A stretch of DNA of 64,000 bases from Ralstonia pickettii (GTDB lineage: Bacteria > Pseudomonadota > Gammaproteobacteria > Burkholderiales > Burkholderiaceae). The notes beneath the pieces are model-generated. The model was given only the letters and a program-made list of their open reading frames with translations, ran no database searches and was not told the origin of the DNA. The stretch spans positions 1 to 64,000 of the forward strand of contig NZ_JFZG01000038.1 in assembly GCF_000607165.1 (NCBI RefSeq), written 5' to 3'. Position numbers and translations under genes: made by a program. Positions 1-64,000 of this stretch are shown piece after piece. Position 1 is the first letter of the stretch, and the number at the start of each line of letters is the position of its first letter.

Positions 1-1
1 G

Positions 2-823
2 CTGAACCGCGCTGGCTCGACCTCCGACGCCATCCTGGATCTGGTGGGCAGATTGGCGGCGCGGTTGCATGAAGAAGCGCAGGCGGTGGTCGATCAGCAG
101 GCGGCGGCCGCCACGGCCCAGCGCCAGCTCGTTCGTGCCGAAGTCGACAAGCTGGCCACGGATGTGGTCGCACTTCGCGCCGAACTGGAACAGGCGCAGA
201 GCACACTCGCCAGCGTGCGGGCCGCGCACGCTGACACGCAGACAGCGCTGCAGCAGCGCGCGATTGAGGCTGAACGCTCGGCACAGCAGGTCCAGGACCT
301 CGGCACCCGGTTGGCAGAACATGAAAGTTTTCGGCGCTCGCTGGAGGACAAGCTACAGCACGCTCATCAATCACTGGAGCACTTCCGCAATGCCAGCAGG
401 GAACAGCGCGATCAGGATGCGCGCCGGCATGAGCAGCAGGTCCAGCAACTGCAGGCGGAAGCCCGACAGGCCAATCAGACGCTGATCATCAAGCAGGGGG
501 AGATCACGCAACTGAACAAGGACAGCGCTCGGCTGGTCGCGGAACTTGCCGCCTCGGGCAAACGCATCCGAGAATTGGAAACGCAGGCAGAACAGGCTCG
601 CGTCAACCTGAACCAAGCGCGCGTCGATCAAGCGCGCACCGAAGCGGAACGAGATGCGCTGCGATCTGCGGCGCAACAGCAGGCGGATGAACTAGCCACC
701 GAACGCGCCGAACGCGAACGCCTGGCCGGCGAGTTGGCCAAGGGCAACGCCCGACTCGAAGCCCAGCAGGTGTTGTTGACTGAATATCGGGCGAGGCTCG
801 GCCTGGCCGATGCGGCAAACTGA
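2..823 (+). CDS. KfrA/TnpT-like coiled-coil DNA-binding protein, 5' end missing
   Basis: The reading frame is open from base 2, so the gene starts before the window; 273 residues remain. Almost the whole visible protein is a Gln/Glu/Ala/Arg-rich heptad coiled coil. Plasmid KfrA proteins and TnpT (the cointegrate-resolution accessory protein of Tn4651-type transposons) both have an N-terminal DNA-binding domain followed by such a coil. The stretch EHFRNASREQRDQDARRHEQ is, from memory, more like TnpT-type proteins. If it is TnpT, a transposon lies to the left; if KfrA, it organises or segregates the plasmid. The missing N-terminus would decide. Confidence 0.6.
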   Translation: MNRAGSTSDAILDLVGRLAARLHEEAQAVVDQQAAAATAQRQLVRAEVDKLATDVVALRAELEQAQSTLASVRAAHADTQTALQQRAIEAERSAQQVQDLGTRLAEHESFRRSLEDKLQHAHQSLEHFRNASREQRDQDARRHEQQVQQLQAEARQANQTLIIKQGEITQLNKDSARLVAELAASGKRIRELETQAEQARVNLNQARVDQARTEAERDALRSAAQQQADELATERAERERLAGELAKGNARLEAQQVLLTEYRARLGLADAAN

Positions 824-948
824 TGATGTCCGCCTCCGCCCGGCGCTCCGAAGTGAGACGGTGGCCCAACTTTCGCTGAAACCGGCTTATTTACTGCGCA
901 GTGAATATGGCACCTGCAGCGCCGAGCCGTGTCGCCACGACGCAGGGA

Positions 949-1060
949 AACCGCCAGATTTCGCACGAAAAGGACAGCGCCCAGGAAAATGCTGAATTCC
1001 CAAGCCGTTGATCTGAAAGGGAAATCCCACCTAAACCGCCAGATTTTGCACGGAAAGGAC
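949..1060. repeat. Pair of 27-bp direct repeats
   Basis: The segments 949-975 and 1034-1060 (core AACCGCCAGATTT) differ at only two of 27 positions and are 85 bp apart. The right copy contains the last codons and stop of the small minus-strand gene at 1031-1213. A duplicated gene 3' end is typical of a recombination junction, which fits the TnpT-like gene beside it. The bases 824-1030 otherwise hold no convincing gene. Confidence 0.5.
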
Positions 1061-1213
1061 GACTACCCCGAGCAACGCGATATTCGCGTGCCAGTCGCCG
1101 GAGGTGCTGAGGGGATTGACCGGTTCGTGAGCATCCAATAGCCCGAAGGCCAGGCACGCCGCCCCAAGGATTGCCGCTGTCAAGATCGCGGCCGAGCCAG
1201 GCTTGAGCATCAT
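1031..1213 (-). CDS. Small membrane protein, hypothetical
   Basis: A 60-residue protein with two hydrophobic segments (about residues 8-24 and 45-58) separated by a polar loop; probably an inner-membrane protein of unknown role. Its start overlaps the stop of the upstream 65-residue gene (TGATG), so the two are translationally coupled. A GGAAGG ribosome-binding site lies just before the ATG. Its last codons lie in one of two 27-bp repeats, so the C-terminus may have been altered by recombination. No family recognised. Confidence 0.45.
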   Translation of the reverse strand: MMLKPGSAAILTAAILGAACLAFGLLDAHEPVNPLSTSGDWHANIALLGVVVLSVQNLAV

Positions 1214-1407
1214 CCCTTCCTCCCGAGCATCTTGTCGCAGCGGCGTTCCAGTAGATTCGAGAGCAGCGTTGCATCCGCCGCTGCGTCGACGCAATCACGC
1301 TGCAACGCCTGGCTGAGCGCTGCCTTCAGCCAGAAGCTTGTTTCGGGCGAGTCGAGGACCGCTTTGATTTCCTCGTCAATGCCGCCATACATCGCTTTGC
1401 TGTTCAT
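1210..1407 (-). CDS. Hypothetical 65-aa protein
   Basis: Small, mostly helical protein rich in Ala, Leu, Asp and Glu, with no signal peptide or membrane segment. It sits between the 140-residue gene upstream (10-bp gap) and the membrane protein it overlaps downstream. The three probably form one unit from the operator-bearing promoter at 1871-1898. Function unknown. Confidence 0.55.
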   Translation of the reverse strand: MNSKAMYGGIDEEIKAVLDSPETSFWLKAALSQALQRDCVDAAADATLLSNLLERRCDKMLGRKG

Positions 1408-1416
1408 CGGGTTCCC

Positions 1417-1839
1417 CTATTTGCTTCGATCCGACCTTGCGGCCAGCGCACGTGCCACGTCTTGTGTGGTGACGGTAAGAGCCCACCGCCCGGCCGCTTC
1501 CCGAGGCCATTTTGCAACCTGCGTGAAGCCATCGTTCTGCGGTTTCGGTGTGGCAACGGCCGCCATCAAGAAATCGCACCGGTCAGCGGGGATTCTGACG
1601 AGCGTGCTGCACGTCTGCACGGCCAGTCGTACGGCGGAAAGGCCGAGATACGCGGGATCAGCCATGACAGCGAGTGCATTCATCGCTGAAGCGTGGGCGG
1701 TGGTATTTCCAACGGCGCGGGCGCGCGTTGCAATCCTGGCCAGGCGTTCGCTCACGGAAAGCGCGTCGAACGCCTGGCGGTCCTCTTCCGGTAGGACGCT
1801 TGTGGCCAGGCTGGGGAGGTCAATGTTCAGGAGGGGCAT
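1417..1839 (-). CDS. Hypothetical 140-aa protein, first gene after an operator-promoter
   Basis: The frame is open from 1908, but the promoter -10 box overlaps the upstream possible starts, so translation from MPLLNIDL at 1839 is the likely choice and gives 140 residues. The sequence is Ala-rich and helical with a middle part like a small all-alpha domain; no motif recognised. It heads a three-gene unit controlled by the 18-bp palindrome at 1876-1893. Function unknown. Confidence 0.55.
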   Translation of the reverse strand: MPLLNIDLPSLATSVLPEEDRQAFDALSVSERLARIATRARAVGNTTAHASAMNALAVMADPAYLGLSAVRLAVQTCSTLVRIPADRCDFLMAAVATPKPQNDGFTQVAKWPREAAGRWALTVTTQDVARALAARSDRSK

Positions 1840-1870
1840 CAGCTTCACGCGAGTAGCACGAGATGATGCA

Positions 1871-1898
1871 ATCATACCGTTTATATAAACGGTGTCAA
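1871..1898 (-). promoter_or_regulatory. Promoter with 18-bp palindromic operator in the spacer (copy 1)
   Basis: On the minus strand TTGACA (1898-1893) and TATGAT (1876-1871) are separated by 16 bp. The perfect palindrome ACCGTTTATATAAACGGT (1876-1893) fills the spacer. Three other copies in the window have the same geometry. A bound repressor would block RNA polymerase directly. The core GTTTATATAAAC resembles the KorA operator GTTTAGCTAAAC. Confidence 0.85.
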
Positions 1899-1908
1899 GT
1901 CGAACCAC

Positions 1909-2583
1909 TCAAATAACTCCGCTCACAATGGACGCTAGGCGCACCGGGTCGCCTTCGACCAGTCTCTTAACGGCAGAAAGGCTCGAAACTCCAATCAGCT
2001 CTTGGATGATCTTGAGGTTGCCCCCCTGCCGGTGCAGCATCACCGCGAATGTCCGACGTGCCGCGCTGGCGTTGCCATTCGTGATGCCGGCTTGCTGATG
2101 CAGACGGCGGAAGATTTCTGTCAACGACTCGCACGAGTAGCTGACGGCCCCTGCCGGCGTATGGCGGCGTGTGAACTTGAACGGTTCGCCCTCGCCGGTC
2201 AGGAAAATGGGGCTGTCAGGGTCCAACCCGCGATAGGCCGCAGGGCTTGTTGTGATTCCGTGCCCAGCAGATAGGCGATGTGCCATGTACTGCTCGACGG
2301 CGGCCCGCACCTTTGGGCTCGCCCACAACAGCGAGCGCGCCTTGCCATTGAAGGCAATCTCAGCCCTTACGGTCGACTCAATCAGAACGTCGCCGTTGGG
2401 CTTCAGGAAGTCAGATACCAGTAGTTTGGCAATCTCGTTTGGGGTCAGTCCCGTACCGTAGGCCACAAGCAGAAGCGCAACATCGCGCACACTGTTTTGC
2501 CCTGTAACGGCTGCGACCTTCACTGCATGCCGTACTTGGTTTTCCTCAATGACTGGGGGCTTTGGCATATTCCTGTAACGCAC
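1909..2583 (-). CDS. Tyrosine-recombinase-fold protein lacking catalytic residues
   Basis: The 224-residue protein follows the catalytic-domain pattern of phage integrases/Xer enzymes: LLVAYGTGLTPNEIAKL matches box I, and SAARRTFAVMLHRQG with IGVSSLSAVKRL matches box II. The box I Arg is Thr, the box II His is Ser, the second His is Val and the nucleophilic Tyr position is Leu; only the box II Arg remains. It may therefore bind DNA without cutting it. There is no separate core-binding domain. Translation may start at GTG 2583 or ATG 2568. A role as regulator or site-binding protein is inference. Confidence 0.75.
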   Translation of the reverse strand: MRYRNMPKPPVIEENQVRHAVKVAAVTGQNSVRDVALLLVAYGTGLTPNEIAKLLVSDFLKPNGDVLIESTVRAEIAFNGKARSLLWASPKVRAAVEQYMAHRLSAGHGITTSPAAYRGLDPDSPIFLTGEGEPFKFTRRHTPAGAVSYSCESLTEIFRRLHQQAGITNGNASAARRTFAVMLHRQGGNLKIIQELIGVSSLSAVKRLVEGDPVRLASIVSGVI

Positions 2584-2681
2584 TCTCTATTGAACGCATT
2601 ACGAGGAAGTATGCATGAGGCATTAGGCGGATGCCACCCTACGTCCGCATGGTTTGGGCTGTCCTCGGAAAAGCTCGCCCG

Positions 2682-2939
2682 CTAGTCAAGTGACTCCCCG
2701 TTCCACAGGGTTGCCGCCGTCTCCACAGCAAAGTGTCTGCTGACGGGGGTATAGCCTTCTTCGACCTTCACGATAGGGCCTCGCGCCCCGCAGCGATTGC
2801 AGATCGCGGAGAAGGCCAGATAGCGGCCTGGATGGCGTTGTTCTGCATCGTTCACGAGCAGTCCATCGGAGCGAAGCTCTACACCAATGTCGGAGCTTTC
2901 ACAGAATCGGCAATTGTTGAGGTAGTAGTCCATAAACAC
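2682..2939 (-). CDS. lar: Lar-family restriction alleviation-like protein
   Basis: An 85-residue zinc-ribbon protein with Cys pairs at 10/13 (CRFC) and 47/50 (CNRCGARG), ending in AATLWNGES. This C..C / CxxCGA / A-LWN arrangement is the signature of the Lar family (Rac prophage Lar reduces type I restriction by EcoKI), though many homologues are untested. A role in protecting incoming plasmid DNA is plausible. It lies outside the predicted leading region. A second start at 2933 is possible. Confidence 0.7.
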   Translation of the reverse strand: MFMDYYLNNCRFCESSDIGVELRSDGLLVNDAEQRHPGRYLAFSAICNRCGARGPIVKVEEGYTPVSRHFAVETAATLWNGESLD

Positions 2940-3061
2940 TCCACGCGGCTGAGCATTTACGGTACTCGAACGAAGCTGGGCATCGCAAGCTGGTGGGGAA
3001 AGCGGTTAGGCGGCTCTGGTTTGCCACTGTGGCATGCTGGTATCGAGAAGCAGGAGGCGGC

Positions 3062-3451
3062 ATGACGACAATGGACGACGATTGGAGCGGCGCGGCGTAC
3101 GCGCAGAACACCCGTGGTGGCGACACCTTGGCTGCCCATCTACAGGCGAATGGAATCCTCCCACCTGGCCACGTCATCGTGAATGTGCAGATATTCCTAC
3201 GGGCCACCGCGACGCCTGCCGGCGTCACGGCTCCCTACCTCACCGTGACGATGTTCGATGCATCAGGTTGCCGCGATGCGGCGGCGGCTTACCGCCAGGC
3301 GATCGAGGATGGCGAAGTGCACTTCCCGATCGTGCACGTACAGGTGAACGACGCCATGATCGAGGTCTTCAGTGACCTGATGCTTGACCTGACGCCACGT
3401 GGCTTCGATGCGCACCGGACGCCGCAGCGCACGACCCTCTACAAAGCCTAG
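3062..3451 (+). CDS. Hypothetical 129-aa protein
   Basis: Start chosen at 3062 because AGGAGG lies seven bases upstream; the open frame runs back to 2993. The protein is soluble and mixed alpha/beta with no recognisable motif. It is one of the few plus-strand genes in the first 10 kb and converges with the SRAP gene, overlapping it by four bases at their 3' ends. Function unknown. Confidence 0.6.
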   Translation: MTTMDDDWSGAAYAQNTRGGDTLAAHLQANGILPPGHVIVNVQIFLRATATPAGVTAPYLTVTMFDASGCRDAAAAYRQAIEDGEVHFPIVHVQVNDAMIEVFSDLMLDLTPRGFDAHRTPQRTTLYKA

Positions 3452-4149
3452 AAAAGCCCTCCGCTTGCCGATTCTTTGGGCGCTTGCTTCGTGGGACGCG
3501 GTGTGCGTGGCGCTGGCTCTGTGGCCATCCTCTCAGCGGGATAGAGCGTCAAAAACGTTCGCGCCACCTCGGGATCGCGGCACGACAACCACGCTTCCCA
3601 ATGGTCGCGCGGCACGACAACCACGCTTCGCTTTTCCTTGCCGGGTGCGTGCATACGGCGCATGAGCGGATGTTCGTCCGCGTTCACCGTGAGCATGGTG
3701 AAGCTCTCGGTCGGAGCCAGGCTGTCGGCCACGCGTGCATCCCATGAGCGCCATAGTCCTGCGATCGCAAAGTCAGGCTCGTCCTTGAGCCAGATTCGGT
3801 AGCGCGTGCTTTTCTTCGGGTCGGCCTCATAGTTGGGCTCGAACAGTGCCTGGGCTGGAACGAGGCAAAGTTGCGCCGCGCGCCAATATTTGGCAAACGT
3901 CGGCTTCTGCCCGACTGTCTCTGAACGGGCGTTGGTCGTGTCGAAGCTCTTGCCGGGTGGCAACCGGCGCTTCGGCACAAAGCCGAAGTTTGCAACTACG
4001 CATTCGCGCACGCCATCGGCGCGTTGGCGAACAATCGGCGCAGCATAGTCCGGCCAGGTCTCGCGGGGATAGTCGCCCACGCCAGCAACGTCTATGCGAT
4101 AGACGCTGTGGATGCGGTCGATTTCTGACGGCTTGTAGTTGTTGCACAT
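3448..4149 (-). CDS. SRAP (HMCES/YedK) abasic-site crosslinking protein
   Basis: A 233-residue SOS response-associated peptidase family protein. Start is MCNNY, which after Met removal leaves Cys as residue 1, the residue that crosslinks to abasic sites in single-stranded DNA. Other family features visible are TTNARSET (Asn73, Arg75, Glu77), LVPAQALFEPN and the late NADEHPLMRRMH with the conserved His. The tail after about residue 205 is Pro/Lys-rich. It lies downstream of a LexA-boxed gene in the same orientation, consistent with SOS induction. On a plasmid it may shield single-stranded DNA with abasic sites during transfer or replication. Confidence 0.93.
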   Translation of the reverse strand: MCNNYKPSEIDRIHSVYRIDVAGVGDYPRETWPDYAAPIVRQRADGVRECVVANFGFVPKRRLPPGKSFDTTNARSETVGQKPTFAKYWRAAQLCLVPAQALFEPNYEADPKKSTRYRIWLKDEPDFAIAGLWRSWDARVADSLAPTESFTMLTVNADEHPLMRRMHAPGKEKRSVVVVPRDHWEAWLSCRDPEVARTFLTLYPAERMATEPAPRTPRPTKQAPKESASGGLF

Positions 4150-4271
4150 TGCGCATGCTCCCGTTTTTGGCGAAGGGGTGCGGCGTCTCTCTGGCGGATG
4201 CCAAAAGCCGGCACAGCATAGCGCCAACCAGTTGCGGGGGCGTGACGCGTTTCGCTGATGGTGCCGGCGCG

Positions 4272-4610
4272 CTAATCGCGGCGGAACACCCGCTGGTTGC
4301 GCTTCTTGGTGCTGTAACGGAACCGGCGTTTCTCGTGAATGATGTGCAGTGAAGGTAGGTTCTCCTGCAACGCCACCTCCCCCTCCAACACACGGGCCAG
4401 CTCGTCCAGCACGTAGTCAAAGCCGCCAGGAATGAGCTGGTCTTTGAGGCGGCGCGCACGGATCACCGCGCCAGCGGTCTTCATCACGACGTGGAGGCAA
4501 TAAATTTCCCACACGAGACGGCGGACGCCCCGCGTTGGGTTCTCGGCGTAGATGGCCCGGATTTCGGCCTGGGTGAGTGGCGGGTAGCGCTTCCGCTCGG
4601 GATTCTGCAT
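4272..4610 (-). CDS. Hypothetical SOS-controlled protein upstream of SRAP
   Basis: A 112-residue basic protein starting MQNPERKRYPPLT. The open frame reaches 4643, but that start lies upstream of the LexA box, so ATG at 4610 is preferred. The middle (REL-like helices RRLVWEIYCLHVVMKTAGAVI) is helical; the C-terminus KKRNQRVFRRD is strongly basic and could bind nucleic acid. It is the first gene after the LexA-controlled promoter, with the SRAP gene 122 bp downstream. No family recognised. Confidence 0.7.
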   Translation of the reverse strand: MQNPERKRYPPLTQAEIRAIYAENPTRGVRRLVWEIYCLHVVMKTAGAVIRARRLKDQLIPGGFDYVLDELARVLEGEVALQENLPSLHIIHEKRRFRYSTKKRNQRVFRRD

Positions 4611-4620
4611 TGCTGGATGC

Positions 4621-4663
4621 CTGTATATTTGTACAGTATCCATTCCGCATATCGAGCGGTCAA
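4621..4663 (-). promoter_or_regulatory. SOS promoter with LexA box
   Basis: CTGTATATTTGTACAG at 4621-4636 matches the enterobacterial/betaproteobacterial LexA consensus CTGT-N8-ACAG. On the minus strand TTGACC (4663-4658) and GATACT (4640-4635) are 17 bp apart, and the box overlaps the -10. LexA would therefore repress the 4272-4610 gene and probably the SRAP gene behind it. Confidence 0.85.
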
Positions 4664-4715
4664 TGCTTGGCCGACTCGTGTGCCCGTTGCGGCACAGGCA
4701 GTGCCGTTCCCACCG

Positions 4716-5987
4716 TCAAACAGCCAGGCCGATCGCTTCCGACAGCTTCAGCTCCAGCGCGCGGCGGAACGTCTCGGCGTGCTGGATGCGCGCCAGCAGC
4801 TCGCGCGCCCGTGCGACGGCCGCCACCTGGCTCTCTACCAGGCTGCGGTCCATGCCCTGCGTAACGTGGCCAACCAGAAAAGTGCTCAGCGGCATGCCCG
4901 TGTTGAGCGCATCGCGCCAGGCGTCGATGCCGTAGGCGCGCACGAACTCATCCGGGTCTTTGCCTTCGGGCAGGAAGAGGAACTTGGCGGCCTTGCCGTC
5001 GCGCATCTCTTCCAGCAGGACGGTGGCCGCACTCAGCGCGGCCTTGGTGCCGGCCGCATCGCCGTCAAAGGCGAAGACGATGGTGTCCGCGTGCGCGAGC
5101 AGCCGGCGAATCTGCGTGCCCGTCATGGCCGTCCCCATCGGGGCCACGGCGCGATCCTCCCCGGCTTGGCCCAGGCCAATCACGTCGAAATAGCCCTCCA
5201 CCACGACGCCGACGCCGCTGGCACGGATGGCTTGCTTGGCCAGGTGCAGGCCGTACAGTTCGCGGCCCTTGTGAAACAGCTCGGTTTCCGGGCTATTGAG
5301 GTACTTGGGCGTCTTGTCGGGCTTCTCCAGCATCGAGCGGCCGGCGAAGCCGATCAGCGTGCCCGCCTCGTTGTGGATGGGGAACATGACGCGATACCGG
5401 AAGCGGTCATAGAGGCTGCCGTCCGCACGCTCGGCGGCCAGGCCGCTAGCGATCAGCGCGGCGCGGCCGACCGTGCTTTCCATGAAGCCCACTACGCCCT
5501 TTTCCACCACGCCCAGGTCGTAGCGCGCAATGGTCTCGGCGCTGAGGCCCCGCGTGGTTTCCAGATAGGCGCGGCCCGCCGTGCTCCGATCGAGCCCGCG
5601 CGAGAAGGCCCGCGCTGCCGTCCTGAGTGCCTGATACAGCTCGGCCAGGTGCTTGCGCCGTGCGGCGTCCTCCGGGGTGTCCTGCGGGGCCTTGGGCAGC
5701 GGCAGGCCGCACACGCTGGCCAGGTGCTCGACCGCTTCCGGAAACGTCATGTGATGCCGCTTGCGCATCCAGTCGATCGCGTTGCCGCTGGCACCGCAAC
5801 CCCAGCAGCGGTAGGTGTTCCGCGTGGGCGACACGTTGAAGGACGGCGTTTTTTCTTCGTGGAACGGGCAGCACGCCGCGAAGGTCTGGCCGGCGCGCTT
5901 GAGCTGCACTTCACGTCCGATCAGGTCGACCAGATCGACCTTGCTGCGAATCTCATCCAGAAAACTGGCTTCAAACCGGATGCCCAT
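4716..5987 (-). CDS. DnaG-like DNA primase without the C-terminal helicase-binding domain
   Basis: 423 residues. An N-terminal CHC2 zinc finger has Cys40, His43, Cys61 and Cys64. It is followed by the catalytic core, with VVVEGYFDVI (about 263-272) and AFDGDAAGTKA (about 315-325) as the Toprim motifs. Chromosomal DnaG is about 580-600 residues; the DnaB-interacting C-terminal domain is missing or replaced by a short helical tail. It would make RNA primers for plasmid replication or for conversion of transferred single strands. Whether it works without the host helicase contact is unknown. A 7-bp gap separates it from the next gene upstream. Confidence 0.92.
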   Translation of the reverse strand: MGIRFEASFLDEIRSKVDLVDLIGREVQLKRAGQTFAACCPFHEEKTPSFNVSPTRNTYRCWGCGASGNAIDWMRKRHHMTFPEAVEHLASVCGLPLPKAPQDTPEDAARRKHLAELYQALRTAARAFSRGLDRSTAGRAYLETTRGLSAETIARYDLGVVEKGVVGFMESTVGRAALIASGLAAERADGSLYDRFRYRVMFPIHNEAGTLIGFAGRSMLEKPDKTPKYLNSPETELFHKGRELYGLHLAKQAIRASGVGVVVEGYFDVIGLGQAGEDRAVAPMGTAMTGTQIRRLLAHADTIVFAFDGDAAGTKAALSAATVLLEEMRDGKAAKFLFLPEGKDPDEFVRAYGIDAWRDALNTGMPLSTFLVGHVTQGMDRSLVESQVAAVARARELLARIQHAETFRRALELKLSEAIGLAV

Positions 5988-5994
5988 GCTCTAC

Positions 5995-6393
5995 CTACTT
6001 GCTGCCGCGCTGCGGCGATTGATTATCGGGGGTTGGCGGCTCGATGACGGCCTCAAACGAGGCTTCGAGGCGCGCGGGGTCGTACTCACCGAGCACGCGC
6101 CCGAGGCGCATGGCGACGGTCGGCCGGCCCAGCTTTTCCAGCAGGATCATCGCGCCGGCACACATGCTCTCGCGCCCGGTCGCGGAATACTCGCCCTCGT
6201 CGCTCCAGTCCCCGCCGCTGCGTTCGTTGTGCACGGTCTCGTGGCACAGGAACGTGCTGTGATCGTCTTCCACGAGCTGCTTGACGATGCCCTCAAAGCG
6301 ACCAGGGGCCAGCTCGATCGCGCCCACCTTGCGGAAAGGGCAATTCTTGCAGGGCTTGTGCAGCTTAAAGTGCGCCGAGACGATGGAGGGCAT
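5995..6393 (-). CDS. Cysteine-containing hypothetical protein, 132 aa
   Basis: Starts with a cluster CKNCPFR (residues 15-21) and has later Cys and His residues (FLCHETVH, MCAGAMILLEK) that could form a metal site together. This layout recurs in small phage and plasmid proteins of unknown role (possibly the DUF6283-type group, low certainty). Located immediately upstream of the primase in the same orientation, so possibly cotranscribed. Confidence 0.65.
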   Translation of the reverse strand: MPSIVSAHFKLHKPCKNCPFRKVGAIELAPGRFEGIVKQLVEDDHSTFLCHETVHNERSGGDWSDEGEYSATGRESMCAGAMILLEKLGRPTVAMRLGRVLGEYDPARLEASFEAVIEPPTPDNQSPQRGSK

Positions 6394-6399
6394 GGCGCG

Positions 6400-6594
6400 T
6401 TAGAACCGCAGACTTACGTTCTCCGGCACGCGGTACACGCCGCCGCAGGATTCGCACTTGTGCTCACCGCCGCGCGGGTCTATCAGCCAGCCGCCTTCCT
6501 CTTCCTCGCAATGCGGGCACGTCACGGTGCAATTCATGATGCGCATCGTCGTGGCGTCGGCAACCGGTTGTGTGTTGGCTTCCTGGGTGGTCAT
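6400..6594 (-). CDS. Small zinc-ribbon protein, 64 aa
   Basis: Start at 6594 is supported by CGAGGAAA just upstream. The protein has CPHC and CESC pairs separated by about 20 residues, typical of a zinc ribbon, so it may bind nucleic acid or protein. It is followed after 6 bp by the 132-residue Cys protein. Function unknown. Confidence 0.6.
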   Translation of the reverse strand: MTTQEANTQPVADATTMRIMNCTVTCPHCEEEEGGWLIDPRGGEHKCESCGGVYRVPENVSLRF

Positions 6595-6655
6595 GGTTTC
6601 CTCGTTGATGTGGGTGATGGCCGCGTTCGCGGCACCCGTAGCACCGCTGTGCCTG

Positions 6656-6877
6656 CTACTTCTTGACCTTCTCGATATCGAAGTGGGCCGCTGCATACAG
6701 CGGATTGCATGACCACACCTCTTTGCCGTCTTTGTAGAACCGTGCCCATCCTTCTTGGACCGTTACATCGGCCTGCGGCCAGACCCGCGAGTGGCCGGCC
6801 ACCACGGCGGCGAGCAACGTCTTCTGTCGGCACTTCGCGATGTACTGCCCCGCGCGCAGAGGTTTCACATCACGCAT
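6656..6877 (-). CDS. Hypothetical 73-aa protein
   Basis: A compact basic protein, starting MRDVKPLRAGQYIAKC and ending FDIEKVKK, with Trp-rich middle. No signal peptide or membrane segment. Part of the run of short minus-strand genes between 10.5 and 6 kb. Function unknown. Confidence 0.55.
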   Translation of the reverse strand: MRDVKPLRAGQYIAKCRQKTLLAAVVAGHSRVWPQADVTVQEGWARFYKDGKEVWSCNPLYAAAHFDIEKVKK

Positions 6878-6892
6878 CGTTCTTCCCTGGCC

Positions 6893-7276
6893 TCACGCCT
6901 TGCACTTCGATTTGTCGACGGGCGCGTACTTCCACCCACCGACCAGGGCATGTGCGACCGGAATACCGATCGGCTCGCACATCGCTTGTCTGCCGTCGTC
7001 CAGATCAAACCGAATTTGGCTGCATGCGCCCGCCTCCTTGATCCCAATGCCCTTCCCATGCGGCTCGACCGTCGATTCCACGACCTGGCCGACGTGGAAT
7101 GGAACCGAGTGCATGCCTTCGCGAACGACCTCCCCGGATGCCGTTTTGCACGTCCACCCATACACGGTTTTGGCCTGCGCCGGCACCTCGGTTGCGGTGC
7201 CAGTTGTGTCAGCGAGCACATGCACGGTCGCAGCCGCCAACGCGAGCGCAACCACTACTTTCATCGTGTTCATCAT
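6893..7276 (-). CDS. Secreted hypothetical protein, 127 aa
   Basis: Start at MMNTMKVVVALALAAATVHVLA is preceded by GGGAAAA and gives a clear Sec signal peptide (about residues 1-23). The mature part has four Cys residues that could make disulfides in the periplasm. It follows the same pattern as the secreted proteins at 9510 and 15694. No family recognised. Confidence 0.65.
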   Translation of the reverse strand: MMNTMKVVVALALAAATVHVLADTTGTATEVPAQAKTVYGWTCKTASGEVVREGMHSVPFHVGQVVESTVEPHGKGIGIKEAGACSQIRFDLDDGRQAMCEPIGIPVAHALVGGWKYAPVDKSKCKA

Positions 7277-7348
7277 CGTTTTCCCATTGAGAGCCCTTGA
7301 CGGTTGCCGCCGCAGTGCAGCGGCAAGGATCAAGCGCTTTCCGTCCGG

Positions 7349-7999
7349 CTAACTCTCGTCCCCTTTCAAGGGATAGCGGATTCTTAAGCCCTCGACAGGG
7401 AGCGAGTAGGACGGGACAAGCAACATCATCGCCAGCTCAAGCAGGCTTTTGACGGCCTCAGTCGGGTGACTCGGCAGCTCAAATCCATGCGCGCGTGAAA
7501 TCGCTTGCGCTGTCGCCCTTACGCTCGCCGCGTCCGTCTCGGAAAGGTAGTCATCCCAATGTCGGCGGCCTGAGAGGACATAGGGAAGAACATGTGCAAT
7601 CTTTGCCAGCGCATCGCCTGCTGCCTTGTCGCTTTTTGACAGAACTTCGGCGGCAGCCCCGAGGGTGTAGCGAGTCTCTTCAACCAGTTCATGCGCTGCG
7701 CGCTCCGCCGTCTCAGCACGTACTTTCCACTTCGCAATGAGACGATCCCTGTCAGCCAACTGTTGCTGCATGGCTTCGGTGCGACCGCGCTCCTTCTCCG
7801 CACGCAGGAATGCCCATCGGCCGAATCCAGCGATGCCCAAGCAAACGGCGAAAGCAATGCCAAAACATAGCTCGGCGGGCGTTTTGCTTTTGAGCAAGAT
7901 GACCACGCACATCATTCCCGCCAGAGGGCCAATCAAGTCGGTAAGCAGAACCGTGCTTTGAGTGCCCTTTCCATCGTGCCCCTTGACCCACGTGCTCAT
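7349..7999 (-). CDS. Membrane protein with coiled coil, 216 aa
   Basis: Start at 7999 chosen for the AAAGGAAAA ribosome-binding site. Two hydrophobic segments (about residues 18-38 and 43-62) are followed by a coiled coil (about 65-110) and a soluble C-terminal part, which is probably cytoplasmic. Function unknown; no homologue recognised. Confidence 0.6.
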   Translation of the reverse strand: MSTWVKGHDGKGTQSTVLLTDLIGPLAGMMCVVILLKSKTPAELCFGIAFAVCLGIAGFGRWAFLRAEKERGRTEAMQQQLADRDRLIAKWKVRAETAERAAHELVEETRYTLGAAAEVLSKSDKAAGDALAKIAHVLPYVLSGRRHWDDYLSETDAASVRATAQAISRAHGFELPSHPTEAVKSLLELAMMLLVPSYSLPVEGLRIRYPLKGDES

Positions 8000-8021
8000 T
8001 GCGTTTTCCTTTGGTCTGCGT

Positions 8022-8432
8022 TTAGACAACGCTTCGAATGTAGACGCGGCGCGAGAAACGGCCGCGCACGTAAATGATCTGCTTGATGCTGCCCACGGGC
8101 GATGCGTTGAATACGGGCTCATCGACACGCGCGATAGCCTGTTCCTTGTCGACCTCCAGGGTCAGCGACCAGGCCGCCGACTCAACATAAGGCTGTGGCA
8201 GCGATGCCTTGAGCGACGCGTTATAGATCAGCAGCGTCTTGAGTTCCGGTGGCGTATATCGTTTGCTCACAACGCGCGCTTGCGCGCTGTGAGCAGGCAG
8301 CCACCACGAATCGCCAACGATGTACACGCCCCGGAGGATCATGACGCCGATCAAGCTGGCCGCCAGCACAAGCACGATGGCCAACAGTGTTCCAAGGGGC
8401 CAATCCGCCAGCATCTTCAGGTCGCTGTTCAC
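8022..8432 (-). CDS. Single-pass membrane protein, 136 aa
   Basis: GTG start 10 bp after the previous gene. One strong transmembrane segment (about residues 14-36) precedes a beta-rich soluble domain. It lies within the same minus-strand run as its neighbours. Function unknown. Confidence 0.6.
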   Translation of the reverse strand: MNSDLKMLADWPLGTLLAIVLVLAASLIGVMILRGVYIVGDSWWLPAHSAQARVVSKRYTPPELKTLLIYNASLKASLPQPYVESAAWSLTLEVDKEQAIARVDEPVFNASPVGSIKQIIYVRGRFSRRVYIRSVV

Positions 8433-8441
8433 GCGCGCCCC

Positions 8442-8828
8442 CTACTTCCAGTAGACCAACGTGTCCGGCTTCACCAGGGCGTCACCGCGCGACAGATGAA
8501 TCCAACACAGCCCGGTTCTCGGCTCCACGGCATCAACGCGCCGATCGTAAATCTCGACAGGGCGCAGCTCGCCGGGGTTATACGGGTCTTCCACGAGCAA
8601 GTACGGTTCACGTCCGCCGTCGATCTGACTGGTGGCGCGTTGGTCGTCTTCGCAGTACTGCTGAACCGTCGTTACGCGGGCGTGGCCTACGAGGTGCGCT
8701 GCACGGCTGTCTTCCACGCGCACGGCACTGACTCGCTTGGCGAGCTGAAGCGCAGTGTTGCGCTTCTCAATGAGGGAGCCGGCATACAGGCGGCGGCCGA
8801 TTTCTTTACGTTGCCAGGGATGCGGCAT
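8442..8828 (-). CDS. Hypothetical 128-aa protein
   Basis: Soluble mixed alpha/beta protein starting MPHPWQRKEIGRRLYAG. No signal, membrane segment or known motif. It sits 9 bp upstream of the membrane protein at 8022-8432, consistent with one transcript. Function unknown. Confidence 0.6.
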   Translation of the reverse strand: MPHPWQRKEIGRRLYAGSLIEKRNTALQLAKRVSAVRVEDSRAAHLVGHARVTTVQQYCEDDQRATSQIDGGREPYLLVEDPYNPGELRPVEIYDRRVDAVEPRTGLCWIHLSRGDALVKPDTLVYWK

Positions 8829-8860
8829 GGCGTTCCTTGGATGGGTGTGTGTACACAGCG

Positions 8861-9103
8861 TCAGGCGTGAGTCGTGACTTTCACGTGGCTGTTGGCACGT
8901 GCCAGAATCTCGGCCGCCTGTTCGCGGCTGGCCCGTTCGAGTATGGCCGGGTCAACGTCGCTGACAATCTCCACCTTGACGTTGTGCTTGCGCCCTTGGT
9001 CGAGGAAGAAATTCAGAACCTGGCGCTCTGCATCGCTCAGCATGGCGAAGTTCCTGCCGTCCAGTGCTTGCACGGCTGCGATGCTCGGTTGTTGCGATTC
9101 CAT
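8861..9103 (-). CDS. Hypothetical 80-aa protein
   Basis: Small acidic helical protein (MESQQPSIAAVQALDG start) with a likely helix-strand pattern in the second half. No motif recognised. In line with the flanking minus-strand genes. Confidence 0.55.
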   Translation of the reverse strand: MESQQPSIAAVQALDGRNFAMLSDAERQVLNFFLDQGRKHNVKVEIVSDVDPAILERASREQAAEILARANSHVKVTTHA

Positions 9104-9157
9104 GTTGCACCTATCTGTGATGCCGGCGACCGGCCGGCGCGGTACGCGGCTCGCGCG

Positions 9158-9505
9158 CTAGATCGTGGGAGGAAGCAGTTGCTCTAGTCGCGCGGGAACG
9201 TCTGCCCTACGCTCGCCGTTCGGCAGCAATGTATGCGGATCGGACGCGGCCTCGCGCAAGCAGGCAATGACTTCACTGGCCTTGGCCTGGCGGTCTTCAA
9301 GACGGCAGCTCATCGCGAGCACAACGATCAACGCCCGGTCATTCATCGGCATGGTCATGAACGACGGCCAAATAAGTTGCAGGCGGTCGAGGGCTTTGCT
9401 GGCGGCCCTCGTCCCGGAGATGCGGCCAACCATCAGGCCGGCACCATAGACGCCGGCCAGTAGTGCAATGACGACGGCCGCGATCGTGAGTTTTCGAGAT
9501 GACAT
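9158..9505 (-). CDS. Membrane-anchored hypothetical protein, 115 aa
   Basis: Start at 9505 is preceded by AGGA at a short but usable distance. An N-terminal transmembrane anchor (about residues 7-27, with small residues) is followed by a helical domain containing two Cys. The open frame extends further upstream but only over the next gene. Only 4 bp separate it from the upstream secreted protein. Function unknown. Confidence 0.55.
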   Translation of the reverse strand: MSSRKLTIAAVVIALLAGVYGAGLMVGRISGTRAASKALDRLQLIWPSFMTMPMNDRALIVVLAMSCRLEDRQAKASEVIACLREAASDPHTLLPNGERRADVPARLEQLLPPTI

Positions 9506-9509
9506 GATC

Positions 9510-9917
9510 CTAGTTCTGAGTGGCGGTTTTCGCGGCTGCGGCCACACGTGCGGCCATGACGGTGCGCGTGGCCACCATTGCATCGCCCCAAGACTGTTCG
9601 CTTGTCGTTTCGGCGGCGCGACAGAAATAACGAGAATTTTCCGGTGGCCTATTCTTGTTCCAGCTCTCAAGGCGCTGCGCCGCCTGCTCGCAAGCGTCCG
9701 GGTCAGCAAAAGCATCTTGGGGGACCGCATGCGTACCGTAGTCCCACAAGGTGGCCCACCTGAATTGGTGGATAAGCAAGACGCGGGCTTTCGGTGCAGA
9801 GGCCGCCTCTGCGTCCGTCATCGGCGGGACCATGCCAACAACACCGGGCGCAACCTGTGCGAAGCAAGGGAACGATGACAGGGCGGCCAGCAGCAGTACG
9901 CAAGTTTTCCTTCGCAT
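9510..9917 (-). CDS. Secreted hypothetical protein, 135 aa
   Basis: Start MRRKTCVLLLAALSSFPCFA at 9917 gives a signal peptide with a likely cleavage after residue 20. The mature protein is Ala-rich with two Cys and a Trp/Tyr cluster. No domain recognised. Belongs to the run of exported small proteins controlled, probably, from the promoter at 10526-10553. Confidence 0.6.
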   Translation of the reverse strand: MRRKTCVLLLAALSSFPCFAQVAPGVVGMVPPMTDAEAASAPKARVLLIHQFRWATLWDYGTHAVPQDAFADPDACEQAAQRLESWNKNRPPENSRYFCRAAETTSEQSWGDAMVATRTVMAARVAAAAKTATQN

Positions 9918-9933
9918 GGACGAGGTTCCTCTT

Positions 9934-10329
9934 CTAATGATCGCCAGCGGATGTGCCGGTGGACAGGTGCTGGTGGGCAAGTTCCCATGCCTCTTCCTCC
10001 GTCGCGGCCAGCGGGATCGCAGGCACCAACGGCCCGTAGGGAGAATTCGCTGGCGCGGCCACAAACCATTTGTCGCGGTCGCCTTCTGGAATCGGTTTGC
10101 CTTCCGCATCCGTGTCGTAGATGTTGCCGACTTGGTACACGGCTATGCCCTCTTCGCAAAGAGACTGCCTGCGCGCGTATTCCGGCGACAGCTCGCGGCG
10201 GCGGCGCTCACACGCCTCTTCGGCCTGGCGTTCTTCTTCCAGGCGCGCGTTGAAACTTTCGCAGCGCCCGCACGTGGTACGGCCGGGCTCGCCCACGAAG
10301 TCATTGTTGCAACAGTCACACGTCCGCAT
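9934..10329 (-). CDS. Zinc-finger hypothetical protein, 131 aa
   Basis: Starts MRTCDCCNNDFVGEPG, with Cys pairs CDCC and CGRC about 16 residues apart forming an N-terminal zinc finger. A charged helix rich in Glu/Arg follows, then a C-terminal domain. Start at 10329 lies inside the end of the preceding small gene, giving an overlap of 14 bases. Function unknown. Confidence 0.65.
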   Translation of the reverse strand: MRTCDCCNNDFVGEPGRTTCGRCESFNARLEEERQAEEACERRRRELSPEYARRQSLCEEGIAVYQVGNIYDTDAEGKPIPEGDRDKWFVAAPANSPYGPLVPAIPLAATEEEAWELAHQHLSTGTSAGDH

Positions 10330-10480
10330 GGCGCTTTCCTGCATGGTCGACCGCGCCAACATGCTTCGCCGCACTCCTCCTGGCCAACTCGGTGTGGCGC
10401 AGCATCTGCCGCGTGGTTGCTTTCCCGGTGGCCCACAAGCGGCCCAGGCGGGTCATTTCCTTCTGTTCTTTTTCAGTCAT
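10316..10480 (-). CDS. Small basic protein, 54 aa, first gene after operator-promoter 2
   Basis: A 54-residue frame starting MTEKEQKEMTRLGRLWATGK, rich in Arg/Lys and helical. It is the first start codon after the promoter at 10526-10553 and runs into the zinc-finger gene by 14 bases, which suggests translational coupling. Position and coding pattern favour a real gene; function unknown. Confidence 0.55.
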   Translation of the reverse strand: MTEKEQKEMTRLGRLWATGKATTRQMLRHTELARRSAAKHVGAVDHAGKRHADV

Positions 10481-10525
10481 GGCGTCTTCTCATTTCCTGT
10501 TGCAGCTTGTGAAGGGCATAACAGC

Positions 10526-10553
10526 ATAATACCGTTTATATAAACGGTGTCAA
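10526..10553 (-). promoter_or_regulatory. Promoter with 18-bp palindromic operator (copy 2)
   Basis: Minus-strand TTGACA (10553-10548), 16-bp spacer, TATTAT (10531-10526). The palindrome ACCGTTTATATAAACGGT occupies 10531-10548. It points to the run of small minus-strand genes starting at 10480, which may form a polycistron of several kb. Confidence 0.87.
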
Positions 10554-10617
10554 GGTATTTTGTTAGTTCTGGTGCAGTAACGGCATTGACGCGACGCTCT
10601 TTATTTTGCACCGCAAT

Positions 10618-10653
10618 TCTGGCGGCACGCCGACAGGCAGGCGTGCCGCCAGA
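10618..10653. terminator. Perfect 14-bp stem hairpin, possible terminator
   Basis: TCTGGCGGCACGCC, an 8-base loop, then the exact inverse complement. It lies just after the small minus-strand membrane gene. There is no clear T-run on either side, so factor-independent termination is uncertain; a role as structure insulating the operator-promoter is possible. Confidence 0.5.
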
Positions 10654-10664
10654 CTCGCCGCGAG

Positions 10665-10832
10665 TTATGCGCCGAACAGCCAGAGGCTGGCCTGGCGCAG
10701 CAGCTCGCCCGCCCATTCCCGCGCAAGCGAGCCCCAGGCGATAGCGACGCCGACCCAAAGAATGAGGTTGTGGCGCTTGTAGTAGGCAATAGCCGTCAGA
10801 ACAACGGCCAGGATGAATGCAATGAAAAGCAT
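10665..10832 (-). CDS. Small membrane protein, 55 aa
   Basis: Starts MLFIAFILAVVLTAIAYYKR and has two hydrophobic segments (about 2-17 and 22-36) around a Tyr-Tyr-Lys-Arg-His turn, ending SLWLFGA. An inner-membrane hairpin is likely. It lies between the origin region and the strong hairpin at 10618-10653. Function unknown. Confidence 0.55.
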   Translation of the reverse strand: MLFIAFILAVVLTAIAYYKRHNLILWVGVAIAWGSLAREWAGELLRQASLWLFGA

Positions 10833-11027
10833 GGCAGCTCCGGTAGTGATACCCCCTGCGGGATTGCAGTTGGATATTCCGTATAGAGCTGCGGTTTAGA
10901 TTTCAGGAATTGCCGGCAGATGCGGCCCGTTTTTTCTTCTGCCGGCTGAGCGGCCCGCGTCTTCGGCGGCCTTGGTGGCGGGTTGCCAGGCCAGGCCGAC
11001 GCTATGGCCACTGCCAGTGGGCATCCC

Positions 11028-11314
11028 TGTGGATAAGCCGACTTATCAACGTGCAATCGGTAGAAAACGGCCAGGCCAAGCCCCTACGGCGATCCGGCGG
11101 AAATGTGACTTCCTGTGCGCGTGCAATCGGCAGCGTGAAAACGTGCAATCGGTAGCCGGTTAACGTGCAATCGGTAGCGCAAATCTGACGTGCAATCGGT
11201 AGCGAGCCTTACCCCATGCGGGTTTCCGCCCTGTGCTTGTCAGAGCAAGTAGGATTTTCCAAGTAGTCTTTCAAGTGATCTACAGGTAACAAGAGGGCCG
11301 CCGCCTGTGGATAA
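11028..11314. other. Iteron-type origin of replication (oriV)
   Basis: Five direct repeats of CGTGCAATCGGTAG (one with CAG) lie at 11050, 11120, 11142, 11164 and 11189; the last four are spaced 22-25 bp, about two helical turns. A sixth, CGTGCAATCGGAAG, is at 11844-11857. Perfect DnaA boxes (TGTGGATAA) flank the cluster at 11028-11036 and 11306-11314. This is the layout of an iteron-controlled origin bound by a plasmid Rep protein with host DnaA. No recognisable Rep gene is in the window. Confidence 0.88.
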
Positions 11315-11942
11315 CTCAACGCGCGCTCCCTTTTCCGACCAAAAGACCGCCTACCCTGCGCTCCTTCGTCGCTTCGCCCCGCCGCTTCGCGTCGGCCTGT
11401 CGCGGGCTTTGCCCGCTCTATCGAGAGCCCTTCGGGCTAACCCCCTTCACACGAAGACACCGCGCTTCCACACAGCCAGTGCAAGGTCTGGTCTAAGCGG
11501 CTCGACCGGCAAGCCGGCCGACCGCACGGCGTAACCGCCGTGCCCCTATCGGGCGCAAGACCCGGACAAATCGCACCTGGCCAAAACCCCGGCCAGGTGC
11601 TCAGCCGGGCTCGCGTGCGATCCAGCCCAAACCGCTTTCCGCATCATCACCGCCCAATAGCTTGCAAGGAAGGGGGTCCATAGGGCTCAAACACGCCCGT
11701 AGACCCTGCTAGCCGCTCCGTAGCGCAATTGATTGCCTCATGGCAGGGGTGCCGGGGGTGCGCGGCCGAAGCATCCCCCTTCTGATTGGGGGAATAAACG
11801 GCCACAGCCTAAACAATCAGCTCGCGCACCCGATAACCGGTAACGTGCAATCGGAAGCACAGCATTTTCGAGCACTAAAAATATATATTTGGTGTTCTAA
11901 AAGCTGTGTTTTAGAATAGAGAGGCTAAGACCACCCGCGATC
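11315..11942. other. Non-coding origin-flanking region
   Basis: No convincing gene. It holds several short hairpins (for example CACCTGGCC/GGCCAGGTG at 11574-11599), a sixth iteron at 11844-11857 and an AT-rich stretch at 11875-11920. The latter includes TTCTAAAA-N6-TTTTAGAA (11895-11916) and TTTGGTGTTCT, a relative of the motif at the pil and vir promoters. The AT-rich part probably carries the promoter of the SprT-like gene and may be the origin melting region. Confidence 0.5.
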
Positions 11943-12707
11943 ATGACTAGCTCATCCACCACGCCCACGGCCGAAATGTCCGCCGAACTTCAAGCGGCTT
12001 TCGACCACTTCAACCGCGAGCTGTTTGACGATGAGGTGCCCCCTCCGCTTTTGACGATCCAGCGGCAGAAGATGACAGCCGGCTATTTCACGGCAAAAGG
12101 ATGGGTTCACCGCCAAGGCGCACAGAAAGTCGATGAAATCGCGCTCAACCCCAAGTATTTCGCCGTCCAGACTTTGCAGGAGAGCATGAAGGTGCTGGTG
12201 ATGCAGATGGCGTTTGCCTGGCAGACGCACTACGGCAAGCCTGGGCGGCGACGCTACGCCAACAAAGACTACGGGGACAAGCTTCAGAGCATCGGCCTCA
12301 TGCCCAGCAAGACCGGCAAGCCTGGCGGGAAGATGACCGGCGAGAAGATCGACGCGTACGTTATCGAGGGCGGGCCGTTCGAAGAAGCCTGCCGCAAGCT
12401 GTTGACCAACTCCTTCGCGCTGTCATGGCTCGACCGCTTCCCTGTGACGGTCAAGGAGCTGTCGCGGACGATGCACCAGTTGCCGGAAGAGACGCAAATC
12501 GCCTTGACCGAAGAAGAGGTAGCCACGCTCGAAATCGAGGTGGTGGAAAAGACCGAGCCCGCATCGGGCCAATACCGCTTTGTGTGCCCGCTTTGCAATC
12601 GCAAGCTGTGGGGCACCAAGAAGCTCGAAGGCGAATTGATGCATCTGCCCTGCCAGCAAATCATGGTGATGCGCGATGCTTCCGAGCCCGATCCCACCAA
12701 CACTTAA
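11943..12707 (+). CDS. SprT-like protein with inactivated protease motif
   Basis: 254 residues. FDHFNRELFDDEVPPPLLTI, MTAGYF and the block LMPSKTGKPGGKMTGEKIDA follow SprT-like metalloproteases of mobile elements. At the active site those proteins have a zinc-binding HExxH (LVHEMxHxWQ); here the matching stretch reads LVMQMAFAWQ (about residues 88-97), so both His and the catalytic Glu are replaced. A C-terminal Cys cluster (CPLC and a later Cys) looks like a zinc ribbon. It may bind DNA or DNA-protein crosslinks without cutting. It lies beside the origin, so a replication role is possible. Confidence 0.8.
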   Translation: MTSSSTTPTAEMSAELQAAFDHFNRELFDDEVPPPLLTIQRQKMTAGYFTAKGWVHRQGAQKVDEIALNPKYFAVQTLQESMKVLVMQMAFAWQTHYGKPGRRRYANKDYGDKLQSIGLMPSKTGKPGGKMTGEKIDAYVIEGGPFEEACRKLLTNSFALSWLDRFPVTVKELSRTMHQLPEETQIALTEEEVATLEIEVVEKTEPASGQYRFVCPLCNRKLWGTKKLEGELMHLPCQQIMVMRDASEPDPTNT

Positions 12708-12720
12708 CTCAGGAGGTTCT

Positions 12721-12978
12721 ATGTCTCTTCGTCGCCTGCCGTTTGGCGTCTTCATGTATCTCGTCGGCGGCATTTTGTTCGGCTTCGGCATCGGCTTTGG
12801 CGCGTCTTCGGTCCCTGGCGTTGCAACCGTCGTAATCACGGGCCTGGGCGCGCTGTCTATCATGGTCGGCTACTTCCTTTTCCGGCCGCTCATGCGTGAG
12901 GCAAAAGCACAGCTTCTTGGCCAAGGCGCTAAGGGTGATGACCAGGCCGTAGCCAAGCCGGCTGTTGGTGCCCAATGA
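12721..12978 (+). CDS. Small membrane protein, 85 aa
   Basis: Start at 12721 follows a perfect AGGAGG. Two transmembrane segments (about residues 9-30 and 36-57) with Gly-rich first helix, then a soluble Lys/Ala-rich tail. The stop overlaps the next gene's ATG by four bases. Function unknown. Confidence 0.65.
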   Translation: MSLRRLPFGVFMYLVGGILFGFGIGFGASSVPGVATVVITGLGALSIMVGYFLFRPLMREAKAQLLGQGAKGDDQAVAKPAVGAQ

Positions 12979-13403
12979 CACTCGTTATTCGCCTGTTCTT
13001 TGTTGCCCTCCTGGGTGTCGCCCTCTTCTTCGGCTACACATGGTGGCTGGAGCCAGCATTGCGCCAACAAGCTGCTGCGCAGGCCGCTGCGCCGGCTGGT
13101 GGCGATGGGCCTCGCGAGTTGTCCAAGCTATTCGGCCAGTATGTCGCGTCGACAGCGGACGGCCGCTACGTTCTCACGCTCGATGGCAAGGGCGCGGAGA
13201 TGCATTTCACCGACAAGAACAAGCAGGAATACAGCTATCGCGGGCACTACACCGTTGATGGCTCCGCGCTGGAAGTCGAATGGAATGCGCGCAAGCAAGG
13301 CGGAAACTGGTCGCCTATGCAGGCCGTGCTTGCCAAGATGCAGCTCCAATTGCCTGACGTGATCCGCTCTGCCGAGGTCACGTTTACGCGCGCCGCAAAG
13401 TGA
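12975..13403 (+). CDS. Membrane-anchored hypothetical protein, 142 aa
   Basis: Coupled to the previous gene by an ATGA overlap. One N-terminal transmembrane anchor (about residues 5-25) is followed by an Ala/Gln linker and a beta-rich domain (TADGRYVLTLDGKGAEMHFT) likely to face the periplasm. The fold resembles small lipocalin-like or META-like repeats only in a general way. Function unknown. Confidence 0.65.
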   Translation: MTLVIRLFFVALLGVALFFGYTWWLEPALRQQAAAQAAAPAGGDGPRELSKLFGQYVASTADGRYVLTLDGKGAEMHFTDKNKQEYSYRGHYTVDGSALEVEWNARKQGGNWSPMQAVLAKMQLQLPDVIRSAEVTFTRAAK

Positions 13404-13439
13404 GCGGTTTCCTTTCTCGTATGTAATTCATTTCGTCTA

Positions 13440-13475
13440 TTTACATGGGATAGTGCCTGCGGCATAATTCCCATG
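13440..13475 (+). promoter_or_regulatory. Promoter with inverted repeat before the KorA-like gene
   Basis: TTTACA (13440-13445), 17-bp spacer and CATAAT (13463-13468) make a good sigma70 promoter. The arms CATGGGA (13444-13450) and TCCCATG (13469-13475) frame the -10, so a dimeric regulator could bind here. It probably drives the KorA-like and H-NS-like genes. Confidence 0.65.
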
Positions 13476-13521
13476 TGATAGACGTTTTGAATTCATCTAA
13501 TAATTTGCTCAGGAGTTGCGA

Positions 13522-13590
13522 ATGCCCCGGCCGTCTCAGCGTCCCCGCTGGGATGGTATTTCACTATCGGCTTTTGATATTCGATTGTGA
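13522..13590 (+). CDS. Possible 22-aa leader peptide
   Basis: MPRPSQRPRWDGISLSAFDI plus two residues, with CAGGAG seven bases upstream and the promoter at 13440-13468 just before it. Well-placed initiation signals but very short; could be a leader peptide, the stump of a lost gene or chance. Confidence 0.3.
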   Translation: MPRPSQRPRWDGISLSAFDIRL

Positions 13591-13645
13591 CTTAGGGTTA
13601 ACTCCGGTGTTTCGCCAATGAGGGATAATTGCGGGAACGGAAACC

Positions 13646-14206
13646 ATGTTGACACTTACCATGCCCACTACTCTGCCGAAGCTGAAGCCCGAGGCGTTTG
13701 AGGCCCTGTTGGCGAAATCGCGCCTGAAGGAACAGGCGGCGGCGATTGCACGCGCCGTGCTGGTCGACGGAAAAGGCTATGCGGAGGCCGCCCAGGAGGT
13801 GGCGAAGCCCCGGCAGTTTGCTTACCAGTCCGTCAAGCGGCTGTTGGAGGCCGATTCGGACGAGATGTACACCTACGAGGGCTCGCCCGAGATGTTTGCC
13901 GCGATTGACGCAATCGTGGACCGTCACAAGGGTCGGCGCATGCTCACGAAAAAGCAGTTCAATGCCACCGCCAAGCTCACCGAGCAGGAGGAACATTCGA
14001 TCGAGCTGGCACGGAGCGTACTGGTCGACGGCGTTGAAAATATCGAGCTGGCGAAGAAGTACGATATCGCACGGCATCTGCCATGGCAGGCCGCACAACG
14101 ATTCATGCGGTACTTCGATACATCGGTGGCCACCACACGCGTCTACAAGGGTACGACCGCGATGTTTGAAGAGATTGACGCTTTTCTCAAGAAGGCGAAG
14201 GGTTGA
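13646..14206 (+). CDS. KorA/TrfB-like repressor with two tandem KorA domains
   Basis: 186 residues made of two related halves. IARAVLVDGKGYAEAAQ (34-50) and LARSVLVDGVENIELAK (121-137) both match the IARGVLVDGK segment and helix-turn-helix of RK2 KorA (TrfB family). Each half ends with a matching block (YEGSPEMFAAIDA and YKGTTAMFEEIDA). KorA is about 100 residues and binds a 12-bp palindrome as a dimer; this protein looks like a fused dimer. Four promoters in the window carry ACCGTTTATATAAACGGT, close to the KorA site, so it is the best candidate for their repressor (inference). Confidence 0.82.
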   Translation: MLTLTMPTTLPKLKPEAFEALLAKSRLKEQAAAIARAVLVDGKGYAEAAQEVAKPRQFAYQSVKRLLEADSDEMYTYEGSPEMFAAIDAIVDRHKGRRMLTKKQFNATAKLTEQEEHSIELARSVLVDGVENIELAKKYDIARHLPWQAAQRFMRYFDTSVATTRVYKGTTAMFEEIDAFLKKAKG

Positions 14207-14246
14207 TTGAGCTTTCCACCAACGTCGCAAACAAGGACATGAGGCA

Positions 14247-14543
14247 ATGGCGACCTACAAAGAACTGGTAGCACAGAGGGAAAATCTGGACGCGCAGATT
14301 GCGGAGGCCCAGGCGAAGGAGCGGGATAGCGCGCTGGCGCAGATTCGCCGCATCATGGATGACGCGGGCCTGACGGTGGAGGACATTGTTGGCCGTCGTC
14401 GTGGCGGCAAATCCACCAAGGGCAACGTTGTGCCGCCGAAGTACCGTGATCCGAAAACTGGGGCAACGTGGTCCGGCCGTGGCCGCACGCCGGCCTGGCT
14501 CGTCGGCAAACAACTGAATCGCTTCTTGATCGACAAGGAATAA
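14247..14543 (+). CDS. H-NS family nucleoid protein
   Basis: 98 residues. An N-terminal coiled-coil dimerisation part (about 1-45) is followed by a basic linker and the H-NS DNA-binding motif YRDPKTGATWSGRGRTPAWL. Plasmid H-NS-like proteins silence AT-rich DNA and reduce the cost of carriage. GAGGCA precedes the ATG. A strong terminator follows. Confidence 0.93.
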   Translation: MATYKELVAQRENLDAQIAEAQAKERDSALAQIRRIMDDAGLTVEDIVGRRRGGKSTKGNVVPPKYRDPKTGATWSGRGRTPAWLVGKQLNRFLIDKE

Positions 14544-14565
14544 GAGCAACGGGGACGCAGAAGTA

Positions 14566-14597
14566 AAAACGCCGGCAATTGCCGGCGTTTCCTTTTT
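14566..14597. terminator. Bidirectional intrinsic terminator
   Basis: AACGCCGGCAATTGCCGGCGTT with A-run before and T-rich tract after, between the convergent H-NS-like gene and the minus-strand operon ending at 14614. Confidence 0.88.
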
Positions 14598-14613
14598 GTG
14601 GCGGGCCTTCCGC

Positions 14614-14841
14614 TTACTGGCTGTGTGGCTTCGTTTCGGCGTCGCGCCGCGCGATGATGGCCGTGCACCGTTTGCAGGACACCTGCCCTTTCTCCGCCAG
14701 GGTCTGCCACGTGCATTCCCGCGTGTGCGTTCCGCACAGCGCGACCATCGAATCCTCCGGGCAAGCGTGGGTTGTGCTCCCCCCTTTGCGGCGATCGTAG
14801 CTTGTGGTGCAGACCACCAGGGCCTTTGTGGCTTCCGTCAC
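14614..14841 (-). CDS. Cys/His-rich hypothetical protein, 75 aa
   Basis: GTG start at 14841 overlaps the stop of the upstream gene (GTGA) and has AAAGGA upstream. Several Cys and His residues (CTTS, HACPED, CGTHTREC, CKRC) suggest a zinc-binding fold. Last gene of the operon from the promoter at 16392-16419. Function unknown. Confidence 0.55.
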   Translation of the reverse strand: MTEATKALVVCTTSYDRRKGGSTTHACPEDSMVALCGTHTRECTWQTLAEKGQVSCKRCTAIIARRDAETKPHSQ

Positions 14842-15692
14842 AGTGTCTTGTCCTTTCGCTGTACGACCTGAATCGCTTTGCGCTCGCCTTCGTACAGCCC
14901 GTCGCATTGAAGGAAGGCAGTGCCTTCAGCGCGCGGCTGCCAGGCCACCAACGTGCCGCTGTCCATCGGTGTGCTTGTGGCGGAGGTGTCCGAGCCAGGC
15001 CCGATGATTGAGCACGATAGCGCCTGTTTGTGCTTGCTCGCGTCGACGGCAGTTACTGCCATCTCGATCTGTTCACCAACGACAGCCTGGCTGGGCAACC
15101 CCTCGTAAGCAAACGTCAGCTTCTTGGCCGTGCGATAGGCGCTCGTGTTGTCGGTTACAGCCGCTTGCTGCTCAAGCTGCGACGAAATCCACGTCCGGTC
15201 GCTTGGCGATATGTCGTGCTGACTGAAGAGCCATACAAGGGCCGCCGTCCCCAGCCAGCCAGGCCCGTTTCTCTGCTGCTCTCGTTCGATACGCGCTTGA
15301 AGCTGCGGGGAGGGTCGCAGTGTGTTGGGAGCCGCGCCTGTTACTGGCGGCACGGCCGTGCCGGCAACACGGGACGCGTACAGCCGGTTCGCAGTTGTCT
15401 GGCCAACCGTTACCCGTTCCTTGGCCCCATCTTCAGATACTCGATACCCACCGCGCGCTGTGCCTTCGACGCGGCGCGCACCGTTGGATGAACGCAGGCC
15501 AGTGGCGGCTGACCCACGATAGCCGCCAGAGGACGAATAGCCGGATGCCCCGCTTGATCGCGAAGAGCCGCCTGCAATCGCGCTGGATCGGCCACTGCCA
15601 CCACTGAAGCCACCGGAGCTGCGGCCAGCCTCAGCCGTTGACGTGGAGGCCAGCATCACCGCACAGACCGCTGCCAGGATCGTTCGCTTCAT
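14838..15692 (-). CDS. Secreted Ser/Gly-rich protein, 284 aa
   Basis: A signal peptide (MKRTILAAVCAVMLASTSTAEA) is followed by a low-complexity Ser/Gly region (about 23-65), which is probably flexible, a middle part with a hydrophobic segment (GWLGTAALVWLFS) and a C-terminal beta-rich domain with two Cys. Lies 1 bp after the lipoprotein gene. Possibly an envelope component of the pilus or transfer system, by position only. Confidence 0.65.
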   Translation of the reverse strand: MKRTILAAVCAVMLASTSTAEAGRSSGGFSGGSGRSSAIAGGSSRSSGASGYSSSGGYRGSAATGLRSSNGARRVEGTARGGYRVSEDGAKERVTVGQTTANRLYASRVAGTAVPPVTGAAPNTLRPSPQLQARIEREQQRNGPGWLGTAALVWLFSQHDISPSDRTWISSQLEQQAAVTDNTSAYRTAKKLTFAYEGLPSQAVVGEQIEMAVTAVDASKHKQALSCSIIGPGSDTSATSTPMDSGTLVAWQPRAEGTAFLQCDGLYEGERKAIQVVQRKDKTL

Positions 15693-15693
15693 G

Positions 15694-16362
15694 TCAGAGC
15701 CCCATCACAGTCGGATCATTCGCCTTGCTCTGAATCAGCTTCATCGTCGGTGCATCGAGGCTGTCTTCCAGCTCGTTGGTGGATGCCGGAAGCCTCCCGC
15801 ATCCTTGGGTGCATCGTAACGTCCACAGGTAGGCGTTCACGAGGTCGTGCGCAGCGTAGTAGGTGCTGGCCGTCAGCGCTGCGGAAGCGCCCTCTCCTGC
15901 CGCCCAGGAGCCCGCGTAATACAGCGTCGCACGATCGTAGTTGCGTGGCACGTAGAGGCCTGCGCTGACGAGATTGCCAGCCAAGCGCAGATAGACCCGC
16001 GCTTGTGGCGTCTTCTGGCCGATGAGCTTGTCCGCGAGCGCGATCACGCCAGGCGCAGTGCCTTCCCACACAAGGTGCGATACCGGGTCGCTCTCATCGA
16101 GTAGGCGGCGTCCGGCGTCTACATCGCCAGCCGCCACCGCGTTGATGAGGTGCTTGCGCGCCACGTCGACCAACTCCTGATCGTGACGATCTTGCGCAAG
16201 CTGGAGTGTCGAGACATAGGCGGCGAACTCGGGGCCGGTCGCGTTTTGCGCACTGGCACTCTGCCGAGCTGGAGCTTGTTGGGTATCAGCCGTGTTGTTT
16301 CCGCACGCAGTAAGCGCCAGCAAGGCAATCGCGCACGTGGTGAAGTTGAATGCTCGCATCAT
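15694..16362 (-). CDS. Lipoprotein, 222 aa
   Basis: Signal peptide ending in the lipobox LTAC (Cys about 20). The mature protein is helical with repeated Ala-rich helix pairs, recalling Sel1/TPR-like repeats, and has a disulfide-type CTQGC near the end. A second ATG lies three bases downstream. First gene after the operator-promoter at 16392-16419. Function unknown. Confidence 0.7.
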   Translation of the reverse strand: MMRAFNFTTCAIALLALTACGNNTADTQQAPARQSASAQNATGPEFAAYVSTLQLAQDRHDQELVDVARKHLINAVAAGDVDAGRRLLDESDPVSHLVWEGTAPGVIALADKLIGQKTPQARVYLRLAGNLVSAGLYVPRNYDRATLYYAGSWAAGEGASAALTASTYYAAHDLVNAYLWTLRCTQGCGRLPASTNELEDSLDAPTMKLIQSKANDPTVMGL

Positions 16363-16391
16363 GTGGCACAGGAAGGTTTGATGGTGGCTTG

Positions 16392-16419
16392 ATTCTACCG
16401 TTTATATAAACGGTGTCAA
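16392..16419 (-). promoter_or_regulatory. Promoter with 18-bp palindromic operator (copy 3)
   Basis: Minus-strand TTGACA (16419-16414), 16-bp spacer, TAGAAT (16397-16392); palindrome at 16397-16414. Controls the lipoprotein operon 16362-14614. Confidence 0.87.
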
Positions 16420-16468
16420 GAAAGCGATGGATGTGAAAAAGGCCCCGATGGGGCCTGCTGTGCGCTGT

Positions 16469-17005
16469 TCACTCGGCTGCGAGCGGACTTGGTGCGGATG
16501 GCGCAACGTTGCCCTGAAGCCGCATGAGCTGTTTGTATATCTTGCGCGCGTAGGCATCCCGCTTCTCAGGGCTGACGGCGTTGTATGCCCCGATCGCGGT
16601 CCAGTTGTAGCCGTGGTGCGCAATGTTCTGCGCGATGATCCAGTTGCCGATGTACGCGTTCTTGCATCCATCGAACAGGTCTGCCTCTGTGATGCCATAG
16701 CGCCGCAGCGTAGGAAGCCACGACGAGTTGATTTGCATGAGGCCAATGTCGCGCGAACCGTTCGTGTTCTTTCCGATCGCGTTGGCGCGCATCTGCGACT
16801 CCTGCTGTGCGACGGCACGCGCAAGAATAGGGGGGACGCCCCAGTAGTTCGCAGCATCGTCCAAGCAGTCAGCCCACGCGGTGCGCGTGACCAGTGCCGC
16901 TGCCAGTAAGAGCAACGCGGCGAACGCACCCCCTCTTCTCCGCGACTTTGCGTGCTGTGCCGCCTGGCCGTGCGTGCTCTCCAGTTCCCTTCCGTTGAAT
17001 TGCAT
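16469..17005 (-). CDS. pilT: PilT/VirB1-type lytic transglycosylase
   Basis: 178 residues with a signal-anchor (about 26-44) and an SLT goose-lysozyme domain: WGVPPILARAVAQQESQMRANAI contains the catalytic Glu, followed by IGLMQINSSWLP and the ANIAHHGYNW-like block. It opens peptidoglycan for pilus assembly. Start at 17005 is supported by GAGGC; 17017 is an alternative. Divergent from pilL, as a pil-cluster PilT (IncI nomenclature, not the retraction ATPase). Confidence 0.87.
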   Translation of the reverse strand: MQFNGRELESTHGQAAQHAKSRRRGGAFAALLLLAAALVTRTAWADCLDDAANYWGVPPILARAVAQQESQMRANAIGKNTNGSRDIGLMQINSSWLPTLRRYGITEADLFDGCKNAYIGNWIIAQNIAHHGYNWTAIGAYNAVSPEKRDAYARKIYKQLMRLQGNVAPSAPSPLAAE

Positions 17006-17248
17006 GTGTTGCCTCATTGCCTTTGCGCCGAGATGGTGTCGGCCGACGTGATGCGCGCCAACCCCTACTGATAGGGGGCAGATGTTCAGAAACGACAACG
17101 AAATGCCGTTACCGCTCTTCGGCGTGGTGCGTCGTTGCTTGAACGTCACCACCCTCACGCGCCGGCTCCCCGAGGTCTCACCTCACCCAAAGATGTGCCC
17201 CCGGCGTCATACACGCACCCGTATACGTATGCAAACCGTCGCCTAAGT

Positions 17249-17276
17249 GCTATCGTTTGGTGTACTATATGATAGC
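17249..17276 (+). promoter_or_regulatory. Control region of the pil operon with TTTGGTGTAC motif
   Basis: TTTGGTGTACTATATGA (17256-17272) lies within the inverted repeat GCTATC/GATAGC (17249-17254, 17271-17276). Closely related sequences occur at 45636 and 47073 before transfer genes. It is probably the operator or promoter of pilL; exact -35/-10 boxes are uncertain. Confidence 0.55.
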
Positions 17277-17355
17277 ATTTAGTGGGGTCCGGCGCGCAAG
17301 TGCGCTGTCCGGCATGGGGTCGGGCCAACGTGTCCTTTTACGAACAAGGAAAGCA

Positions 17356-17790
17356 ATGAGGAAGCTATTGGTTGTGCTCGCGCTGGTCCCTGCATTGAGT
17401 CAGGCCGCGCTCGTTATCGAGGGTGGCCCACGGCCGCCCGCCGCCACGCCACCCGCGCAAAACGTTGCGTCAGCCGCTGCCCCCGCAGCGGCCGAGCCCG
17501 CGCAAGCAACAGGGCTTGTGATCGCCCCGCTTTGGGCGGCCACGCCTACCGACGAGACGTTCCAGAAGCTGTTCGTGCGCTGGGGTCGGCAAGCCGGCTG
17601 GAAAACCTTTTGGGAGGTCGGGCAAGACATTCCCGTGGTGGCCTCGTCCAACTTCACCGGCTCGTTTACTGACGCGGTTCAAGACGTTCTCGATACCACG
17701 CTGAGCACCGATCTGCCGGCACATCCGTGCTTCTACACCAACAACGTTCTGCGCGTGCTGCCGACCAGCACGGATTGCGATCCGAAGTAA
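17356..17790 (+). CDS. pilL: PilL-like pilus protein (TcpQ domain)
   Basis: 144 residues. Signal peptide (MRKLLVVLALVPALSQA) then a Pro/Ala linker and a C-terminal TcpQ domain (WGRQAGWKTFWEVGQDIPVVASS...FTDAVQDVLDT). IncI PilL proteins are about 350 residues; this is a short form keeping the TcpQ end, which associates with the secretin in the outer membrane. Ribosome-binding site AAGGAAA. First gene of the pil operon. Confidence 0.8.
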   Translation: MRKLLVVLALVPALSQAALVIEGGPRPPAATPPAQNVASAAAPAAAEPAQATGLVIAPLWAATPTDETFQKLFVRWGRQAGWKTFWEVGQDIPVVASSNFTGSFTDAVQDVLDTTLSTDLPAHPCFYTNNVLRVLPTSTDCDPK

Positions 17791-17801
17791 CAAGGGCTGC
17801 C

Positions 17802-19574
17802 ATGAATAAAAACCAGTTTGTCGTCTACCCCTTGCTGGCCGCGCTGATGCTCTCGGGCTGCGTTTCCCCCCAGCTTACCCAGGACAGCAAAGACCTGATT
17901 TCGCAAGCTGCTACGGATACCGCGTCGGCGGCGCAAGCGCTCATCAACCAGACAACGCGCGGCAAGGAAGAGCGTCGGAAGCGCGCCTTCGTTGATCGGC
18001 CCTATCTCGCGGGCAAGAGCGTCGCGCTGTCGCCCACGGCCAATCTACCGCTCGCCTTGCAAAAGGGTGTCAAGACCAAACTGGTGTTTCCCAACAAGCG
18101 TGTGAACCTCGCCGTCGCGGCCGAGCAAATCACACTGGCGACGAAGATCCCAGTTGTGGTTTCGACCGATGTGTACCTGCCCAAGTCCGCACTGCTCCCG
18201 CGCGCCCAAAAGCTCGATGACGGCACCACGGCACCTCTGCCGGCCGCTGCGCCTGCCGGCCCCGGCCGCGTTGCTGCCGGCCCGCTCCCTGCGCTCTCCA
18301 GCGTCACAGGTGGGGCTACGAGCGGTGGCCTTGTCTCGGCCGGCTACACCGGCCAGGACAGCCCGCAAGAGGTGGAAGTCGCTGATGACTTGCCGCTGAA
18401 TCAAGTGCTCGACTTGTTGGCAACCCGACTCGGTGTCAACTGGAACTACGACCAGAAGAAAGGCGTTATCAACGTCTATCGGATGGTGACAAAAACGTGG
18501 TTGCTCCCCATCCGGCCGCAGAACCTGAGCTTCAGCACCGAGAACATCAACAACACCGCACAATCGAACAACCAGAACTCGCTTCAGAACAATCAACAGC
18601 AGGACAAGGCTGCTGTGAAGAGCGAGGCTCAGAACCTCAACGAAGTTAATTCGATCCTCAATGACGTGCAGACGGTCATGACTCGCTCTGGCTCGGTCAG
18701 CGGGAACATCACGCAAGGCACGATCACCCTCACCGATACGAAAGAGGCCGTCGAACGCGCCGAATCGATCGTCAACTTCCATCGCGCGCAGCTCTCCAAG
18801 ATGGTTGCGCTCCATGTTCGCCTTGTGCAAGTCACGATCAACAACGGGGGGGAGCTGGGCGTTGATTGGCAAGCCGTTCTCACCAAGGCGCTTAATCGCG
18901 TCCCAGGCTTCGTTATCACAAGCACGTCCCCCATTTCGCTTGTGTCGCAGAACGTGGGAACCATCGGTGCGCAGATCACGTCCGGGCAGTTCAGCGGCAC
19001 GCAAGCTGCTGTGCAGGCGCTTGCCTCGATCGGTAACACGGCCAGCACCGATGACATTCCGCTGGAAGTCCAGAACCGCCATACGTCCTACTACAACAAC
19101 CGCATTCGCTTCAGCTACGTCGCCAGCACGACACCGGCCACGGCAACCGCAGGCGGCACGGGCGGCACGCCTGGTCTGACGACCGCACAAGATCAAGTCG
19201 GTCTCAAGATGCTGGTCTACGCAAGCGTGACGAACAGCAACTCGATCGCTGTGTCGCTGGCTTTCGACTCGTCTGTTCTGCGCGCGATTACACCGTTCAC
19301 GTCTGGCAGTGGGTCCACCCAACAAACCGTGCAGAACGTGGATATTGCCGGCCAGGGCAACACCACGGACGCCATCATTCGCAACGGCGCGACCACTGTG
19401 CTCACGGTCTTTGACTCGAACACCGCGCAGTACGACAAGCGGACCCTCGGCCACAACATCCCAGTGATCGCGGGCGGATCGATCAACGCGAATCGCACGC
19501 GCACGGCTACGCTGGTTGTCGTGAGCGCATCGATCAAGGACACCGAGGCTGGACAGCAGGGGTCGTCCCTATGA
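17802..19574 (+). CDS. pilN: PilN lipoprotein secretin
   Basis: 590 residues with lipobox (LMLSGC, Cys20), N-domains, and a C-terminal secretin domain ending in a conserved block (LGHNIPVIAGGSI). Forms the outer-membrane ring for the type IVB pilus. A Gln/Asn-rich stretch near 260-290 lies before the secretin domain. Overlaps pilO by four bases. Confidence 0.93.
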   Translation: MNKNQFVVYPLLAALMLSGCVSPQLTQDSKDLISQAATDTASAAQALINQTTRGKEERRKRAFVDRPYLAGKSVALSPTANLPLALQKGVKTKLVFPNKRVNLAVAAEQITLATKIPVVVSTDVYLPKSALLPRAQKLDDGTTAPLPAAAPAGPGRVAAGPLPALSSVTGGATSGGLVSAGYTGQDSPQEVEVADDLPLNQVLDLLATRLGVNWNYDQKKGVINVYRMVTKTWLLPIRPQNLSFSTENINNTAQSNNQNSLQNNQQQDKAAVKSEAQNLNEVNSILNDVQTVMTRSGSVSGNITQGTITLTDTKEAVERAESIVNFHRAQLSKMVALHVRLVQVTINNGGELGVDWQAVLTKALNRVPGFVITSTSPISLVSQNVGTIGAQITSGQFSGTQAAVQALASIGNTASTDDIPLEVQNRHTSYYNNRIRFSYVASTTPATATAGGTGGTPGLTTAQDQVGLKMLVYASVTNSNSIAVSLAFDSSVLRAITPFTSGSGSTQQTVQNVDIAGQGNTTDAIIRNGATTVLTVFDSNTAQYDKRTLGHNIPVIAGGSINANRTRTATLVVVSASIKDTEAGQQGSSL

Positions 19575-20899
19575 TTCTCGAAATCGGCGGCAAGAAGCTC
19601 GTCTTCGGGATGGACTGGCCTACCCTTGTTGAGCAAGGGGCGTATGGCGCTGTCGCTGCGAGGAAAGCATTCAGTCTCAAGTCTCCGCTTCTCTGGCACC
19701 ACGGCGAAGCTGGGTATGCCGGGTTCCTGCGCACGAAGGAAACGACGCTGCCGGCAACCTCGGGGCAGCTCTACGCGGCTGCGCAGGCGTTCGGCCGCAT
19801 CCCTGGCTTGCCGGCGAATGCCCTGCTGGTCTTCCGTACTCCCGATCGGAATTTCGCGGCCATTGGCCTCATGAAAGGCCGGCCGGCGACGCGCTTTGAC
19901 CTGACGGGGCTGACCGGCGATTTGCTGAATCGCGTGTATCTGGACTTCGGCCGCCAGTGCGGCGGAGAAGGCTTCACGCTGGTGGGCGATGCAGATGCCC
20001 CGCTGCCCAGCAAGCCCGACACCTTGTCGCTTGAAGACGTTGCAAAGCACGCTGACGCAACCTGTTTGCTGAAGCCGCCCACCCGCGCAGCGTTCTACAA
20101 GCGCATTGCCCTGTTTATCGTGGCGATTGGCATGGTTGGTGCTGCAATCTACGTCGCGAAGCAAGCCTATTTCCCCCCGAATCCGAACGAGCAGAAGACG
20201 CCCACGGAGCTGTATCAAGAGAACATCCAGGCCCACGCCGACGATGCTGTTGTTCTCGCCCCCGACTACACCGAGTGGTATCAGTGGATGCGCACGACGT
20301 TGCGCACGACCTACGGTGGGTGGGAACTCAAAAAAGCCGCATGCGACTTCCATGCCCCGAACACGCAGGCGCAGGCTTACGTGCCGTGGTCTGGTACGCC
20401 GCAGTGCCAGCTAACGTTCTTTCGCGCGAACAAGGACTTTGCGACGAACGAAACCTTCTTCGCTGCCGCTCCGAAGGAATACCAGTCGCAGTCCGTCTAC
20501 CTGGCACAGCCCGATCAGATGGTCGTCAGTGTCAAGCCGCCAGTGATGCAGAAGACCACGCTTGGAAAGCTGCTCGCCAAGGCGGGGATGAGCGACGACC
20601 GTGACGTGCGATTCGTTTCGCAGATGCAGGCAGCTCAGCGGTTGGTGAAGGCTGACACGCTGCCCGAAGCTGTGCCATTTCTCGTGCCCGTTGGCGTGCC
20701 CGTGACCGGGATCAAGGGGCCGGTCTATCGGGCAACACATTGGTCATACAACGGGTCTTCCCAATACGTGAAGCTGCTCGGCTCTTTCCCCGCCTACTCG
20801 ACCTTGAGCAAGGCTGAGCTGAGCGTGGAAGAGACCACCGACACCGCCGAGACGCCCTTCCACGTGGCGCTTGAAGGCGAACTTATTACGCGCAACTGA
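19571..20899 (+). CDS. pilO: PilO pilus accessory protein
   Basis: 442 residues, of usual length for the PilO2 family. N-terminal cytoplasmic domain (starts MILEIGGKKLVFGMDW), one transmembrane segment around 178-198 (RIALFIVAIGMVGAAIYVA) and a periplasmic C-terminal part. Links the secretin to the inner-membrane assembly platform. Coupled by ATGA to pilN. Confidence 0.92.
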   Translation: MILEIGGKKLVFGMDWPTLVEQGAYGAVAARKAFSLKSPLLWHHGEAGYAGFLRTKETTLPATSGQLYAAAQAFGRIPGLPANALLVFRTPDRNFAAIGLMKGRPATRFDLTGLTGDLLNRVYLDFGRQCGGEGFTLVGDADAPLPSKPDTLSLEDVAKHADATCLLKPPTRAAFYKRIALFIVAIGMVGAAIYVAKQAYFPPNPNEQKTPTELYQENIQAHADDAVVLAPDYTEWYQWMRTTLRTTYGGWELKKAACDFHAPNTQAQAYVPWSGTPQCQLTFFRANKDFATNETFFAAAPKEYQSQSVYLAQPDQMVVSVKPPVMQKTTLGKLLAKAGMSDDRDVRFVSQMQAAQRLVKADTLPEAVPFLVPVGVPVTGIKGPVYRATHWSYNGSSQYVKLLGSFPAYSTLSKAELSVEETTDTAETPFHVALEGELITRN

Positions 20900-20906
20900 G
20901 GACAAC

Positions 20907-21773
20907 ATGAAAGCAATCAAGACGACCGCGCCGCTTGCGGCACTGTGTTTCGCACTCCTGCCGGCTGCGGCCAACGCGGGGCCGACCTCGCCATCGCTGA
21001 ATGCACCTCTGGTTCCTGCCGCGCAACCCACGCCTGCACCGGTTGCTCCCGCCCCCGCAGTTCAGCGCGCACCATCCGTGGCCGCCACACCTGGCTTGCC
21101 CGGCGCAAGCGCGCAGCCTGCACCGGCCCCCGCGCCTGCTCCCGTGCAACAACCCACCGCGTCGCCCGTGCCGGCAGCAACGGCGAATGCCGCGCAATCT
21201 CCCGCGCAGGCGAAGCCCAATGGCGGCATTCCCGGCGTTGATCGCACCCCCACGCTGGGAGACTGGGAGGACTTGGGTCAGCGCCGCGCCTACAAGGCCC
21301 AGCTCGACAAACTCAAGGCCGCCGAGGCGCCTGCGACGCCGCAGCTTGGCCAGATGCCCACGATGCCGCAGCTCCCAGCACCAACGGCCGCCCTTCCGCC
21401 CGCTGAAAAGCCACCGCGCCCGCGCTTCAGCGAGGCATGCCCCGAGGACGCCAACAAGCCGTGTTTCTTCTCCGTCTATGGGTTGAGCACCGAAGACGGC
21501 ACGAACAACTACCACGGGCAGTTCGCCATCAATGGCCGCTTGGTGCCTGGCGGCGTCTACAAGGGCAAGAAGTTCGAGGGCTACACCGTCACCGCTATCT
21601 CGGATTCAGCGCTGACGGCAGTTGATAAGCGCGGCAAGAAACACGTCTGGCCGCTGTATTCGACAACCGGCTATCAGGCGGACCCCGACCAACTCTCAAG
21701 CACGAAGCCTGCCGCGCAACAAATGGCTCCCGGCTTGTTCCCCGGAATGCCGTCCCAACCCGCCTACCGCTAA
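20907..21773 (+). CDS. pilP: PilP pilus accessory protein
   Basis: 288 residues: signal peptide (to about Ala23), a long Pro/Ala linker (about 25-110), then a periplasmic domain with VYGLSTEDGTNNYHGQFAI and later GKKHVWPLY, fitting PilP of conjugative pili. Seven bp after pilO, GAGGA upstream. Confidence 0.88.
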   Translation: MKAIKTTAPLAALCFALLPAAANAGPTSPSLNAPLVPAAQPTPAPVAPAPAVQRAPSVAATPGLPGASAQPAPAPAPAPVQQPTASPVPAATANAAQSPAQAKPNGGIPGVDRTPTLGDWEDLGQRRAYKAQLDKLKAAEAPATPQLGQMPTMPQLPAPTAALPPAEKPPRPRFSEACPEDANKPCFFSVYGLSTEDGTNNYHGQFAINGRLVPGGVYKGKKFEGYTVTAISDSALTAVDKRGKKHVWPLYSTTGYQADPDQLSSTKPAAQQMAPGLFPGMPSQPAYR

Positions 21774-21775
21774 TC

Positions 21776-23725
21776 ATGCTCAAGAACCTGCCGAACCCAT
21801 TTCTGCGTATCGCTGGCCGCCTGAAAGCGACAGCGAAGCCCCAGCAGTCTGAACGGCTAGCTGTGCCTGAAGCCATGCCCGCCAGGGCATTCAATCGCGT
21901 TGTACTCGATGCTGATGGCGAATCGGGGGAGTCGGCGCGGCATGGTGAATATCAAGTCGCAGAGCGCGAGGTGTTTGCTACGGCTGAGCTGCCGCAGTTC
22001 ATCAAGTCGCTGCAGGCGGACGTGTCAATTCGCGACGAGCTGAAGCACTCGATTTGCCCCATCCAACTCCGCCCGGTTTCTGATGAGCAAAAGCGTGTAT
22101 TCGCGATCGTGCTCATTCGGGACATGGTGGGCAACGATGTGGTCGACCAAATCTACTCGGACCTGCAAAAGAAGGGGTATCGCCCTGATGCGCCGGCAGT
22201 CTATGTGGCGACGCAATCAGTGGTGTCCGAGCTTGCCCGCGCCGATAGTCGTGCCGACGTAGCGTCGCGGCTGGCCGCCGATCGCGACAGCCCCTTCTAC
22301 AAAATGTTCGTGGACATCGCGGAATTCGCCGTGGCGAACGGCGTTTCAGACATCCACTTTCGGTATCGCGCCGAACAGGAGTATTCCCCAGTCGGTTTTC
22401 GCATGGATGGCAACGTGATCCGACCGAAGAAGTTCCGCATGAATTCGGGCCAAATGCTCCGCATGCTGAGCTTCTGGTATTCGTTCCGGGGCAACTCCAC
22501 CTCAACCAGCTCGTATTCCGAGCGCGAGGTATTGCAGTGTCAGATCGAGGAAACCATCGGCGGCCAACGCCTTGGTTTCCGTTGGTCCCAGTTTCCGATC
22601 CACAAGGGGCTCAAGGTCACTCATCGGGTGATGCAGCTCGACGCGAGCGACATTTTCACCTCGCTCGGCATGCAGGAAAACGGTGCCGGCCTTCCAGCGT
22701 ATCAAGAGAAAACGCTGCTGCGCGCGTTGCGTGCGGATGGCGGCGGCTGGGTCATCTCGGGCCGCGTGAACTCAGGCAAGTCGAAGCTGCTCCAGACCAT
22801 TGTCGGCTTGTTGCCCTCTCACTTCGAAATTAACACCGCAGAAGACCCGATTGAGTATCTGCACAGCCATGAGGGCGCGAACCAACACTCAACGTCGCGC
22901 GGCATTGGCGACGACGAGGGAAAAGACGCGTTCACGCCGTTCAGCATGGCCAACAAACGGACTGACCCGGATGTAACGGTCATCTCCGAGCTGCGGGACG
23001 TGAACACGACGAGTGCGTTTCGTGACGCCGTGCTTGCTGGGCAACCGAGCTTTACCACCATCCACGCCCCAAGCGCCTTGGCTATTCCTCAGCGTCTCGT
23101 CAGCGAAGAGTTTGGGCTGTCGCTCGACGTAGTGACGATGCCAGACTTCCTGAAGATGCTGATTCACCTGGCGCTTGTTCCCAAGAACTGCCAGTCGTGC
23201 GCGCTGCCTGTCAATGATCCGAACACGCTGGAAGTATTGAGGGCCGCGCTGCGCAGTCCCGAGCCGGCGATTGTGGAGATTGCTGAAACATCGATCGCGG
23301 TATCGGCTGTGGAATCGCTCACGCGTGTGAACCGCCTCTTCTCTTTCGACGTTGGCGGCATGAAGGTTCGCAACCCTCATGGTTGCCCCGCCTGCTCCCG
23401 CGAGGGTGTGCCCGAACTCAACGGCATTCGTGGGCGAACCCTCGTCGCTCAGATCATCGAGCCGACAACCGACATGCTCTTGCTGATCCGAGAATCCAAG
23501 AACATCGAGTTGCAGCACTACTACCGCTCGCTGCGCACCGCAGGGTTCGATAGCGACAACTCCGATGGCAAATCCCCGTTGGAGATTGCGATGTACAAGG
23601 TGTCGCGTGGCGAAATCTGCCTCTCGATGGCGGAAAAGCGCTTCCAGACCATCGAACAGTACGAGCACGAACAAGCCCGGCTCTTCAAGGCAACCAATCA
23701 CCTCCACCTCGCGAGCGCGCAATGA
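21776..23725 (+). CDS. pilQ: PilQ pilus assembly ATPase
   Basis: 649 residues of the GspE/PilB-type secretion ATPase superfamily. Walker A at about 328-336 (SGRVNSGKS), Asp box EDPIEYLH, then TVISELRD (Walker B region) and TIHAPSA (His box). Longer than IncI PilQ (about 510) owing to an N-terminal extension of about 130 residues. Powers pilin polymerisation. Overlaps pilR by four bases. Confidence 0.93.
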   Translation: MLKNLPNPFLRIAGRLKATAKPQQSERLAVPEAMPARAFNRVVLDADGESGESARHGEYQVAEREVFATAELPQFIKSLQADVSIRDELKHSICPIQLRPVSDEQKRVFAIVLIRDMVGNDVVDQIYSDLQKKGYRPDAPAVYVATQSVVSELARADSRADVASRLAADRDSPFYKMFVDIAEFAVANGVSDIHFRYRAEQEYSPVGFRMDGNVIRPKKFRMNSGQMLRMLSFWYSFRGNSTSTSSYSEREVLQCQIEETIGGQRLGFRWSQFPIHKGLKVTHRVMQLDASDIFTSLGMQENGAGLPAYQEKTLLRALRADGGGWVISGRVNSGKSKLLQTIVGLLPSHFEINTAEDPIEYLHSHEGANQHSTSRGIGDDEGKDAFTPFSMANKRTDPDVTVISELRDVNTTSAFRDAVLAGQPSFTTIHAPSALAIPQRLVSEEFGLSLDVVTMPDFLKMLIHLALVPKNCQSCALPVNDPNTLEVLRAALRSPEPAIVEIAETSIAVSAVESLTRVNRLFSFDVGGMKVRNPHGCPACSREGVPELNGIRGRTLVAQIIEPTTDMLLLIRESKNIELQHYYRSLRTAGFDSDNSDGKSPLEIAMYKVSRGEICLSMAEKRFQTIEQYEHEQARLFKATNHLHLASAQ

Positions 23726-24876
23726 TGCAATTGGCTGAAAAGATCGGCCGCCCGTTGGGCGACCTGGCTAAAGTCCTCCCTTTCGTCGGGGATCGCTTCA
23801 CTAAGGACCGAAGGAAGTTTGCCGGCGAGCGCGCCGCGTTCTACAACGACCTGGCGGAGACGATGGAGGCTATGCCCAGCATCAACATCTCCGTTCACAT
23901 CGAACGCATTGCCGAGCGCTATCCAGGCGAGCCAAAGGGGCGGTTGGCGGCTCGATGGCTGGAGAACTATCGGCTGGACGCCTCGTTTGCGGATGCCATT
24001 CGGGAAAGCGTTCCTTCTGAAGACTATGCCCCCCTGATGGTTGCCGAGAAGCACGGCAACTTGGCGAAGGGTCTCAAGGAGCTGTCGGAGGTGACGGCAG
24101 CACTCGATGCAACGAAGGAAGCGATCGCGGTGATTTGGTTCACCTTGATCTTCGCGTTCATCGCGGCACAGATTTTTGTGGGCTTCTACTCTTTCTCGAT
24201 CATCCCTGAGATTGAGCGCGGCTTGCCGGCGAACGTACCTGTTGAGACCCTGGGCACGGCGGCCATCGTCATGCACTGGATGAGCTTTCTGGTGCGGCAT
24301 TTCTGGCCGCTCTGGATCGCATTCATCGTGGCCTTCATTGGCCTTGTGATCTGGTCCGTTCCGAACTACATCGGGAAATATCGCGAGTGGATGGACCGGC
24401 ATATCCTGCATTACAAGCTGTACGCCGAGTTTCAAGCGGTTTCGTTCTTTGTGACCCTGGCTGCCGTTACTGAACGCATCAACAACCGCGTGATATCGGT
24501 GCCCAACGCATTGCGGCTCATTCAGTCGAGTTCGACGGTCTGGCTGTCTCACCACATTCGCCGCATCCTCGCCAACTACGAGGAAAACCCGCACGCAAAG
24601 GGCGAGAACTTCAAGGTCGGCATGGTGGATCGCGATGTTGAATTCCGCATGCAGGACATTGCCGACTATGCCGACGTGTCGCGGATGCTGCGCACCGTCG
24701 CAAAGAACTCGCTTGCAAAATCCCCGAAGGAAATGGAGCGGCGCGCGTTGCGCATTCAGCTCTGGTCCCGAATCCTGCTGGTTGCCATTGTGATCGGCAT
24801 TCAAGCCGGGTTCTACTCGATGGGATGGCAGTTCCAAGATGCAGTGAGCATGAGCACCTATATGCCGACCCGTTAA
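23722..24876 (+). CDS. pilR: PilR inner-membrane platform protein
   Basis: 384 residues of the GspF/PilC family with three hydrophobic segments (about 132-158, 195-222 and 346-366). It links the PilQ ATPase to the growing pilus. ATGATG start, coupled to pilQ. Confidence 0.92.
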   Translation: MMQLAEKIGRPLGDLAKVLPFVGDRFTKDRRKFAGERAAFYNDLAETMEAMPSINISVHIERIAERYPGEPKGRLAARWLENYRLDASFADAIRESVPSEDYAPLMVAEKHGNLAKGLKELSEVTAALDATKEAIAVIWFTLIFAFIAAQIFVGFYSFSIIPEIERGLPANVPVETLGTAAIVMHWMSFLVRHFWPLWIAFIVAFIGLVIWSVPNYIGKYREWMDRHILHYKLYAEFQAVSFFVTLAAVTERINNRVISVPNALRLIQSSSTVWLSHHIRRILANYEENPHAKGENFKVGMVDRDVEFRMQDIADYADVSRMLRTVAKNSLAKSPKEMERRALRIQLWSRILLVAIVIGIQAGFYSMGWQFQDAVSMSTYMPTR

Positions 24877-24929
24877 GGCGGCAAACCACTTTTATTTACC
24901 ACGTCAGTGTTTTCACAAGGAGTGCAACT

Positions 24930-25508
24930 ATGAAGAAGCAAATGAACGGGAGCGTTGCTGTCACCTCGCGCGGCATCCGCCGTGGCCTCAAGCGGGGCCT
25001 TGGCCGCCAAGCAGGCGCAACCATCGAGAACTTCATGCTGTGGGCAATCATTGCTGCCGGCATCGCTCTCGTCTACATCCTGGCGTTCAACCGGGGCTCG
25101 GGTGGTCAGGTCGGTTCCGACTTCGTGAAGGAATTCAACGAGCTGGCCGCCAACTCCAGCAATGCCTATACCGGCCAGTGGGCGCAGTTCACCACGGCCA
25201 ACGCCGAGAAGTCCGGCTTGTTCAACGGGTTCTCCACCATCCAAGACGCAGGCGGTGGTGTTGTGAACATCAAGGGCGGCGGCACGTTGACCGTGGCCCC
25301 TGGCACGGTGCAATCGGCCAACGATGCCGGCCAGTACACGATTGTTGGTTTTGCCCAGGAAGGGTGCAAGAAGGTCATTCAGGGCGTAGCCGGCAGTGCG
25401 GCCACCATGTCCTTGAACGGCACGAGCGTGAAGGCGTTTGGCGGCAAATTTGACCCGACTGCTTCTTGCAACTCGACGAACAACACCATCGTCGTTCAAA
25501 GGCAGTAA
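24930..25508 (+). CDS. pilS: PilS major prepilin
   Basis: 192 residues. A long basic leader (about 29 residues) ends RQAGATIENFMLWAI, with a Glu near the mature N-terminus and a hydrophobic assembly helix, as in type IVB prepilins. C-terminal CNST pairs with an earlier Cys (GCKK), giving the pilin disulfide loop. AAGGAG precedes the ATG. A prepilin peptidase (PilU) is not seen in the window, so the host or another plasmid region must supply it. Confidence 0.9.
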   Translation: MKKQMNGSVAVTSRGIRRGLKRGLGRQAGATIENFMLWAIIAAGIALVYILAFNRGSGGQVGSDFVKEFNELAANSSNAYTGQWAQFTTANAEKSGLFNGFSTIQDAGGGVVNIKGGGTLTVAPGTVQSANDAGQYTIVGFAQEGCKKVIQGVAGSAATMSLNGTSVKAFGGKFDPTASCNSTNNTIVVQRQ

Positions 25509-25577
25509 GATGCCTATATGGGCCTGCGCGCATAAGCAGCAGGCCCATTCTTCGTTAACAAGAATGTAGGGGGTCGT

Positions 25578-26885
25578 ATGTCGTTGATGTTGGACATTAC
25601 ACTCGCGGCTGCATTGACAGCCAGTAGCCTTGTCCAGATGGACATGCAGACGCTGCGTGCGGCTGAGCGGACCATTGCCATCACCACGGGCCAGTATCTG
25701 AACGGCCTGCAAGGCGGCGTGAATAAGTACATCGCTACGAACGGCGATGTACTCGCCGGCCGCTCAGCAGGCCCGATTACCAATCCTTCGGGCGGCACCA
25801 TTACGATTGCCAACCCGCTCGCTCCGACCGTCGCAGAGTTGCAGCAGAACGGGTTTTTGCCCTTGGGCTTCACTACCAACAATCCAGGCAAGCTGACGCT
25901 CGCGGTATCCATCCAGCCGTCGAATTGCCCCGGTGTTGGCTGTACCCTGCCGGCGACCATCACCACGAGCCAGTACCGCGATTTGCAGGGCAACGTACGC
26001 AATGACCTGGCGGCGTATGTCATGAATGCGGCTGGCCTCGATGGTGGCCAGGCTCTGCCCGGCAACCCGTCCAACTTCACTGGGGTATCCGGTTCGTGGA
26101 GCCTGCCTAACGCGGGTGGCGGGTCAGGCGCGATTGCTATGCGCGCGGGGTCTCTCACGACCGGCTACGTCGATACCCTGCCCTTCTACAAACTGGATGG
26201 CAGCCGGAAGCTGACTGGCACCATGCAGGCCAACGGGCAGAACATTACCGGGGCCGGCAATATCTCGTCAGCGTCTTTGAACACGGGGCCGGCCACCGCA
26301 AGCACCATGACTCTTCCGGCCGGCAACAGCCTGAAGATTGCGGGCACGGCGCTGTATGGGGATGCCACCAATATCGCGGTGCGTGCTGCGCCTGGCGGGT
26401 CCGCTTACATCCAAGACGTGAACGGCAACTATGTGGCAGTGAACGCCGGCAACGTCAACGCCAACGGCAATGCCAACGTCTCGGGCACCATGTCCGCGTA
26501 TCAAACGACGGCCAGCTACAGCACGGTCTATGGCAATCAAACGGTGTATGGAACCCACACCGTGAACGGCGCGCTGGTCGCAAACAACGTGGTGTACCTG
26601 CCGGCACTGGCTTGGGCTGGCTATGGCTGTTCTGGCAACGCAATCACGACTGATCCTAATGGTCAGGTTCTCTCCTGTCAGGGGGGGGTATGGCGGCCAG
26701 CAGTGGGTAGTTCGAATGGCTCGGTGATTGGTTACATGCAAGCTCCTACCGGATGGATCGACGGCTGGACACATGGCGGCATCTGCGTTGTGGCGAATGG
26801 AAACTGGGATGGCTTGTGTGGCAGCAATGCGCGGTGGGTGCGGTCAGATCAGACGGATGGTTCTCCCAACTCGGGCGGTGGCTGA
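25578..26885 (+). CDS. pilV: PilV tip adhesin (minor pilin)
   Basis: 435 residues. Type IVB pilin-like N-terminus (LDITLAAALTASSLVQMDMQ), a conserved body (GSWSLPNAGGGSG, beta-helix-like NANGNANVSGTM repeats) and a variable C-terminus with Cys pairs. In IncI plasmids the PilV C-terminus is switched by a shufflon and determines recipient choice. Here the gene ends in one fixed C-terminus followed at once by a terminator; no shufflon segments or Rci recombinase are visible. Confidence 0.9.
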   Translation: MSLMLDITLAAALTASSLVQMDMQTLRAAERTIAITTGQYLNGLQGGVNKYIATNGDVLAGRSAGPITNPSGGTITIANPLAPTVAELQQNGFLPLGFTTNNPGKLTLAVSIQPSNCPGVGCTLPATITTSQYRDLQGNVRNDLAAYVMNAAGLDGGQALPGNPSNFTGVSGSWSLPNAGGGSGAIAMRAGSLTTGYVDTLPFYKLDGSRKLTGTMQANGQNITGAGNISSASLNTGPATASTMTLPAGNSLKIAGTALYGDATNIAVRAAPGGSAYIQDVNGNYVAVNAGNVNANGNANVSGTMSAYQTTASYSTVYGNQTVYGTHTVNGALVANNVVYLPALAWAGYGCSGNAITTDPNGQVLSCQGGVWRPAVGSSNGSVIGYMQAPTGWIDGWTHGGICVVANGNWDGLCGSNARWVRSDQTDGSPNSGGG

Positions 26886-26904
26886 TTGGCGGTGAAAGAA
26901 AGAA

Positions 26905-26929
26905 AAAGCCCGGCATGCCGGGCTTTTTT
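26905..26929. terminator. Bidirectional terminator after pilV
   Basis: AAAGCCCGGCATGCCGGGCTTTTTT, between the convergent pilV and lipoprotein genes. Confidence 0.9.
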
Positions 26930-26947
26930 GTGCCTGCGGGAGTCGCG

Positions 26948-28075
26948 TTAGCTCACGTACTTGCTGCGGTTGTTCGTTGCCGTCTTCGCTTTCACCGCGT
27001 TCAGGTTGTTGGTGTACGCGCCGCATGCAGCCGTGTCCAGATAGTCAGATTGACCTTGTGCCAGCGGGTAGCGCAGGTAGTAGCTTGCATGGTCGCCGGT
27101 CGTGCAGGCCGTCACAGCATTCATGGTTTGCACCAGCGCGAGCACATCGTTGGCCGGCAAGCCGCCGCCAACCGTGGACGAGAGCTGCGCGAGAGTGTAG
27201 GGCTGGCTCTCATCGAACGTGCTGCCCGTCCACGTGCCCACGTTGATTGCCTGGCCATTGCTGTCGTTGACAGACGGCGTGCCGGTCACGCTGCTCAGCG
27301 TCAGGACGCGCAGTGCGACGTGCGACGGCAGGTCATGTGCGACGCCGTAGTACTCCACCCCCGTCAACGCGTCAGCGTACGTGTTGTTCGTGTCCTGTGC
27401 CGTGCCAGGCATGATGGCCAAGTAGTCCACGCCGCCATGGCTGCGGTTCCCCGAGGCGATGACGTTGTTGCCCGTCAGGAGTTGCAGCACGGCCGAGGAT
27501 GCCGTCGTGTATGCCGTCGCCAGGCTCTTACCTCCAGTCGATGCCAGATAGGCGATCCGCGTGGACGCCAGGTGCGTCACGGGCGTAATCACGAAGTTCG
27601 ACAGCGAAGTCGTGACATAGGGCGCGACGAGCTGGAGGGCAACGTTCTTCTGCTGCGAGCTATCGGCCTCCGACGCAAACGTGCCGCCCGTGGCGACAAA
27701 GCGCACCATGCCGGCCGGAGCTTGGCTCAGCGTCATGCTGAATGCGCCAGCGGCGTCCGTCGTCGTCGCGCCGAGCTGCGTGCCATTCGTGCCGTCGCTG
27801 TTCACCACGTATGCCGTGACCGTTGCGCCGGCCGTGGGGCCGTTGACCACGGAACCGCTGACGCTCGCCGTGGGCGTGCCGCTTGCAGCCTGGCCGGTAT
27901 ACGGGTCGATCGGCGTTCCTGCCGGCGTTGTCGTCCCACCAGTGCTACCACCCGTGCCGCCGCCGTTCGTGGCCGTGGTGCCGTCGCCGCCACCCCCGCA
28001 GGCCGCCAGGACGAGCGCAAACGATGCCACGGCAATCAGTTTGGCGGAATGGTTGAAAACTCCCTCGTGCTTCAT
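26948..28075 (-). CDS. Surface lipoprotein with carboxypeptidase-like beta domain
   Basis: 375 residues. Lipobox ACGGGG (LAAC, Cys26) is followed by a Gly/Thr-rich spacer and a beta-sandwich resembling carboxypeptidase regulatory/CNA-B domains (ASVSGSVVNGPTAGATVTAY...TTTDAAGAFSMTL), then a larger helical C-terminal domain. Outer-membrane exposure is likely. Convergent with pilV, and served by a promoter of the TAGACA type (28133-28161). It might help mating-pair contact or surface exclusion; that is inference. Confidence 0.7.
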   Translation of the reverse strand: MKHEGVFNHSAKLIAVASFALVLAACGGGGDGTTATNGGGTGGSTGGTTTPAGTPIDPYTGQAASGTPTASVSGSVVNGPTAGATVTAYVVNSDGTNGTQLGATTTDAAGAFSMTLSQAPAGMVRFVATGGTFASEADSSQQKNVALQLVAPYVTTSLSNFVITPVTHLASTRIAYLASTGGKSLATAYTTASSAVLQLLTGNNVIASGNRSHGGVDYLAIMPGTAQDTNNTYADALTGVEYYGVAHDLPSHVALRVLTLSSVTGTPSVNDSNGQAINVGTWTGSTFDESQPYTLAQLSSTVGGGLPANDVLALVQTMNAVTACTTGDHASYYLRYPLAQGQSDYLDTAACGAYTNNLNAVKAKTATNNRSKYVS

Positions 28076-28132
28076 GTTCTTCTCCGGTTGATGAGCTTCT
28101 TGCGAAATGTCCTGATCGATGACTACGATGCC

Positions 28133-28161
28133 ATCATAATCAATGTAATTCGATATGTCTA
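28133..28161 (-). promoter_or_regulatory. TAGACA-type promoter of the lipoprotein gene
   Basis: Minus-strand TAGACA (28161-28156), 17-bp spacer, TATGAT (28138-28133). Partly matches the leading-region promoter box. GTCTATCGCA (28157-28166) recurs inverted as TGCGATAGAC at 28200-28209, the latter followed by a GGGATAC sequence but no good -10. Confidence 0.6.
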
Positions 28162-28222
28162 TCGCAACACCGATTGAATTTTTAAATCATTCCGCAGTGT
28201 GCGATAGACAATGTGGGATACG

Positions 28223-28924
28223 TTAGTGTGAGCTAGCGTCGGTGACGATGATTTCGCGCTTATCGATTTCGGCGCGAAAATCCAACTGCGGTGCGGCAGA
28301 GGCCATTGCTTGAAGTGCGTCGATGAACGTGCCGCGCACCTCGCCTTGTCCTTGGAAGGGATTCGTTGCGTTCCACTTCGGTTCATTCCAGCCGGCCGCT
28401 TTTGCCCATGTCGAGAGCGTTTCGCGTGCCGTCGCGTTTGGCTTGAATGTCCAAGTCAGCACGGGCAGCGGTTCAGGCTTAGGCGGTTCAGGCGCAACCG
28501 GCTTGGCAGCATCCTTGCTGGCCGTGGCGGTTGTGGCATCTTTCGCGCCCTTCCCCGAAACCGGTTTTGCTGCCACTCGAACCGGGTCTTCGGCCTCATC
28601 CTCCGGTTGCGCCTTTTCCCACGTCAGGCCGTTGCCTTCCGTGCGGATCAGCGAAAAAACCGCGTTCAGCCTGTCGTTCGTCTTTCTGTTGCTGGAATAC
28701 CTGCGGTAGCCGGTCTGGCCCGGCGTATCGCCAGCGTCTGTATTCACAGCCTGCAACGGCTGCGCCGCACCCAAGGCGGCTACTGGCTGGGCGGCTTCCT
28801 GGCTGTGAGCCATCCAAGGTGAGACAGCGAGCGCGATTCCCAGCGAGGATCGCGCAACAGCCACACGCATTAATCGCCCCGCAGACATGCTGCGCAGGGC
28901 AAGGCGGTCCATTGAGTTCGTCAT
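28223..28924 (-). CDS. Second TcpQ-domain protein
   Basis: 233 residues. Signal-type N-terminus (about residues 20-41), a Pro/Lys/Ala linker (about 115-150) and a C-terminal TcpQ domain (LTWTFKPNATARETLSTWAKAAGWNE...GTFIDALQAMAS). It resembles the PilL C-terminus but is separate from the pil operon and opposite in strand, so it may be a second secretin partner. The start may be further downstream at one of several Met codons. Confidence 0.7.
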   Translation of the reverse strand: MTNSMDRLALRSMSAGRLMRVAVARSSLGIALAVSPWMAHSQEAAQPVAALGAAQPLQAVNTDAGDTPGQTGYRRYSSNRKTNDRLNAVFSLIRTEGNGLTWEKAQPEDEAEDPVRVAAKPVSGKGAKDATTATASKDAAKPVAPEPPKPEPLPVLTWTFKPNATARETLSTWAKAAGWNEPKWNATNPFQGQGEVRGTFIDALQAMASAAPQLDFRAEIDKREIIVTDASSH

Positions 28925-29082
28925 CTGTTACCAAACGCCGCGCGAACGCGGCGAACGAGGTATGCGTTCGATTTTGGAATCGCGGTCGTTGACGCGACTC
29001 CCCCCTGTTCAAACGAGCTGCGCGCTAAGCGCGCCCACCCTAGCCGAGAGGCTGCACGGATTGTAGCGCACGGAAGCGCCAA

Positions 29083-29102
29083 ATGCCGCATGCATGCGGC
29101 AT
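29083..29102. terminator. 20-bp perfect palindrome, likely terminator
   Basis: ATGCCGCATGCATGCGGCAT followed on the plus strand by ATTTT, and immediately downstream of the minus-strand HTH gene. Could terminate that gene or act as a binding site. Confidence 0.5.
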
Positions 29103-29105
29103 ATT

Positions 29106-29306
29106 TTAGGCGTTCTGCTGGCTGAAGGCCAAGCCGTAATAGGCGTCGGCTATCCGCTGCGGCACGATTTCTCCCACCCTCTCATAGCGGCCAATTTGCG
29201 AGCGACTTAACCCCCACCGTTGGGCTAATTCCACTTGAGTGAGCCCAGCTTTCTTCCGCAGGGCCGCAGCGTCCTCGCCGTATAGAGGGCGCTTGGATTT
29301 GCTCAT
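29106..29306 (-). CDS. XRE-type helix-turn-helix regulator, 66 aa
   Basis: A compact lambda-repressor-like DNA-binding domain: LRKKAGLTQVELAQRWGLSRSQIGRYERVG is the helix-turn-helix core. No effector domain. It lies next to the series of TAGACA promoter units and could be their regulator, or act on its own promoter; the sequence does not prove either. Confidence 0.85.
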   Translation of the reverse strand: MSKSKRPLYGEDAAALRKKAGLTQVELAQRWGLSRSQIGRYERVGEIVPQRIADAYYGLAFSQQNA

Positions 29307-29407
29307 TGGCGCATCCCCTCTTCTGTCTGGTTATGTGGCGTTACCGCTGGGCGCAAGCGCTGGCGGCCCGTGGATTCTACCGACTGTCGGCCGGCATGCC
29401 ACGGTGC

Positions 29408-29676
29408 CCGCTGGTGTCCTGTGCCGGGATACGGGGTCGTGGCCGCTTGTGCGGCCCCGAGGGCTACCGCCCCGGCCCCTACCGGCACACCCGACAGTCC
29501 CCCGGACTGTCGGGCAAGGGACAGCACCAGCGGAATACGCCTGGCCGGTCATCAACGGCAGAGCTGGCTTGCAATAAGGGGGGGCTATCAGGCGCTTATG
29601 CCAATCGGTATGCCCTATCGAACAGTGAGCCGCATTAAAACAATCAATCAATTTTGAGATAGACAAAACGAGATAC
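29408..29676 (+). repeat. 269-bp repeat, copy A, with branched fold, ending in promoter box
   Basis: Nearly identical and equal in length to 31927-32195. An outer stem GCTGGTG/CACCAGC (29410-29416, 29525-29531) encloses GTGCCGG/CCGGCAC (29421-29427, 29482-29488) with an inner GGCCGC-TTGT-GCGGCC hairpin, and an 11-bp stem CCCGACAGTCC-CCC-GGACTGTCGGG (29490-29514). The repeat runs to the end of the promoter box. Such structures suit single-stranded DNA entering a recipient, e.g. as priming or ssDNA promoter sites. The bases 29307-29407 hold no gene. Confidence 0.85.
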
Positions 29677-29688
29677 ATTAACTATAAT
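29658..29688 (+). promoter_or_regulatory. Leading-region promoter P1
   Basis: Box GATAGACAAAACGAGATAC at 29658-29676. It contains -35 TAGACA (29660-29665), with TATAAT (29683-29688) 17 bp on. Drives five small genes up to the terminator at 30982. Confidence 0.88.
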
Positions 29689-29716
29689 GGTTGCATGGTT
29701 AACGAGGGGGTGAAGC

Positions 29717-29878
29717 GTGACGCGAGAAGAAGCAATGAGTGCATTTCGTGAGCTGGTACGTCAGTACGGCTTGCAATGGAATGCGAGCGTTCCTGCGGTG
29801 GCTTACGAGAAGTTGAACGAGGTCAACAAGGTTCTGACCACGGCAGATCGCCGTGAAGCGCTTGGCCTGCCAAACTGA
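29717..29878 (+). CDS. Small hypothetical protein, 53 aa (unit 1)
   Basis: GTG start after GAGGGGG. Sequence begins MTREEAMSAFRELVRQYGLQ; helical, soluble, with a conserved-looking core. First gene behind promoter P1. Position in the predicted leading region suggests an early-expressed role; function unknown. Confidence 0.6.
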   Translation: MTREEAMSAFRELVRQYGLQWNASVPAVAYEKLNEVNKVLTTADRREALGLPN

Positions 29879-29893
29879 AACAAGGGGGTGATG

Positions 29894-30292
29894 ATGGATA
29901 TCAATCTGAAGCTGGAAGTTTCCGACCAATTCCTTTGGGACGTGTTGTGCACGGCCGTAGAAGGTGGGTCCAACTATTGGGCACAGTTCAAGACGCTGGA
30001 ACGCTACGAAGGCGAGCACGGCCCGGAGCATGCACGCGTGCGCGTGACCGAGTATGGGGACGCGGATAGCGCGGTTAGCCGCAAGGAAATTGGCTTGACT
30101 GATCTGGCGGAAGGCATGCGCCGCATCATGACGCGCACCATGGACAAGCCCGAAGACCATGCGAACGTGCACAGCTCGCACAGTGGGGCGCTACTCGTCG
30201 CAGTAGTCGAGGACGACGCCGGTCAGGTGGACGGCGAGCTGGCTGACCTCATCTTGCAGGCCGCCATGTTCGGCCACATCGTCTACGGATGA
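29894..30292 (+). CDS. Hypothetical acidic protein, 132 aa (unit 1)
   Basis: Begins MDINLKLEVSDQFLWDVLCT; starts at 29888 (GTG) or 29891 are also possible, but 29894 fits the AAGGGGG best. The protein is acidic, with a likely alpha/beta fold; LLVAVVEDDAGQVDGELADL near the end. Such acidic DNA-mimic-like content is seen in some anti-restriction proteins, but no specific family is recognised. Confidence 0.6.
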   Translation: MDINLKLEVSDQFLWDVLCTAVEGGSNYWAQFKTLERYEGEHGPEHARVRVTEYGDADSAVSRKEIGLTDLAEGMRRIMTRTMDKPEDHANVHSSHSGALLVAVVEDDAGQVDGELADLILQAAMFGHIVYG

Positions 30293-30307
30293 TAGGAGGA
30301 AGCGGCG

Positions 30308-30541
30308 ATGACCAAGACGATGCAGAAGCTGCTGGACCGCCGCGATGGCCAAGTCTGTATCGCCGTGTCCGGTGCACGTGAATCGGCTGCCGCACGTGCG
30401 TTGGTCGCCGCTGGCCTTGCTATCCGGTACGACAATCAATCGAAGTTAGTGAGCGGCAAGAGCTACTACAACCACTTCCATCGCGGGTGGGCGACCGCCA
30501 AGCCGTACAGCGACATTGGCGGCGTTCTGCATTTCGCCTAA
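30308..30541 (+). CDS. Hypothetical 77-aa protein (unit 1)
   Basis: Starts MTKTMQKLLDRRDGQVCIAV with GGAGG upstream. Mixed helix/strand, with two Tyr-rich stretches. Tightly packed between its neighbours; function unknown. Confidence 0.6.
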   Translation: MTKTMQKLLDRRDGQVCIAVSGARESAAARALVAAGLAIRYDNQSKLVSGKSYYNHFHRGWATAKPYSDIGGVLHFA

Positions 30542-30571
30542 CCCGCGCTGCCGACCAACAAGGGAACGACG

Positions 30572-30778
30572 ATGGCACGCGACAACCAATACAGCCCGAA
30601 CCAAGGCGGCGCTGACATGCTGAAGTTTTGCCAAACGGCGCGCAAGGATTTGATGGCAAACATCAACCCGCTTGACAGCCTGGAATCGAAAATCGAAGCA
30701 AAGGCAAAAATCATGTCGATGGACTACAACGAGCTGCGGGCAGAGATGATCCGGATTAGCAGGACCGCGATTGCCTAA
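30572..30778 (+). CDS. Hypothetical 68-aa protein (unit 1)
   Basis: Starts MARDNQYSPNQGGADMLKFC, helical, with AAGGGA upstream. Follows 30 bp after the previous gene. Function unknown. Confidence 0.55.
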   Translation: MARDNQYSPNQGGADMLKFCQTARKDLMANINPLDSLESKIEAKAKIMSMDYNELRAEMIRISRTAIA

Positions 30779-30808
30779 CCCCCGCCACTGAACACACGAG
30801 AGACAGCA

Positions 30809-30961
30809 ATGCCCGTCTTCATCATTCGCCGCGATGGCAAGTACCTGACCGCGTGGAACACATGGACCGCTGACTGGATGGAGGCCACCGAATACACCGA
30901 CGAACAGCTCGCCAAGGCCGCAGCCGAGCGCCAAGGCGGCACGGTAGTCGTGATCGACTGA
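30809..30961 (+). CDS. Small hypothetical protein, 50 aa (unit 1)
   Basis: MPVFIIRRDGKYLTAWNTWT start with GAGAGA upstream; beta-strand N-terminus and a helix (DEQLAKAAAERQGG). Last gene of unit 1, followed by a terminator 21 bp later. Function unknown. Confidence 0.55.
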   Translation: MPVFIIRRDGKYLTAWNTWTADWMEATEYTDEQLAKAAAERQGGTVVVID

Positions 30962-30981
30962 CACCCGAGGAATGGACAGAG

Positions 30982-31018
30982 AACGCCCCTTGGCGAACGC
31001 CTAGGGGCGTTTCTCTTT
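30982..31018 (+). terminator. Terminator of unit 1
   Basis: AACGCCCC and GGGGCGTTT arms with a loop and T-rich tail; the same terminator type recurs at 31864-31900. Confidence 0.85.
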
Positions 31019-31070
31019 GCGGCAATAGCTATCGCCAATCGACAGCCATCAAATAATGCAATTGCAATGA

Positions 31071-31101
31071 GATAGACAAAACGAGATACGTGAATTATAC
31101 T
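31071..31101 (+). promoter_or_regulatory. Leading-region promoter P2
   Basis: Identical 19-bp box at 31071-31089; TAGACA, 17-bp spacer, TATACT (31096-31101). Confidence 0.88.
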
Positions 31102-31131
31102 AGTCCCATAGTGATCGAGGGAGATGAAACC

Positions 31132-31365
31132 ATGAAGCCGGAAATCAAGAACACGCGTGAGCTGACGGAAGCTACGCAGCCACGTCAAAAGCGCCACACC
31201 CTTTTCGACCGGTCGTTCGCCATCGTGGCTGAGTTTCCCGACAGTGAGGACGGCACGCGCGAAGCCAATGCCTTCATGGAAGAACACCCCGGCGCGGCTG
31301 TGCTGGAAGTGATCGGCGGTCGCGTGATACTCGCTGACAAAGCCGACAAGGGCATCGCCATTTAA
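31132..31365 (+). CDS. Hypothetical 77-aa protein (unit 2)
   Basis: Start MKPEIKNTRELTEATQPRQK with GAGGGAGA upstream. The second half (FDRSFAIVAEFPDSEDGTREANAFMEEHPGAAVLEV) reads like a small alpha/beta domain. First gene after P2. Function unknown. Confidence 0.6.
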   Translation: MKPEIKNTRELTEATQPRQKRHTLFDRSFAIVAEFPDSEDGTREANAFMEEHPGAAVLEVIGGRVILADKADKGIAI

Positions 31366-31390
31366 CGCTACTGGATGAAAGGGGATGGCG

Positions 31391-31579
31391 ATGAAAACGC
31401 CGATGACGATTCCGAGTGAGTTGCGCGAGCTGATCGCAGAGGTGAAGGCTCGCAACGCGAGCAACAGCAACGCAGTGGAGGATTTGCAAGAAGTGCTGCG
31501 CACCGATTGGGGATGGGATGTACCCCGTTGCTTGGCAAGCGATTTCATTGAATCCGCTTGTGCCACCGCTGGCAACTGA
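31391..31579 (+). CDS. Hypothetical 62-aa protein (unit 2)
   Basis: Starts at MKTPMTIPSELRELIAEV (GGGG upstream; ATG 31385 is an alternative). Helical with a Trp-Gly-Trp stretch, no recognised domain. Function unknown. Confidence 0.55.
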   Translation: MKTPMTIPSELRELIAEVKARNASNSNAVEDLQEVLRTDWGWDVPRCLASDFIESACATAGN

Positions 31580-31594
31580 GCAGAGAGGCAACCC

Positions 31595-31837
31595 GTGCTG
31601 ACAACCGAACAGGCTGCGAAGCGTCGTGCCGAATTTCTCCAAAAGCTTCAAACGTTGCTGACCGAATACAACGCGTCGATTTCGTGGTCCTGCGACCCGT
31701 GCAGCGATACGCATGGCGTCTATGGAGACGTTATAACTGTCGATGTGGATGGGCGTGAAGCGGTCCGCACTGATGAGGGCTGCGGATATTTGGACGCCGA
31801 AAACCTGAAAGCGCTTCTGACCTGGGGGGGTGCCTAG
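31595..31837 (+). CDS. Hypothetical 80-aa protein (unit 2)
   Basis: GTG start, GAGAGG upstream. Helical N-terminus, then SWSCDPCSDTHGVYGD and a strand region; the two Cys could bind metal. Function unknown. Confidence 0.6.
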   Translation: MLTTEQAAKRRAEFLQKLQTLLTEYNASISWSCDPCSDTHGVYGDVITVDVDGREAVRTDEGCGYLDAENLKALLTWGGA

Positions 31838-31863
31838 CACAACTCTGGAAAGGGATAACCATG

Positions 31864-31900
31864 ACGCCCCTTGGTGAATGCCGAGGGGCGTTTTGCGTTT
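31864..31900 (+). terminator. Terminator of unit 2
   Basis: ACGCCCC...GGGGCGTTTTGCGTTT stem-loop, closely related to the unit 1 terminator. Confidence 0.82.
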
Positions 31901-31926
31901 GGGCGATGGTTCGCGAAGGTTGGTGG

Positions 31927-32195
31927 CCGCTGGTGTCCTGTGCCGGGATACGGGGTCGTGGCCGCTTGTGCGGCCCCGAGGGCTACGGCCCCAGCCCCTA
32001 CCGGCACACCCGACAGTCCCCCGGACTGTCGGGCAAGGGACAGCACCAGCGGAATACGCCTGGCCGGTCATCAACGGCAGAGCTGGCTTGCAATAAGGGG
32101 GGTCTATCAGACGCTCATGCCAATCGGCGCACCCTATCGAACAGTGAGCGGCATTAAAACAATCAATCAATCGAGGGATAGACAAAACGAGATAC
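31927..32195 (+). repeat. 269-bp repeat, copy B
   Basis: Same length as copy A, offset 2519 bp, without gaps; all stems of the branched fold are kept. The last 19 bases are the promoter box of unit 3. Confidence 0.85.
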
Positions 32196-32207
32196 GAAAC
32201 GTATAAT
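32177..32207 (+). promoter_or_regulatory. Leading-region promoter P3
   Basis: 19-bp box at 32177-32195; TATAAT at 32202-32207. Drives the 32260 and 32702 genes. Confidence 0.88.
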
Positions 32208-32259
32208 TGTTTACATGGCGATCGAGACAGACACTGCAAACGGAAAGAGGAATCGCGTC

Positions 32260-32691
32260 ATGACCGCAGCAACCAAGATCGGAATGAAGACCATTGTTGT
32301 TACTCGTGCAGAAGGCCCGTTTGGTGCTTGCGGTCGGTCGGAAAAGTGCAGCACGTTTGAGCAAGCAAATGGTGTTCTGAGGGCATGGAGCGCGACGGCA
32401 CCAGCCAACGGCGGCTACGACAAGTGCGATTTCATGATCGAGTTTGACGACGGATTCATCTACAAGGGGCGCTACGACCTGTATCACGGCTCCGTGAAAA
32501 CTGCCGACGTAGGCGAACACGTGCGATCCCTGGCGCTGTTCTATACGGGTCGCGTCACGCCTGACCACATGACCCAGGAATCCCATCTGGCATTCCTGCG
32601 GAAAAGGGGCGCAGAAGCATGCGAGAGCTACCAGCACCTTATCGACAACTATGAAATCGGGTGCGAGGCAATCCCGGCATCGCTGCTCTGA
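32260..32691 (+). CDS. LPD25-like hypothetical protein, 143 aa (unit 3)
   Basis: Start MTAATKIGMKTIVVTRAEGP at 32260 has AAAGAGGAA upstream; the leader ATG at 32215 is at the predicted transcript start and less likely. The middle (GYDKCDFMIEFDDGFIYKGRYDLYHG) follows the pattern of a large polyvalent protein-associated domain (LPD25-like), found in mobile-element proteins. The family call is from memory and tentative. A role in early establishment is possible. Confidence 0.6.
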   Translation: MTAATKIGMKTIVVTRAEGPFGACGRSEKCSTFEQANGVLRAWSATAPANGGYDKCDFMIEFDDGFIYKGRYDLYHGSVKTADVGEHVRSLALFYTGRVTPDHMTQESHLAFLRKRGAEACESYQHLIDNYEIGCEAIPASLL

Positions 32692-32701
32692 GGGCGTGGC
32701 T

Positions 32702-32929
32702 ATGGCCTCTGCTTACTTCGCTCCCCTTGTTTTGCTCCCAACCATTATTACCGCGCCGGGGAAATATCTCACACGGAGCGGCGCGGTTGTGACGGTTGAA
32801 TCGGCCTCGCAGAAACACGATTTCCGGTGTGTTGGCGCATACCCGTGCGGGACTCGCGAGGGCTGGCATAAGAGCGGGCGCATCTTCGCTGGTTGTCTCA
32901 CTGTGAACGACATTGTTGCTGCCGCTTAG
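32702..32929 (+). CDS. Hypothetical 75-aa protein (unit 3)
   Basis: MASAYFAPLVLLPTIITAPG start; YLTRSGAVVTVESAS with W and GR later recalls small phage proteins with a strand-rich fold. Weak ribosome-binding site (GAGGGCGTGG). Function unknown. Confidence 0.5.
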   Translation: MASAYFAPLVLLPTIITAPGKYLTRSGAVVTVESASQKHDFRCVGAYPCGTREGWHKSGRIFAGCLTVNDIVAAA

Positions 32930-32959
32930 GTGGGCACCGGCCCGGCAGCGTAAAGACGT

Positions 32960-32984
32960 AGGCCCGAGAACGGGCCTTTTATTT
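32960..32984 (+). terminator. Terminator of unit 3
   Basis: AGGCCCGAGAACGGGCCTTTTATTT hairpin. Confidence 0.85.
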
Positions 32985-33044
32985 GGCGGGCAGATCGGTG
33001 GCTATCAGGTAATCAAGCTGATCGGAAAATTCAATCTAAATAGA

Positions 33045-33075
33045 GATAGACAAAACGAGATACGCAGGTTAGAAT
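33045..33075 (+). promoter_or_regulatory. Leading-region promoter P4
   Basis: Box at 33045-33063; TAGACA, 17-bp spacer, TAGAAT (33070-33075). Confidence 0.87.
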
Positions 33076-33118
33076 TATTCCCATGGTGAACGAACAAGCA
33101 CTGACAGGGGGTTACACA

Positions 33119-34108
33119 ATGAGCACCAAGTCGCAGTCGCTGAAGCAAATGGCGGAGGACAAAGGCAACGATGCTGTCTCCAAGAAGACCATCTATCAGG
33201 TCGATCCGCGAATTCTCAAGGTTGAGCCTGGGTTCAACCTGCGCATTGAGACGCCAGCGCTGAAGGAGTCCATCAATCTTCTGAAGGAGATGTACATCGC
33301 GGGCGCGGTATTTCCGCCGATCGATGTACACAAGGGCACGCAAGTCATTGACGACGGCCATCGTCGCCACGCGGCAATCATGCTGGCGATTGCGGAGGGG
33401 CACGAAGTTCGCAAGGTGGACGTTCGCGAGGTCGACGGAAATAACGTTGATCGCGTATTGCACATGCTCGGTTCCGGCGATGGTAGCCGCCCGCTTTCGA
33501 CTTTGGAAAAGGGGCTTGGCTACAAGCGGCTCCTGAAATTCGGCTGGTCTAAGCAGGATATCTGTGCGGGTCGGCATGTTTCGATCACGCACGTTGAGCA
33601 GGCGCTGACACTCGCCAACGCAAACGCCGATGTACAAGACCTTCTTGCGCTTGAGCGGGTCTCGGTAGGGGCTGCTCTCCAAGCAATCCGCGAATATGGC
33701 GATGACGCGGGCAAGCTTCTTCAAGAGCTATCCGACTCGGCGCGTGGCGTGGGCGACGAGACAAGCGACGGCCAGCCGAAGAAAGTCACGCGACGAGTGA
33801 CGAATGCCGCCCGCAATCCTGAGTCCGCGCGCCGGTTGCCAGCGAAGTTCGCAAACCGTTATGCCAAGAACGTCGGAGACATGTTTTCTGCGATGCCTGA
33901 CGAGTTGCGCGGCAAGGTTGCTCTCGCTGGCGACGACGAGACGATCCCCGTTTCTGCCCGGTATCTCAAAGAGCTGATGGAGCTGCACGCCGAAGCTGAG
34001 AAGCTTCGCGGCCCGGAGGGTGGAGCGGATGCCGAGGGCGATCCGCGCCAGCAAAGCCTCTTGGGCGATGGCAAGCCGTCCGAGACAGACGACGACGAGC
34101 AAAGCTGA
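33119..34108 (+). CDS. ParB/RepB/Spo0J-like protein (unit 4)
   Basis: 329 residues. N-terminal ParB nuclease-like domain with VIDDGHRRHAA (Gly80-His-Arg-Arg), then a helix-turn-helix region (WSKQDICAGRHVSITHVEQALTLANA) and an acidic, probably disordered C-terminus. No ParA is next to it. ParB-like proteins are common in leading regions of conjugative plasmids. It could bind DNA or regulate early genes. Confidence 0.85.
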   Translation: MSTKSQSLKQMAEDKGNDAVSKKTIYQVDPRILKVEPGFNLRIETPALKESINLLKEMYIAGAVFPPIDVHKGTQVIDDGHRRHAAIMLAIAEGHEVRKVDVREVDGNNVDRVLHMLGSGDGSRPLSTLEKGLGYKRLLKFGWSKQDICAGRHVSITHVEQALTLANANADVQDLLALERVSVGAALQAIREYGDDAGKLLQELSDSARGVGDETSDGQPKKVTRRVTNAARNPESARRLPAKFANRYAKNVGDMFSAMPDELRGKVALAGDDETIPVSARYLKELMELHAEAEKLRGPEGGADAEGDPRQQSLLGDGKPSETDDDEQS

Positions 34109-34121
34109 AAGGGGCGACGAA

Positions 34122-34439
34122 ATGGCAAGAGCAAGAGTGACGCACTCCGAAGACGCAGTGCAAATCACGTTCAAAGGCGATAAGCGCAACCCGGAACCGA
34201 GCACCGCCGTGGTTCAGTTTCCAGGCGGTCACATCGAGGTTTCGCGATGCTCAGACGGATCGTACTGGGCGCACGTGGAGGTAGTCGATCCAAAAAATAT
34301 TGTTGGATCGCGCATCGACTATGCGCCCGGCGATGCGGCCGAGTTGTGCGCAATTCCTGATGTACCGCGCGCAACCGAGATTAAGCACATTGCGGTGCGC
34401 ATTGGCAACGTCGTGCCGCACTTTGATCCGAACGCCTAA
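34122..34439 (+). CDS. Hypothetical 105-aa protein (unit 4)
   Basis: MARARVTHSEDAVQITFKGD, AAAGGGG upstream. Strand-rich with a VQFPGGHIEVSRCSDGSYWAH block; no known domain. Lies between the ParB-like gene and a secreted protein. Confidence 0.6.
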   Translation: MARARVTHSEDAVQITFKGDKRNPEPSTAVVQFPGGHIEVSRCSDGSYWAHVEVVDPKNIVGSRIDYAPGDAAELCAIPDVPRATEIKHIAVRIGNVVPHFDPNA

Positions 34440-34461
34440 CCAACCGAATACGGAAACCATC

Positions 34462-34770
34462 ATGAAATCGACTCTCTCCGCATGCGTCATTCTCCTGGCA
34501 GCTTTCGGAACGAGCGCACAGGCGTTCACGCTGGCTGCGGCTCGCCCGATCACCGTTATTACGGTCTACAGCGAACAGCGGTCTACTGATCCGCTTCGCG
34601 ATCAAGGAAAGGCTGACGCAAAGCCGCCGATCCGCATTGTCGATGGCGGCGTACGGGATGCTGGCGGCACCTGTTTCGATCTGGACGAGTCTGGAAACAT
34701 CTCCCAGGCTCCGGGGCAATGCGTGGTTCTACGTTCAGCAGAACCCGGCGAGCGCCCACCTGGCCGCTGA
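34462..34770 (+). CDS. Secreted hypothetical protein, 102 aa (unit 4)
   Basis: Signal peptide (MKSTLSACVILLAAFGTSAQ, cleaved near Ala20-21) and a polar mature part with two Cys. An exported protein in the leading region is unusual; it might act on the envelope of the new host (for example exclusion), but nothing shows this. Confidence 0.55.
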   Translation: MKSTLSACVILLAAFGTSAQAFTLAAARPITVITVYSEQRSTDPLRDQGKADAKPPIRIVDGGVRDAGGTCFDLDESGNISQAPGQCVVLRSAEPGERPPGR

Positions 34771-34822
34771 CTCCCCTGCCCTGTTCATTGCCTAACGATC
34801 AAAAACACGAGGTAAATGCACC

Positions 34823-35023
34823 ATGCCAATGACCAAACAAGATTTGCAGTGGTTCGAGCTGCGCGACAAGCTGCCACCCGCACAAAAGCAAGCCGTTGAA
34901 GCGGCGTTTCAAGCCGCGACGGATGCAGTACGTGGCGCTGGCCTGAAAGCCGACATGTCCGACGTGGCGGCCTCGCTGGAAGGCGCAATCATCCGATTTG
35001 TGCAGGAATCCAACCCTCACTGA
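34823..35023 (+). CDS. Hypothetical 66-aa protein (unit 4)
   Basis: Helical, starts MPMTKQDLQWFELRDKLPPA. CGAGGT upstream. Followed by the strong terminator 35056-35085. Function unknown. Confidence 0.55.
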   Translation: MPMTKQDLQWFELRDKLPPAQKQAVEAAFQAATDAVRGAGLKADMSDVAASLEGAIIRFVQESNPH

Positions 35024-35055
35024 ATGCGCGACCCACCCCCGGAGGCGCAACTTTG

Positions 35056-35085
35056 CCCTGGCGAAATTCTGCCAGGGTTTTTTTT
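35056..35085 (+). terminator. Terminator of unit 4
   Basis: CCCTGGCGAAATTCTGCCAGGG hairpin followed by eight T residues. Confidence 0.92.
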
Positions 35086-35095
35086 ACCATCAAGA

Positions 35096-35126
35096 GATAG
35101 ACAAAACGAGATACCTTGGGTATAGT
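35096..35126 (+). promoter_or_regulatory. Leading-region promoter P5
   Basis: Box at 35096-35114; TAGACA, 17-bp spacer, TATAGT (35121-35126). Confidence 0.87.
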
Positions 35127-35152
35127 TCTCTCACCTTTGAGGGAGCGAAGAC

Positions 35153-36004
35153 ATGGCTAAGAGAACACAGTCGGCCGGACTGGACGCCGCACAGAAAGAG
35201 TTTGTGAAGCTGGTCGAGATGAACTCGCGACGTTATCGCCGGCACGAGGTTTTCCGCGACTTTTGCGAGATGGCTGCCCTCAGCATCAGCAACTCGGTTG
35301 ACCGGAGCCAATACGAGGAACGTGAAGCGCGCTATCTGGAAATCGTTGCTCGCTATGAGCGTGAAGAAGTTGAGCGCTTCCCCGCCATGCTGAGGTGCAT
35401 TGTCGAGGCACTGAGCGCGGGCATGTGCGATTGTCTCGGGCAAGTCTTCATGGCGATGGAGCTTGGCGATCATTGGAAGGGCCAATTCTTCACACCCTAT
35501 GAGGTGTCCTACCTGATGGCGAAGATCGTCACATCCAACGTTGCGGCCGTGATCGAGAAAGAGGGATTCTTCACGCTCAATGAGCCGACAGCCGGGGCCG
35601 GTGCGATGGTGATCGCAACGGCTCACGCGATCCAAGATCAGGGAATCAACTACCAGCAGGCCATGCATGTCACCACGACGGATATTGACCTGACCGCCGT
35701 ACACATGGCCTATATCCAGCTCTCATTGCTGCACATTCCTGCAATCGTGATTCATGGCAACGCGTTGTGGCCAGAGAAGACCTGGGGCCACTGGGTGACG
35801 CCCGCGCATGTCCTGGGCATGTGGGATGTTCGGCTCAACCGGCGCGAACGCGCCGAAGGCGAGCGCAAGCCGGCCGAGGCCGCTGCTCCGGTGGCTGGGG
35901 ACGCGCCGAAGCTTGCTGCTGAACCAACTTCAATCGACGCACAACGTGCGGCGATTGTAGCGAAGCGGATCGAGAAGGCAGACCAGCTCGATCTATTCGC
36001 CTGA
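35153..36004 (+). CDS. N6-adenine methylase-like protein without the NPPY motif (unit 5)
   Basis: 283 residues of the HsdM-like fold: GQFFTPYEVS (about 110-119), SAM motif I NEPTAGAGAM (about 143-152), and a HGNALWPE block like the HGDSL segment of these enzymes. The catalytic (N/D)PP(Y/F) that should follow is absent; the sequence instead moves to a low-complexity linker. It may bind SAM or DNA without methylating, or be an anti-restriction decoy. The C-terminal LDLFA is typical of methylase-like plasmid proteins. The gene has its own promoter P5. Confidence 0.8.
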   Translation: MAKRTQSAGLDAAQKEFVKLVEMNSRRYRRHEVFRDFCEMAALSISNSVDRSQYEEREARYLEIVARYEREEVERFPAMLRCIVEALSAGMCDCLGQVFMAMELGDHWKGQFFTPYEVSYLMAKIVTSNVAAVIEKEGFFTLNEPTAGAGAMVIATAHAIQDQGINYQQAMHVTTTDIDLTAVHMAYIQLSLLHIPAIVIHGNALWPEKTWGHWVTPAHVLGMWDVRLNRRERAEGERKPAEAAAPVAGDAPKLAAEPTSIDAQRAAIVAKRIEKADQLDLFA

Positions 36005-36082
36005 TGCCGGCAAACCTTCCCGTCTCGGGGTAGGAACGGCTATCAAAGCCGCGCAAAGTTAAGGAAAATCTATCGCATTAAA

Positions 36083-36113
36083 GATAGACAAAACGAGATA
36101 CGAAAGGTATAAT
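36083..36113 (+). promoter_or_regulatory. Leading-region promoter P6
   Basis: Box at 36083-36101; TAGACA, 17-bp spacer, TATAAT (36108-36113). Confidence 0.88.
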
Positions 36114-36143
36114 TTCCACATGTCGATCGATGTGGGGAACGCA

Positions 36144-36443
36144 ATGATTTATCACCCTGAACTCGGTGAAGAGCCGGCCGAGCGCCTGTTCTACATGGAG
36201 CATAACTTCCGCAGCACGTACAGCCTCTGTTGGCTGGAAGCCAAGGACACCGAAGCGCGGGCGAAGCTGAAGGAGCTGAACATTCGCCCCGTTGCCGGCA
36301 CGGCACCGGAGCGCGGTGTGCCCGGCGAATGGATGCAAGCAACCCGCCTGGGTGTGCCCGTCTTCCACTGTCTCATTTCTAGGGATTCGAGCGACAAGCT
36401 GCGCCTTGATGATCTTGTGGCTACTCGCGTTCTTCTCGATTGA
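36144..36443 (+). CDS. Hypothetical 99-aa protein (unit 6)
   Basis: MIYHPELGEEPAERLFYMEH; start 36144 favoured by GGGGAA upstream (a leaderless start at 36120 is possible). Alpha/beta, soluble, no recognised domain. Function unknown. Confidence 0.6.
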   Translation: MIYHPELGEEPAERLFYMEHNFRSTYSLCWLEAKDTEARAKLKELNIRPVAGTAPERGVPGEWMQATRLGVPVFHCLISRDSSDKLRLDDLVATRVLLD

Positions 36444-36455
36444 GGGGCTTGTGCA

Positions 36456-36791
36456 ATGACTACCTCTCGATACCGTGCAACCGTCGATCATGTTGATGAC
36501 TGCCAACCCTCCTGCTGCGGTAACTGCGGTTGGGTCGGCGTTGCGGCTGATACCGCAGAAATTGAGGAATGTGCCTTGACTCCTGGCGACCCCTCCCCCG
36601 TTGGTCGTTGCCCGGAATGCGATTCGATTGCTTACGTGAAGATGGCACCTAGCCCCGCGTTTCATGGCGTTGCACATGTGCTGCGCGAAGGGTTGCGGTT
36701 GATGCCGCTTGGCTCAAAAGCGCGGGCGGCTTGGTTGTCGAGGGCTTCCACCGTGCTGGCCGCATTCGAACAGGAGGGGTTGAAGTCATGA
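36456..36791 (+). CDS. Zinc-ribbon hypothetical protein, 111 aa (unit 6)
   Basis: CCGNCGWVG and GRCPECDSI form a Cys-pair zinc ribbon across residues about 20-55, followed by a helical tail. Overlaps the next gene by four bases. Function unknown. Confidence 0.6.
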   Translation: MTTSRYRATVDHVDDCQPSCCGNCGWVGVAADTAEIEECALTPGDPSPVGRCPECDSIAYVKMAPSPAFHGVAHVLREGLRLMPLGSKARAAWLSRASTVLAAFEQEGLKS

Positions 36792-37045
36792 ACTTGCTCA
36801 CGGTTCTTGAATGGGCGGGGGCTGCCATGGGGTTGACTGGTGCGTTTCTGTTGGCGACGCACAGTCGCATTTCCCGTTATGGCTGGTTGTGGTTTCTCGC
36901 TGCAAACCTAGCGATGGCTGGTCTTGCTGTTGGGATCGGTCGATATGGTCTGTTGGTGCAACAGGTCGGATTCACTGCGACTAGTTTGCTGGGAATCTGG
37001 CGCGCGGGCTTTCTGCCGCGCGTTTGGAGAACGAGGGCGCGCTGA
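36788..37045 (+). CDS. Membrane protein, 85 aa (unit 6)
   Basis: Three hydrophobic segments (about residues 4-22, 31-50 and 54-72), basic C-terminus. Coupled by ATGA to the zinc-ribbon gene. Could be a small transporter-like or immunity-type membrane protein; unknown. Confidence 0.6.
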   Translation: MNLLTVLEWAGAAMGLTGAFLLATHSRISRYGWLWFLAANLAMAGLAVGIGRYGLLVQQVGFTATSLLGIWRAGFLPRVWRTRAR

Positions 37046-37097
37046 GCGGCTGCCCTACTCAGGCTGGTGATAGCGGCCAGGCTCGCAAAAGTATGAG

Positions 37098-37130
37098 CGC
37101 CCCACGGCTTGCCGTGGGGCGTTTGCATTT
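37098..37130 (+). terminator. Terminator of unit 6
   Basis: CGCCCCACGG-CTTG-CCGTGGGGCG followed by a T-rich stretch. Confidence 0.88.
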
Positions 37131-37151
37131 AACCCTGTAGTGGACGATTTT

Positions 37152-37201
37152 GGATCATGTGAACCAGTTGGTTCACATGATCCAATTGGTTCATGTGAGC
37201 C
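37152..37201. repeat. Three 14-bp palindromic sites, 18-bp spacing
   Basis: GGATCATGTGAACC (37152-37165), GGTTCACATGATCC (37170-37183) and GGTTCATGTGAGCC (37188-37201). Their centres are exactly 18 bp apart. Near-identical sites lie inside the stbA-like gene. Likely protein-binding array, perhaps the centromere-like site of this partition operon. Confidence 0.75.
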
Positions 37202-37300
37202 AATTCTACGCCAGCTCGCGCTAGCGCGAGCTGGCGGCCGCACCGACAAGTGGCGGCTTCCGCCGCAGAGTGGGAGCAATTCGCGGCGTGCAGGCGCGGC

Positions 37301-37416
37301 AGCTCTGGTGTGGAAATGGGGATGCGGTTGCCCACCGTCCGCCGCTGGCGGCCCGTGGACAACCGCACCGCGCCCCTGCCTCTTGCGGGCCGGTCGCTTC
37401 CCCATTTTTCGCGCGC
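37301..37416. repeat. 116-bp direct repeat, copy 1
   Basis: Repeats at 37495-37610. Contains GCGGTTG/CAACCGC and CCGCC/GGCGG arms of an imperfect hairpin (37324-37366). Confidence 0.8.
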
Positions 37417-37494
37417 CGCGAACCTGGCGCGGCGGCCGGCACCGCGCCAGGCGCTTGCGTGCAAGCGCCGCGCATTCCCGCGTGCCGGCGCAGC

Positions 37495-37610
37495 AGCTCT
37501 GGCATGGAAATGGGGGTGCGGTTGCCCACCGTCCGCCGTTGGCGGCCCGTGGACAACCGCACCGCGCCCCTGCCACTTACGGGCCGGTCGCTCCCCCATT
37601 TTTCGCGCGC
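37495..37610. repeat. 116-bp direct repeat, copy 2
   Basis: Same as copy 1 at offset 194 bp with seven substitutions and no gaps; hairpin arms conserved. Confidence 0.8.
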
Positions 37611-37948
37611 TGGGAATGCGCCAGGTCGGCCAACGCCGAAGCCCGTACCGACGCGGCCGGCCGGCGAGCGCTGTGAAAAGCTGGCTTGCAGAGAGGGGGG
37701 GTTCCTTCGCGTGCCGGCCTGGGTCTGGCGTTGATGGTGATACCCGCTACTCGGTCCCGCGAGTCGCGCTGAGTCGCGCGGCAACCGCCCGGAGTTCTGC
37801 CGGCCGCCCTACTCCTACCGATCCTGCATAGGCGCGGACACTCCTGACGCTAGTTGCAGTAACGGAGGGTAAAAAAAGGGGCATTACAGTGTCATTAACT
37901 GTAATACCCGGACATTATTCGCATGATGTTGGGGATTTTCCCCCGCAA

Positions 37949-38410
37949 TCACTGCTCAGGGGCTTTGTTGATGGCCGTTTGCAGCTTGGCTTGGGTGGCT
38001 GCGTCGAGTGTCGCGAACGCAGCCTTTACCGCGCGGCCCACTTTCGCATCATCGCGATCCCTGTTGAGTACGTACATTCCCGCGACCACAACGAGACTGG
38101 CCGCCAAGCCGGCTAAGACACCGACGATGGCGAGTGTTGCACGGGGGATTTGTGGGGCGGGAGCGGCCAAGGCAACAGGTTCAGGTGCTGCGGTTGCTGC
38201 CTTTGCGATCCGGGCAGCGTCCTGGGCCATCCGCGCGCTATCTTGAACCGTGCGCGCGGTCTCCTTCAATTGCTTTTCTACCGATTGCACGTCGTTCATG
38301 AGGGCTTCCGCCCTATCGAAAGTCTCATGCAACTCGCCCAGGAGAATCCGCATAGCGGCATCGCGCCGCGTGTTGGGGCCGCCCTCCTGCTGCTTGGCCG
38401 CTTCGCTCAT
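37949..38410 (-). CDS. stbC: StbC-like membrane protein
   Basis: 153 residues: helical N-terminal part with coiled-coil character (about 20-75), Ala/Pro linker and a transmembrane segment (about 92-113), then a short C-terminal domain. Third gene of a three-gene operon with a ParA-like ATPase and a DNA-binding protein, matching the order of R388 stbABC next to oriT. Starts by an ATGA overlap with stbB. Identity is from context more than sequence. Confidence 0.65.
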   Translation of the reverse strand: MSEAAKQQEGGPNTRRDAAMRILLGELHETFDRAEALMNDVQSVEKQLKETARTVQDSARMAQDAARIAKAATAAPEPVALAAPAPQIPRATLAIVGVLAGLAASLVVVAGMYVLNRDRDDAKVGRAVKAAFATLDAATQAKLQTAINKAPEQ

Positions 38411-39168
38411 TTCTTGGCCTTGCCGAAGAGCTGTTCGGTTGCGGTCGAAAGGTTGGCGTACGCGTGAACGGCCAAGTCGTGGTCCGCTTGGTGCTCGATG
38501 GCCTGTTCAACCATTTCGAAGTCGCCCGCAGCCTTAGCCTCTGCTCGCTTGGCCTTCCAGTCCGTCTGATCTTCCGCCAGCTCGCGAATGTTCTTGCGGC
38601 GGACCAAATCAAACACCTCGTTTTGCCTGATAACGATGTGCGGTTCATAAGTGGCCTTACTCTTGCCGTCCGTCATGGCGTAGCCGCTAATCTGCGCATA
38701 AACCTGTTCGACCGCCAGCAAACCGCTTTCTCCGCCGTCATACATGTTGTAGACAACGCGGATTTTGCTGGCCGGAATCCCCAGCTTGGAAAGCCATTCG
38801 ATAGTCGCGATGGTGTCTTTCTGCTGCTTATCGGCCGGAACGGTTGGCACGATAATCAGGTCAAGCTCACCGATAGCGCTCTTATAGCGCGTCAGTTCCG
38901 ACATGAAGCCGACAACGTTCGATGCGCCAACATCAATAATCACGTCATCGTGCAGCATGAGCTGTTTGAAAATCTCGCGAAACTCGGACGCCGAGAATTC
39001 TTCAGCCTGAACACTTTCGACCTCGTTGGCGACAGAGGCGTTATGCATTTCGACCGAAATGAATTTCGCCTTCGGGCGACTTGCCGCAAGCCAGTTGACG
39101 GAGAGCGTGGTTTTGCCAACGTTCCCGCTCAGGTTGATGACGGCGATTTTCAGGTCTTTGGTGGTCAT
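38407..39168 (-). CDS. stbB: StbB/ParA-like ATPase
   Basis: 253 residues. Walker-type NLSGNVGKTTLSVNW near the N-terminus (Lys19, but without the leading Lys of a standard ParA deviant Walker motif), VIIDVGASN (Walker B region) and LIIVPTVPA. R388 StbB acts with StbA in plasmid stability and is needed for conjugation positioning. Placement beside oriT supports this. Overlaps its neighbours on both sides by four bases. Confidence 0.8.
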   Translation of the reverse strand: MTTKDLKIAVINLSGNVGKTTLSVNWLAASRPKAKFISVEMHNASVANEVESVQAEEFSASEFREIFKQLMLHDDVIIDVGASNVVGFMSELTRYKSAIGELDLIIVPTVPADKQQKDTIATIEWLSKLGIPASKIRVVYNMYDGGESGLLAVEQVYAQISGYAMTDGKSKATYEPHIVIRQNEVFDLVRRKNIRELAEDQTDWKAKRAEAKAAGDFEMVEQAIEHQADHDLAVHAYANLSTATEQLFGKAKK

Positions 39169-39665
39169 GTCGGTTTCCTATTCTGACGGGCGATGTTTCG
39201 ATAATCAGTTTGATAAGCCTTTTGTGCTTCCCTCAAGGCGGTACGAACTTCTAAGGCGTCCCCCTCACTTCCCTGTGACGGCGTTACCTCGGCTTGCTTT
39301 GGTTCATGTGAACCACTTCGGTTTGGTTCATGTGAACCACTACTAATTGGATCAGGTGAACCACTCTTCAACCCGCCTGGCCCGCCAAGCTGCTGCGGTT
39401 TGATCGATCCAGCCGTGACGGTCGCAGCCCGTTCCCTAGCGCGCTTGCGCGCCCGCTTCAGGGTCTGCATGTAGACCGGCAGCGTCATCTCTAGGCCGGC
39501 CGCTTGCAGAGTCTCTTGAATCTTCGCGTGCGTGTGGCCGAGTGCGTTGGCTTCGTCGATGAGCGGCAACAAGCGCTCCAGCAGGACCGCTTTAGATCGC
39601 AACTGTTGAGCGACCAGCGTGCGGGCCATGGCTTCTATGTTGGCGAGTTCGTCTGTGGATTCCAT
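39165..39665 (-). CDS. stbA: StbA-like DNA-binding protein
   Basis: 166 residues starting MESTDELANIEAMARTL; the frame is open to a TTG start at 39701. Helical N-terminal part with a basic RARKRARERAA stretch (about 83-93), then a repeated, likely disordered tail (GSPDP, GSHEPN, GSHEPK). The tail is encoded by three copies of the palindrome GGTTCATGTGAACC, so the coding region doubles as a possible binding array. First gene of the operon; direct repeats lie just upstream. Confidence 0.65.
   Translation of the reverse strand: MESTDELANIEAMARTLVAQQLRSKAVLLERLLPLIDEANALGHTHAKIQETLQAAGLEMTLPVYMQTLKRARKRARERAATVTAGSIKPQQLGGPGGLKSGSPDPISSGSHEPNRSGSHEPKQAEVTPSQGSEGDALEVRTALREAQKAYQTDYRNIARQNRKPT
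39301..39362. repeat. Three 14-bp palindromic sites inside stbA, 24-bp spacing
   Basis: GGTTCATGTGAACC at 39301-39314 and 39325-39338, and GGATCAGGTGAACC at 39349-39362. Spacing of 24 bp keeps the reading frame. Same motif as 37152-37201. Confidence 0.75.
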
Positions 39666-39748
39666 GGGCTTGATAGTAACTTGATGGGTACTTAAAGGCA
39701 ACTAAAAGGGAACACTTTGCGTAGCGATTTTGCTGAAAAGAAACAGAA

Positions 39749-39791
39749 AAGGAACGTTGTAGGAACGTGTAGGGAACATCTAGGGAACATC
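39749..39791. repeat. Four 10-11-bp direct repeats upstream of stbA
   Basis: Repeating (T)AGG(G)AAC units: AAGGAACGTTG, TAGGAACGTG, TAGGGAACATC, TAGGGAACATC. In R388 StbA binds short direct repeats upstream of its own operon; these may be the equivalent. A related set lies at 45458-45490. Confidence 0.6.
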
Positions 39792-39940
39792 TTACTACAG
39801 ATGCTATCCCTGCCGCATCTTCATAAGTGATCCAAACACCACAAAAGACGGGTTAAATACGCCCTTTGATGGCCCGACCGGTCCAAAAACGGCCCCGGCA
39901 CGGTCCAAAAGCGGCTGGTCGACCTACGGTCCTAGGGGTC

Positions 39941-39997
39941 ACACACCATACGCACCTCTTGCGAGGTGCTGTGAAGCCAAGCTCCACTTGGCTTCAC
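39941..39997 (-). other. Candidate oriT with nic site
   Basis: On the minus strand the hairpin GCACCTC-GCAA-GAGGTGC (39969-39952) is followed by GTATGGTGTGTGACC. R388 (MOBF) oriT has GCGCACC-GAAA-GGTGC followed by GTATTG^TCTATAG, so nic is predicted between 39946 and 39945. A second perfect hairpin GTGAAGCCAAG/CTTGGCTTCAC spans 39971-39997. The site lies just before the trwA-like gene, as in R388. The minus strand would be the transferred strand and 37-29 kb the leading region. Confidence 0.7.
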
Positions 39998-40091
39998 GAC
40001 AAAACCAGTGGTATGCGCGGGCTTACTTTGTCATACACGAGGGTGTAGGATGCGCGTAATTTCAACATTTGTTTGTCATACAAGGTGTTCT

Positions 40092-40475
40092 ATGAGGGTG
40101 GTCAGCGTCAGACTGAAGGACGAGGAAGAGGCGTTTATGCGCCGGCAGATGGAAATTGCAGGGGAAGCCGACCTTGGCCCTCACATCAAGCGGGTCTATT
40201 TCGGCAACCTGAACCCCGGTGAAGGCTTGCTATCTGAGCTGCGGCGCAACTCAGAAATGGTTCTATCGATGCTTTCAGATATGAGGCGAAATGGTTCCAG
40301 CTCCGGCGACGCCGAGGAACAAAAAGAGCACGACCGGGATACAGAACTGCGGCTGCTTGCCGCTATCTTTTTGATGCTTCACATGTCGCTCGGGAAGGAC
40401 GCTCGCCTGGTCATTGACCGCTACGTCAGCTCGAAGGCGGTGGAAGACTTTTTGAAGGCTGGGGGTGGACTATGA
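40092..40475 (+). CDS. trwA: TrwA-like ribbon-helix-helix oriT accessory protein
   Basis: 127 residues: MRVVSVRLKDEEEAFMRRQM is a ribbon-helix-helix start, followed by helical oligomerisation segments. TrwA binds oriT, stimulates the relaxase and represses its own operon. First gene after oriT; two TTTGTCATACA repeats just upstream may be its operator. Ends in an overlap with trwB. Confidence 0.78.
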   Translation: MRVVSVRLKDEEEAFMRRQMEIAGEADLGPHIKRVYFGNLNPGEGLLSELRRNSEMVLSMLSDMRRNGSSSGDAEEQKEHDRDTELRLLAAIFLMLHMSLGKDARLVIDRYVSSKAVEDFLKAGGGL

Positions 40476-42106
40476 GCGCAGGTTCGCGGCGGTATGACGA
40501 CCGACACAAGGGGTGGCTGTTCCTGATGGTGCTGGGGATGACGGTGGGGGCGTGGTTTTGGGCGGCCAATCGGACGTACACCCTCCCCCGAGGTCAATAT
40601 GCGAAAGCACTTTATTATGCGCTGCTCTCGACGCCGCACACTCCCCTACTTTGGGTTCCGGCACTTATTGCCTTTCTGTACGGGTTCGTTATTTTCGCGG
40701 TAATCGCCTTCTACACCCGCAGCGGTTTTGATGGCGCGGATTTTATGATGTTTTTGCGCGGCACTCGCATGGTTAGTGCTGCGCAGTTGGCGGATATGAC
40801 GCGTAGTTGGTTTACTGAACAGCTTCGCTTGGGTGGCATTCCGATGCCAACGAAGGTGGAAGGGCAGCATGCTAGCGCGATCGGTTCCACCGGTTCCGGT
40901 AAATCGCAGGCAATCGCAGATTATATTGAATCTGCCCTGGCGAGGAATCTACCCAAATGGTGGAGACCAAATTCAAAGCCGGATCGAATTATCTGTGTTG
41001 ACCCTAACGGTCAGTTTATGGAGAAATTCTACAGGCCGGGCGACAAAATCCTCAACCCGTTTGACAAGCGTTCGGTTTCTTGGGGTATTTTCAACGAAAT
41101 TCGCGTTCCATTCGACGTGGAGCAATTTTCAGTCAGCGTTATTCCAAAAAGTCCGTCGACGGAGCAGGAGCAGTGGAACGCTATGGCACGGACGATTACC
41201 GCCGAGGTTATGTTGAAGCTGTGGCGGTTGCAACGGGGCACCACGGACGAGTTGGTCTACTGGCTGGCCATCGCGCCGAACGAACAGCTACAGGAAATGC
41301 TCGCGGACACGGCGGCGGCCGGGATGTTCCACGGCGCGGAGGAAACCCTTGGCAGCGTACGGACTGTGCTGACGCGCTACATCACTCCACACAAGTATCT
41401 GTCAGCCATGGAGAAGGCTGCCAACGACTTTGTTCTGCGGGATTGGATTGATACCGGCACCGGCAACCTTTGGATTACATGGCGGGAAGATCAGCTCCAC
41501 GCGTTGAAACCGCTCATCTCGTGCATGTTTGATGTGGCTTGCGCCGCTGCCTTGTCGACGCCAATCGACAAGCACCGCCCTGCCCTTCATCTGGTCGTTG
41601 ACGAACTGGACTCGTTGGAGAAGCTGAATTACCTCATTCCTGCCGCGACCAAGGGTCGTAAGCACAAGCTGTACATCCTTGCCGGGTTCCAATCGTACGC
41701 GCAGCTCAACTCAACCAACGGCAAGGACGATGCCCTGACCCTGCGGAACAGTCTGCGCAGCACGCTCAGCTTGGGTGTGGCGGAAATGGATACCTACACG
41801 TCTGAAGAAATTTCGAGGGGCCTGGGCGAGCACGAGGTTATCCGCAAACGCGAGACCAGCGGCAGGAGTGCCAGCACGTCCTTTGACAAGGAAAAGGAAC
41901 GGGTGGTGATGGCATCGCAGCTCCACACCCTGCCCGACCTCACCGGCTACCTCAAGTATTCGGGCAACTTCCCTATTTCGCGCGTGACGATGCTCTACAA
42001 GAACCGCAAGAGCGTTATCGAGCCCCTTGTTATGGCGGAGAACCGTTGGACAACCGCCCCTGACTTCAACTCGGTGTCTACTCTCAATTTTGCGAGCGAC
42101 GAGTAA
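40472..42106 (+). CDS. trwB: TrwB/VirD4-type coupling protein
   Basis: 544 residues. Two N-terminal transmembrane segments (about 13-30 and 58-80), then Walker A GSTGSGKS (about 138-145), Walker B LVVDELDS (about 372-379), and AGFQSYAQLN. It brings the relaxosome to the secretion channel and pumps DNA. Overlaps trwA and trwC at both ends. Confidence 0.95.
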   Translation: MSAGSRRYDDRHKGWLFLMVLGMTVGAWFWAANRTYTLPRGQYAKALYYALLSTPHTPLLWVPALIAFLYGFVIFAVIAFYTRSGFDGADFMMFLRGTRMVSAAQLADMTRSWFTEQLRLGGIPMPTKVEGQHASAIGSTGSGKSQAIADYIESALARNLPKWWRPNSKPDRIICVDPNGQFMEKFYRPGDKILNPFDKRSVSWGIFNEIRVPFDVEQFSVSVIPKSPSTEQEQWNAMARTITAEVMLKLWRLQRGTTDELVYWLAIAPNEQLQEMLADTAAAGMFHGAEETLGSVRTVLTRYITPHKYLSAMEKAANDFVLRDWIDTGTGNLWITWREDQLHALKPLISCMFDVACAAALSTPIDKHRPALHLVVDELDSLEKLNYLIPAATKGRKHKLYILAGFQSYAQLNSTNGKDDALTLRNSLRSTLSLGVAEMDTYTSEEISRGLGEHEVIRKRETSGRSASTSFDKEKERVVMASQLHTLPDLTGYLKYSGNFPISRVTMLYKNRKSVIEPLVMAENRWTTAPDFNSVSTLNFASDE

Positions 42107-45100
42107 TGCTGACCTTCTCGTTTGTCAAAGAGTCTCGTCAGGCCGCGAGCTACTACGAAGAAACCGACGACTACTACACCAAGGAAGGCCATCGAGGCGA
42201 ATGGGATGGAGATGGCGCGACTGCGCTTGGCCTTGAGGGGGGCGTCGATCGCGAAACATTCAAAGAGCTTCTTGACGGCAAGTTGCCCGATGGCCGTGTT
42301 GTTCGGAAGCCCGCGCCGAAGACGGATAAAGACGGCAAGCGCGTCAACCCTCGGTTGGGTATCGACTTCACCTTCAGTGCACCGAAAAGCGTGAGTATCG
42401 TTGCGCTGGTGAGCGGCGATCGCCGCGTCATCGCTGCGCACGATGAAGCAGTCAAAGATGCGCTCAAGCTCATGCAGAGCAAAGTTGTCGCGAGAAAGAA
42501 GGTCAAGCGTATCTCGTTTCGTGAGCACACCAACAAGCTTGTTGTCGCGAAATTTCAGCATGATCTATCGCGCGATCAAGACCCACAGTTGCACACGCAT
42601 GCGGTGACGATGAATCTCACGCAGCGTGAAGATGGCCGCTGGACTGCCATCGCAAACGAAGAGATGTTGAAGAGCGTCAAGGTGGTCGGAGCCTATTACC
42701 GAGCGCAGCTTGCCCAGCGGCTTGAGGATATGGGTTACGAAATCCGTGCGACACGAGATGGCTTCGAGATGGCCTCTGTGCCGGATGCGGCTATCAAGCT
42801 ATTCAGCCAGCGCAGCCGCATGATTGAGCAAGAACTTGATGCGCAAGGTCTCACCAGGGACACAGCATCAGGAGGCATGAAGCAAGCGATCACGAAGAAC
42901 ACGCGGAAGCGGAAGGACGAGGGCGATCGCGCCGCGCTGCGCCAGGAGTGGCGCGATGCTTTGAAGCAGGCTGGCATAGAGATCCCCGAGGCGGCTCCAG
43001 AAAATCGCGTTGCGCCACTACGAGTGCCGACGATCGATGACCGTGGAGGAAAGCCAGTCACGCCCGATCAGGCGAATAGCGGCTCATCGATGCCAAAGGA
43101 GCCACCGCCCAGTGGTTCCGCCAGCGAAAAGCCTGGCACGCAATCGCCGCAGGGCGCAGGGGAACCGCAGAGCGGCAAAAAGGTTGACCAAGGGCAGGGC
43201 GCGCAAGCGCCTGGCGATTCTGGTTCTCGTCCTGGTGGTGGCGGCGGTGGTCCGGCCGCTCCAGCGGACGAGAAGGTGCCAGCGGCCGTTGTTCGGGACG
43301 AACCGGCATCCTCATTACCTCAAGAAGCTAAGCCGCAAGCCGGCGCACCCGCGCGGACCCCTGAGCATGACGCAAAGACCCCTGAGCATGGCATTGATCG
43401 ATCAGGTAAGGCGAAGGCGGCGCTTGAGTTTGCGATTGAACACTTGACCGAGCGGCAGGGCATCTTTACCCGTGGGGAGCTGCTTGAGCGGGCATACCTG
43501 AAGGCTCTGGGCGGTGTGGCAGAAATTGATCGCGAGCTGGAACGCGCCAAGGCTGATGGCCGGCTTCTTCCTGAACTGCCGTTGTATCAGACCGCGAAGT
43601 CGTTTTCTCGCGAGTCTCAGACAAAGGCCGTCGACAAGCAGTTTGAGAAATTCCGGCACGACAACGACCTTCAGAAGCTGACGCGCGCTTCATGGGTCTC
43701 GATGCTTGTTCACGTCGAAGGTTATGACCAGGCTAGGGCAGAGAAGACCGTCGACGGAGCTATTGCGAGTGGCCGCCTTGTGGAGACGGAAGAGCGGTAC
43801 ACCACGACCGACATGCGCAATCGCGAACTGCGGATTCTTTGGATGGAACGGTTGGGGCGGGAGACTGTTGCTCCGATTAAGTCAGCGGCTGAGGTTGACG
43901 CGATGCTGGCTAGCAGCGACCTCAACGCCGGGCAACGTGACGCTGCAAAGCTTGTGTTGACCACAACGAACAGGGTTGTTGGAATTCAGGGTTTCGCGGG
44001 CGTGGGGAAGAGTCACGCACTCAGCAAGCAAGTGAATGCGATCAAGGAAGAGTCTCAAAAGCAGGCAGCCGGGGAGGGGTACAAGGTCATCGGCTTGGCT
44101 CCGTATGGATCGCAGAACAAGGCCCTCAAAGAGCTGGGGATGGAATCGAACACCTTGGCGTCCTTTCTGGCGAAGGAGCCAGAGCCCGGTTTGCTTAGTC
44201 CCAAAACGATCGTGTTTCTGGATGAGGCCAGCGTCGTTCCTGCACACCAGATGGAAGACCTGATGCAGCGCATTGAACAGCATGGGGCTCGTCTCGTCCT
44301 GCTGGGCGACAGAAAGCAGACACAGGCGGTGGAGGCCGGCAAGCCGTTCGAGCAGCTTCAAGATGCCGGCATGCAAACTGCGCACATCACCGAGATTCAA
44401 CGGCAAAAGGACGCGGAGCTGAAAGCGGCCGTTGAAAAGGCAGCGAACGACAACATTGGCGGCTCCGTTCTCCTGCTGAAAGAGCGCGTGCAGCAAATTG
44501 AGAAGCCCGAAGACCGTCATAAGGCCATCGCTGTCGATTACACCTCTCAAACTGCGGAAGAGCGTGATCGGACCATCATTGTTGTCGGAACCAACGATGC
44601 GCGGCGGGAGGTGAACCAGCTCGTTCGGGAACGACTAAACCTTCCGGCCGGCGAGCGCGTACAGGCGCTCGAATCGTTCGACATGACCCGTGCTGAGCAT
44701 CGCCAGGCTGCCAGTTACAAGGAGGGTGTTGTGTTGCTGGCCGAGCGTGATGGGCTGCATGGGTTGAAGCGGGGCGAGCACTACGAGGTTACGGCCATCG
44801 ATTCGCGGGCAAACACCTTGATTCTGAAGGGCGGCGACGGCAGCCCGATTACCGTGGACGCCGGCAAGCTGGCCGGTGTGTCGACATATCAACGCGCCGA
44901 GATCGAGGTGGTGCAGGGCGACTGGCTGCGCATTACCCGCAATGACAACAAGCAGCACGTCTACAACGGGGAGCGCCACCAAGTGAAGGCGGTCTACCAC
45001 GATGCGATTGTTCTGGAGAACGGCGCGCGTTTGTCGAGGTCGGCGGCCATTCACGCTCAGCATGGCTACGCGCAGACCGTACACAGCGCGCAAGGGTTGA

Positions 45101-45435
45101 CCACGGATCGCGTTCTCATGGACGCCGATACTCGGAGCCTGACCAGCAACCGTGCTGTGTACTACGTGGCGATTTCGCGGGCCAGGCACAACCTCACGAT
45201 CTACACCGACAACCACTCCCGCTTGGCCGAATCCATGTCCCGCGAGCCGCGAAAGTACGCCGCGCTGGAGCTGCGTGACGATCGCCGTGAGGCCGATATT
45301 CTCCGGGCAGCGGTCTCGATTCGGCAGCAAGAGAAGGGAGCGGCGACAACAGCGCGCCAAACGCTTGCACGGGAAATTTCAGGTGCGCCATCGCGCACGC
45401 GCAAGCCTGGTCAGCGCAGGTCTCGAACGCGGTAG
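42106..45435 (+). CDS. trwC: TrwC-like MOBF relaxase-helicase
   Basis: 1109 residues. Relaxase domain: tandem Tyr at 16/17 and 23/24, metal-binding His152, His163 and His165 (QLHTHAV). A long Pro/Gly/Ser linker (about 300-440) follows, then the RecD-type helicase: GFAGVGKS (about 629-636), VFLDEAS (about 703-709) and HSAQGLT near the end. The C-terminus RKPGQRRSRTR is basic, as in transferred relaxases. It cuts nic, leads the strand into the recipient and unwinds it. Confidence 0.96.
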   Translation: MLTFSFVKESRQAASYYEETDDYYTKEGHRGEWDGDGATALGLEGGVDRETFKELLDGKLPDGRVVRKPAPKTDKDGKRVNPRLGIDFTFSAPKSVSIVALVSGDRRVIAAHDEAVKDALKLMQSKVVARKKVKRISFREHTNKLVVAKFQHDLSRDQDPQLHTHAVTMNLTQREDGRWTAIANEEMLKSVKVVGAYYRAQLAQRLEDMGYEIRATRDGFEMASVPDAAIKLFSQRSRMIEQELDAQGLTRDTASGGMKQAITKNTRKRKDEGDRAALRQEWRDALKQAGIEIPEAAPENRVAPLRVPTIDDRGGKPVTPDQANSGSSMPKEPPPSGSASEKPGTQSPQGAGEPQSGKKVDQGQGAQAPGDSGSRPGGGGGGPAAPADEKVPAAVVRDEPASSLPQEAKPQAGAPARTPEHDAKTPEHGIDRSGKAKAALEFAIEHLTERQGIFTRGELLERAYLKALGGVAEIDRELERAKADGRLLPELPLYQTAKSFSRESQTKAVDKQFEKFRHDNDLQKLTRASWVSMLVHVEGYDQARAEKTVDGAIASGRLVETEERYTTTDMRNRELRILWMERLGRETVAPIKSAAEVDAMLASSDLNAGQRDAAKLVLTTTNRVVGIQGFAGVGKSHALSKQVNAIKEESQKQAAGEGYKVIGLAPYGSQNKALKELGMESNTLASFLAKEPEPGLLSPKTIVFLDEASVVPAHQMEDLMQRIEQHGARLVLLGDRKQTQAVEAGKPFEQLQDAGMQTAHITEIQRQKDAELKAAVEKAANDNIGGSVLLLKERVQQIEKPEDRHKAIAVDYTSQTAEERDRTIIVVGTNDARREVNQLVRERLNLPAGERVQALESFDMTRAEHRQAASYKEGVVLLAERDGLHGLKRGEHYEVTAIDSRANTLILKGGDGSPITVDAGKLAGVSTYQRAEIEVVQGDWLRITRNDNKQHVYNGERHQVKAVYHDAIVLENGARLSRSAAIHAQHGYAQTVHSAQGLTTDRVLMDADTRSLTSNRAVYYVAISRARHNLTIYTDNHSRLAESMSREPRKYAALELRDDRREADILRAAVSIRQQEKGAATTARQTLAREISGAPSRTRKPGQRRSRTR

Positions 45436-45457
45436 GTAGCTCGAATTGGGAGCACAA

Positions 45458-45490
45458 TAGGAACTTGCTAGGAACTTGTTGGGAACTTTT
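45458..45490. repeat. Three 11-bp direct repeats after trwC
   Basis: TAGGAACTTGC, TAGGAACTTGT and TGGGAACTTTT in tandem; related to the AGGGAAC repeats at 39749-39791, so the two sets flank the trwABC module. Confidence 0.65.
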
Positions 45491-45493
45491 GAG

Positions 45494-45525
45494 GGGTCAC
45501 TTTGGGAACAAAGTGGCCCTTTTTT
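45494..45525 (+). terminator. Terminator of the trwABC operon
   Basis: GGGTCACTTTG-GGAA-CAAAGTGGCCC followed by T-run. Confidence 0.9.
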
Positions 45526-45623
45526 CATATGGTGCTTCGCACAACCCCTCTCATGGGGAATGCAGAGAACGACTCCATCCGCCGTTACAAACGTACGTTT
45601 GCTTGCGCCACGCTCGCTCTTAC

Positions 45624-45653
45624 TATAAATACATATTTGGTGTACTGTTTATG
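45624..45653 (+). promoter_or_regulatory. Promoter/operator of the trbM-virB1 genes
   Basis: TATAAA (45624-45629) could be the -10; TTTGGTGTACTG follows at 45636-45647. Same motif as at the pilL and virB2 control regions. Confidence 0.55.
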
Positions 45654-45670
45654 CACTTTCAGGAGTCACT

Positions 45671-46330
45671 ATGCGATTTGCCAAAAAACTAGTTTCACTG
45701 CTGACGCTGGCGTTGGCCGCCTACTGCGGCACGGCGTCAGCCCAAGCCCCATCCCCCAATTTCAACGGGGATGTTCAAGAGCAGGACTTCCCCTGCGCGA
45801 TCGTCTTGTGCTTTGCCAACCCGAAAGGGCCGACTGCGGAGAGCAAATGCCAGCCGCCCGTGAACTGGCTCATCAATAACTTCATCAAGAAGTTCAAGCC
45901 GTGGCCCACCTGTTTGTTCAATGACAAGGACAACACGCAGGTCGCCTACTACTCCCAACCCCACGTGCAGTGCCCCTCTGGCTTCACGGCCGAACAGGCA
46001 ACAACCGATAACGGGTCCGTCGTGCTCACGGGCGTATGCCTGCGCCCCATTCAGACGTGCGCGGCATATTCGCCAAGTGTCGCGGGTGCCGCTTGCTACA
46101 CGTACGTCACCACAAACGATTTCGGGACGCCAAGCACTCAATACTTCGAATACACGATTCCTCCAAATGGGGTCACGAGCTACGCCATGCGCGTCTACAA
46201 CGGCTCGATGGACAACAGCTACTACTTCAACCTTGGCGGCTCATCCAGCGGTTATCAGAGCGCGTCGATTCTCTACAAGAACGGCAATGCCAATAACAGC
46301 AGCAATGCCAGCGCAGGCTCAGGCAATTGA
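45671..46330 (+). CDS. trbM: TrbM/KikA/MpfK-like conjugal transfer protein
   Basis: 219 residues with a signal peptide (to about Ala25). DFPCAIVLCFANPKGPTAESKC and later CLF fit the Cys pattern of TrbM/KikA. The remaining half is Ser/Asn/Gly-rich. Periplasmic role in conjugation is poorly defined. CAGGAG upstream. Its 3' end overlaps virB1. Confidence 0.75.
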   Translation: MRFAKKLVSLLTLALAAYCGTASAQAPSPNFNGDVQEQDFPCAIVLCFANPKGPTAESKCQPPVNWLINNFIKKFKPWPTCLFNDKDNTQVAYYSQPHVQCPSGFTAEQATTDNGSVVLTGVCLRPIQTCAAYSPSVAGAACYTYVTTNDFGTPSTQYFEYTIPPNGVTSYAMRVYNGSMDNSYYFNLGGSSSGYQSASILYKNGNANNSSNASAGSGN

Positions 46331-47018
46331 CGTGTGCGCAGCCGGCGTTGATAGCCGGCTGTTCACGTCGCTGGTTCGCCAGGAGTCGAATTTCAATCCC
46401 TACGCGATTGGGTTGGATGGCAAGGCCGTTCTGAAGACCCAACCAAAGAGTTATGAAGAAGCTGTCAAAACTGCCGTTAACCTCGCGCGAGAAGGGAAGG
46501 GATTTTCGGTGGGCTTGGCGCAAGTGCATATCTCGAATGTTGTGCGCTATGGCATGACATGGGAGCAAGCATTTGATCCCTGCATGAATCTCCGCGTTGG
46601 AAGTGCGATCTATCGCAACTTCTACGCGCAGGCGATCAAGGCAGGTTATCGCGCGGACGGGGCGACATTTGCCGCGCTCCGTGGCTTCAACTCGGGGAGT
46701 GTCCACAACCCCGTCAGCAATGGCTACGCCCGCGACATTCTTGGGCGGGTCGGTATCCCCTCAGCAGCGTTTCCGGCAATGCCGGCAACCGATGCGTCTC
46801 GCGACGTGGCGGGTGCTGAGCCAGTCACACAGGTCGCAAAAGAGGATGCCAGCAGCCCCAGCATGTTTTCCGCGCCATCCCAATCGCTGTTTGGGGATGC
46901 CGGGGAGGTGCCTAGGTCGTTCCCCGTCGTCGCCCCTAGCGCTGTACGCGTGGAGGCCCGCCGACCCAATACGGATGAGGCTGGCCCGGTGGTGCTTCGG
47001 GCAACGTTCGCCAGGTAG
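46287..47018 (+). CDS. virB1: VirB1 lytic transglycosylase
   Basis: 243 residues from MPITAAMPAQAQAIDVCAAG; the frame is open further upstream, but over the previous gene. SLT domain: SLVRQESNFNPYAIG contains the catalytic Glu; SVGLAQVHISNVVRY and ALRGFNSGSV complete it. A Ser/Pro/Val tail (about 160-243) may be exported separately. No strong signal peptide is visible from this start. Opens peptidoglycan for the channel. Confidence 0.85.
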   Translation: MPITAAMPAQAQAIDVCAAGVDSRLFTSLVRQESNFNPYAIGLDGKAVLKTQPKSYEEAVKTAVNLAREGKGFSVGLAQVHISNVVRYGMTWEQAFDPCMNLRVGSAIYRNFYAQAIKAGYRADGATFAALRGFNSGSVHNPVSNGYARDILGRVGIPSAAFPAMPATDASRDVAGAEPVTQVAKEDASSPSMFSAPSQSLFGDAGEVPRSFPVVAPSAVRVEARRPNTDEAGPVVLRATFAR

Positions 47019-47065
47019 AGAAGTCGTTTTGCAACCCCGTTTAACTATGGGAGGGAGTTCCTTTT

Positions 47066-47090
47066 TATGATCTTTTAGTGTACTATATGA
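47066..47090 (+). promoter_or_regulatory. Promoter/operator of the virB2 operon
   Basis: TATGAT (47066-47071) may be the -10, with TTTTAGTGTACTATATGA (47073-47090) close to the motif at 17256 and 45636. Regulator unknown. Confidence 0.55.
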
Positions 47091-47146
47091 GCACAAACAG
47101 TTTACCAACTGCCCATGTTTGGTGTCTCAGAACGGTGCTAATGCGC

Positions 47147-47188
47147 GATGTGGTGTAATTCCGGCGCCTGACACACTGACACCACATC
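47147..47188. promoter_or_regulatory. 10-bp inverted repeat before the virB2 operon
   Basis: GATGTGGTGT (47147-47156) and ACACCACATC (47179-47188) are perfect inverse complements 22 bp apart, ending 9 bp before the first start codon; it could be an operator or an mRNA stem near the ribosome-binding site. Confidence 0.6.
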
Positions 47189-47197
47189 GGGGAAACC

Positions 47198-47476
47198 ATG
47201 AGACTTCAAGACATTGCGGCACTGGCCGGCGACATCGCGCAAATCAAGCTCCGGCAGAACGACCAGGGGCTGTGGGAAGTAGGCGTCCTTTTGGGAGGGG
47301 CTGTATCGGAAGAGCACAAAGTCACCAAGTTCCACAACAGGTCCGAACCCCGCACTTGGAAGAGTCTCGACAAGGCGGTTAGGACGCTCGAAGCCATCTT
47401 CGAGCGACGGTTCGAAGAAATAAACATCCCTTTTGAGAGGGTAGGTCATGATCCAGCAAACCAAGGCAGCACTTAG
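47198..47476 (+). CDS. Hypothetical 92-aa protein, start of the vir operon
   Basis: MRLQDIAALAGDIAQIKLRQ; alpha/beta, soluble, AAACC region before ATG. It overlaps virB2 by 29 bp. Proteins at this position in other vir operons are often regulators or unassigned. Function unknown. Confidence 0.6.
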   Translation: MRLQDIAALAGDIAQIKLRQNDQGLWEVGVLLGGAVSEEHKVTKFHNRSEPRTWKSLDKAVRTLEAIFERRFEEINIPFERVGHDPANQGST

Positions 47477-47834
47477 CAAGCTGAACTCCGCACGCAAATC
47501 CATCACCATCGAGCGCATCGGCCGCATTCAATCTGTCGCTCTCATCGGCGGCTATGCGCTTCTCGTGGTAAGCGACCCAGCGATGGCCCAATCGCTGCGC
47601 TCCACGGGCGAGAGCATCTTCAACACCCTCTACGGCATCGTCGGCGTGGTCGGCGGCATCGCTTCCTTGGGTTCCGCCATGAACTGGAAGGCCGGCAACT
47701 TCCTCGGTGCCCGAGACCCTAAGCAGACCTTCATCAACTCGCTCATCGGCACCGGCCTCGCGTTTGGCACCGTGGGCATCATCCAATTCATCAAGGGCGC
47801 TGTCGGCACCAACAGCGGCATTAGCGGCGTCTGA
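47448..47834 (+). CDS. virB2: VirB2 major pilin
   Basis: 128 residues: long signal (about 1-47, ending DPAMAQ), then two hydrophobic helices (about 59-79 and 101-118) with the usual short loop. Forms the conjugative pilus. AGAGGGT upstream. Confidence 0.9.
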   Translation: MIQQTKAALSKLNSARKSITIERIGRIQSVALIGGYALLVVSDPAMAQSLRSTGESIFNTLYGIVGVVGGIASLGSAMNWKAGNFLGARDPKQTFINSLIGTGLAFGTVGIIQFIKGAVGTNSGISGV

Positions 47835-47839
47835 GCAGC

Positions 47840-48175
47840 ATGGACGACGACAAGCTGGCGAAGAGTGTCGTCATCCGGGCGGGGCAACGCCCCGCCCTGA
47901 TGCTCTACGTGCCCCTCGCTGTTTTCCTCACTGAAGCAATGGTCGGCCTGGCGCTGTTCCGCCTGATTGGTTTTTGGGTTTTGACCCTTATCCCGATCCA
48001 TTTCTACTTTGTCGTGAAGACGGCCGAAGACTTTCATTGGTTGACGACTTTGAAGGCGGATTTTTACCACTGGTGGCTCTTCATCAAGAACAAAGGGCTT
48101 CATGGGAAAAATGTCGTGACCTTCTGCGCAACACCGCCGAACGCAAGAAAGAACGACTATGACGGCCTTCGTTGA
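47840..48175 (+). CDS. virB3: VirB3 inner-membrane protein
   Basis: 111 residues with a hydrophobic pair of segments (about 23-55) and the family-like WW motif, followed by a basic tail. Partner of VirB4 in the inner membrane. Overlaps virB4 by 17 bp. Confidence 0.88.
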   Translation: MDDDKLAKSVVIRAGQRPALMLYVPLAVFLTEAMVGLALFRLIGFWVLTLIPIHFYFVVKTAEDFHWLTTLKADFYHWWLFIKNKGLHGKNVVTFCATPPNARKNDYDGLR

Positions 48176-50813
48176 ATCCCTGATTACCAAAGAAGAACCT
48201 GCGACGAAATACATTCCGTATTCGTCGCAGGTTGACGCCCACACTTGCGTCACGATTGATCGCGATTTGACGCGCACCATTCAATTCAACGGCATTCCCT
48301 TTGAGACGATGGGGAAGGACGAGTTGAATGGCTATACGGCTCAGTTATTTGCCGCCGTCAACACCCTCGGGGCAAACAACACCCGCGTGGCATTGTGGAG
48401 CCACATGGTTCGTCGCAAGCTGCAATATGACCTGAGCGATATCGAGTACGACAACCACTTTTCTCAAATGCTTGGCGACCAGTATGCCAAGCGCGTCGAC
48501 AAGAAGACGTTCTATCTGAACGAGCTGTATCTTTCGACGGTGTACCGGACAGCACCAGGCCGAGCTGAGCGACTTGGCTCCAAGCTCGACAAGACAGGAA
48601 GCCGCGCGCTACTTGAGGCTGGCGTTGAGCAGATCGACCGCATCACCAATCAGCTCCGCCGCAGTCTTCGCCGCTTCCACCCGACCGTGCTTGGGGTGCA
48701 AGAGTTTGAAGACAAGCCCGCCCTGTCCGAGCTGCAATCCTTCTATGGGCTCATTCTCAATGGGGAATGGGCTCCGGTTCCTCTCGAAAGCTATTCGGTT
48801 CGATATGCCATTCAGCGTAGCGAACTGAACTTCGGGACGGAAATTATTGAAATCATGGGGCCGACCCGTTCCCGGTTTGCAGGAATCATCGGCCTCAAAG
48901 CGCCCTATGGTGCAACGGAAATCGACGCGTCTGTGTTCCACAGTCTGCTGCGGTTGCCGTGCGAGTTCATCCTTAGCCAGTCGCTCACCTTCCTGCCGAT
49001 TAACAAGGCCGACAAGTTTCTCGACCAGCAAATTTCGAACTTCTCAAGCACCGACCAAGAATCGAACAAAACGCAACTGGACGAACTGAAGGCCGCTCGG
49101 AACAACCTCTCATCCGGCAAGTTTGGGATGGGCGAGCACGAATTCATCTTGACCATCTACGGTGATTCCATCCAAGAGGTCAACGAGGGTATCGGCTTTG
49201 CTGTCGCCGCGTTGGAAGAAAAGAACCTGACGGCAATCCGCAAGCGCCGTGGCAAGCTCATCACGCAGTATTTCGGCATGCTGCCCGGCAACTTCATCAC
49301 TGAACGGCTCGATGCGATGCCGATCAGCACGGACAACTTTGCTGCGTTCTTCCCGATGCATAACTTCCTCACAGGCCGCGCAGATGGCAGCCAGTGGGGG
49401 ATGCCTATCACGGTATTTGAGACCACGAGCGGAGCACCGTATTTCTTCAACTATCACGTCACCCGGAAAAGTCTGAAGAACCAGGGCATCAGGCTCGAAT
49501 ACACAGAAGAGAGGGAAGAGGGTGACGACGCTGAAGACGAGGATGAAGACCAGCAAAGCATGCAGGATGTTGTATCAGCGCCGGCCATTATTAGCTCGCG
49601 TGGTGACGATGTGAGCGATCCGGCCAAGCTGGCTGGTGCATCCGCCGAAGGTGAACGGGAAGGGCGCGCTGCGCGAGAGCACAAAAAGGAGCTGGGCAAC
49701 TACATCATCATCGGCCCGTCTGGTTCCGGCAAGACGCTTACGAAAATGCAGCTTCGCGCATTGCTGCGTAAAAAGCGGAAGGGTCTTGGTGTGCGGCCCT
49801 TCAAGACCTACGCCTGGGACAAGGACTATGGCGAGGAAATTCTGATTCGGGCGATGGGGGGGCGCTACTTCACCTTCGAACCTGGCAAGCCGACCGGCCT
49901 GAATCCGTTCTCGCTTCCTGATACGCCCCAATCGCGGCTGTTCATTATGGAACTGCTGTTGTGGTGCGCTCAGACCGATGAGACATACACGCGCTCGGGC
50001 GCAGACGACGACATTCTTTTGAGCGTGATTGACGATGTGTACAAACTCGCGGCAAATCGGCGTTTGGCCCGGATTATGGACACGTTGCCGGGCGATGAGG
50101 ATGCAAAGCGTCTACCGAATGGTGTGCTGGTAACAGGTTTGCGTGCTGCACTGAAGCGATGGATTGGCCCGGATAGCCCATACGGCTGGGTGCTCGACAA
50201 CAAGGTCGATCGTTTCGATATGTCAAACGCAAACGACTTCGGGTTCGACATGACCTCGTTCCTAGACAACGAGTACGCGCGTACGCCGATTCAATTGCTC
50301 ATCAACCACAAGATCGAAAGCGGTATCGATGGAAGCCCGTTTGTTCTTGATATCGCTGAAGCGTGGAAGGCCCTGAAAGACCCTTTCCTGTTGAACACCA
50401 TCGAGAACAAGGCGAAAACCGTACGCAAGCAGCAGGGCATTATCGGTCTGGATACACAAGACCCGACTGACCTCAGCAATTCCCCAATCAGGGGGACGCT
50501 GATGCAACAGTTCCCGACGCTGATCGTGCTACCGAACGATCGGGCGCACGAGAGCGACTATGTTGACGGCCTCAAGCTCACCCGACGTGAGTTCAACTTC
50601 GTCAAACGGGAGATGCTTGATGAGCCAGGCAAGTTCCTTCTGAAGCAGGGCAATGAGTCGGTTGTTGTGAAGAACGACTTGAGTGGCATGGACGACATGA
50701 TTTCCGTCCTCTCAGCAAGCATCGAAAACGTGATGGTCGTTCGTGACCTGATCGAGCAGTACGGCGAAAAGCCCGAAATTTGGCTCCCCCAATTCTTCCG
50801 TAAGAGGCACTAA
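48159..50813 (+). CDS. virB4: VirB4 ATPase
   Basis: 884 residues, slightly long for the family (about 800-830). N-terminal CagE/TrbE domain, then Walker A GPSGSGKT (about 518-525) and Walker B with FVLDIAEAWK. An acidic insert (EEREEGDDAEDEDEDQQS, about 448-465) precedes the ATPase. Powers pilus and channel assembly. Confidence 0.95.
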   Translation: MTAFVESLITKEEPATKYIPYSSQVDAHTCVTIDRDLTRTIQFNGIPFETMGKDELNGYTAQLFAAVNTLGANNTRVALWSHMVRRKLQYDLSDIEYDNHFSQMLGDQYAKRVDKKTFYLNELYLSTVYRTAPGRAERLGSKLDKTGSRALLEAGVEQIDRITNQLRRSLRRFHPTVLGVQEFEDKPALSELQSFYGLILNGEWAPVPLESYSVRYAIQRSELNFGTEIIEIMGPTRSRFAGIIGLKAPYGATEIDASVFHSLLRLPCEFILSQSLTFLPINKADKFLDQQISNFSSTDQESNKTQLDELKAARNNLSSGKFGMGEHEFILTIYGDSIQEVNEGIGFAVAALEEKNLTAIRKRRGKLITQYFGMLPGNFITERLDAMPISTDNFAAFFPMHNFLTGRADGSQWGMPITVFETTSGAPYFFNYHVTRKSLKNQGIRLEYTEEREEGDDAEDEDEDQQSMQDVVSAPAIISSRGDDVSDPAKLAGASAEGEREGRAAREHKKELGNYIIIGPSGSGKTLTKMQLRALLRKKRKGLGVRPFKTYAWDKDYGEEILIRAMGGRYFTFEPGKPTGLNPFSLPDTPQSRLFIMELLLWCAQTDETYTRSGADDDILLSVIDDVYKLAANRRLARIMDTLPGDEDAKRLPNGVLVTGLRAALKRWIGPDSPYGWVLDNKVDRFDMSNANDFGFDMTSFLDNEYARTPIQLLINHKIESGIDGSPFVLDIAEAWKALKDPFLLNTIENKAKTVRKQQGIIGLDTQDPTDLSNSPIRGTLMQQFPTLIVLPNDRAHESDYVDGLKLTRREFNFVKREMLDEPGKFLLKQGNESVVVKNDLSGMDDMISVLSASIENVMVVRDLIEQYGEKPEIWLPQFFRKRH

Positions 50814-50815
50814 TC

Positions 50816-51514
50816 ATGATCCGCAAAATTATTCTCGCAGTCAGCGCGTTTGTCGCTTTCACTGGTGTCCAGGCTCAAGGCATCTCCACGTACGACAACG
50901 CTGCGAACTTGCAGATGGTTCAGCAGCTCGTTACTGCCGCGCAGCAGTTGGAGCAGTTGAAGTCTCAGTTGGATCAGATGAAGTCGCAGTTCGATGCGCT
51001 GAATGGTTTGCGCGACGTGTCGAAGCTGTTGAATAACCAGCTTCTCTCGCAGTTCCTTACGCCAGACCAACAAGCGCTTCTTGGCGCGTTGAAGAACGGG
51101 AACGTCTCTGGTTCCCTGTCTGGTATTAGCGGCATCCTCCAGAACACGCAGCAGCAGAACGCCGTTGTCCAGTGCGCGAATGTTTCCAGCAACCAGGCCG
51201 CCCAGGCGCTCTGCAACAAGCGCTGGCAACAGGCGTCGCTTGCGCAATACACCGGCTCGCAAGGCTATGCGCAAGCCGCAGCAAACATCGACAACCTGTC
51301 GCAGTTCCTCTCGTCCATCCAAAACTCGCCCGACCCCAAGTCGCTGCAAGACCTGCAAGCGCGCATTGCACTGGAGCAAGTGAAGCAGCAGAACGAGGCT
51401 TCCAAGCTGGCGATGTTCAAGGTCATGCAGGACGCGCAAGACAGGATGGATCGCATGAACGCCGGGGCAGCCACCAACAAGATGCTCACGACCGGTTCTG
51501 GCATCCGCTTCTGA
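50816..51514 (+). CDS. virB5: VirB5 minor pilin
   Basis: 232 residues: signal peptide (to about Ala19-20), then a long helical bundle rich in Gln, as in VirB5/TrwJ. Located at the pilus tip in known systems. Three bases after virB4. Confidence 0.9.
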   Translation: MIRKIILAVSAFVAFTGVQAQGISTYDNAANLQMVQQLVTAAQQLEQLKSQLDQMKSQFDALNGLRDVSKLLNNQLLSQFLTPDQQALLGALKNGNVSGSLSGISGILQNTQQQNAVVQCANVSSNQAAQALCNKRWQQASLAQYTGSQGYAQAAANIDNLSQFLSSIQNSPDPKSLQDLQARIALEQVKQQNEASKLAMFKVMQDAQDRMDRMNAGAATNKMLTTGSGIRF

Positions 51515-51538
51515 TTGCCAATTTCAGAGGAATTTGAC

Positions 51539-51847
51539 ATGCGCTATTTCACCGTTCTGTTGATCGCCGTTCTGCTGGCTGCCTGCGACCAGGAGGCACC
51601 TAAGTCGGCCGCAACCACGCCCGATCAACCCAAGGCCGTGGCGGAACCCTTGGTGGCTGCCAAGGGTTACTACGACGGAAGCGACACCGCGCCATGGCTG
51701 GCGCTGAACAAGGCATGCAAGGACGAGATTGCGGGCGGCAAGCGCGGCGTGAATTGCTCCGCTTTCGAGACTGCCAACACCGAAGCTAACAAGATGATCC
51801 GGGCCAATCCGGCCGGCTTTGTCGGTGTGCGCGTGAACCTCAAGTAA
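51539..51847 (+). CDS. EexN-like entry-exclusion lipoprotein
   Basis: 102 residues. Lipobox LAAC (Cys15) and a small domain with CKDEIAGGKRGVNCSAFETAN, which recalls the Cys pattern of EexN. It lies between virB5 and virB6, where such proteins sit in R388/pKM101-type operons. It would stop entry of a related plasmid into a cell that already has one. Exclusion function is inferred from position and pattern. Confidence 0.75.
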   Translation: MRYFTVLLIAVLLAACDQEAPKSAATTPDQPKAVAEPLVAAKGYYDGSDTAPWLALNKACKDEIAGGKRGVNCSAFETANTEANKMIRANPAGFVGVRVNLK

Positions 51848-51859
51848 AGGCAGTACATC

Positions 51860-52849
51860 ATGGCTTCCAGCACGTTTGCTGATTTCTTCCAGAACGTCGA
51901 CGGCGTATTGCAGTCGGTCTTCACGCAGGCCGCGAACGGCATGTCGGGGTATGTCCTGCCTATTGGCTGGGTGATGTTCGGCGTGTCGGCGCTGGTGTGG
52001 TCGCTCCTTGTTATGCAGGGCAAGATCGACTCGCCAATGAACGACTGGGTAATGAAGGGAATCACCATCTGCCTGATTCTCTACGCTGCTGGAAACTACT
52101 ACTCAAGCTGGATTTCTGCGCCGCTGTTCAAGTTGCCCAGCGAGCTTTCCAATGCCATCGGAACCAGCGGAAGCCCTAGCCAGATTCTCGACTCGCTGAG
52201 CGACAAGATGCAGGGCCTTTGTATGGGCATCGGCTCAGCCATGGTTGACTCCTTCCAGAACCTGAACGTGGGCGGTGGCGTGATCCTCTTGGTTGCACTG
52301 CTGCTTGTGTCCGTCGCTTGCATCCTGCTTCTCGTTGCGGCGGCCTACAACATCTTGTATGCCAAATTTGGCCTCGCGTTCGTGCTTGCTGTCGGCCCGT
52401 TCTTCGTTATCTGGTTGATCTGGAAGCAAACGCAAGCACTGTTCTACTCGTGGTTGAACACTGCGCTGTACTTCGTCTTCCTCATCGTCGTTGCATCACT
52501 TTTCATCATCATGTTTGTCCAGATTACGGACAACTACATGACAAAGCTGACGGCGGCTGTAACCGCGCTAGCTCCCGCCGCGCCGAGCGCTAGCCTGGCG
52601 GAAAAGCTCGCAGGCTTGCTGACCCAGGCCACGATGCCGCCCGATGCTTCGACAGCGATGAGCACGCTCAACATCCTGAGCATCGCGTTCCAGCTTGTAT
52701 TCATATGCATCCCGCTCTTCTTCATCGAAATCCAACTGCCGACGATCGTCGCCAGCATGACGAGTGGGCAGGGCGGCAGTGTTGGTAGCGGCGGCTTGAT
52801 GGTGATGCAAGCCGTTCGGACAGCCGCACTCTCTGCAATGAAGAAATAA
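51860..52849 (+). CDS. virB6: VirB6 polytopic channel protein
   Basis: 329 residues with at least five to six transmembrane segments (e.g. about 34-55, 60-80, 135-165, 172-190, 195-225) and the conserved Trp in the central region (IWLIWKQTQ). Inner-membrane channel for DNA. Confidence 0.92.
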   Translation: MASSTFADFFQNVDGVLQSVFTQAANGMSGYVLPIGWVMFGVSALVWSLLVMQGKIDSPMNDWVMKGITICLILYAAGNYYSSWISAPLFKLPSELSNAIGTSGSPSQILDSLSDKMQGLCMGIGSAMVDSFQNLNVGGGVILLVALLLVSVACILLLVAAAYNILYAKFGLAFVLAVGPFFVIWLIWKQTQALFYSWLNTALYFVFLIVVASLFIIMFVQITDNYMTKLTAAVTALAPAAPSASLAEKLAGLLTQATMPPDASTAMSTLNILSIAFQLVFICIPLFFIEIQLPTIVASMTSGQGGSVGSGGLMVMQAVRTAALSAMKK

Positions 52850-52873
52850 GACAACCAGTTTCCGGAGTACAAG

Positions 52874-53035
52874 ATGAAGATTTTTTCGATCGCCGCGATG
52901 ACGGGGCTGGCCCTTGTTTTGTCTGCGTGCGGGACAACTCAGGCTCCGCCGCCTGAATGCAAGGGCACGCCGCGCGCTGTGAACCATCTTCCTACCACTC
53001 GCGCAGCGCTGACTTGCACGGAGGCACAAGCATGA
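52874..53035 (+). CDS. virB7: VirB7 lipoprotein, 53 aa
   Basis: MKIFSIAAMTGLALVLSACG has a clear lipobox (LSAC, Cys19). The mature part is short and Pro/Thr-rich, with two further Cys. Small size and position between virB6 and virB8 fit VirB7/TrwH, which anchors VirB9 at the outer membrane. Overlaps virB8 by four bases. GGAGTA upstream. Confidence 0.85.
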   Translation: MKIFSIAAMTGLALVLSACGTTQAPPPECKGTPRAVNHLPTTRAALTCTEAQA

Positions 53036-53925
53036 AATCCCCTCGTATGAAGCCAGCCGTTCAGGTCTATGCCGAGAACATCGATAAGGAGCAGGGATAC
53101 GCTGAGGAAGAAGCTCGCAAGAAGAAGCTGCTCAAGCTGGGCGCGATCAGCGGATGGAGCATTGCAGTTCTCGTTTGCGTTTCCGTAGCCCCTTTGCTCC
53201 ACCTCCAACACATCATCGCAACCGTCATCGTTGTCGACAGGGCATCCGGCGACTATCGCGTTGAGCGTGAGGGCCAGTCACTTGTGTCGTTCAACGATCC
53301 TGATTTCAATCGTCGGGCAACCTCTGACCTCGGCAAATACGTGAAGGCGCGAGAGGGCTTTACTCGTGGTGAGGCCGATAACAACTACAAGACGGTTTGG
53401 CTGATGAGCGCTCCTGAGCTGCGTGGTCAGTGGGACGCTTACTACAAGCCCGATTTGAACAAACAGTCGCCGCTCAACTTCATGCAGGCGGCGGATGGTT
53501 GGTCTCTGGAAAACCTGTCCTACTCGTTCATTCCGTCTAGCGAACGTGACGTGCGTGTCGCGCAGGTTCGCTATGACTTGATTAAGCGTCAGGGACAACT
53601 ACCGACAACAAGCCAACGGATGGTGTCGACGGTGACGTTCAAATACGACAAGGCGAATGTTCCCGAGAACATGGATGACTTCACGATCAATGCCTTCGGG
53701 TTCGTAGTGACGAACTACCGTCGTGACGAAGATGGTCCGATCCGCCCGCTAACGACGGTCGGGGCAGCGCAGCAGGGTTACACGCAGGCGCAGACAACAT
53801 ATCCGCAGCAGCCTGCGCCGGCACCTCAGTACCCGCAACCGGCTCAAGCCGTTGCCGCAGCACCGGCTAGTGCAGCGACGCGAGAAGGGCTCAAGAATCT
53901 CATTGCCAATGGAGCTGCCAAATGA
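53032..53925 (+). CDS. virB8: VirB8 bitopic protein
   Basis: 297 residues. One transmembrane segment (about 41-61) and a periplasmic NTF2-like domain ending in NAFGFVVTNYRRD. The tail is Gln/Pro/Ala-rich and may be disordered. Nucleates channel assembly. ATGA overlap upstream. Confidence 0.92.
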   Translation: MKSPRMKPAVQVYAENIDKEQGYAEEEARKKKLLKLGAISGWSIAVLVCVSVAPLLHLQHIIATVIVVDRASGDYRVEREGQSLVSFNDPDFNRRATSDLGKYVKAREGFTRGEADNNYKTVWLMSAPELRGQWDAYYKPDLNKQSPLNFMQAADGWSLENLSYSFIPSSERDVRVAQVRYDLIKRQGQLPTTSQRMVSTVTFKYDKANVPENMDDFTINAFGFVVTNYRRDEDGPIRPLTTVGAAQQGYTQAQTTYPQQPAPAPQYPQPAQAVAAAPASAATREGLKNLIANGAAK

Positions 53926-54815
53926 AGACTCACACGCTGCGTGTCGCAATTGCTGCGGCGATGCTCGCGTGTGGCGCAGCACACGCAATAACCGTTCCCT
54001 CACCCAGCACACAAGACAAGCACTTGCAGGTGGTTCCTTTCACGACGGACGTAATTGCGGTGCAAGGCAAGATCGGAATGATGTCGCTCATCCGATTCGG
54101 TAAGGGCGAGACAGTCGTTGACTACGGGATGGGCGACAAGGAGGCATGGACGGTGAAGTATTCCGGCAACCAGATCGCCTTTGTCCCGCGTGCTCAGCAG
54201 GGCGATACCAACCTCTTGGTCGTAACCAATCGCCACAAGTATTGGTTCTCTGTTGCGATGAGCGAAAACAGTTTCGCTGTCGATGCCGCAGACGACGATG
54301 CACCCAAGAAGAAGCGTGGGCAAAAGCAGTATCTGCCGACCACCTGGGAACTGGAAATTCAGTATCCGGCTTCGGAGCTGCAAGCCCTTGCGGCCAAAGA
54401 CCCCGCAACCGTGGCCGCCAAGGCGAAGGCCAAGATCGACACGGCGTTCGAACGTGCCAAGCGGGAGGGTCGCTTGGATGCCGATTACGGCTATATCGGT
54501 GATGACGAGCTACTTCCAACGGCCGCATACAACAACGGGGAGATGACTTTCATCTTGTTCCCCAACACGATCGCGTTGCCCCAGGTGTATGAGAAGGAGC
54601 CAGACGGAACAGAGGTCCGCTCAGCGTTTCACATGGAAGGCGACATGATGGTGATTCATACCGTAGCGCGGAAGCTCATCATTCGCCGCGGTCGCCTTGC
54701 TGGTTGCCTCATTGACGGCCAGTACAACCCGACCGGATCAAACACAAACACGAACACCATCTCGCCTGAAGTGCAACGCGAGCTTAATCAACCTGGCGCA
54801 TCGGTGAAGGAATGA
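53922..54815 (+). CDS. virB9: VirB9 outer-membrane complex protein
   Basis: 297 residues with signal peptide (to about Ala22), an N-terminal domain with VVDYGMGDKEAWTV and a C-terminal beta domain (HTVARKLIIRRGRLAGCLI) with the Cys that can pair with VirB7. Overlaps its neighbours by four bases. Confidence 0.93.
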   Translation: MKTHTLRVAIAAAMLACGAAHAITVPSPSTQDKHLQVVPFTTDVIAVQGKIGMMSLIRFGKGETVVDYGMGDKEAWTVKYSGNQIAFVPRAQQGDTNLLVVTNRHKYWFSVAMSENSFAVDAADDDAPKKKRGQKQYLPTTWELEIQYPASELQALAAKDPATVAAKAKAKIDTAFERAKREGRLDADYGYIGDDELLPTAAYNNGEMTFILFPNTIALPQVYEKEPDGTEVRSAFHMEGDMMVIHTVARKLIIRRGRLAGCLIDGQYNPTGSNTNTNTISPEVQRELNQPGASVKE

Positions 54816-56071
54816 GACTGCGTGACAAAACGGAAAAGCCGGCGACAGAGGATCGCGCTGAGCTGAAAGAGAAGGTGATTGTCGGTGCGTCGCCTGGGCA
54901 AAAGCTGGTCGGCGCAGTGGCAGCGGTGGGCGCGGTCGGCGTGATATTCGGCGGCTTGGCATACAACTTTTGGTATCTGCCACACCAGAAGGCTCAGGGT
55001 TCGCCTGCTCAAGCCAAACAGTCGTCTCAAGAGCAAGCCCCGCCGTCTTCGCCATCGCTTCATCTGAACCCGCTGGGTACGGCGCAAGCCGCTGATGCTC
55101 AGCCGATTGGTGGGCAACCTCCGCTGCCCCCCGGGTTGATGGGTGGCATGCCGGCATCTGCACAACCGCAGGCGGCCGGCACGATGCCGATGCCGGCTGA
55201 AAGCGCTAGCCAGCAACCCAGCGCTCAGCAGCAACAGAAAGAGCAACAGGAACGCGAGATTCTGAAGCGCAAGCTCAATAGCGACATGGGCGGCATGCCA
55301 AACCAGGGCGGTGCTCGCGTGATGCCCGTGGCGGCTGCCGCGACGCAATCTGGTGCACCGGCCGCGCCGGCAACGCCGGCAGGCGCAACCCTTCTGAGCG
55401 GCAACGCCACAGGGGCCAATGACTTTTCGGGGCGGCTCATTCCCACATCGACCCCGAAGGTGGCTGCCTCCTACATCCCCAATCCGAGCCTCACGATCAA
55501 GAAGGGCACGCCCATCCGCTGCACGCTTGATACCGCGATGAACAGCGATGCGCCTGGGTTCGTGAGCTGCACCGTTTCGAAGCCTGTGTACGGCATGGAC
55601 GGCAAGGTCGTTCTTGTCGATCGGGGCAGCACCATCGATGGCGAAATGGCAAAGGGTCCGGAGCGCGGCAAGAAGCGGGCGCAAGTGCTTTGGGGCCGCA
55701 TCGTGACGCCTCTGAATATCGCGATTCAGGTCAATTCGCCTGGCACCGACACCCTTGGCGCGGCCGGTCTCGATGGCAGCATCGACAACCACTATTGCGA
55801 GCGGTTCTGTGGCGCTTTCCTCTTCTCTGGGCTCCAAGACATTTTGCAAGGTGGCCTTCAAGCAATGAGCAACAAGAGCAGCGGGAACACGACAGTTGTG
55901 TTGCCGCAAAACACTTTGAACAGCGGGCAAAACGCGGCCGGCGAGATTCTGATGCAGGGCCGCGATGTGCAACCGACTTTCACCAAGAATCAGGGTGACG
56001 AAATCACGATCACAGTGGCCCGCGACCTTGATTTTTCGACTGCCTATCATCTTGAGGAAGTTCAGCAATGA
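54812..56071 (+). CDS. virB10: VirB10 core-complex protein
   Basis: 419 residues. Cytoplasmic N-terminus, transmembrane segment (about 31-52), Pro/Gln/Ala linker to about 200, and a TrbI-like beta barrel with the antenna region. Bridges inner and outer membrane. ATGA overlap with virB9. Confidence 0.94.
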   Translation: MRLRDKTEKPATEDRAELKEKVIVGASPGQKLVGAVAAVGAVGVIFGGLAYNFWYLPHQKAQGSPAQAKQSSQEQAPPSSPSLHLNPLGTAQAADAQPIGGQPPLPPGLMGGMPASAQPQAAGTMPMPAESASQQPSAQQQQKEQQEREILKRKLNSDMGGMPNQGGARVMPVAAAATQSGAPAAPATPAGATLLSGNATGANDFSGRLIPTSTPKVAASYIPNPSLTIKKGTPIRCTLDTAMNSDAPGFVSCTVSKPVYGMDGKVVLVDRGSTIDGEMAKGPERGKKRAQVLWGRIVTPLNIAIQVNSPGTDTLGAAGLDGSIDNHYCERFCGAFLFSGLQDILQGGLQAMSNKSSGNTTVVLPQNTLNSGQNAAGEILMQGRDVQPTFTKNQGDEITITVARDLDFSTAYHLEEVQQ

Positions 56072-57210
56072 ACCAACGAGCATCGGCGGAGGTTCTGTCG
56101 GGAGCGGAGGGCGACGGACTGGACGCCGCTCAGCGAGAACAACAGGAATTTGAGCAGGAGAAGCTTGAAGCTCTGCGGGACAGATTGCGCCTGTTCGCCC
56201 CCTTCATGAAAGAGAAGGGTGTGCAGGAAATTACTGTCAACGAGCCTGGCGCTGTCTGGCTGTGGAAGGGCGGGGCTTGGATAAGGGTGGAAGTTCCTGA
56301 GCTGACGTTCGACTATCTGAAAACGGTCGGGCGCAACCTATCGTCTTTCTCGAAAAAGCCGTTCAACCGGCACAACACTTCGCTATCGGGGCACATGCCG
56401 ATCACGGGTGAACGGATCGAGATGACGCATCCGCCGACATGTCCCGAGAACACCCACTACCTCAACATTCGCCTCCACACTGCTACGGCGTTTGCGCACG
56501 AGCAGTTTGTCGAATGGGAGTACTACAAGGACACCCGTCACGAATTCGCGTTCTCCGTTTCTGACGATCAGCGCGAGCGGTTGAAGGCCGCTTTGACCAA
56601 CGAAGAACGCGAACTGTGGGAGCTGGCCCAAGCGCGCGACTGGCCGACATTCATGCGCAAGGCCGTTGAGTACAAACAGAACATCGTCGTGTCTGGCGCT
56701 ACTGGTAGCGGCAAAACATCCTATATCCGGTCCCTGGTGGAGTTTGTGCCGCACTCGGAACGGCTCATCACTGTCGAAGACACGCCGGAAATGCCGTTGC
56801 CGAATCACCCCAACAACAACCGTCTTCTCTACAAGAAGACGGAAGACGGGGAGGGCGCTACAGCAAAGGATGTGCTGCACTCCGCAATGCGTAAGACACC
56901 AGACCGTGTGTTTATGGCCGAGCTGCGTGGCGACGAGGCGATGTTCTACCTATCCGGCGTTCTCGCCTCCGGCCATCCTGGCGGTATGACGACGACGCAC
57001 GCCAACTCGCCCAAAGATGCGTTTTTCCGCCTCGCGATGCTTATCAAGCAATCGGGGCCTGGCGGCGGCATCGACCTGAAGGATATTTTGATGTTGCTGC
57101 GCCAAACTGTTAACGTGGTCGTGCAGCTCACGTTCGATCACGACAAGGGCCGCCGCTACATCCCAGCGATCTACTTTGATCCGATTTATCGCCTCACTCT
57201 GCTTGATTGA
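56068..57210 (+). CDS. virB11: VirB11 ATPase
   Basis: 380 residues. N-terminal domain, then Walker A SGATGSGKTS (about 209-218), Asp box VEDTPEMPLP, Walker B FMAELRGDE and His box TTTHANSP. Hexameric motor at the channel base. Confidence 0.95.
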   Translation: MNQRASAEVLSGAEGDGLDAAQREQQEFEQEKLEALRDRLRLFAPFMKEKGVQEITVNEPGAVWLWKGGAWIRVEVPELTFDYLKTVGRNLSSFSKKPFNRHNTSLSGHMPITGERIEMTHPPTCPENTHYLNIRLHTATAFAHEQFVEWEYYKDTRHEFAFSVSDDQRERLKAALTNEERELWELAQARDWPTFMRKAVEYKQNIVVSGATGSGKTSYIRSLVEFVPHSERLITVEDTPEMPLPNHPNNNRLLYKKTEDGEGATAKDVLHSAMRKTPDRVFMAELRGDEAMFYLSGVLASGHPGGMTTTHANSPKDAFFRLAMLIKQSGPGGGIDLKDILMLLRQTVNVVVQLTFDHDKGRRYIPAIYFDPIYRLTLLD

Positions 57211-57211
57211 C

Positions 57212-57331
57212 GTGCAACGCCCTACAGAGCAAGAAGCTGAGCCACCGCCTCAAGAAGAGCATGCCGGTGACGATCAACCTGATTGGCCAGACTACGACAT
57301 TCGCGACACCGTAGAGGGCCATTCCGCCTAA
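57212..57331 (+). CDS. Small acidic protein, 39 aa
   Basis: GTG start (or TTG at 57203 overlapping the virB11 stop). Very acidic, Glu/Asp/Pro-rich (EEHAGDDQPDWPDYDIRDTV). Tightly packed between virB11 and the next gene, so probably real; function unknown. Confidence 0.45.
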   Translation: MQRPTEQEAEPPPQEEHAGDDQPDWPDYDIRDTVEGHSA

Positions 57332-57353
57332 CCCATCGAAATAGGACGTACCA

Positions 57354-58352
57354 ATGGACGACGATTTTGTTCCGAGCTATCAGGATAGTGGTGTGAGCGC
57401 GAGCGACAAGTTCGTGACGGTATCGAATGGCTCCCGCCGCGTTGAAGTGCCCGATGGCGAAGGCTACTTGATGGCCGTGGAAACCACGGACAGCAACGGC
57501 CTTCCTGATGGTCGATACGACCTTTCCAAAGCGATTGAGGCGCGGGCGCAAGCGGATCGTTCCTACGATGGCCAGGTGCTGCACACCGACAAGGAAAGCG
57601 TCTATCACCTCGTTGGTGAAGAGGTGGTCAAGCACAGCATGTTCGAGGTTGCGAAGCATACCGTGCCGGAAATCGGCGCAAAGTTTGCGGTTGCCTATGC
57701 CGGTGGTGTACCGCAAGTTGCGCAAAGTATGGTTGCAACCAGTCACGCCGCAGAACAGTTGGCTGCGACGCCGCAGCCTGCGCCCACCGTCAACGACCAC
57801 GCCGGTCTTGTTCCGCGCGAGCAAGTCACCAGAGACCTTGAGGCGTTATTCAAAGTCGATCCTCGCGCGATCGACAAGGTGCCTACTGCCGCCGACATGA
57901 CGCAGAAGTCGGCTCAGGCGGGGGGGCATTTCGACGGCATATCATCGCGTCTCAATGCGAGCGGCGACTATGCGGGCGAGCTGAAGAAGCTGTCGCCTGA
58001 CCTCTATGAAAAGCTGGCCACGCCCGAGACCAAGGCAGTGGTCGACGCCAAAGAGAAGTTGACCCGCGCAGTTGAAGTCGCAGAACGTCTCGATCAGGCC
58101 AAGACGCTGACGGGGAAGGGCGGCGAGAAAACAGCTACGGATGGCCATGGTGGGCGGGAGCAAGAGCGCCGTGGCTTCTCCGTACCTCCGCACATCAAAA
58201 CGTCAGTGGAGGCGCGTGTTCGTGCGGCGCAAGACCTTGTTCACCAGTCGCATACATTGCAGCCTCTGTACGGGCCTAAGCAAAGTCGAGACGGGACGCA
58301 CAAGCAACCTAAGCAGCAGGTAATTAAGCCCAAGCGCGGCATGTCGCGCTGA
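57354..58352 (+). CDS. Hypothetical 332-aa protein with KRGMSR tail
   Basis: N-terminal domain with DGRYDLSKAIEARAQADRSY and YDGQVLHTDKESVYHLVGEE (similar to KfrB-type plasmid domains, low certainty), then Ala/Lys helical part and a basic tail ending KPKRGMSR. The following gene ends KAKRGMSR. Basic C-termini are export signals of VirB/D4 systems, and both genes sit at the end of the virB operon, so they might be transferred with the DNA. Speculative. Confidence 0.6.
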   Translation: MDDDFVPSYQDSGVSASDKFVTVSNGSRRVEVPDGEGYLMAVETTDSNGLPDGRYDLSKAIEARAQADRSYDGQVLHTDKESVYHLVGEEVVKHSMFEVAKHTVPEIGAKFAVAYAGGVPQVAQSMVATSHAAEQLAATPQPAPTVNDHAGLVPREQVTRDLEALFKVDPRAIDKVPTAADMTQKSAQAGGHFDGISSRLNASGDYAGELKKLSPDLYEKLATPETKAVVDAKEKLTRAVEVAERLDQAKTLTGKGGEKTATDGHGGREQERRGFSVPPHIKTSVEARVRAAQDLVHQSHTLQPLYGPKQSRDGTHKQPKQQVIKPKRGMSR

Positions 58353-58376
58353 CGCACGTCTCTTTTGGGAGGGATC

Positions 58377-58892
58377 ATGAGCACCGATGGTATTGGGCAC
58401 GATCTAGGGAAGATGAACGCCCAGGCATTGACCGCTGAGATGGGGCGGATAGAAAAGCTCATCTCGATCAAGACGAACCAATGGACGCCGCCTCTGACGC
58501 CAGATCAGCGCACCAATGCAGTTGAACTCACAGAGGCGGCAATGGGGTTGCGTCACCAGATGGCGACTGGCCATCTGGCGAAAGAGCTGAATCGGACGCT
58601 TGAGCCGCATCAGATGGCAGCCATGAGCCTGGCGCGCTCGATCGCCAACTACGATGCATCTGGCACACCGAATCCTTTCCAGAACGAGCAGCTACGACGG
58701 GCGTACGCGAGCGAGCAAGCATTTGCGGCAAATGTGCGTGCCCAAGATGCGAAGGCAAAGCCTGCCAACTCGGCTGACGTGCTGAGCCAGGCGAAGGCGC
58801 TCCCGCCGATGTACTCCATCAAGCCGCAGCAGATGGCTGGCGCAGCCGCGCAGCAGCAGAAGCCGAAGGCAAAGCGGGGCATGTCCCGCTGA
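58377..58892 (+). CDS. Hypothetical 171-aa protein with KRGMSR tail
   Basis: Start MSTDGIGHDLGKMNAQALTA after GGGAGG. Helical, soluble, Gln/Ala-rich towards the C-terminus, ending KAKRGMSR like the gene before it; the rest of the two sequences is unrelated. Followed by a strong terminator. Confidence 0.65.
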   Translation: MSTDGIGHDLGKMNAQALTAEMGRIEKLISIKTNQWTPPLTPDQRTNAVELTEAAMGLRHQMATGHLAKELNRTLEPHQMAAMSLARSIANYDASGTPNPFQNEQLRRAYASEQAFAANVRAQDAKAKPANSADVLSQAKALPPMYSIKPQQMAGAAAQQQKPKAKRGMSR

Positions 58893-58941
58893 TCTATGTG
58901 ACGGGGTAGGGCGGCTGCACATTTGTGAACGATGGGGCGCG

Positions 58942-58973
58942 AGCTGTGGTCATTCTGGCCGCAGCTTTTTTTT
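58942..58973 (+). terminator. Terminator of the vir operon
   Basis: AGCTGTGGTC-ATTCT-GGCCGCAGCT stem followed by eight T. Confidence 0.88.
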
Positions 58974-58983
58974 GTCCTTGCAC

Positions 58984-59011
58984 TTGACACCGTTTATATA
59001 AACGGTAGACT
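58984..59011 (+). promoter_or_regulatory. Promoter with 18-bp palindromic operator (copy 4)
   Basis: TTGACA (58984-58989), 16-bp spacer, TAGACT (59006-59011); palindrome ACCGTTTATATAAACGGT at 58989-59006. Only plus-strand copy. Confidence 0.87.
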
Positions 59012-59059
59012 TTGAACATGCGATGCGACATGGCATCGAGACAAGAAAACGAGGGGTCG

Positions 59060-59383
59060 ATGAAGAAGTTGATTGCGGCGATTTTGCTGGCCTGTGCGAC
59101 GACAGCGAACGCGCAAGGTGCACTCTTGGTGGTAGGGCCGCCCCGATGTGTGGCGGGAAATCCTGCGGCACCGCGATTCATCGTTTCCGGGATCATGCGC
59201 CTGTTCAACGCGCCACCGGGCGAAGCGACCTTTCGAGTCGTTCACAACGTGGTAACTGCGGCGAATGCCGACGCTGCGATTGTCGCGTTCACACGCAACG
59301 TGGCGGAGAAGTATCCGGCATATGCGTTGGTCGACACGATTGTCGATCCAATTCCTGTGGTGTGCCGGCCCACGGAAATCTAG
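59060..59383 (+). CDS. Secreted hypothetical protein, 107 aa
   Basis: Signal peptide MKKLIAAILLACATTANAQ, GAGGGG upstream. Small periplasmic protein with two Cys. First gene after the operator-promoter at 58984, so it joins the other exported proteins of that regulon. Function unknown. Confidence 0.65.
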   Translation: MKKLIAAILLACATTANAQGALLVVGPPRCVAGNPAAPRFIVSGIMRLFNAPPGEATFRVVHNVVTAANADAAIVAFTRNVAEKYPAYALVDTIVDPIPVVCRPTEI

Positions 59384-59401
59384 TCCGCTAGGGAATGAGC
59401 A

Positions 59402-59737
59402 ATGGAAACGGTTGAGCTGGGTGCAGGCATGACGTTCGAGGCGATTGCCGACTACAGGCTGATTTGGAGCATGCCGGCCGGGACGCCACTTTGCGCGCAC
59501 CGCGATTTGCGCTTGCCTAGCGAGGGCGCTGCGCCATCTGCTGTGGGAGGTGCGCTCTGCGGGGTGGCTGGCACTCGTGCCGGCGATACGCCGACCTTCA
59601 AGAAGGGGCGCACGTATGAGGTGGAGACCATGCATCCAATCTTCTATCCGCCATACGTGTGTGTTCGAGATGACAGCGGGCAGCTACAACGGCTCGTGGC
59701 CGCCCATATTCGATATTTTTTTGGCAAGCCTCAGTGA
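59402..59737 (+). CDS. Hypothetical 111-aa protein
   Basis: Soluble, strand-rich, with Cys residues at CAHRDL, CGVAG and VCVRDD. ATG 19 bp after the previous gene. Function unknown. Confidence 0.6.
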   Translation: METVELGAGMTFEAIADYRLIWSMPAGTPLCAHRDLRLPSEGAAPSAVGGALCGVAGTRAGDTPTFKKGRTYEVETMHPIFYPPYVCVRDDSGQLQRLVAAHIRYFFGKPQ

Positions 59738-59759
59738 GCCTGGCGAGTAGGAGTGCGAG

Positions 59760-59963
59760 ATGACGGCAGATCAGATGGTGCAGGCTATCAAGTCGCATCG
59801 CGGGAAAATTAAAGTGCGTGCGGACTTTGCGGGAACGGCCGTTTTTCTGCACGTACCGAAGCCGGAGCTTATCAGCCATTTCGAAACCCGAGGGTGCGAA
59901 GAAACGGGGGTCGATTTGATTGTGACGGGGAAGGGGCGCGCGATTATCGACACCTGGGCGTGA
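59760..59963 (+). CDS. Hypothetical 67-aa protein
   Basis: Small basic alpha/beta protein starting MTADQMVQAIKSHRGKIKVR. 9 bp before the next gene. Function unknown. Confidence 0.55.
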   Translation: MTADQMVQAIKSHRGKIKVRADFAGTAVFLHVPKPELISHFETRGCEETGVDLIVTGKGRAIIDTWA

Positions 59964-59971
59964 GGCAAAAC

Positions 59972-60319
59972 ATGTCACTCAGACCGAGCTTAGCCAGGGA
60001 AGCTGTTGCGCTACGGCCGTACCGCGTTTTCCAACGAGGGAATAAAGAGGTTTCAAGAACCTACGAGGGCACGACGTTCCCGGCCGGACCCTACCAAGGC
60101 TGCGAGCTGGTGTTGCGGAGGTGCGCAGCTTTTGGGGGCATGGTTGGCGACAGTGAGCGCGAATACGCTGTGGTGGACGTGCTGGATGCTGCTGGTGATA
60201 TCGTTCAGGAGTACCGCGTGAACGGTCATGGGTTCCGCTATCTGCGTCGCGTCCTTCGCTTCAAGGTGGAGACAGACGAGACAAGGGAATTGCCACCGCT
60301 ACACCTAACCCCCAAATGA
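59972..60319 (+). CDS. Hypothetical 115-aa protein
   Basis: MSLRPSLAREAVALRPYRVF, GAGGC upstream. Basic, strand-rich with several Arg clusters; may bind nucleic acid. Function unknown. Confidence 0.55.
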   Translation: MSLRPSLAREAVALRPYRVFQRGNKEVSRTYEGTTFPAGPYQGCELVLRRCAAFGGMVGDSEREYAVVDVLDAAGDIVQEYRVNGHGFRYLRRVLRFKVETDETRELPPLHLTPK

Positions 60320-60335
60320 TCCAGTGGATAGTTTG

Positions 60336-60563
60336 ATGACTGACAAGAAAGACCCGTACGACACGACCAGCTCCCGCCGACAAGCGGCGCACCTTGAGCG
60401 CCTGGCAGCGACAAAGGGCAAGCGCAAGGTTCTTGACCTTGATGGTGACGACGTTGCCAAGCTCAATACGCTGCGTGACGGTGGATATGGAAAGGACGAT
60501 AGCGCAGTGCTTCGGCGCGCGCTGGCCGACGCATATAGCAAGTTCAGGAAGAAGAAGAGTTGA
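60336..60563 (+). CDS. Ribbon-helix-helix-like protein, 75 aa
   Basis: The first third is basic and disordered; KVLDLDGDDVAKLNTLRDGGYGKDDSAVLRRALADA fits a ribbon-helix-helix fold. Could regulate local genes. Its start overlaps a GTG at 60324; ATG at 60336 is preferred. Confidence 0.6.
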   Translation: MTDKKDPYDTTSSRRQAAHLERLAATKGKRKVLDLDGDDVAKLNTLRDGGYGKDDSAVLRRALADAYSKFRKKKS

Positions 60564-60580
60564 CCCTATCTCTGGCGAGC

Positions 60581-60784
60581 ATGCACATGGAACGATACCA
60601 AGACGCAAATGACCCTTTGAATGGTCCCGATTTCCTTAGTGGTTTCATGTGCTTGGAAGAGTGCGGCAGGCCAGCAGGCACCTACTGGAGCCCGTTTTGG
60701 TGTCAAGCATGCAACGCCAAACGACTCGGGGCGATGCGTACCAATGGCATAGATTCAGGTGATGCGCCCGCTGTGGCGCGTTGA
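60581..60784 (+). CDS. Cys-rich hypothetical protein, 67 aa
   Basis: MHMERYQDANDPLNGPDFLS; two Cys pairs (MCLEEC and WCQAC) suggest a zinc finger. A TTG start at 60560 that overlaps the previous stop is possible. Function unknown. Confidence 0.5.
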   Translation: MHMERYQDANDPLNGPDFLSGFMCLEECGRPAGTYWSPFWCQACNAKRLGAMRTNGIDSGDAPAVAR

Positions 60785-60832
60785 CTACTGATAGAGCTAG
60801 CGTAGGACGATTCGTCATCCATTTCTGTTGTG

Positions 60833-60863
60833 GGCGGTGGTGTTGGCCATCGCCATTTTTTTT
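60833..60863 (+). terminator. Intrinsic terminator
   Basis: GGCGGTGG-TGTTGG-CCATCGCC stem followed by A and eight T; ends the small-gene unit that starts at 59060. Confidence 0.82.
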
Positions 60864-60930
60864 GCCTGCGTGTATCTCTTATCGTCTATCGTGAATTCTG
60901 TGCGATTGATAAATAATATCTCTCTATGTA

Positions 60931-60959
60931 TAGACATAACGAGATACGGAGTGTATATT
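60931..60959 (+). promoter_or_regulatory. Leading-region-type promoter P7
   Basis: TAGACATAACGAGATAC contains -35 TAGACA (60931-60936), 17-bp spacer, TATATT (60954-60959). One base differs from the P1-P6 box. Outside the leading region. Confidence 0.82.
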
Positions 60960-60996
60960 TGAACCATGTTCACGAGGATGTGAGTGCGGGCGAAAA

Positions 60997-61401
60997 ATGC
61001 AAGGCGATCTCTTCCCTAAAGAATTTCGGCAGTCGGTCGAAACCACGTTGTGTGTTGGCGAAAGCCGTGCGAAGCAGATTGCTGACCGAGTGTTGGTCCC
61101 TGTATCCGAGGCGCTATCGCGAGAATGTGCTTTCAAGGTTCCGGTGGCTCTGTCTAGCGCTGCTTGGGAAGAGTGTGTTGAGTGGGCGGAAGCCACCACG
61201 CAAGAGGCGCTTTGGGGCGTTCTGTTTGCTGCGCTCGGCGCAATTCGAGGTATGGACCGTAAGACCGACAGCGCGGACTTTGAAGTGCAACGGGTCGCGT
61301 CTGCGGAGGCGTCGGCGTCGCCGGTCAGGTTGAAGGTGATTGTTGGGCCTGGGGATAAACGGGAGCCCGTTCTGACGATCTACCTGGCCGACGAAGTTTA
61401 A
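60997..61401 (+). CDS. Hypothetical 134-aa protein
   Basis: MQGDLFPKEFRQSVETTLCV; alpha/beta, no signal or membrane segment. First gene behind P7 and upstream of the PLD nuclease. Weak ribosome-binding site. Function unknown. Confidence 0.6.
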   Translation: MQGDLFPKEFRQSVETTLCVGESRAKQIADRVLVPVSEALSRECAFKVPVALSSAAWEECVEWAEATTQEALWGVLFAALGAIRGMDRKTDSADFEVQRVASAEASASPVRLKVIVGPGDKREPVLTIYLADEV

Positions 61402-61420
61402 GTTTTTTTTCGGAGAAGAA

Positions 61421-62023
61421 ATGTCTATTGCTCGGGTCACTGTTTCTGTTGTGCTGGCGCTCGCTGCGGGGGCCGCAGGAGCGGAAGGCGCTATGCGCGG
61501 CGCAATCACCGATGTGCTGCGCGGGGCGACAAGTCCTGTTCCGCAGGGCCAGCAGGTCGAAGTGGGGTTTTCTCCCGAGGGCTCGGCTGTTCAACTTGTG
61601 TTGAAGGCTATCGGCAGTGCCAGAAAATCGATCCACGTGATGGCCTATGTCATGTCCAGCCCTGAGATTGCATCTGCTTTGGCGCGGGCTTCCAGGGGCG
61701 GCATCGAGGTATACGTTCAGCTCGACTACAAGGAGAACATCGAGGAAGACGATCGCGGATTCATCCGCAATCGTCTCGATGAGCTGTCCCGGTCTGGTGC
61801 GGTTCTTTGCACGATCAGCGCTTTCCCTGCCATGCATGAGAAGACGATGGTGATCGATGGACGGCACGTTCAGCTCGGCTCTTTCAACTACAGCACCCAA
61901 GCCGCACGAAAGAACTCAGAAACCGCTCTGGTTCTGTGGAATGCCCCGGCAGTGGCTCAGCAGTACGAGGCACATTTCCGTGAGCGAATCTCATACTGCA
62001 CTGCCTATCGCGCAGGCCACTGA
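61421..62023 (+). CDS. Secreted PLD-family (Nuc/EndA-like) nuclease
   Basis: 200 residues with an N-terminal signal peptide (about 1-22) and one PLD motif: His139-Glu-Lys141...Asp146 (HEKTMVID) followed by GSFNYSTQAARKNSE. Plasmid Nuc proteins of this size dimerise to make one active site and degrade DNA in the periplasm. It could clear foreign DNA or process DNA at the envelope. Confidence 0.93.
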   Translation: MSIARVTVSVVLALAAGAAGAEGAMRGAITDVLRGATSPVPQGQQVEVGFSPEGSAVQLVLKAIGSARKSIHVMAYVMSSPEIASALARASRGGIEVYVQLDYKENIEEDDRGFIRNRLDELSRSGAVLCTISAFPAMHEKTMVIDGRHVQLGSFNYSTQAARKNSETALVLWNAPAVAQQYEAHFRERISYCTAYRAGH

Positions 62024-62038
62024 GCAGCGGGGATAACG

Positions 62039-62437
62039 ATGAAAGACGATCGCTGCCAGCATCTGGCGAACGAGCTGACGCTTCGGGTAATACAGGCGCT
62101 CTCAATGCTTGGAGAGGCTGCGATGCTGGTGCCAAGCCCGATGGGCGCGGCTTGTCTGAGCGCGTGTTCTGTGCGGTCTGCACACGCATCGAGCTATGCG
62201 CTCGAAAGGACAGCCACCGAGTTTCAGGTATCCGGTCTGATTGATGACGTGAATTTTGTTCTCAGCATCGATCGTCAGGCCCTGGCAATTGCATCAAGTC
62301 GTGACGCCCTCGCAGACGCCGCCTTGATGCAGCTCCGCTCCGACCTAGAACGGTTTCGGGACGAAGCCAAGTGGCTCAGTTCCATGGGGAACGGACAGTC
62401 TAAAGGAGAGAGTTATGCGCACGTTGGTCGATCGTGA
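62039..62437 (+). CDS. Hypothetical 132-aa protein
   Basis: Helical, soluble, MKDDRCQHLANELTLRVIQA; GGGGATAA upstream. Possible coiled-coil region. Overlaps the next small gene by 23 bp. Function unknown. Confidence 0.6.
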   Translation: MKDDRCQHLANELTLRVIQALSMLGEAAMLVPSPMGAACLSACSVRSAHASSYALERTATEFQVSGLIDDVNFVLSIDRQALAIASSRDALADAALMQLRSDLERFRDEAKWLSSMGNGQSKGESYAHVGRS

Positions 62438-62597
62438 GCCGTGGTGGGCGCAGCCGCCCAAGAAGGGGCAGGACGAGTTGGAATGCACGTGGGGATGGCT
62501 CGAAACGTACTCGGATGGAAGCTTTGTGTTCGATGCGTCGACCAGGCCGAGTGACGAGGAAATTAGGAACCGGCGCGGGTGCCGGCTGTACGAATAG
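62415..62597 (+). CDS. Hypothetical 60-aa protein
   Basis: MRTLVDREPWWAQPPKKGQD; AAAGGAGAG upstream, Trp-rich. Function unknown. Confidence 0.55.
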   Translation: MRTLVDREPWWAQPPKKGQDELECTWGWLETYSDGSFVFDASTRPSDEEIRNRRGCRLYE

Positions 62598-62625
62598 TCC
62601 GAGCAATGCAAGCAAGGGAGCTGCA

Positions 62626-62859
62626 ATGCAATCATTGAAGAGGGTGGTGGCTCGACTGTTCGAAGTGCTGATTGGCCACGAGCGCGCGACAACGGACGAA
62701 CGCGCGGCTGCCTTGAGTGAGGAACGTATTTGGTTCGCAGTGCAGCGTGCCCGCGAGGCGGTAGACCGGAAGGGCGGGGCGCGTGCCAGCCGTCGTTTCG
62801 TTTTCTCAGATGACAGCGACACTGAGGCTGTTGGCGGGATCAACCGCCATGAAGGATGA
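62626..62859 (+). CDS. Hypothetical 77-aa protein
   Basis: MQSLKRVVARLFEVLIGHER, AAGGGAG upstream; amphipathic N-terminal helix, charged body. Function unknown. Confidence 0.5.
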   Translation: MQSLKRVVARLFEVLIGHERATTDERAAALSEERIWFAVQRAREAVDRKGGARASRRFVFSDDSDTEAVGGINRHEG

Positions 62860-62889
62860 TTTGATTTTTGCGATTACTACGGGGGGTTT

Positions 62890-63510
62890 ATGAAAAATTT
62901 GTCTTCTCTCAGCAAGTTCACGATTGGGGCTGTGGCCGTTGCCGCAGCCACGGTTCTCGGCTTTACGTTTGGAGCCGACCGGGTGTTGTCCAAGCCCAAG
63001 CTGGAGGCTGATCCTGTGCTTGATGCTCAGTTGGGAGCACAACAAGTTTCGCTCCCGAAGGGAGTGGTGAGCCTGATGTGTGCGCCTTCCCTCAAAGAAG
63101 CCGTGAAGCAAGTTGTCGGGAAACAGCCAGACAACCTGCCCAACGGTTTCACTTGCACGGTGATGTTGGCGGGGCAAAAGCTGGCGATGCCATGGGCAAC
63201 GTACGCTGGCGAGGGGCAAACCATGGACGGCGCGAGTGCCATGCCGTTTCTTCGCGCGGCCTGGGCAGGGCTCGCATTCTCCGCCAGCCGTAGCGAAAGC
63301 GGTGCACTCAAGGTGCTGGCACGTGTTGACGACAAGAGCACGGTCAGCACACAAGAGGCAGCGACTGCGATCAAGTATGTGCTGACGAAGCTTGGGGCCG
63401 AGCCGATGGCGAATACGGATGCCGTACTGGGTGCGGCCGGCGAGTCTGAGGCAACGAGGGCATGGGAGGCGCAGCGGCGGGCGAATGCTGCAAGCTGGTC
63501 AAAGCAGTAA
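62890..63510 (+). CDS. Membrane-anchored hypothetical protein, 206 aa
   Basis: An N-terminal hydrophobic segment (about 11-27), with no signal-peptidase site, anchors a periplasmic part containing one Cys pair (LMCAPS and FTCTVM) and a conserved-looking MPWATYAGEGQ. GGGGGG upstream. Function unknown. Confidence 0.6.
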   Translation: MKNLSSLSKFTIGAVAVAAATVLGFTFGADRVLSKPKLEADPVLDAQLGAQQVSLPKGVVSLMCAPSLKEAVKQVVGKQPDNLPNGFTCTVMLAGQKLAMPWATYAGEGQTMDGASAMPFLRAAWAGLAFSASRSESGALKVLARVDDKSTVSTQEAATAIKYVLTKLGAEPMANTDAVLGAAGESEATRAWEAQRRANAASWSKQ

Positions 63511-63764
63511 GAGCTAGTCGGGATGGCGCGTTGCCACGCGCCTTGCGGGGGCTGTCAACGGCCCGTCGTTTTTTGATGCCGCTGCGGGCTCGGAGTAGAA
63601 CTAAGGCATCCTCTTACATGTGTCTGATGAATCACATAATCTGTATTATGTTAACTATGAGTCACATTCTTGCGGCCCTGGCCCTGGCCGTGGCCCCTGT
63701 CCTGGCATTTTCCCTGTTGGCTCACGCGCACTGACGCGTGCTTACCGCGCTTTCGAATCCGCCT
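63511..63764. other. No supported gene
   Basis: Short stretch before the last gene. A 25-residue signal-like peptide (63657-63734) and an overlapping frame are possible but lack support. Confidence 0.4.
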
Positions 63765-64000
63765 ATGTCGCACACCCACGCCCAACTATGCGCCCTGGCC
63801 GTGAAGTGGCTGAAGCGCTCAGATAGTCAGAAAGGCCCCGGTTGCCTCGTGGCAGTGAGCGAATGCACGCCGTTCGACAACGGTGAAATTCCGGACGCCT
63901 TGGGCTTCAGAAACGTCTCCTGGGAAGACAGCTCGGTATTGGTGGAGGCAAAGACCTCTCGATCCGATTTCCTTGCAGACGCACGCAAGCCTCACCGCAT
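63765..64000 (+). CDS. Nuclease-like hypothetical protein, 3' end missing
   Basis: 78 residues visible from MSHTHAQLCALAVKWLKRSD. SVLVEAKTSRSDFLADARKP carries an E-x-K in a PD-(D/E)xK-like pattern found in small phage/plasmid proteins of unknown role. No strong ribosome-binding site; the gene runs out of the window. Confidence 0.5.
   Translation, partial: MSHTHAQLCALAVKWLKRSDSQKGPGCLVAVSECTPFDNGEIPDALGFRNVSWEDSSVLVEAKTSRSDFLADARKPHR

Follow-up and report, generated by a model that had tools for sequence, protein, structure and literature searches.

A repeated operator-promoter and a covarying folded element in the predicted leading region of an R388-type plasmid contig from Ralstonia pickettii

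Results

Gene content and direction of transfer

The window, meaning the whole stretch of 64,000 nucleotides analysed here, belongs to an R388-type plasmid (Stb, TrwB/TrwC, MOBF). As shown in Table 1, the stb genes lie on the minus strand, followed by the genes for the TrwB coupling protein and the TrwC relaxase. Records annotated as StbB were among the best-matching ones of the StbB protein. The window, L010 and L018 (pBPHYT01) each have a nic hairpin like that of R388, located on the minus strand and running toward stbA. In R388, the stb genes are described as the first to enter the recipient (PMC3098194). From the nic-like site, the minus strand would be transferred island side first, so that the island is read as the leading region; its plus-strand genes would therefore have the transferred strand as template. 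The order stbABC–oriT–trwABC with stb entering first was present, the direction of transfer being deduced from the nic-like site. StbB, TrwB, TrwC and the nic hairpin thus support the leading-region position suggested in the earlier note.

Table 1. Coordinates of the features discussed, in window positions
Feature	Position	Strand	Details
Inverted operator pair	13423..13495		13423 (-) and 13477 (+), 2 and 3 of 13 mismatches; before ArdK/KorA-like gene
Two-domain ArdK/KorA(TrfB)-like protein	13646..14206	+	Pfam KORA, two stretches; BLAST to R388 ArdK
Inverted operator pair	28145..28221		minus copy with -10-like TATGAT; before gene 26948-28075 (-)
Small XRE-type HTH protein, alternative regulator	29106..29306	-	Pfam
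Folded ssi-like element, copy 1	29402..29540	+	117 nt before box 1; cmsearch 147 bits; alignments A4/A5, covariation
Degenerate primase-start block, copy 1	29566..29583	+	GGCTTGCAATAAGGGGGG; 4 mismatches to consensus; 25 nt offset from element
Operator-promoter box, unit 1	29658..29676	+	exact; -10 TATAAT; genes 29717-30961
Operator-promoter box, unit 2	31071..31089	+	exact; -10 TATACT; genes 31132-31837
Folded ssi-like element, copy 2	31921..32059	+	117 nt before box 3; cmsearch 148 bits; covariation
Degenerate primase-start block, copy 2	32085..32102	+	
Operator-promoter box, unit 3	32177..32195	+	exact; -10 TATAAT; genes 32260-32929
Operator-promoter box, unit 4	33045..33063	+	exact; -10 TAGAAT; ParB-like 33119-34108 and three small genes to 35023
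Operator-promoter box, unit 5	35096..35114	+	exact; -10 TATAGT; N6-methylase-like gene 35153-36004
Operator-promoter box, unit 6	36083..36101	+	exact; -10 TATAAT; genes 36120-37045
Element II, copy 1	37306..37428	+	alignment A6
Element II, copy 2	37500..37622	+	GGCTTGCAGAGAGGGGGGG 60 nt after this copy
StbB	38407..39168	-	NCBIfam 198.8 bits, just below cutoff 200; 80% identical in B. contaminans
StbA-like	39165..39701	-	position; 55% identical in B. contaminans
Nic-like hairpin flank	39948..39956	-	GGTGCGTAT; toward stbA; compared with R388 (L034:16160)
TrwB coupling protein and TrwC (MOBF) relaxase	40472..45435	+	Pfam, NCBIfam
Inverted operator pair	60872..60947		before DUF6573 gene 60997-61401

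Six transcription units with a common box

The earlier note had described six plus-strand units sharing one unchanged box, with a -10 located 17 bp after TAGACA. The 19-bp box GATAGACAAAACGAGATAC was recovered exactly at all six places by a search of the window, the spacing held at 6/6 boxes, and all six promoters were also found by a generic promoter scan. The shuffled window gave no box at up to 3 mismatches (100 shuffles). The exact box was confined to these six places when the whole 5.75-Mb genome was searched; two extra sites with 2-3 mismatches were located at 60929 (+) and 60872 (-), and a ninth, with 3 mismatches, on another contig. The remaining part of the 88,957-bp contig had no box at up to 4/19 mismatches, and the exact box plus the -10 pattern had 0 matches in genome_contigs and in viral_contigs. 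Boxes scattered at random without relation to oriT, which the earlier note had named as counter-evidence, were not seen; all six exact boxes lie in the leading region.

We counted 18 open frames in the units, in agreement with the about 18 small genes noted before. The ParB-like protein was weak in Pfam (HTH_ParB, below cutoff) and clear in PHROGs (phrog_1033, 2.9e-45), and the methylase-like protein was over the Pfam cutoff (N6_Mtase, 3.4e-6). The anti-defence role suggested in the earlier note is conjectural: with PADLOC, applied to 9 of the 18 island proteins and the DUF6573 protein, the methylase matched generic methyltransferase models and the product of 34823-35023 gave a marginal JetA match (0.0042). 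A relative of the methylase was present on Diaphorobacter plasmid L012, which carries no boxes, and the leading region of pJAB465 carries ssb and DUF932. Intrinsic terminators had been reported for five of the six units; for units 1-4 only, the scan gave a plus-strand site at the end of the unit (30987, 31863, 32960 and 35055, respectively). A GC hairpin near 37098 at the end of unit 6 was seen in the sequence and is absent from the scan list, and no terminator was found for unit 5. The total of 7 terminator-like sites was not above that of shuffled sequences (mean 7.5).

The box as an operator and its candidate regulators

The box is contained in a wider operator, GATAGAC-N4-CGA-N2-TAC, common to three plasmid lineages. 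Because inverted partner copies occur elsewhere, mostly without a -10, the recurring box is better described as a putative operator overlapping the -35 of each unit promoter than as one promoter box, the term used previously. Inverted pairs 50-60 bp apart numbered 3, 8, 2 and 9 in the window, L010, L011 and L018, respectively, 0 in L022 and L019, and on average 0.0 in 20 shuffles of the window. The three pairs outside the leading region are each upstream of a particular gene. Single operator matches at up to 3/13 mismatches were spread over the window, where 26 were counted compared with 7.65 in shuffles; several of the 26 must be due to chance.

The box and its partner could also form a single-stranded promoter hairpin of the Frpo type, since L010 and L018 often have a partner 54-58 bp upstream and the transferred strand is the template of these leading-region units. 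However, the six window units have a degenerate partner or none, the -10 falls outside the predicted stem, partners occur beyond the leading region too, and the tail-to-tail pair at L011:16973 suits an operator better. At the variable positions, box and partner matched in 40/114 cases (shuffled mean 43.1), so there was no covariation. We rejected the hairpin on this ground and regard it as very unlikely.

The ArdK/KorA-like protein encoded at 13646 resembles ArdK of R388 (pairwise E 7e-7), and operator pairs precede its gene in 3/3 lineages, counting a B. contaminans case with another gene in between and a pBPHYT01 pair with 25-bp spacing. At the level of sequence, a KorA-family gene thus has the operator upstream of itself. 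The ArdK-like gene and the box pairs are both lacking from pJAB465. This protein is probably the repressor of the box. The XRE protein at 29106, for which the B. contaminans plasmid has a match of 78% identity over 55 aa, co-occurs with the boxes equally well.

A folded element upstream of the units

The island interpretation of the earlier note was partly borne out; it had missed a folded element of about 140 nt upstream of units. Of the six units in the window, only units 1 and 3 are preceded by the element; in two relatives it precedes six units each. Four leading regions carried 2, 6, 6 and 4 copies, all in the same orientation toward oriT, including a fourth pJAB465 copy located 20 kb from oriT, and the gap to the box was 117-123 nt in 14/14 copies having a box. 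The minus-strand DNA fold of 29402-29700, around copy 1, had a z of -4.48. Alignment A4 excluded two of 16 copies (B8012 and P8765), whose upstream half was not homologous. In the folded-element alignment, 98.0% of cells were paired, and both sides had changed in 30/44 pairs, a result reached in 0/500 shuffles. With the doubtful pair 22-141 omitted (19 of its 22 cells are T-G), 878 cells were Watson-Crick, 5 G-T, 8 A-C and 8 other; with it included, G-T made up 24/921 cells. Strong covariation with little G-T wobble suggests folded DNA.

A small RNA or antisense regulator would likewise have a strong conserved structure with covariation. Against an RNA role, however, wobble is very rare whichever strand is read (5 and 8 of the 899 cells, doubtful pair omitted), the unit 3 copy sits between a terminator and the next promoter, copies lie near rep genes, and Rfam gave 0 matches at gathering thresholds on the window, L010 and L018. 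We consider such a role highly improbable. A coding function was rejected, as no frame was open and alike across lineages when six translated copies were compared by eye, and single-base indels were present.

Single copies were located near replication genes of three small plasmids. Covariance-model matches in L047 (inside a zot-like gene) and L048 had no start block and are probably chance. L045 and L046 also gave matches, and the rest of the contig gave one of 17.8 bits (L053:16933, E 0.026), at the level of weak reverse-strand matches. R388 scored 22 bits (E 0.002 alone, 0.017 among 8 sources) and was not accepted as a carrier because many pairs were marked non-standard. A second folded repeat, element II, had blastn matches in 49 Xanthomonas plasmid records; parA and repA flank the match in the single record inspected.

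The two copies of the folded block upstream of units 1 and 3 are 93% identical, and of the 18 island genes the ParB-like one alone has a counterpart on the B. contaminans plasmid (E<0.1), yet boxes and blocks are kept. Both findings would fit blocks at which recombination exchanges gene cassettes. Neither a recombinase nor a cassette boundary was identified, however, and ordinary repeat recombination would be enough to explain them; the role, which we judge unlikely, is compatible with priming.

Start block and likeness to the phage G4 origin

A start block accompanies the folded element. The best match of the plasmid consensus in phage G4, with 2 mismatches at 3988-4005, covers the annotated complementary-strand origin at 3998, and its score was reached in 0/200 shuffles. 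Among 30 copies checked, mismatches were at most 2 in 15, 4-5 in 9 and at least 6 in 6. The copies with at most 2 mismatches come from B. contaminans (6), pBPHYT01 (6) and three small plasmids. The window block departs from the consensus by 4 mismatches, with TTG where CTG is expected, and the four blocks of pJAB465 have 5-8. R100 at 80-94 kb, repA included, had no match at up to 3 mismatches.

The island might be an ordinary ArdK-type operator regulon only, with the folded blocks as duplicated or selfish repeats that play no part in priming. Four of the six window units lack a folded block, blocks are alike within one plasmid, as after duplication, and the window start block is degenerate. 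However, compensatory changes across lineages need selection on pairing. This reading, which we regard as comparatively unlikely, is also opposed by the constant position and orientation in four leading regions, by the single copies close to replication genes on other plasmids and by the start-block match to G4.

Discussion

On balance, and somewhat more likely than not, the island is an R388-type leading region governed by a linked operator and a G4-like single-strand initiation (ssi) element. The sequence itself shows the operator regulon, the position and strand of the leading region, the folded element with its covariation and fixed spacing, and the likeness of the start block in the relatives to the G4 origin; we infer the identity of the repressor, the use of primase and the order of events after entry. 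The two-domain ArdK/KorA-like protein would bind the operator over the -35 of each unit, keeping the units silent in the established cell and allowing brief activity in a new cell until the repressor builds up; ArdK acts in this way in R388. On the incoming minus strand, the element may fold and offer a start to DnaG primase. Extension of the primer in the plus direction would copy the box promoter and the genes that follow, so that this stretch would become double-stranded and transcribable at once. More broadly, and tentatively, it is possible that R388-type plasmids of Burkholderiales carry arrays of a new primase-start class 117-123 bp upstream of operator-promoters, where second-strand priming would take over the part of Frpo-type single-strand promoters and switch on the first genes in the recipient one unit at a time ("prime to express"), and the two-domain ArdK-like repressor would turn the units off.

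A 2020 review states that a role of Frpo in vivo was still to be shown for F (PMC7690428), and a 2024 paper cites later work in which early transcription from single-stranded DNA was shown and reports that, of 21,907 candidate elements, 6,006 have sites homologous to Frpo (PMC11541004). For plasmids without a recognised Frpo, second-strand synthesis and expression of protective genes on entry are unsettled. The covarying DNA element and its primase-like start block, placed ahead of leading-region promoters, allow a direct test in another plasmid group, and the covariance model may serve as a finder of leading regions and unknown establishment genes in Burkholderiales.

Frpo-type elements are proposed to permit early expression and the start of the second strand (PMC11541004, PMC7690428, PMC7736820). 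Like the Frpo/ssi elements of F and ColIb-P9, the window element is a folded single-strand element on the transferred strand, located in the leading region before establishment genes. In Frpo, the -35 and -10 are paired within a hairpin used by RNA polymerase, whereas the window has a GC-rich fold with a separate double-strand promoter downstream, outside the fold. Covariance model R2 had no match at E up to 10 on F at 45-70 kb.

In the ArdK/StbA network of R388, several leading-region promoters are described as having a common operator that touches the -35, and a KorA-family repressor represses its own promoter (PMC9723621, PMC3937220); the box regulon resembles this arrangement. In contrast to ArdK of R388, the probable repressor of the window combines two KORA domains in a single chain, its putative operator lacks palindromic symmetry and is often accompanied by an inverted partner, and the box regulon also takes in the DUF6573 and repressor genes.

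The likeness to G4-type ssi lies in the start block of the relatives (GGCTTTGCAG-A-GG), the CTG on the template strand and conserved folded DNA nearby. A G4-type ssi is defined further by priming with primase and SSB alone. The plasmid fold is larger and branched (44 pairs), whereas G4 has three stem-loops, which lie 5' of the CTG on the template with stem-loop I 3 nt away. In the plasmid element the fold is on the opposite side, 3' of the CTG on the transferred strand, with about 40 nt from the last pair to the CTG; this exceeds the SSB-free zone of about 30 nt in G4. Unlike the G4 origin, the plasmid element is repeated in the leading region at a fixed distance to the operator-promoter.

Operator boxes and their probable repressor

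The six identical boxes that the earlier note placed in the island were found to be real and exact, and they are confined to 29.6-36.1 kb of the 88,957-bp contig. As it had also stated, at every box a -10 follows TAGACA after a 17-bp spacer; this -10 matches 5-6 of 6 letters. All six promoters share the first 11 bp of the spacer, a conservation beyond the needs of plain promoters, which suggests a protein bound at the boxes. The cross-lineage consensus is GATAGAC-N4-CGA-N2-TAC. Outside the window's island, most boxes have an inverted copy that starts 54-58 bp upstream and mostly lacks a -10. A single-strand hairpin formed by box and partner was considered and rejected: among 19 distinct pairs the variable letters matched at 40 of 114 positions, versus 43.1 by shuffling. 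Because these letters of the arms are unmatched, box and partner behave as two putative protein sites.

A box pair lies upstream of a two-domain ArdK/KorA-like gene in 3/3 lineages. The window protein contains two KORA stretches (Pfam), and it and the pBPHYT01 protein each match R388 ArdK in two places. Passages of two papers describe R388 ArdK as repressing leading-region promoters via an operator at -35 (PMC9723621, PMC3937220). No inverted pair occurred in the tested stretch of the Janthinobacterium plasmid pJAB465, which also had neither a box at up to 3/19 mismatches nor an ArdK/KorA-like gene at E<1e-3. The XRE-type protein has the same presence/absence pattern as the ArdK-like protein, and was ranked second to it as regulator because its own gene has no box pair.

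Coordinates of the features in the window and in related plasmids
Feature	Location	Strand	Remark
Box pair before ArdK/KorA-like gene	gene at window 13646	+	directly upstream
Box pair before ArdK/KorA-like gene	gene at L022 (pBPHYT01) 45159		directly upstream, 25-bp spacing
Box pair before ArdK/KorA-like gene	gene at L011 (B. contaminans) 30575		one gene intervening
Gene of unknown function	26948-28075	-	own box pair 28145/28203; relatives in both box-bearing plasmids, more distant one in pJAB465
XRE-type HTH gene	29106-29306	-	
Folded element	29402-29540, 31921-32059		before boxes 1 and 3
Start block	29566-29583, 32085-32102		TTG instead of CTG
Earliest transcribed bases past -10	29690-29710 and equivalents	+	similar in most units and plasmids (CATGGTGATCGAG-like), exceeding promoter needs
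Island gene	29891-30292	+	matches phrog_2355, function unknown
Methylase-like protein, unit 5	35153-36004	+	top PHROG family phrog_5696, no known function
TTGGTTCATGTGAACCA-type palindromes	37149-37208, 39298-39369		repeated; adjoining stb operon and within StbA-like gene
Element II	37306-37428, 37500-37622		folded, non-coding
ParB-like region	L010 (B. contaminans ZCC) 2795-3754		annotated in two pieces; single frame in L016 and L020 (same plasmid)
Tail-to-tail operator boxes	L011 16973-17013		unlike the usual head-out pairs

Position in the plasmid and gene content

To the right of the island lie StbA/StbB-like genes (minus strand) and, after a short gap, the TrwA-position gene, TrwB and TrwC (plus strand); the gene order of R388 is the mirror image of this. 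The R388 nic hairpin flank GGTGCGTAT is oriented toward stbA, and GGTGCGTAT was found behind a similar hairpin, on the minus strand and toward stbA, in the window, the B. contaminans plasmid (L010) and pBPHYT01 (L018). In pJAB465, whose map is reversed, GCGTAT occurs in a similar setting on the plus strand. According to an excerpt of PMC3098194, the stb genes of R388 enter the recipient first. This, together with the direction of the nic-like flank, indicates that the minus strand is transferred with the island behind stb, and the island's plus-strand genes are predicted to have the transferred strand as template. The flank toward stbA and the stb/trw order thus support the leading-region placement proposed earlier. 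The TTGGTTCATGTGAACCA-type palindromes are perhaps StbA binding sites resembling the stbDRs of R388.

The nearest plasmids by StbB were Paraburkholderia phytofirmans pBPHYT01 (65.6%), pJAB465 (53.8%) and those of four Burkholderia contaminans records (80.5% for three, 64.5% for one). The B. contaminans records were counted as one lineage; the three examined have many protein accessions in common. Box sites at up to 3 mismatches numbered 10 in L010 and 3 in L011, both from B. contaminans, and the pBPHYT01 leading region has nine inverted box pairs. One of the 18 island genes, the ParB-like one, has a relative in the B. contaminans plasmid at E<0.1; leading-region gene content evidently turns over, and control DNA is kept. 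Two of the 18 belong to families of named function (ParB-like, methylase). PADLOC, run on 9/18 island proteins, returned nothing specific for anti-defence; PHROGs was run on 10/18. The methylase-like protein is 68% identical to a methylase on a Diaphorobacter plasmid, and may not methylate, since the N/D/S-PP-Y/F/W motif is missing.

A folded element before the boxes

Units 1 and 3 are preceded by a 290-bp repeat, the first half of which is kept in both box-bearing relatives (6 copies for 8 box pairs in L010 and 6 for 9 in L018). The folded element, of ~140 nt, has no copy at 4/6 window units. An unfitted MAFFT alignment of 14 copies gave 44 pairs, 8 with double changes, and a search of 12 chosen sources with the covariance model built from these copies returned 26 at E<1e-5. 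In 22 distinct rows, 98.0% of cells were paired and 30/44 pairs showed double changes, approached by 0/500 shuffles; fitting to the model favours structure in this second alignment, but the unfitted one had the same pattern. Sliding the partners by one column brought pairing below 50%. With one doubtful pair excluded, there were 878 Watson-Crick, 5 G-T, 8 A-C and 8 other combinations. Structured RNAs are typically rich in G-U pairs. As wobble is nearly absent here in both senses, the element probably pairs as DNA.

All leading-region copies have one orientation (window 2, B. contaminans 6, pBPHYT01 6, pJAB465 4). In pJAB465, three of the copies are followed by ssb, DUF932 and ParB/Srx genes, and the fourth lies 20 kb from oriT. 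Two further copies, in other genomes, are upstream of ssb, one directly (L043) and one with a small frame between (L042), and none was found at E<1 in the remaining plasmid stretches searched (L011, L021, L022, L052). Incidence was low, at 5/299 in the family, 5/399 in the order, 1/369 in the class and 2/398 in the phylum, counts which include the own genome each time and come from differing models and cutoffs and overlapping draws. Element II has 42 predicted pairs and 6 double changes (8 sequences); other copies are in L010 (two), L018 (four), L021 (one) and between repA and parA in one Xanthomonas plasmid viewed. It is possibly another single-strand initiation (ssi) type.

Start block and comparison with phage G4

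A start block, GGYTTTGCAGRARGGRGG, begins 24-27 nt past the folded element in copies having it, and the box promoter begins 117-123 nt past the element. Of 30 copies checked, 15 had the block with at most 2 mismatches (6 from B. contaminans, 6 from pBPHYT01 and 3 from small plasmids), nine, including both window copies, with 4-5, and six with at least 6; it is missing from the pJAB465 copies. The block was suspected to be a G4-type primase start, and this was tested on phage records. The best of all positions in G4 was 3988-4005, over the complementary-strand origin (3998) and RNA primer (3970-3997) of the record's annotation, a score reached by 0/200 shuffles. In alpha3 the best match fell in the G-H gap, where the record annotates no origin (1/200 shuffles). 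With CTG on the transferred strand, primer extension would proceed in the plus direction and enter the box promoter. Single whole modules occur near replication genes on plasmids of B. glumae (~1.6 kb), P. aromaticivorans (~0.45 kb) and X. axonopodis (~0.5 kb); ssi sites are known near replication genes too, as for RSF1010, cited in a passage of PMC7690428. Titles and abstract openings listed from open-licence papers, a scope outside which much 1980-2000 ssi work falls, indicated no G4-type priming sites in leading regions.

At G4ori, as part of PMC6783573 describes, primase initiates next to a folded structure, at the T of CTG, and ~30 nt on either side are SSB-free. The CTG is 3 nt from the fold in G4, whereas in the plasmids it is ~40 nt away (7 unpaired model positions, 24-27 nt and 7 into the block). 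This spacing speaks for an ordinary operator regulon only, with folded blocks lacking a priming role, and raised our estimate of that explanation, which still appears rather improbable. It lowered, by a small margin, our confidence in an operator regulon combined with G4-like ssi priming through the box promoters in the leading region, which we nevertheless slightly favour. It also weakened a little a bolder and more doubtful proposal, that these are arrays of a new class of primase-start element, in which priming itself would switch on the first genes unit by unit and the ArdK-like repressor would then turn them off. The plasmid fold also lies on the opposite side of the CTG from that of G4; differing in side and distance, the module is not a full member of the G4-type ssi class and, at best, would work like one.
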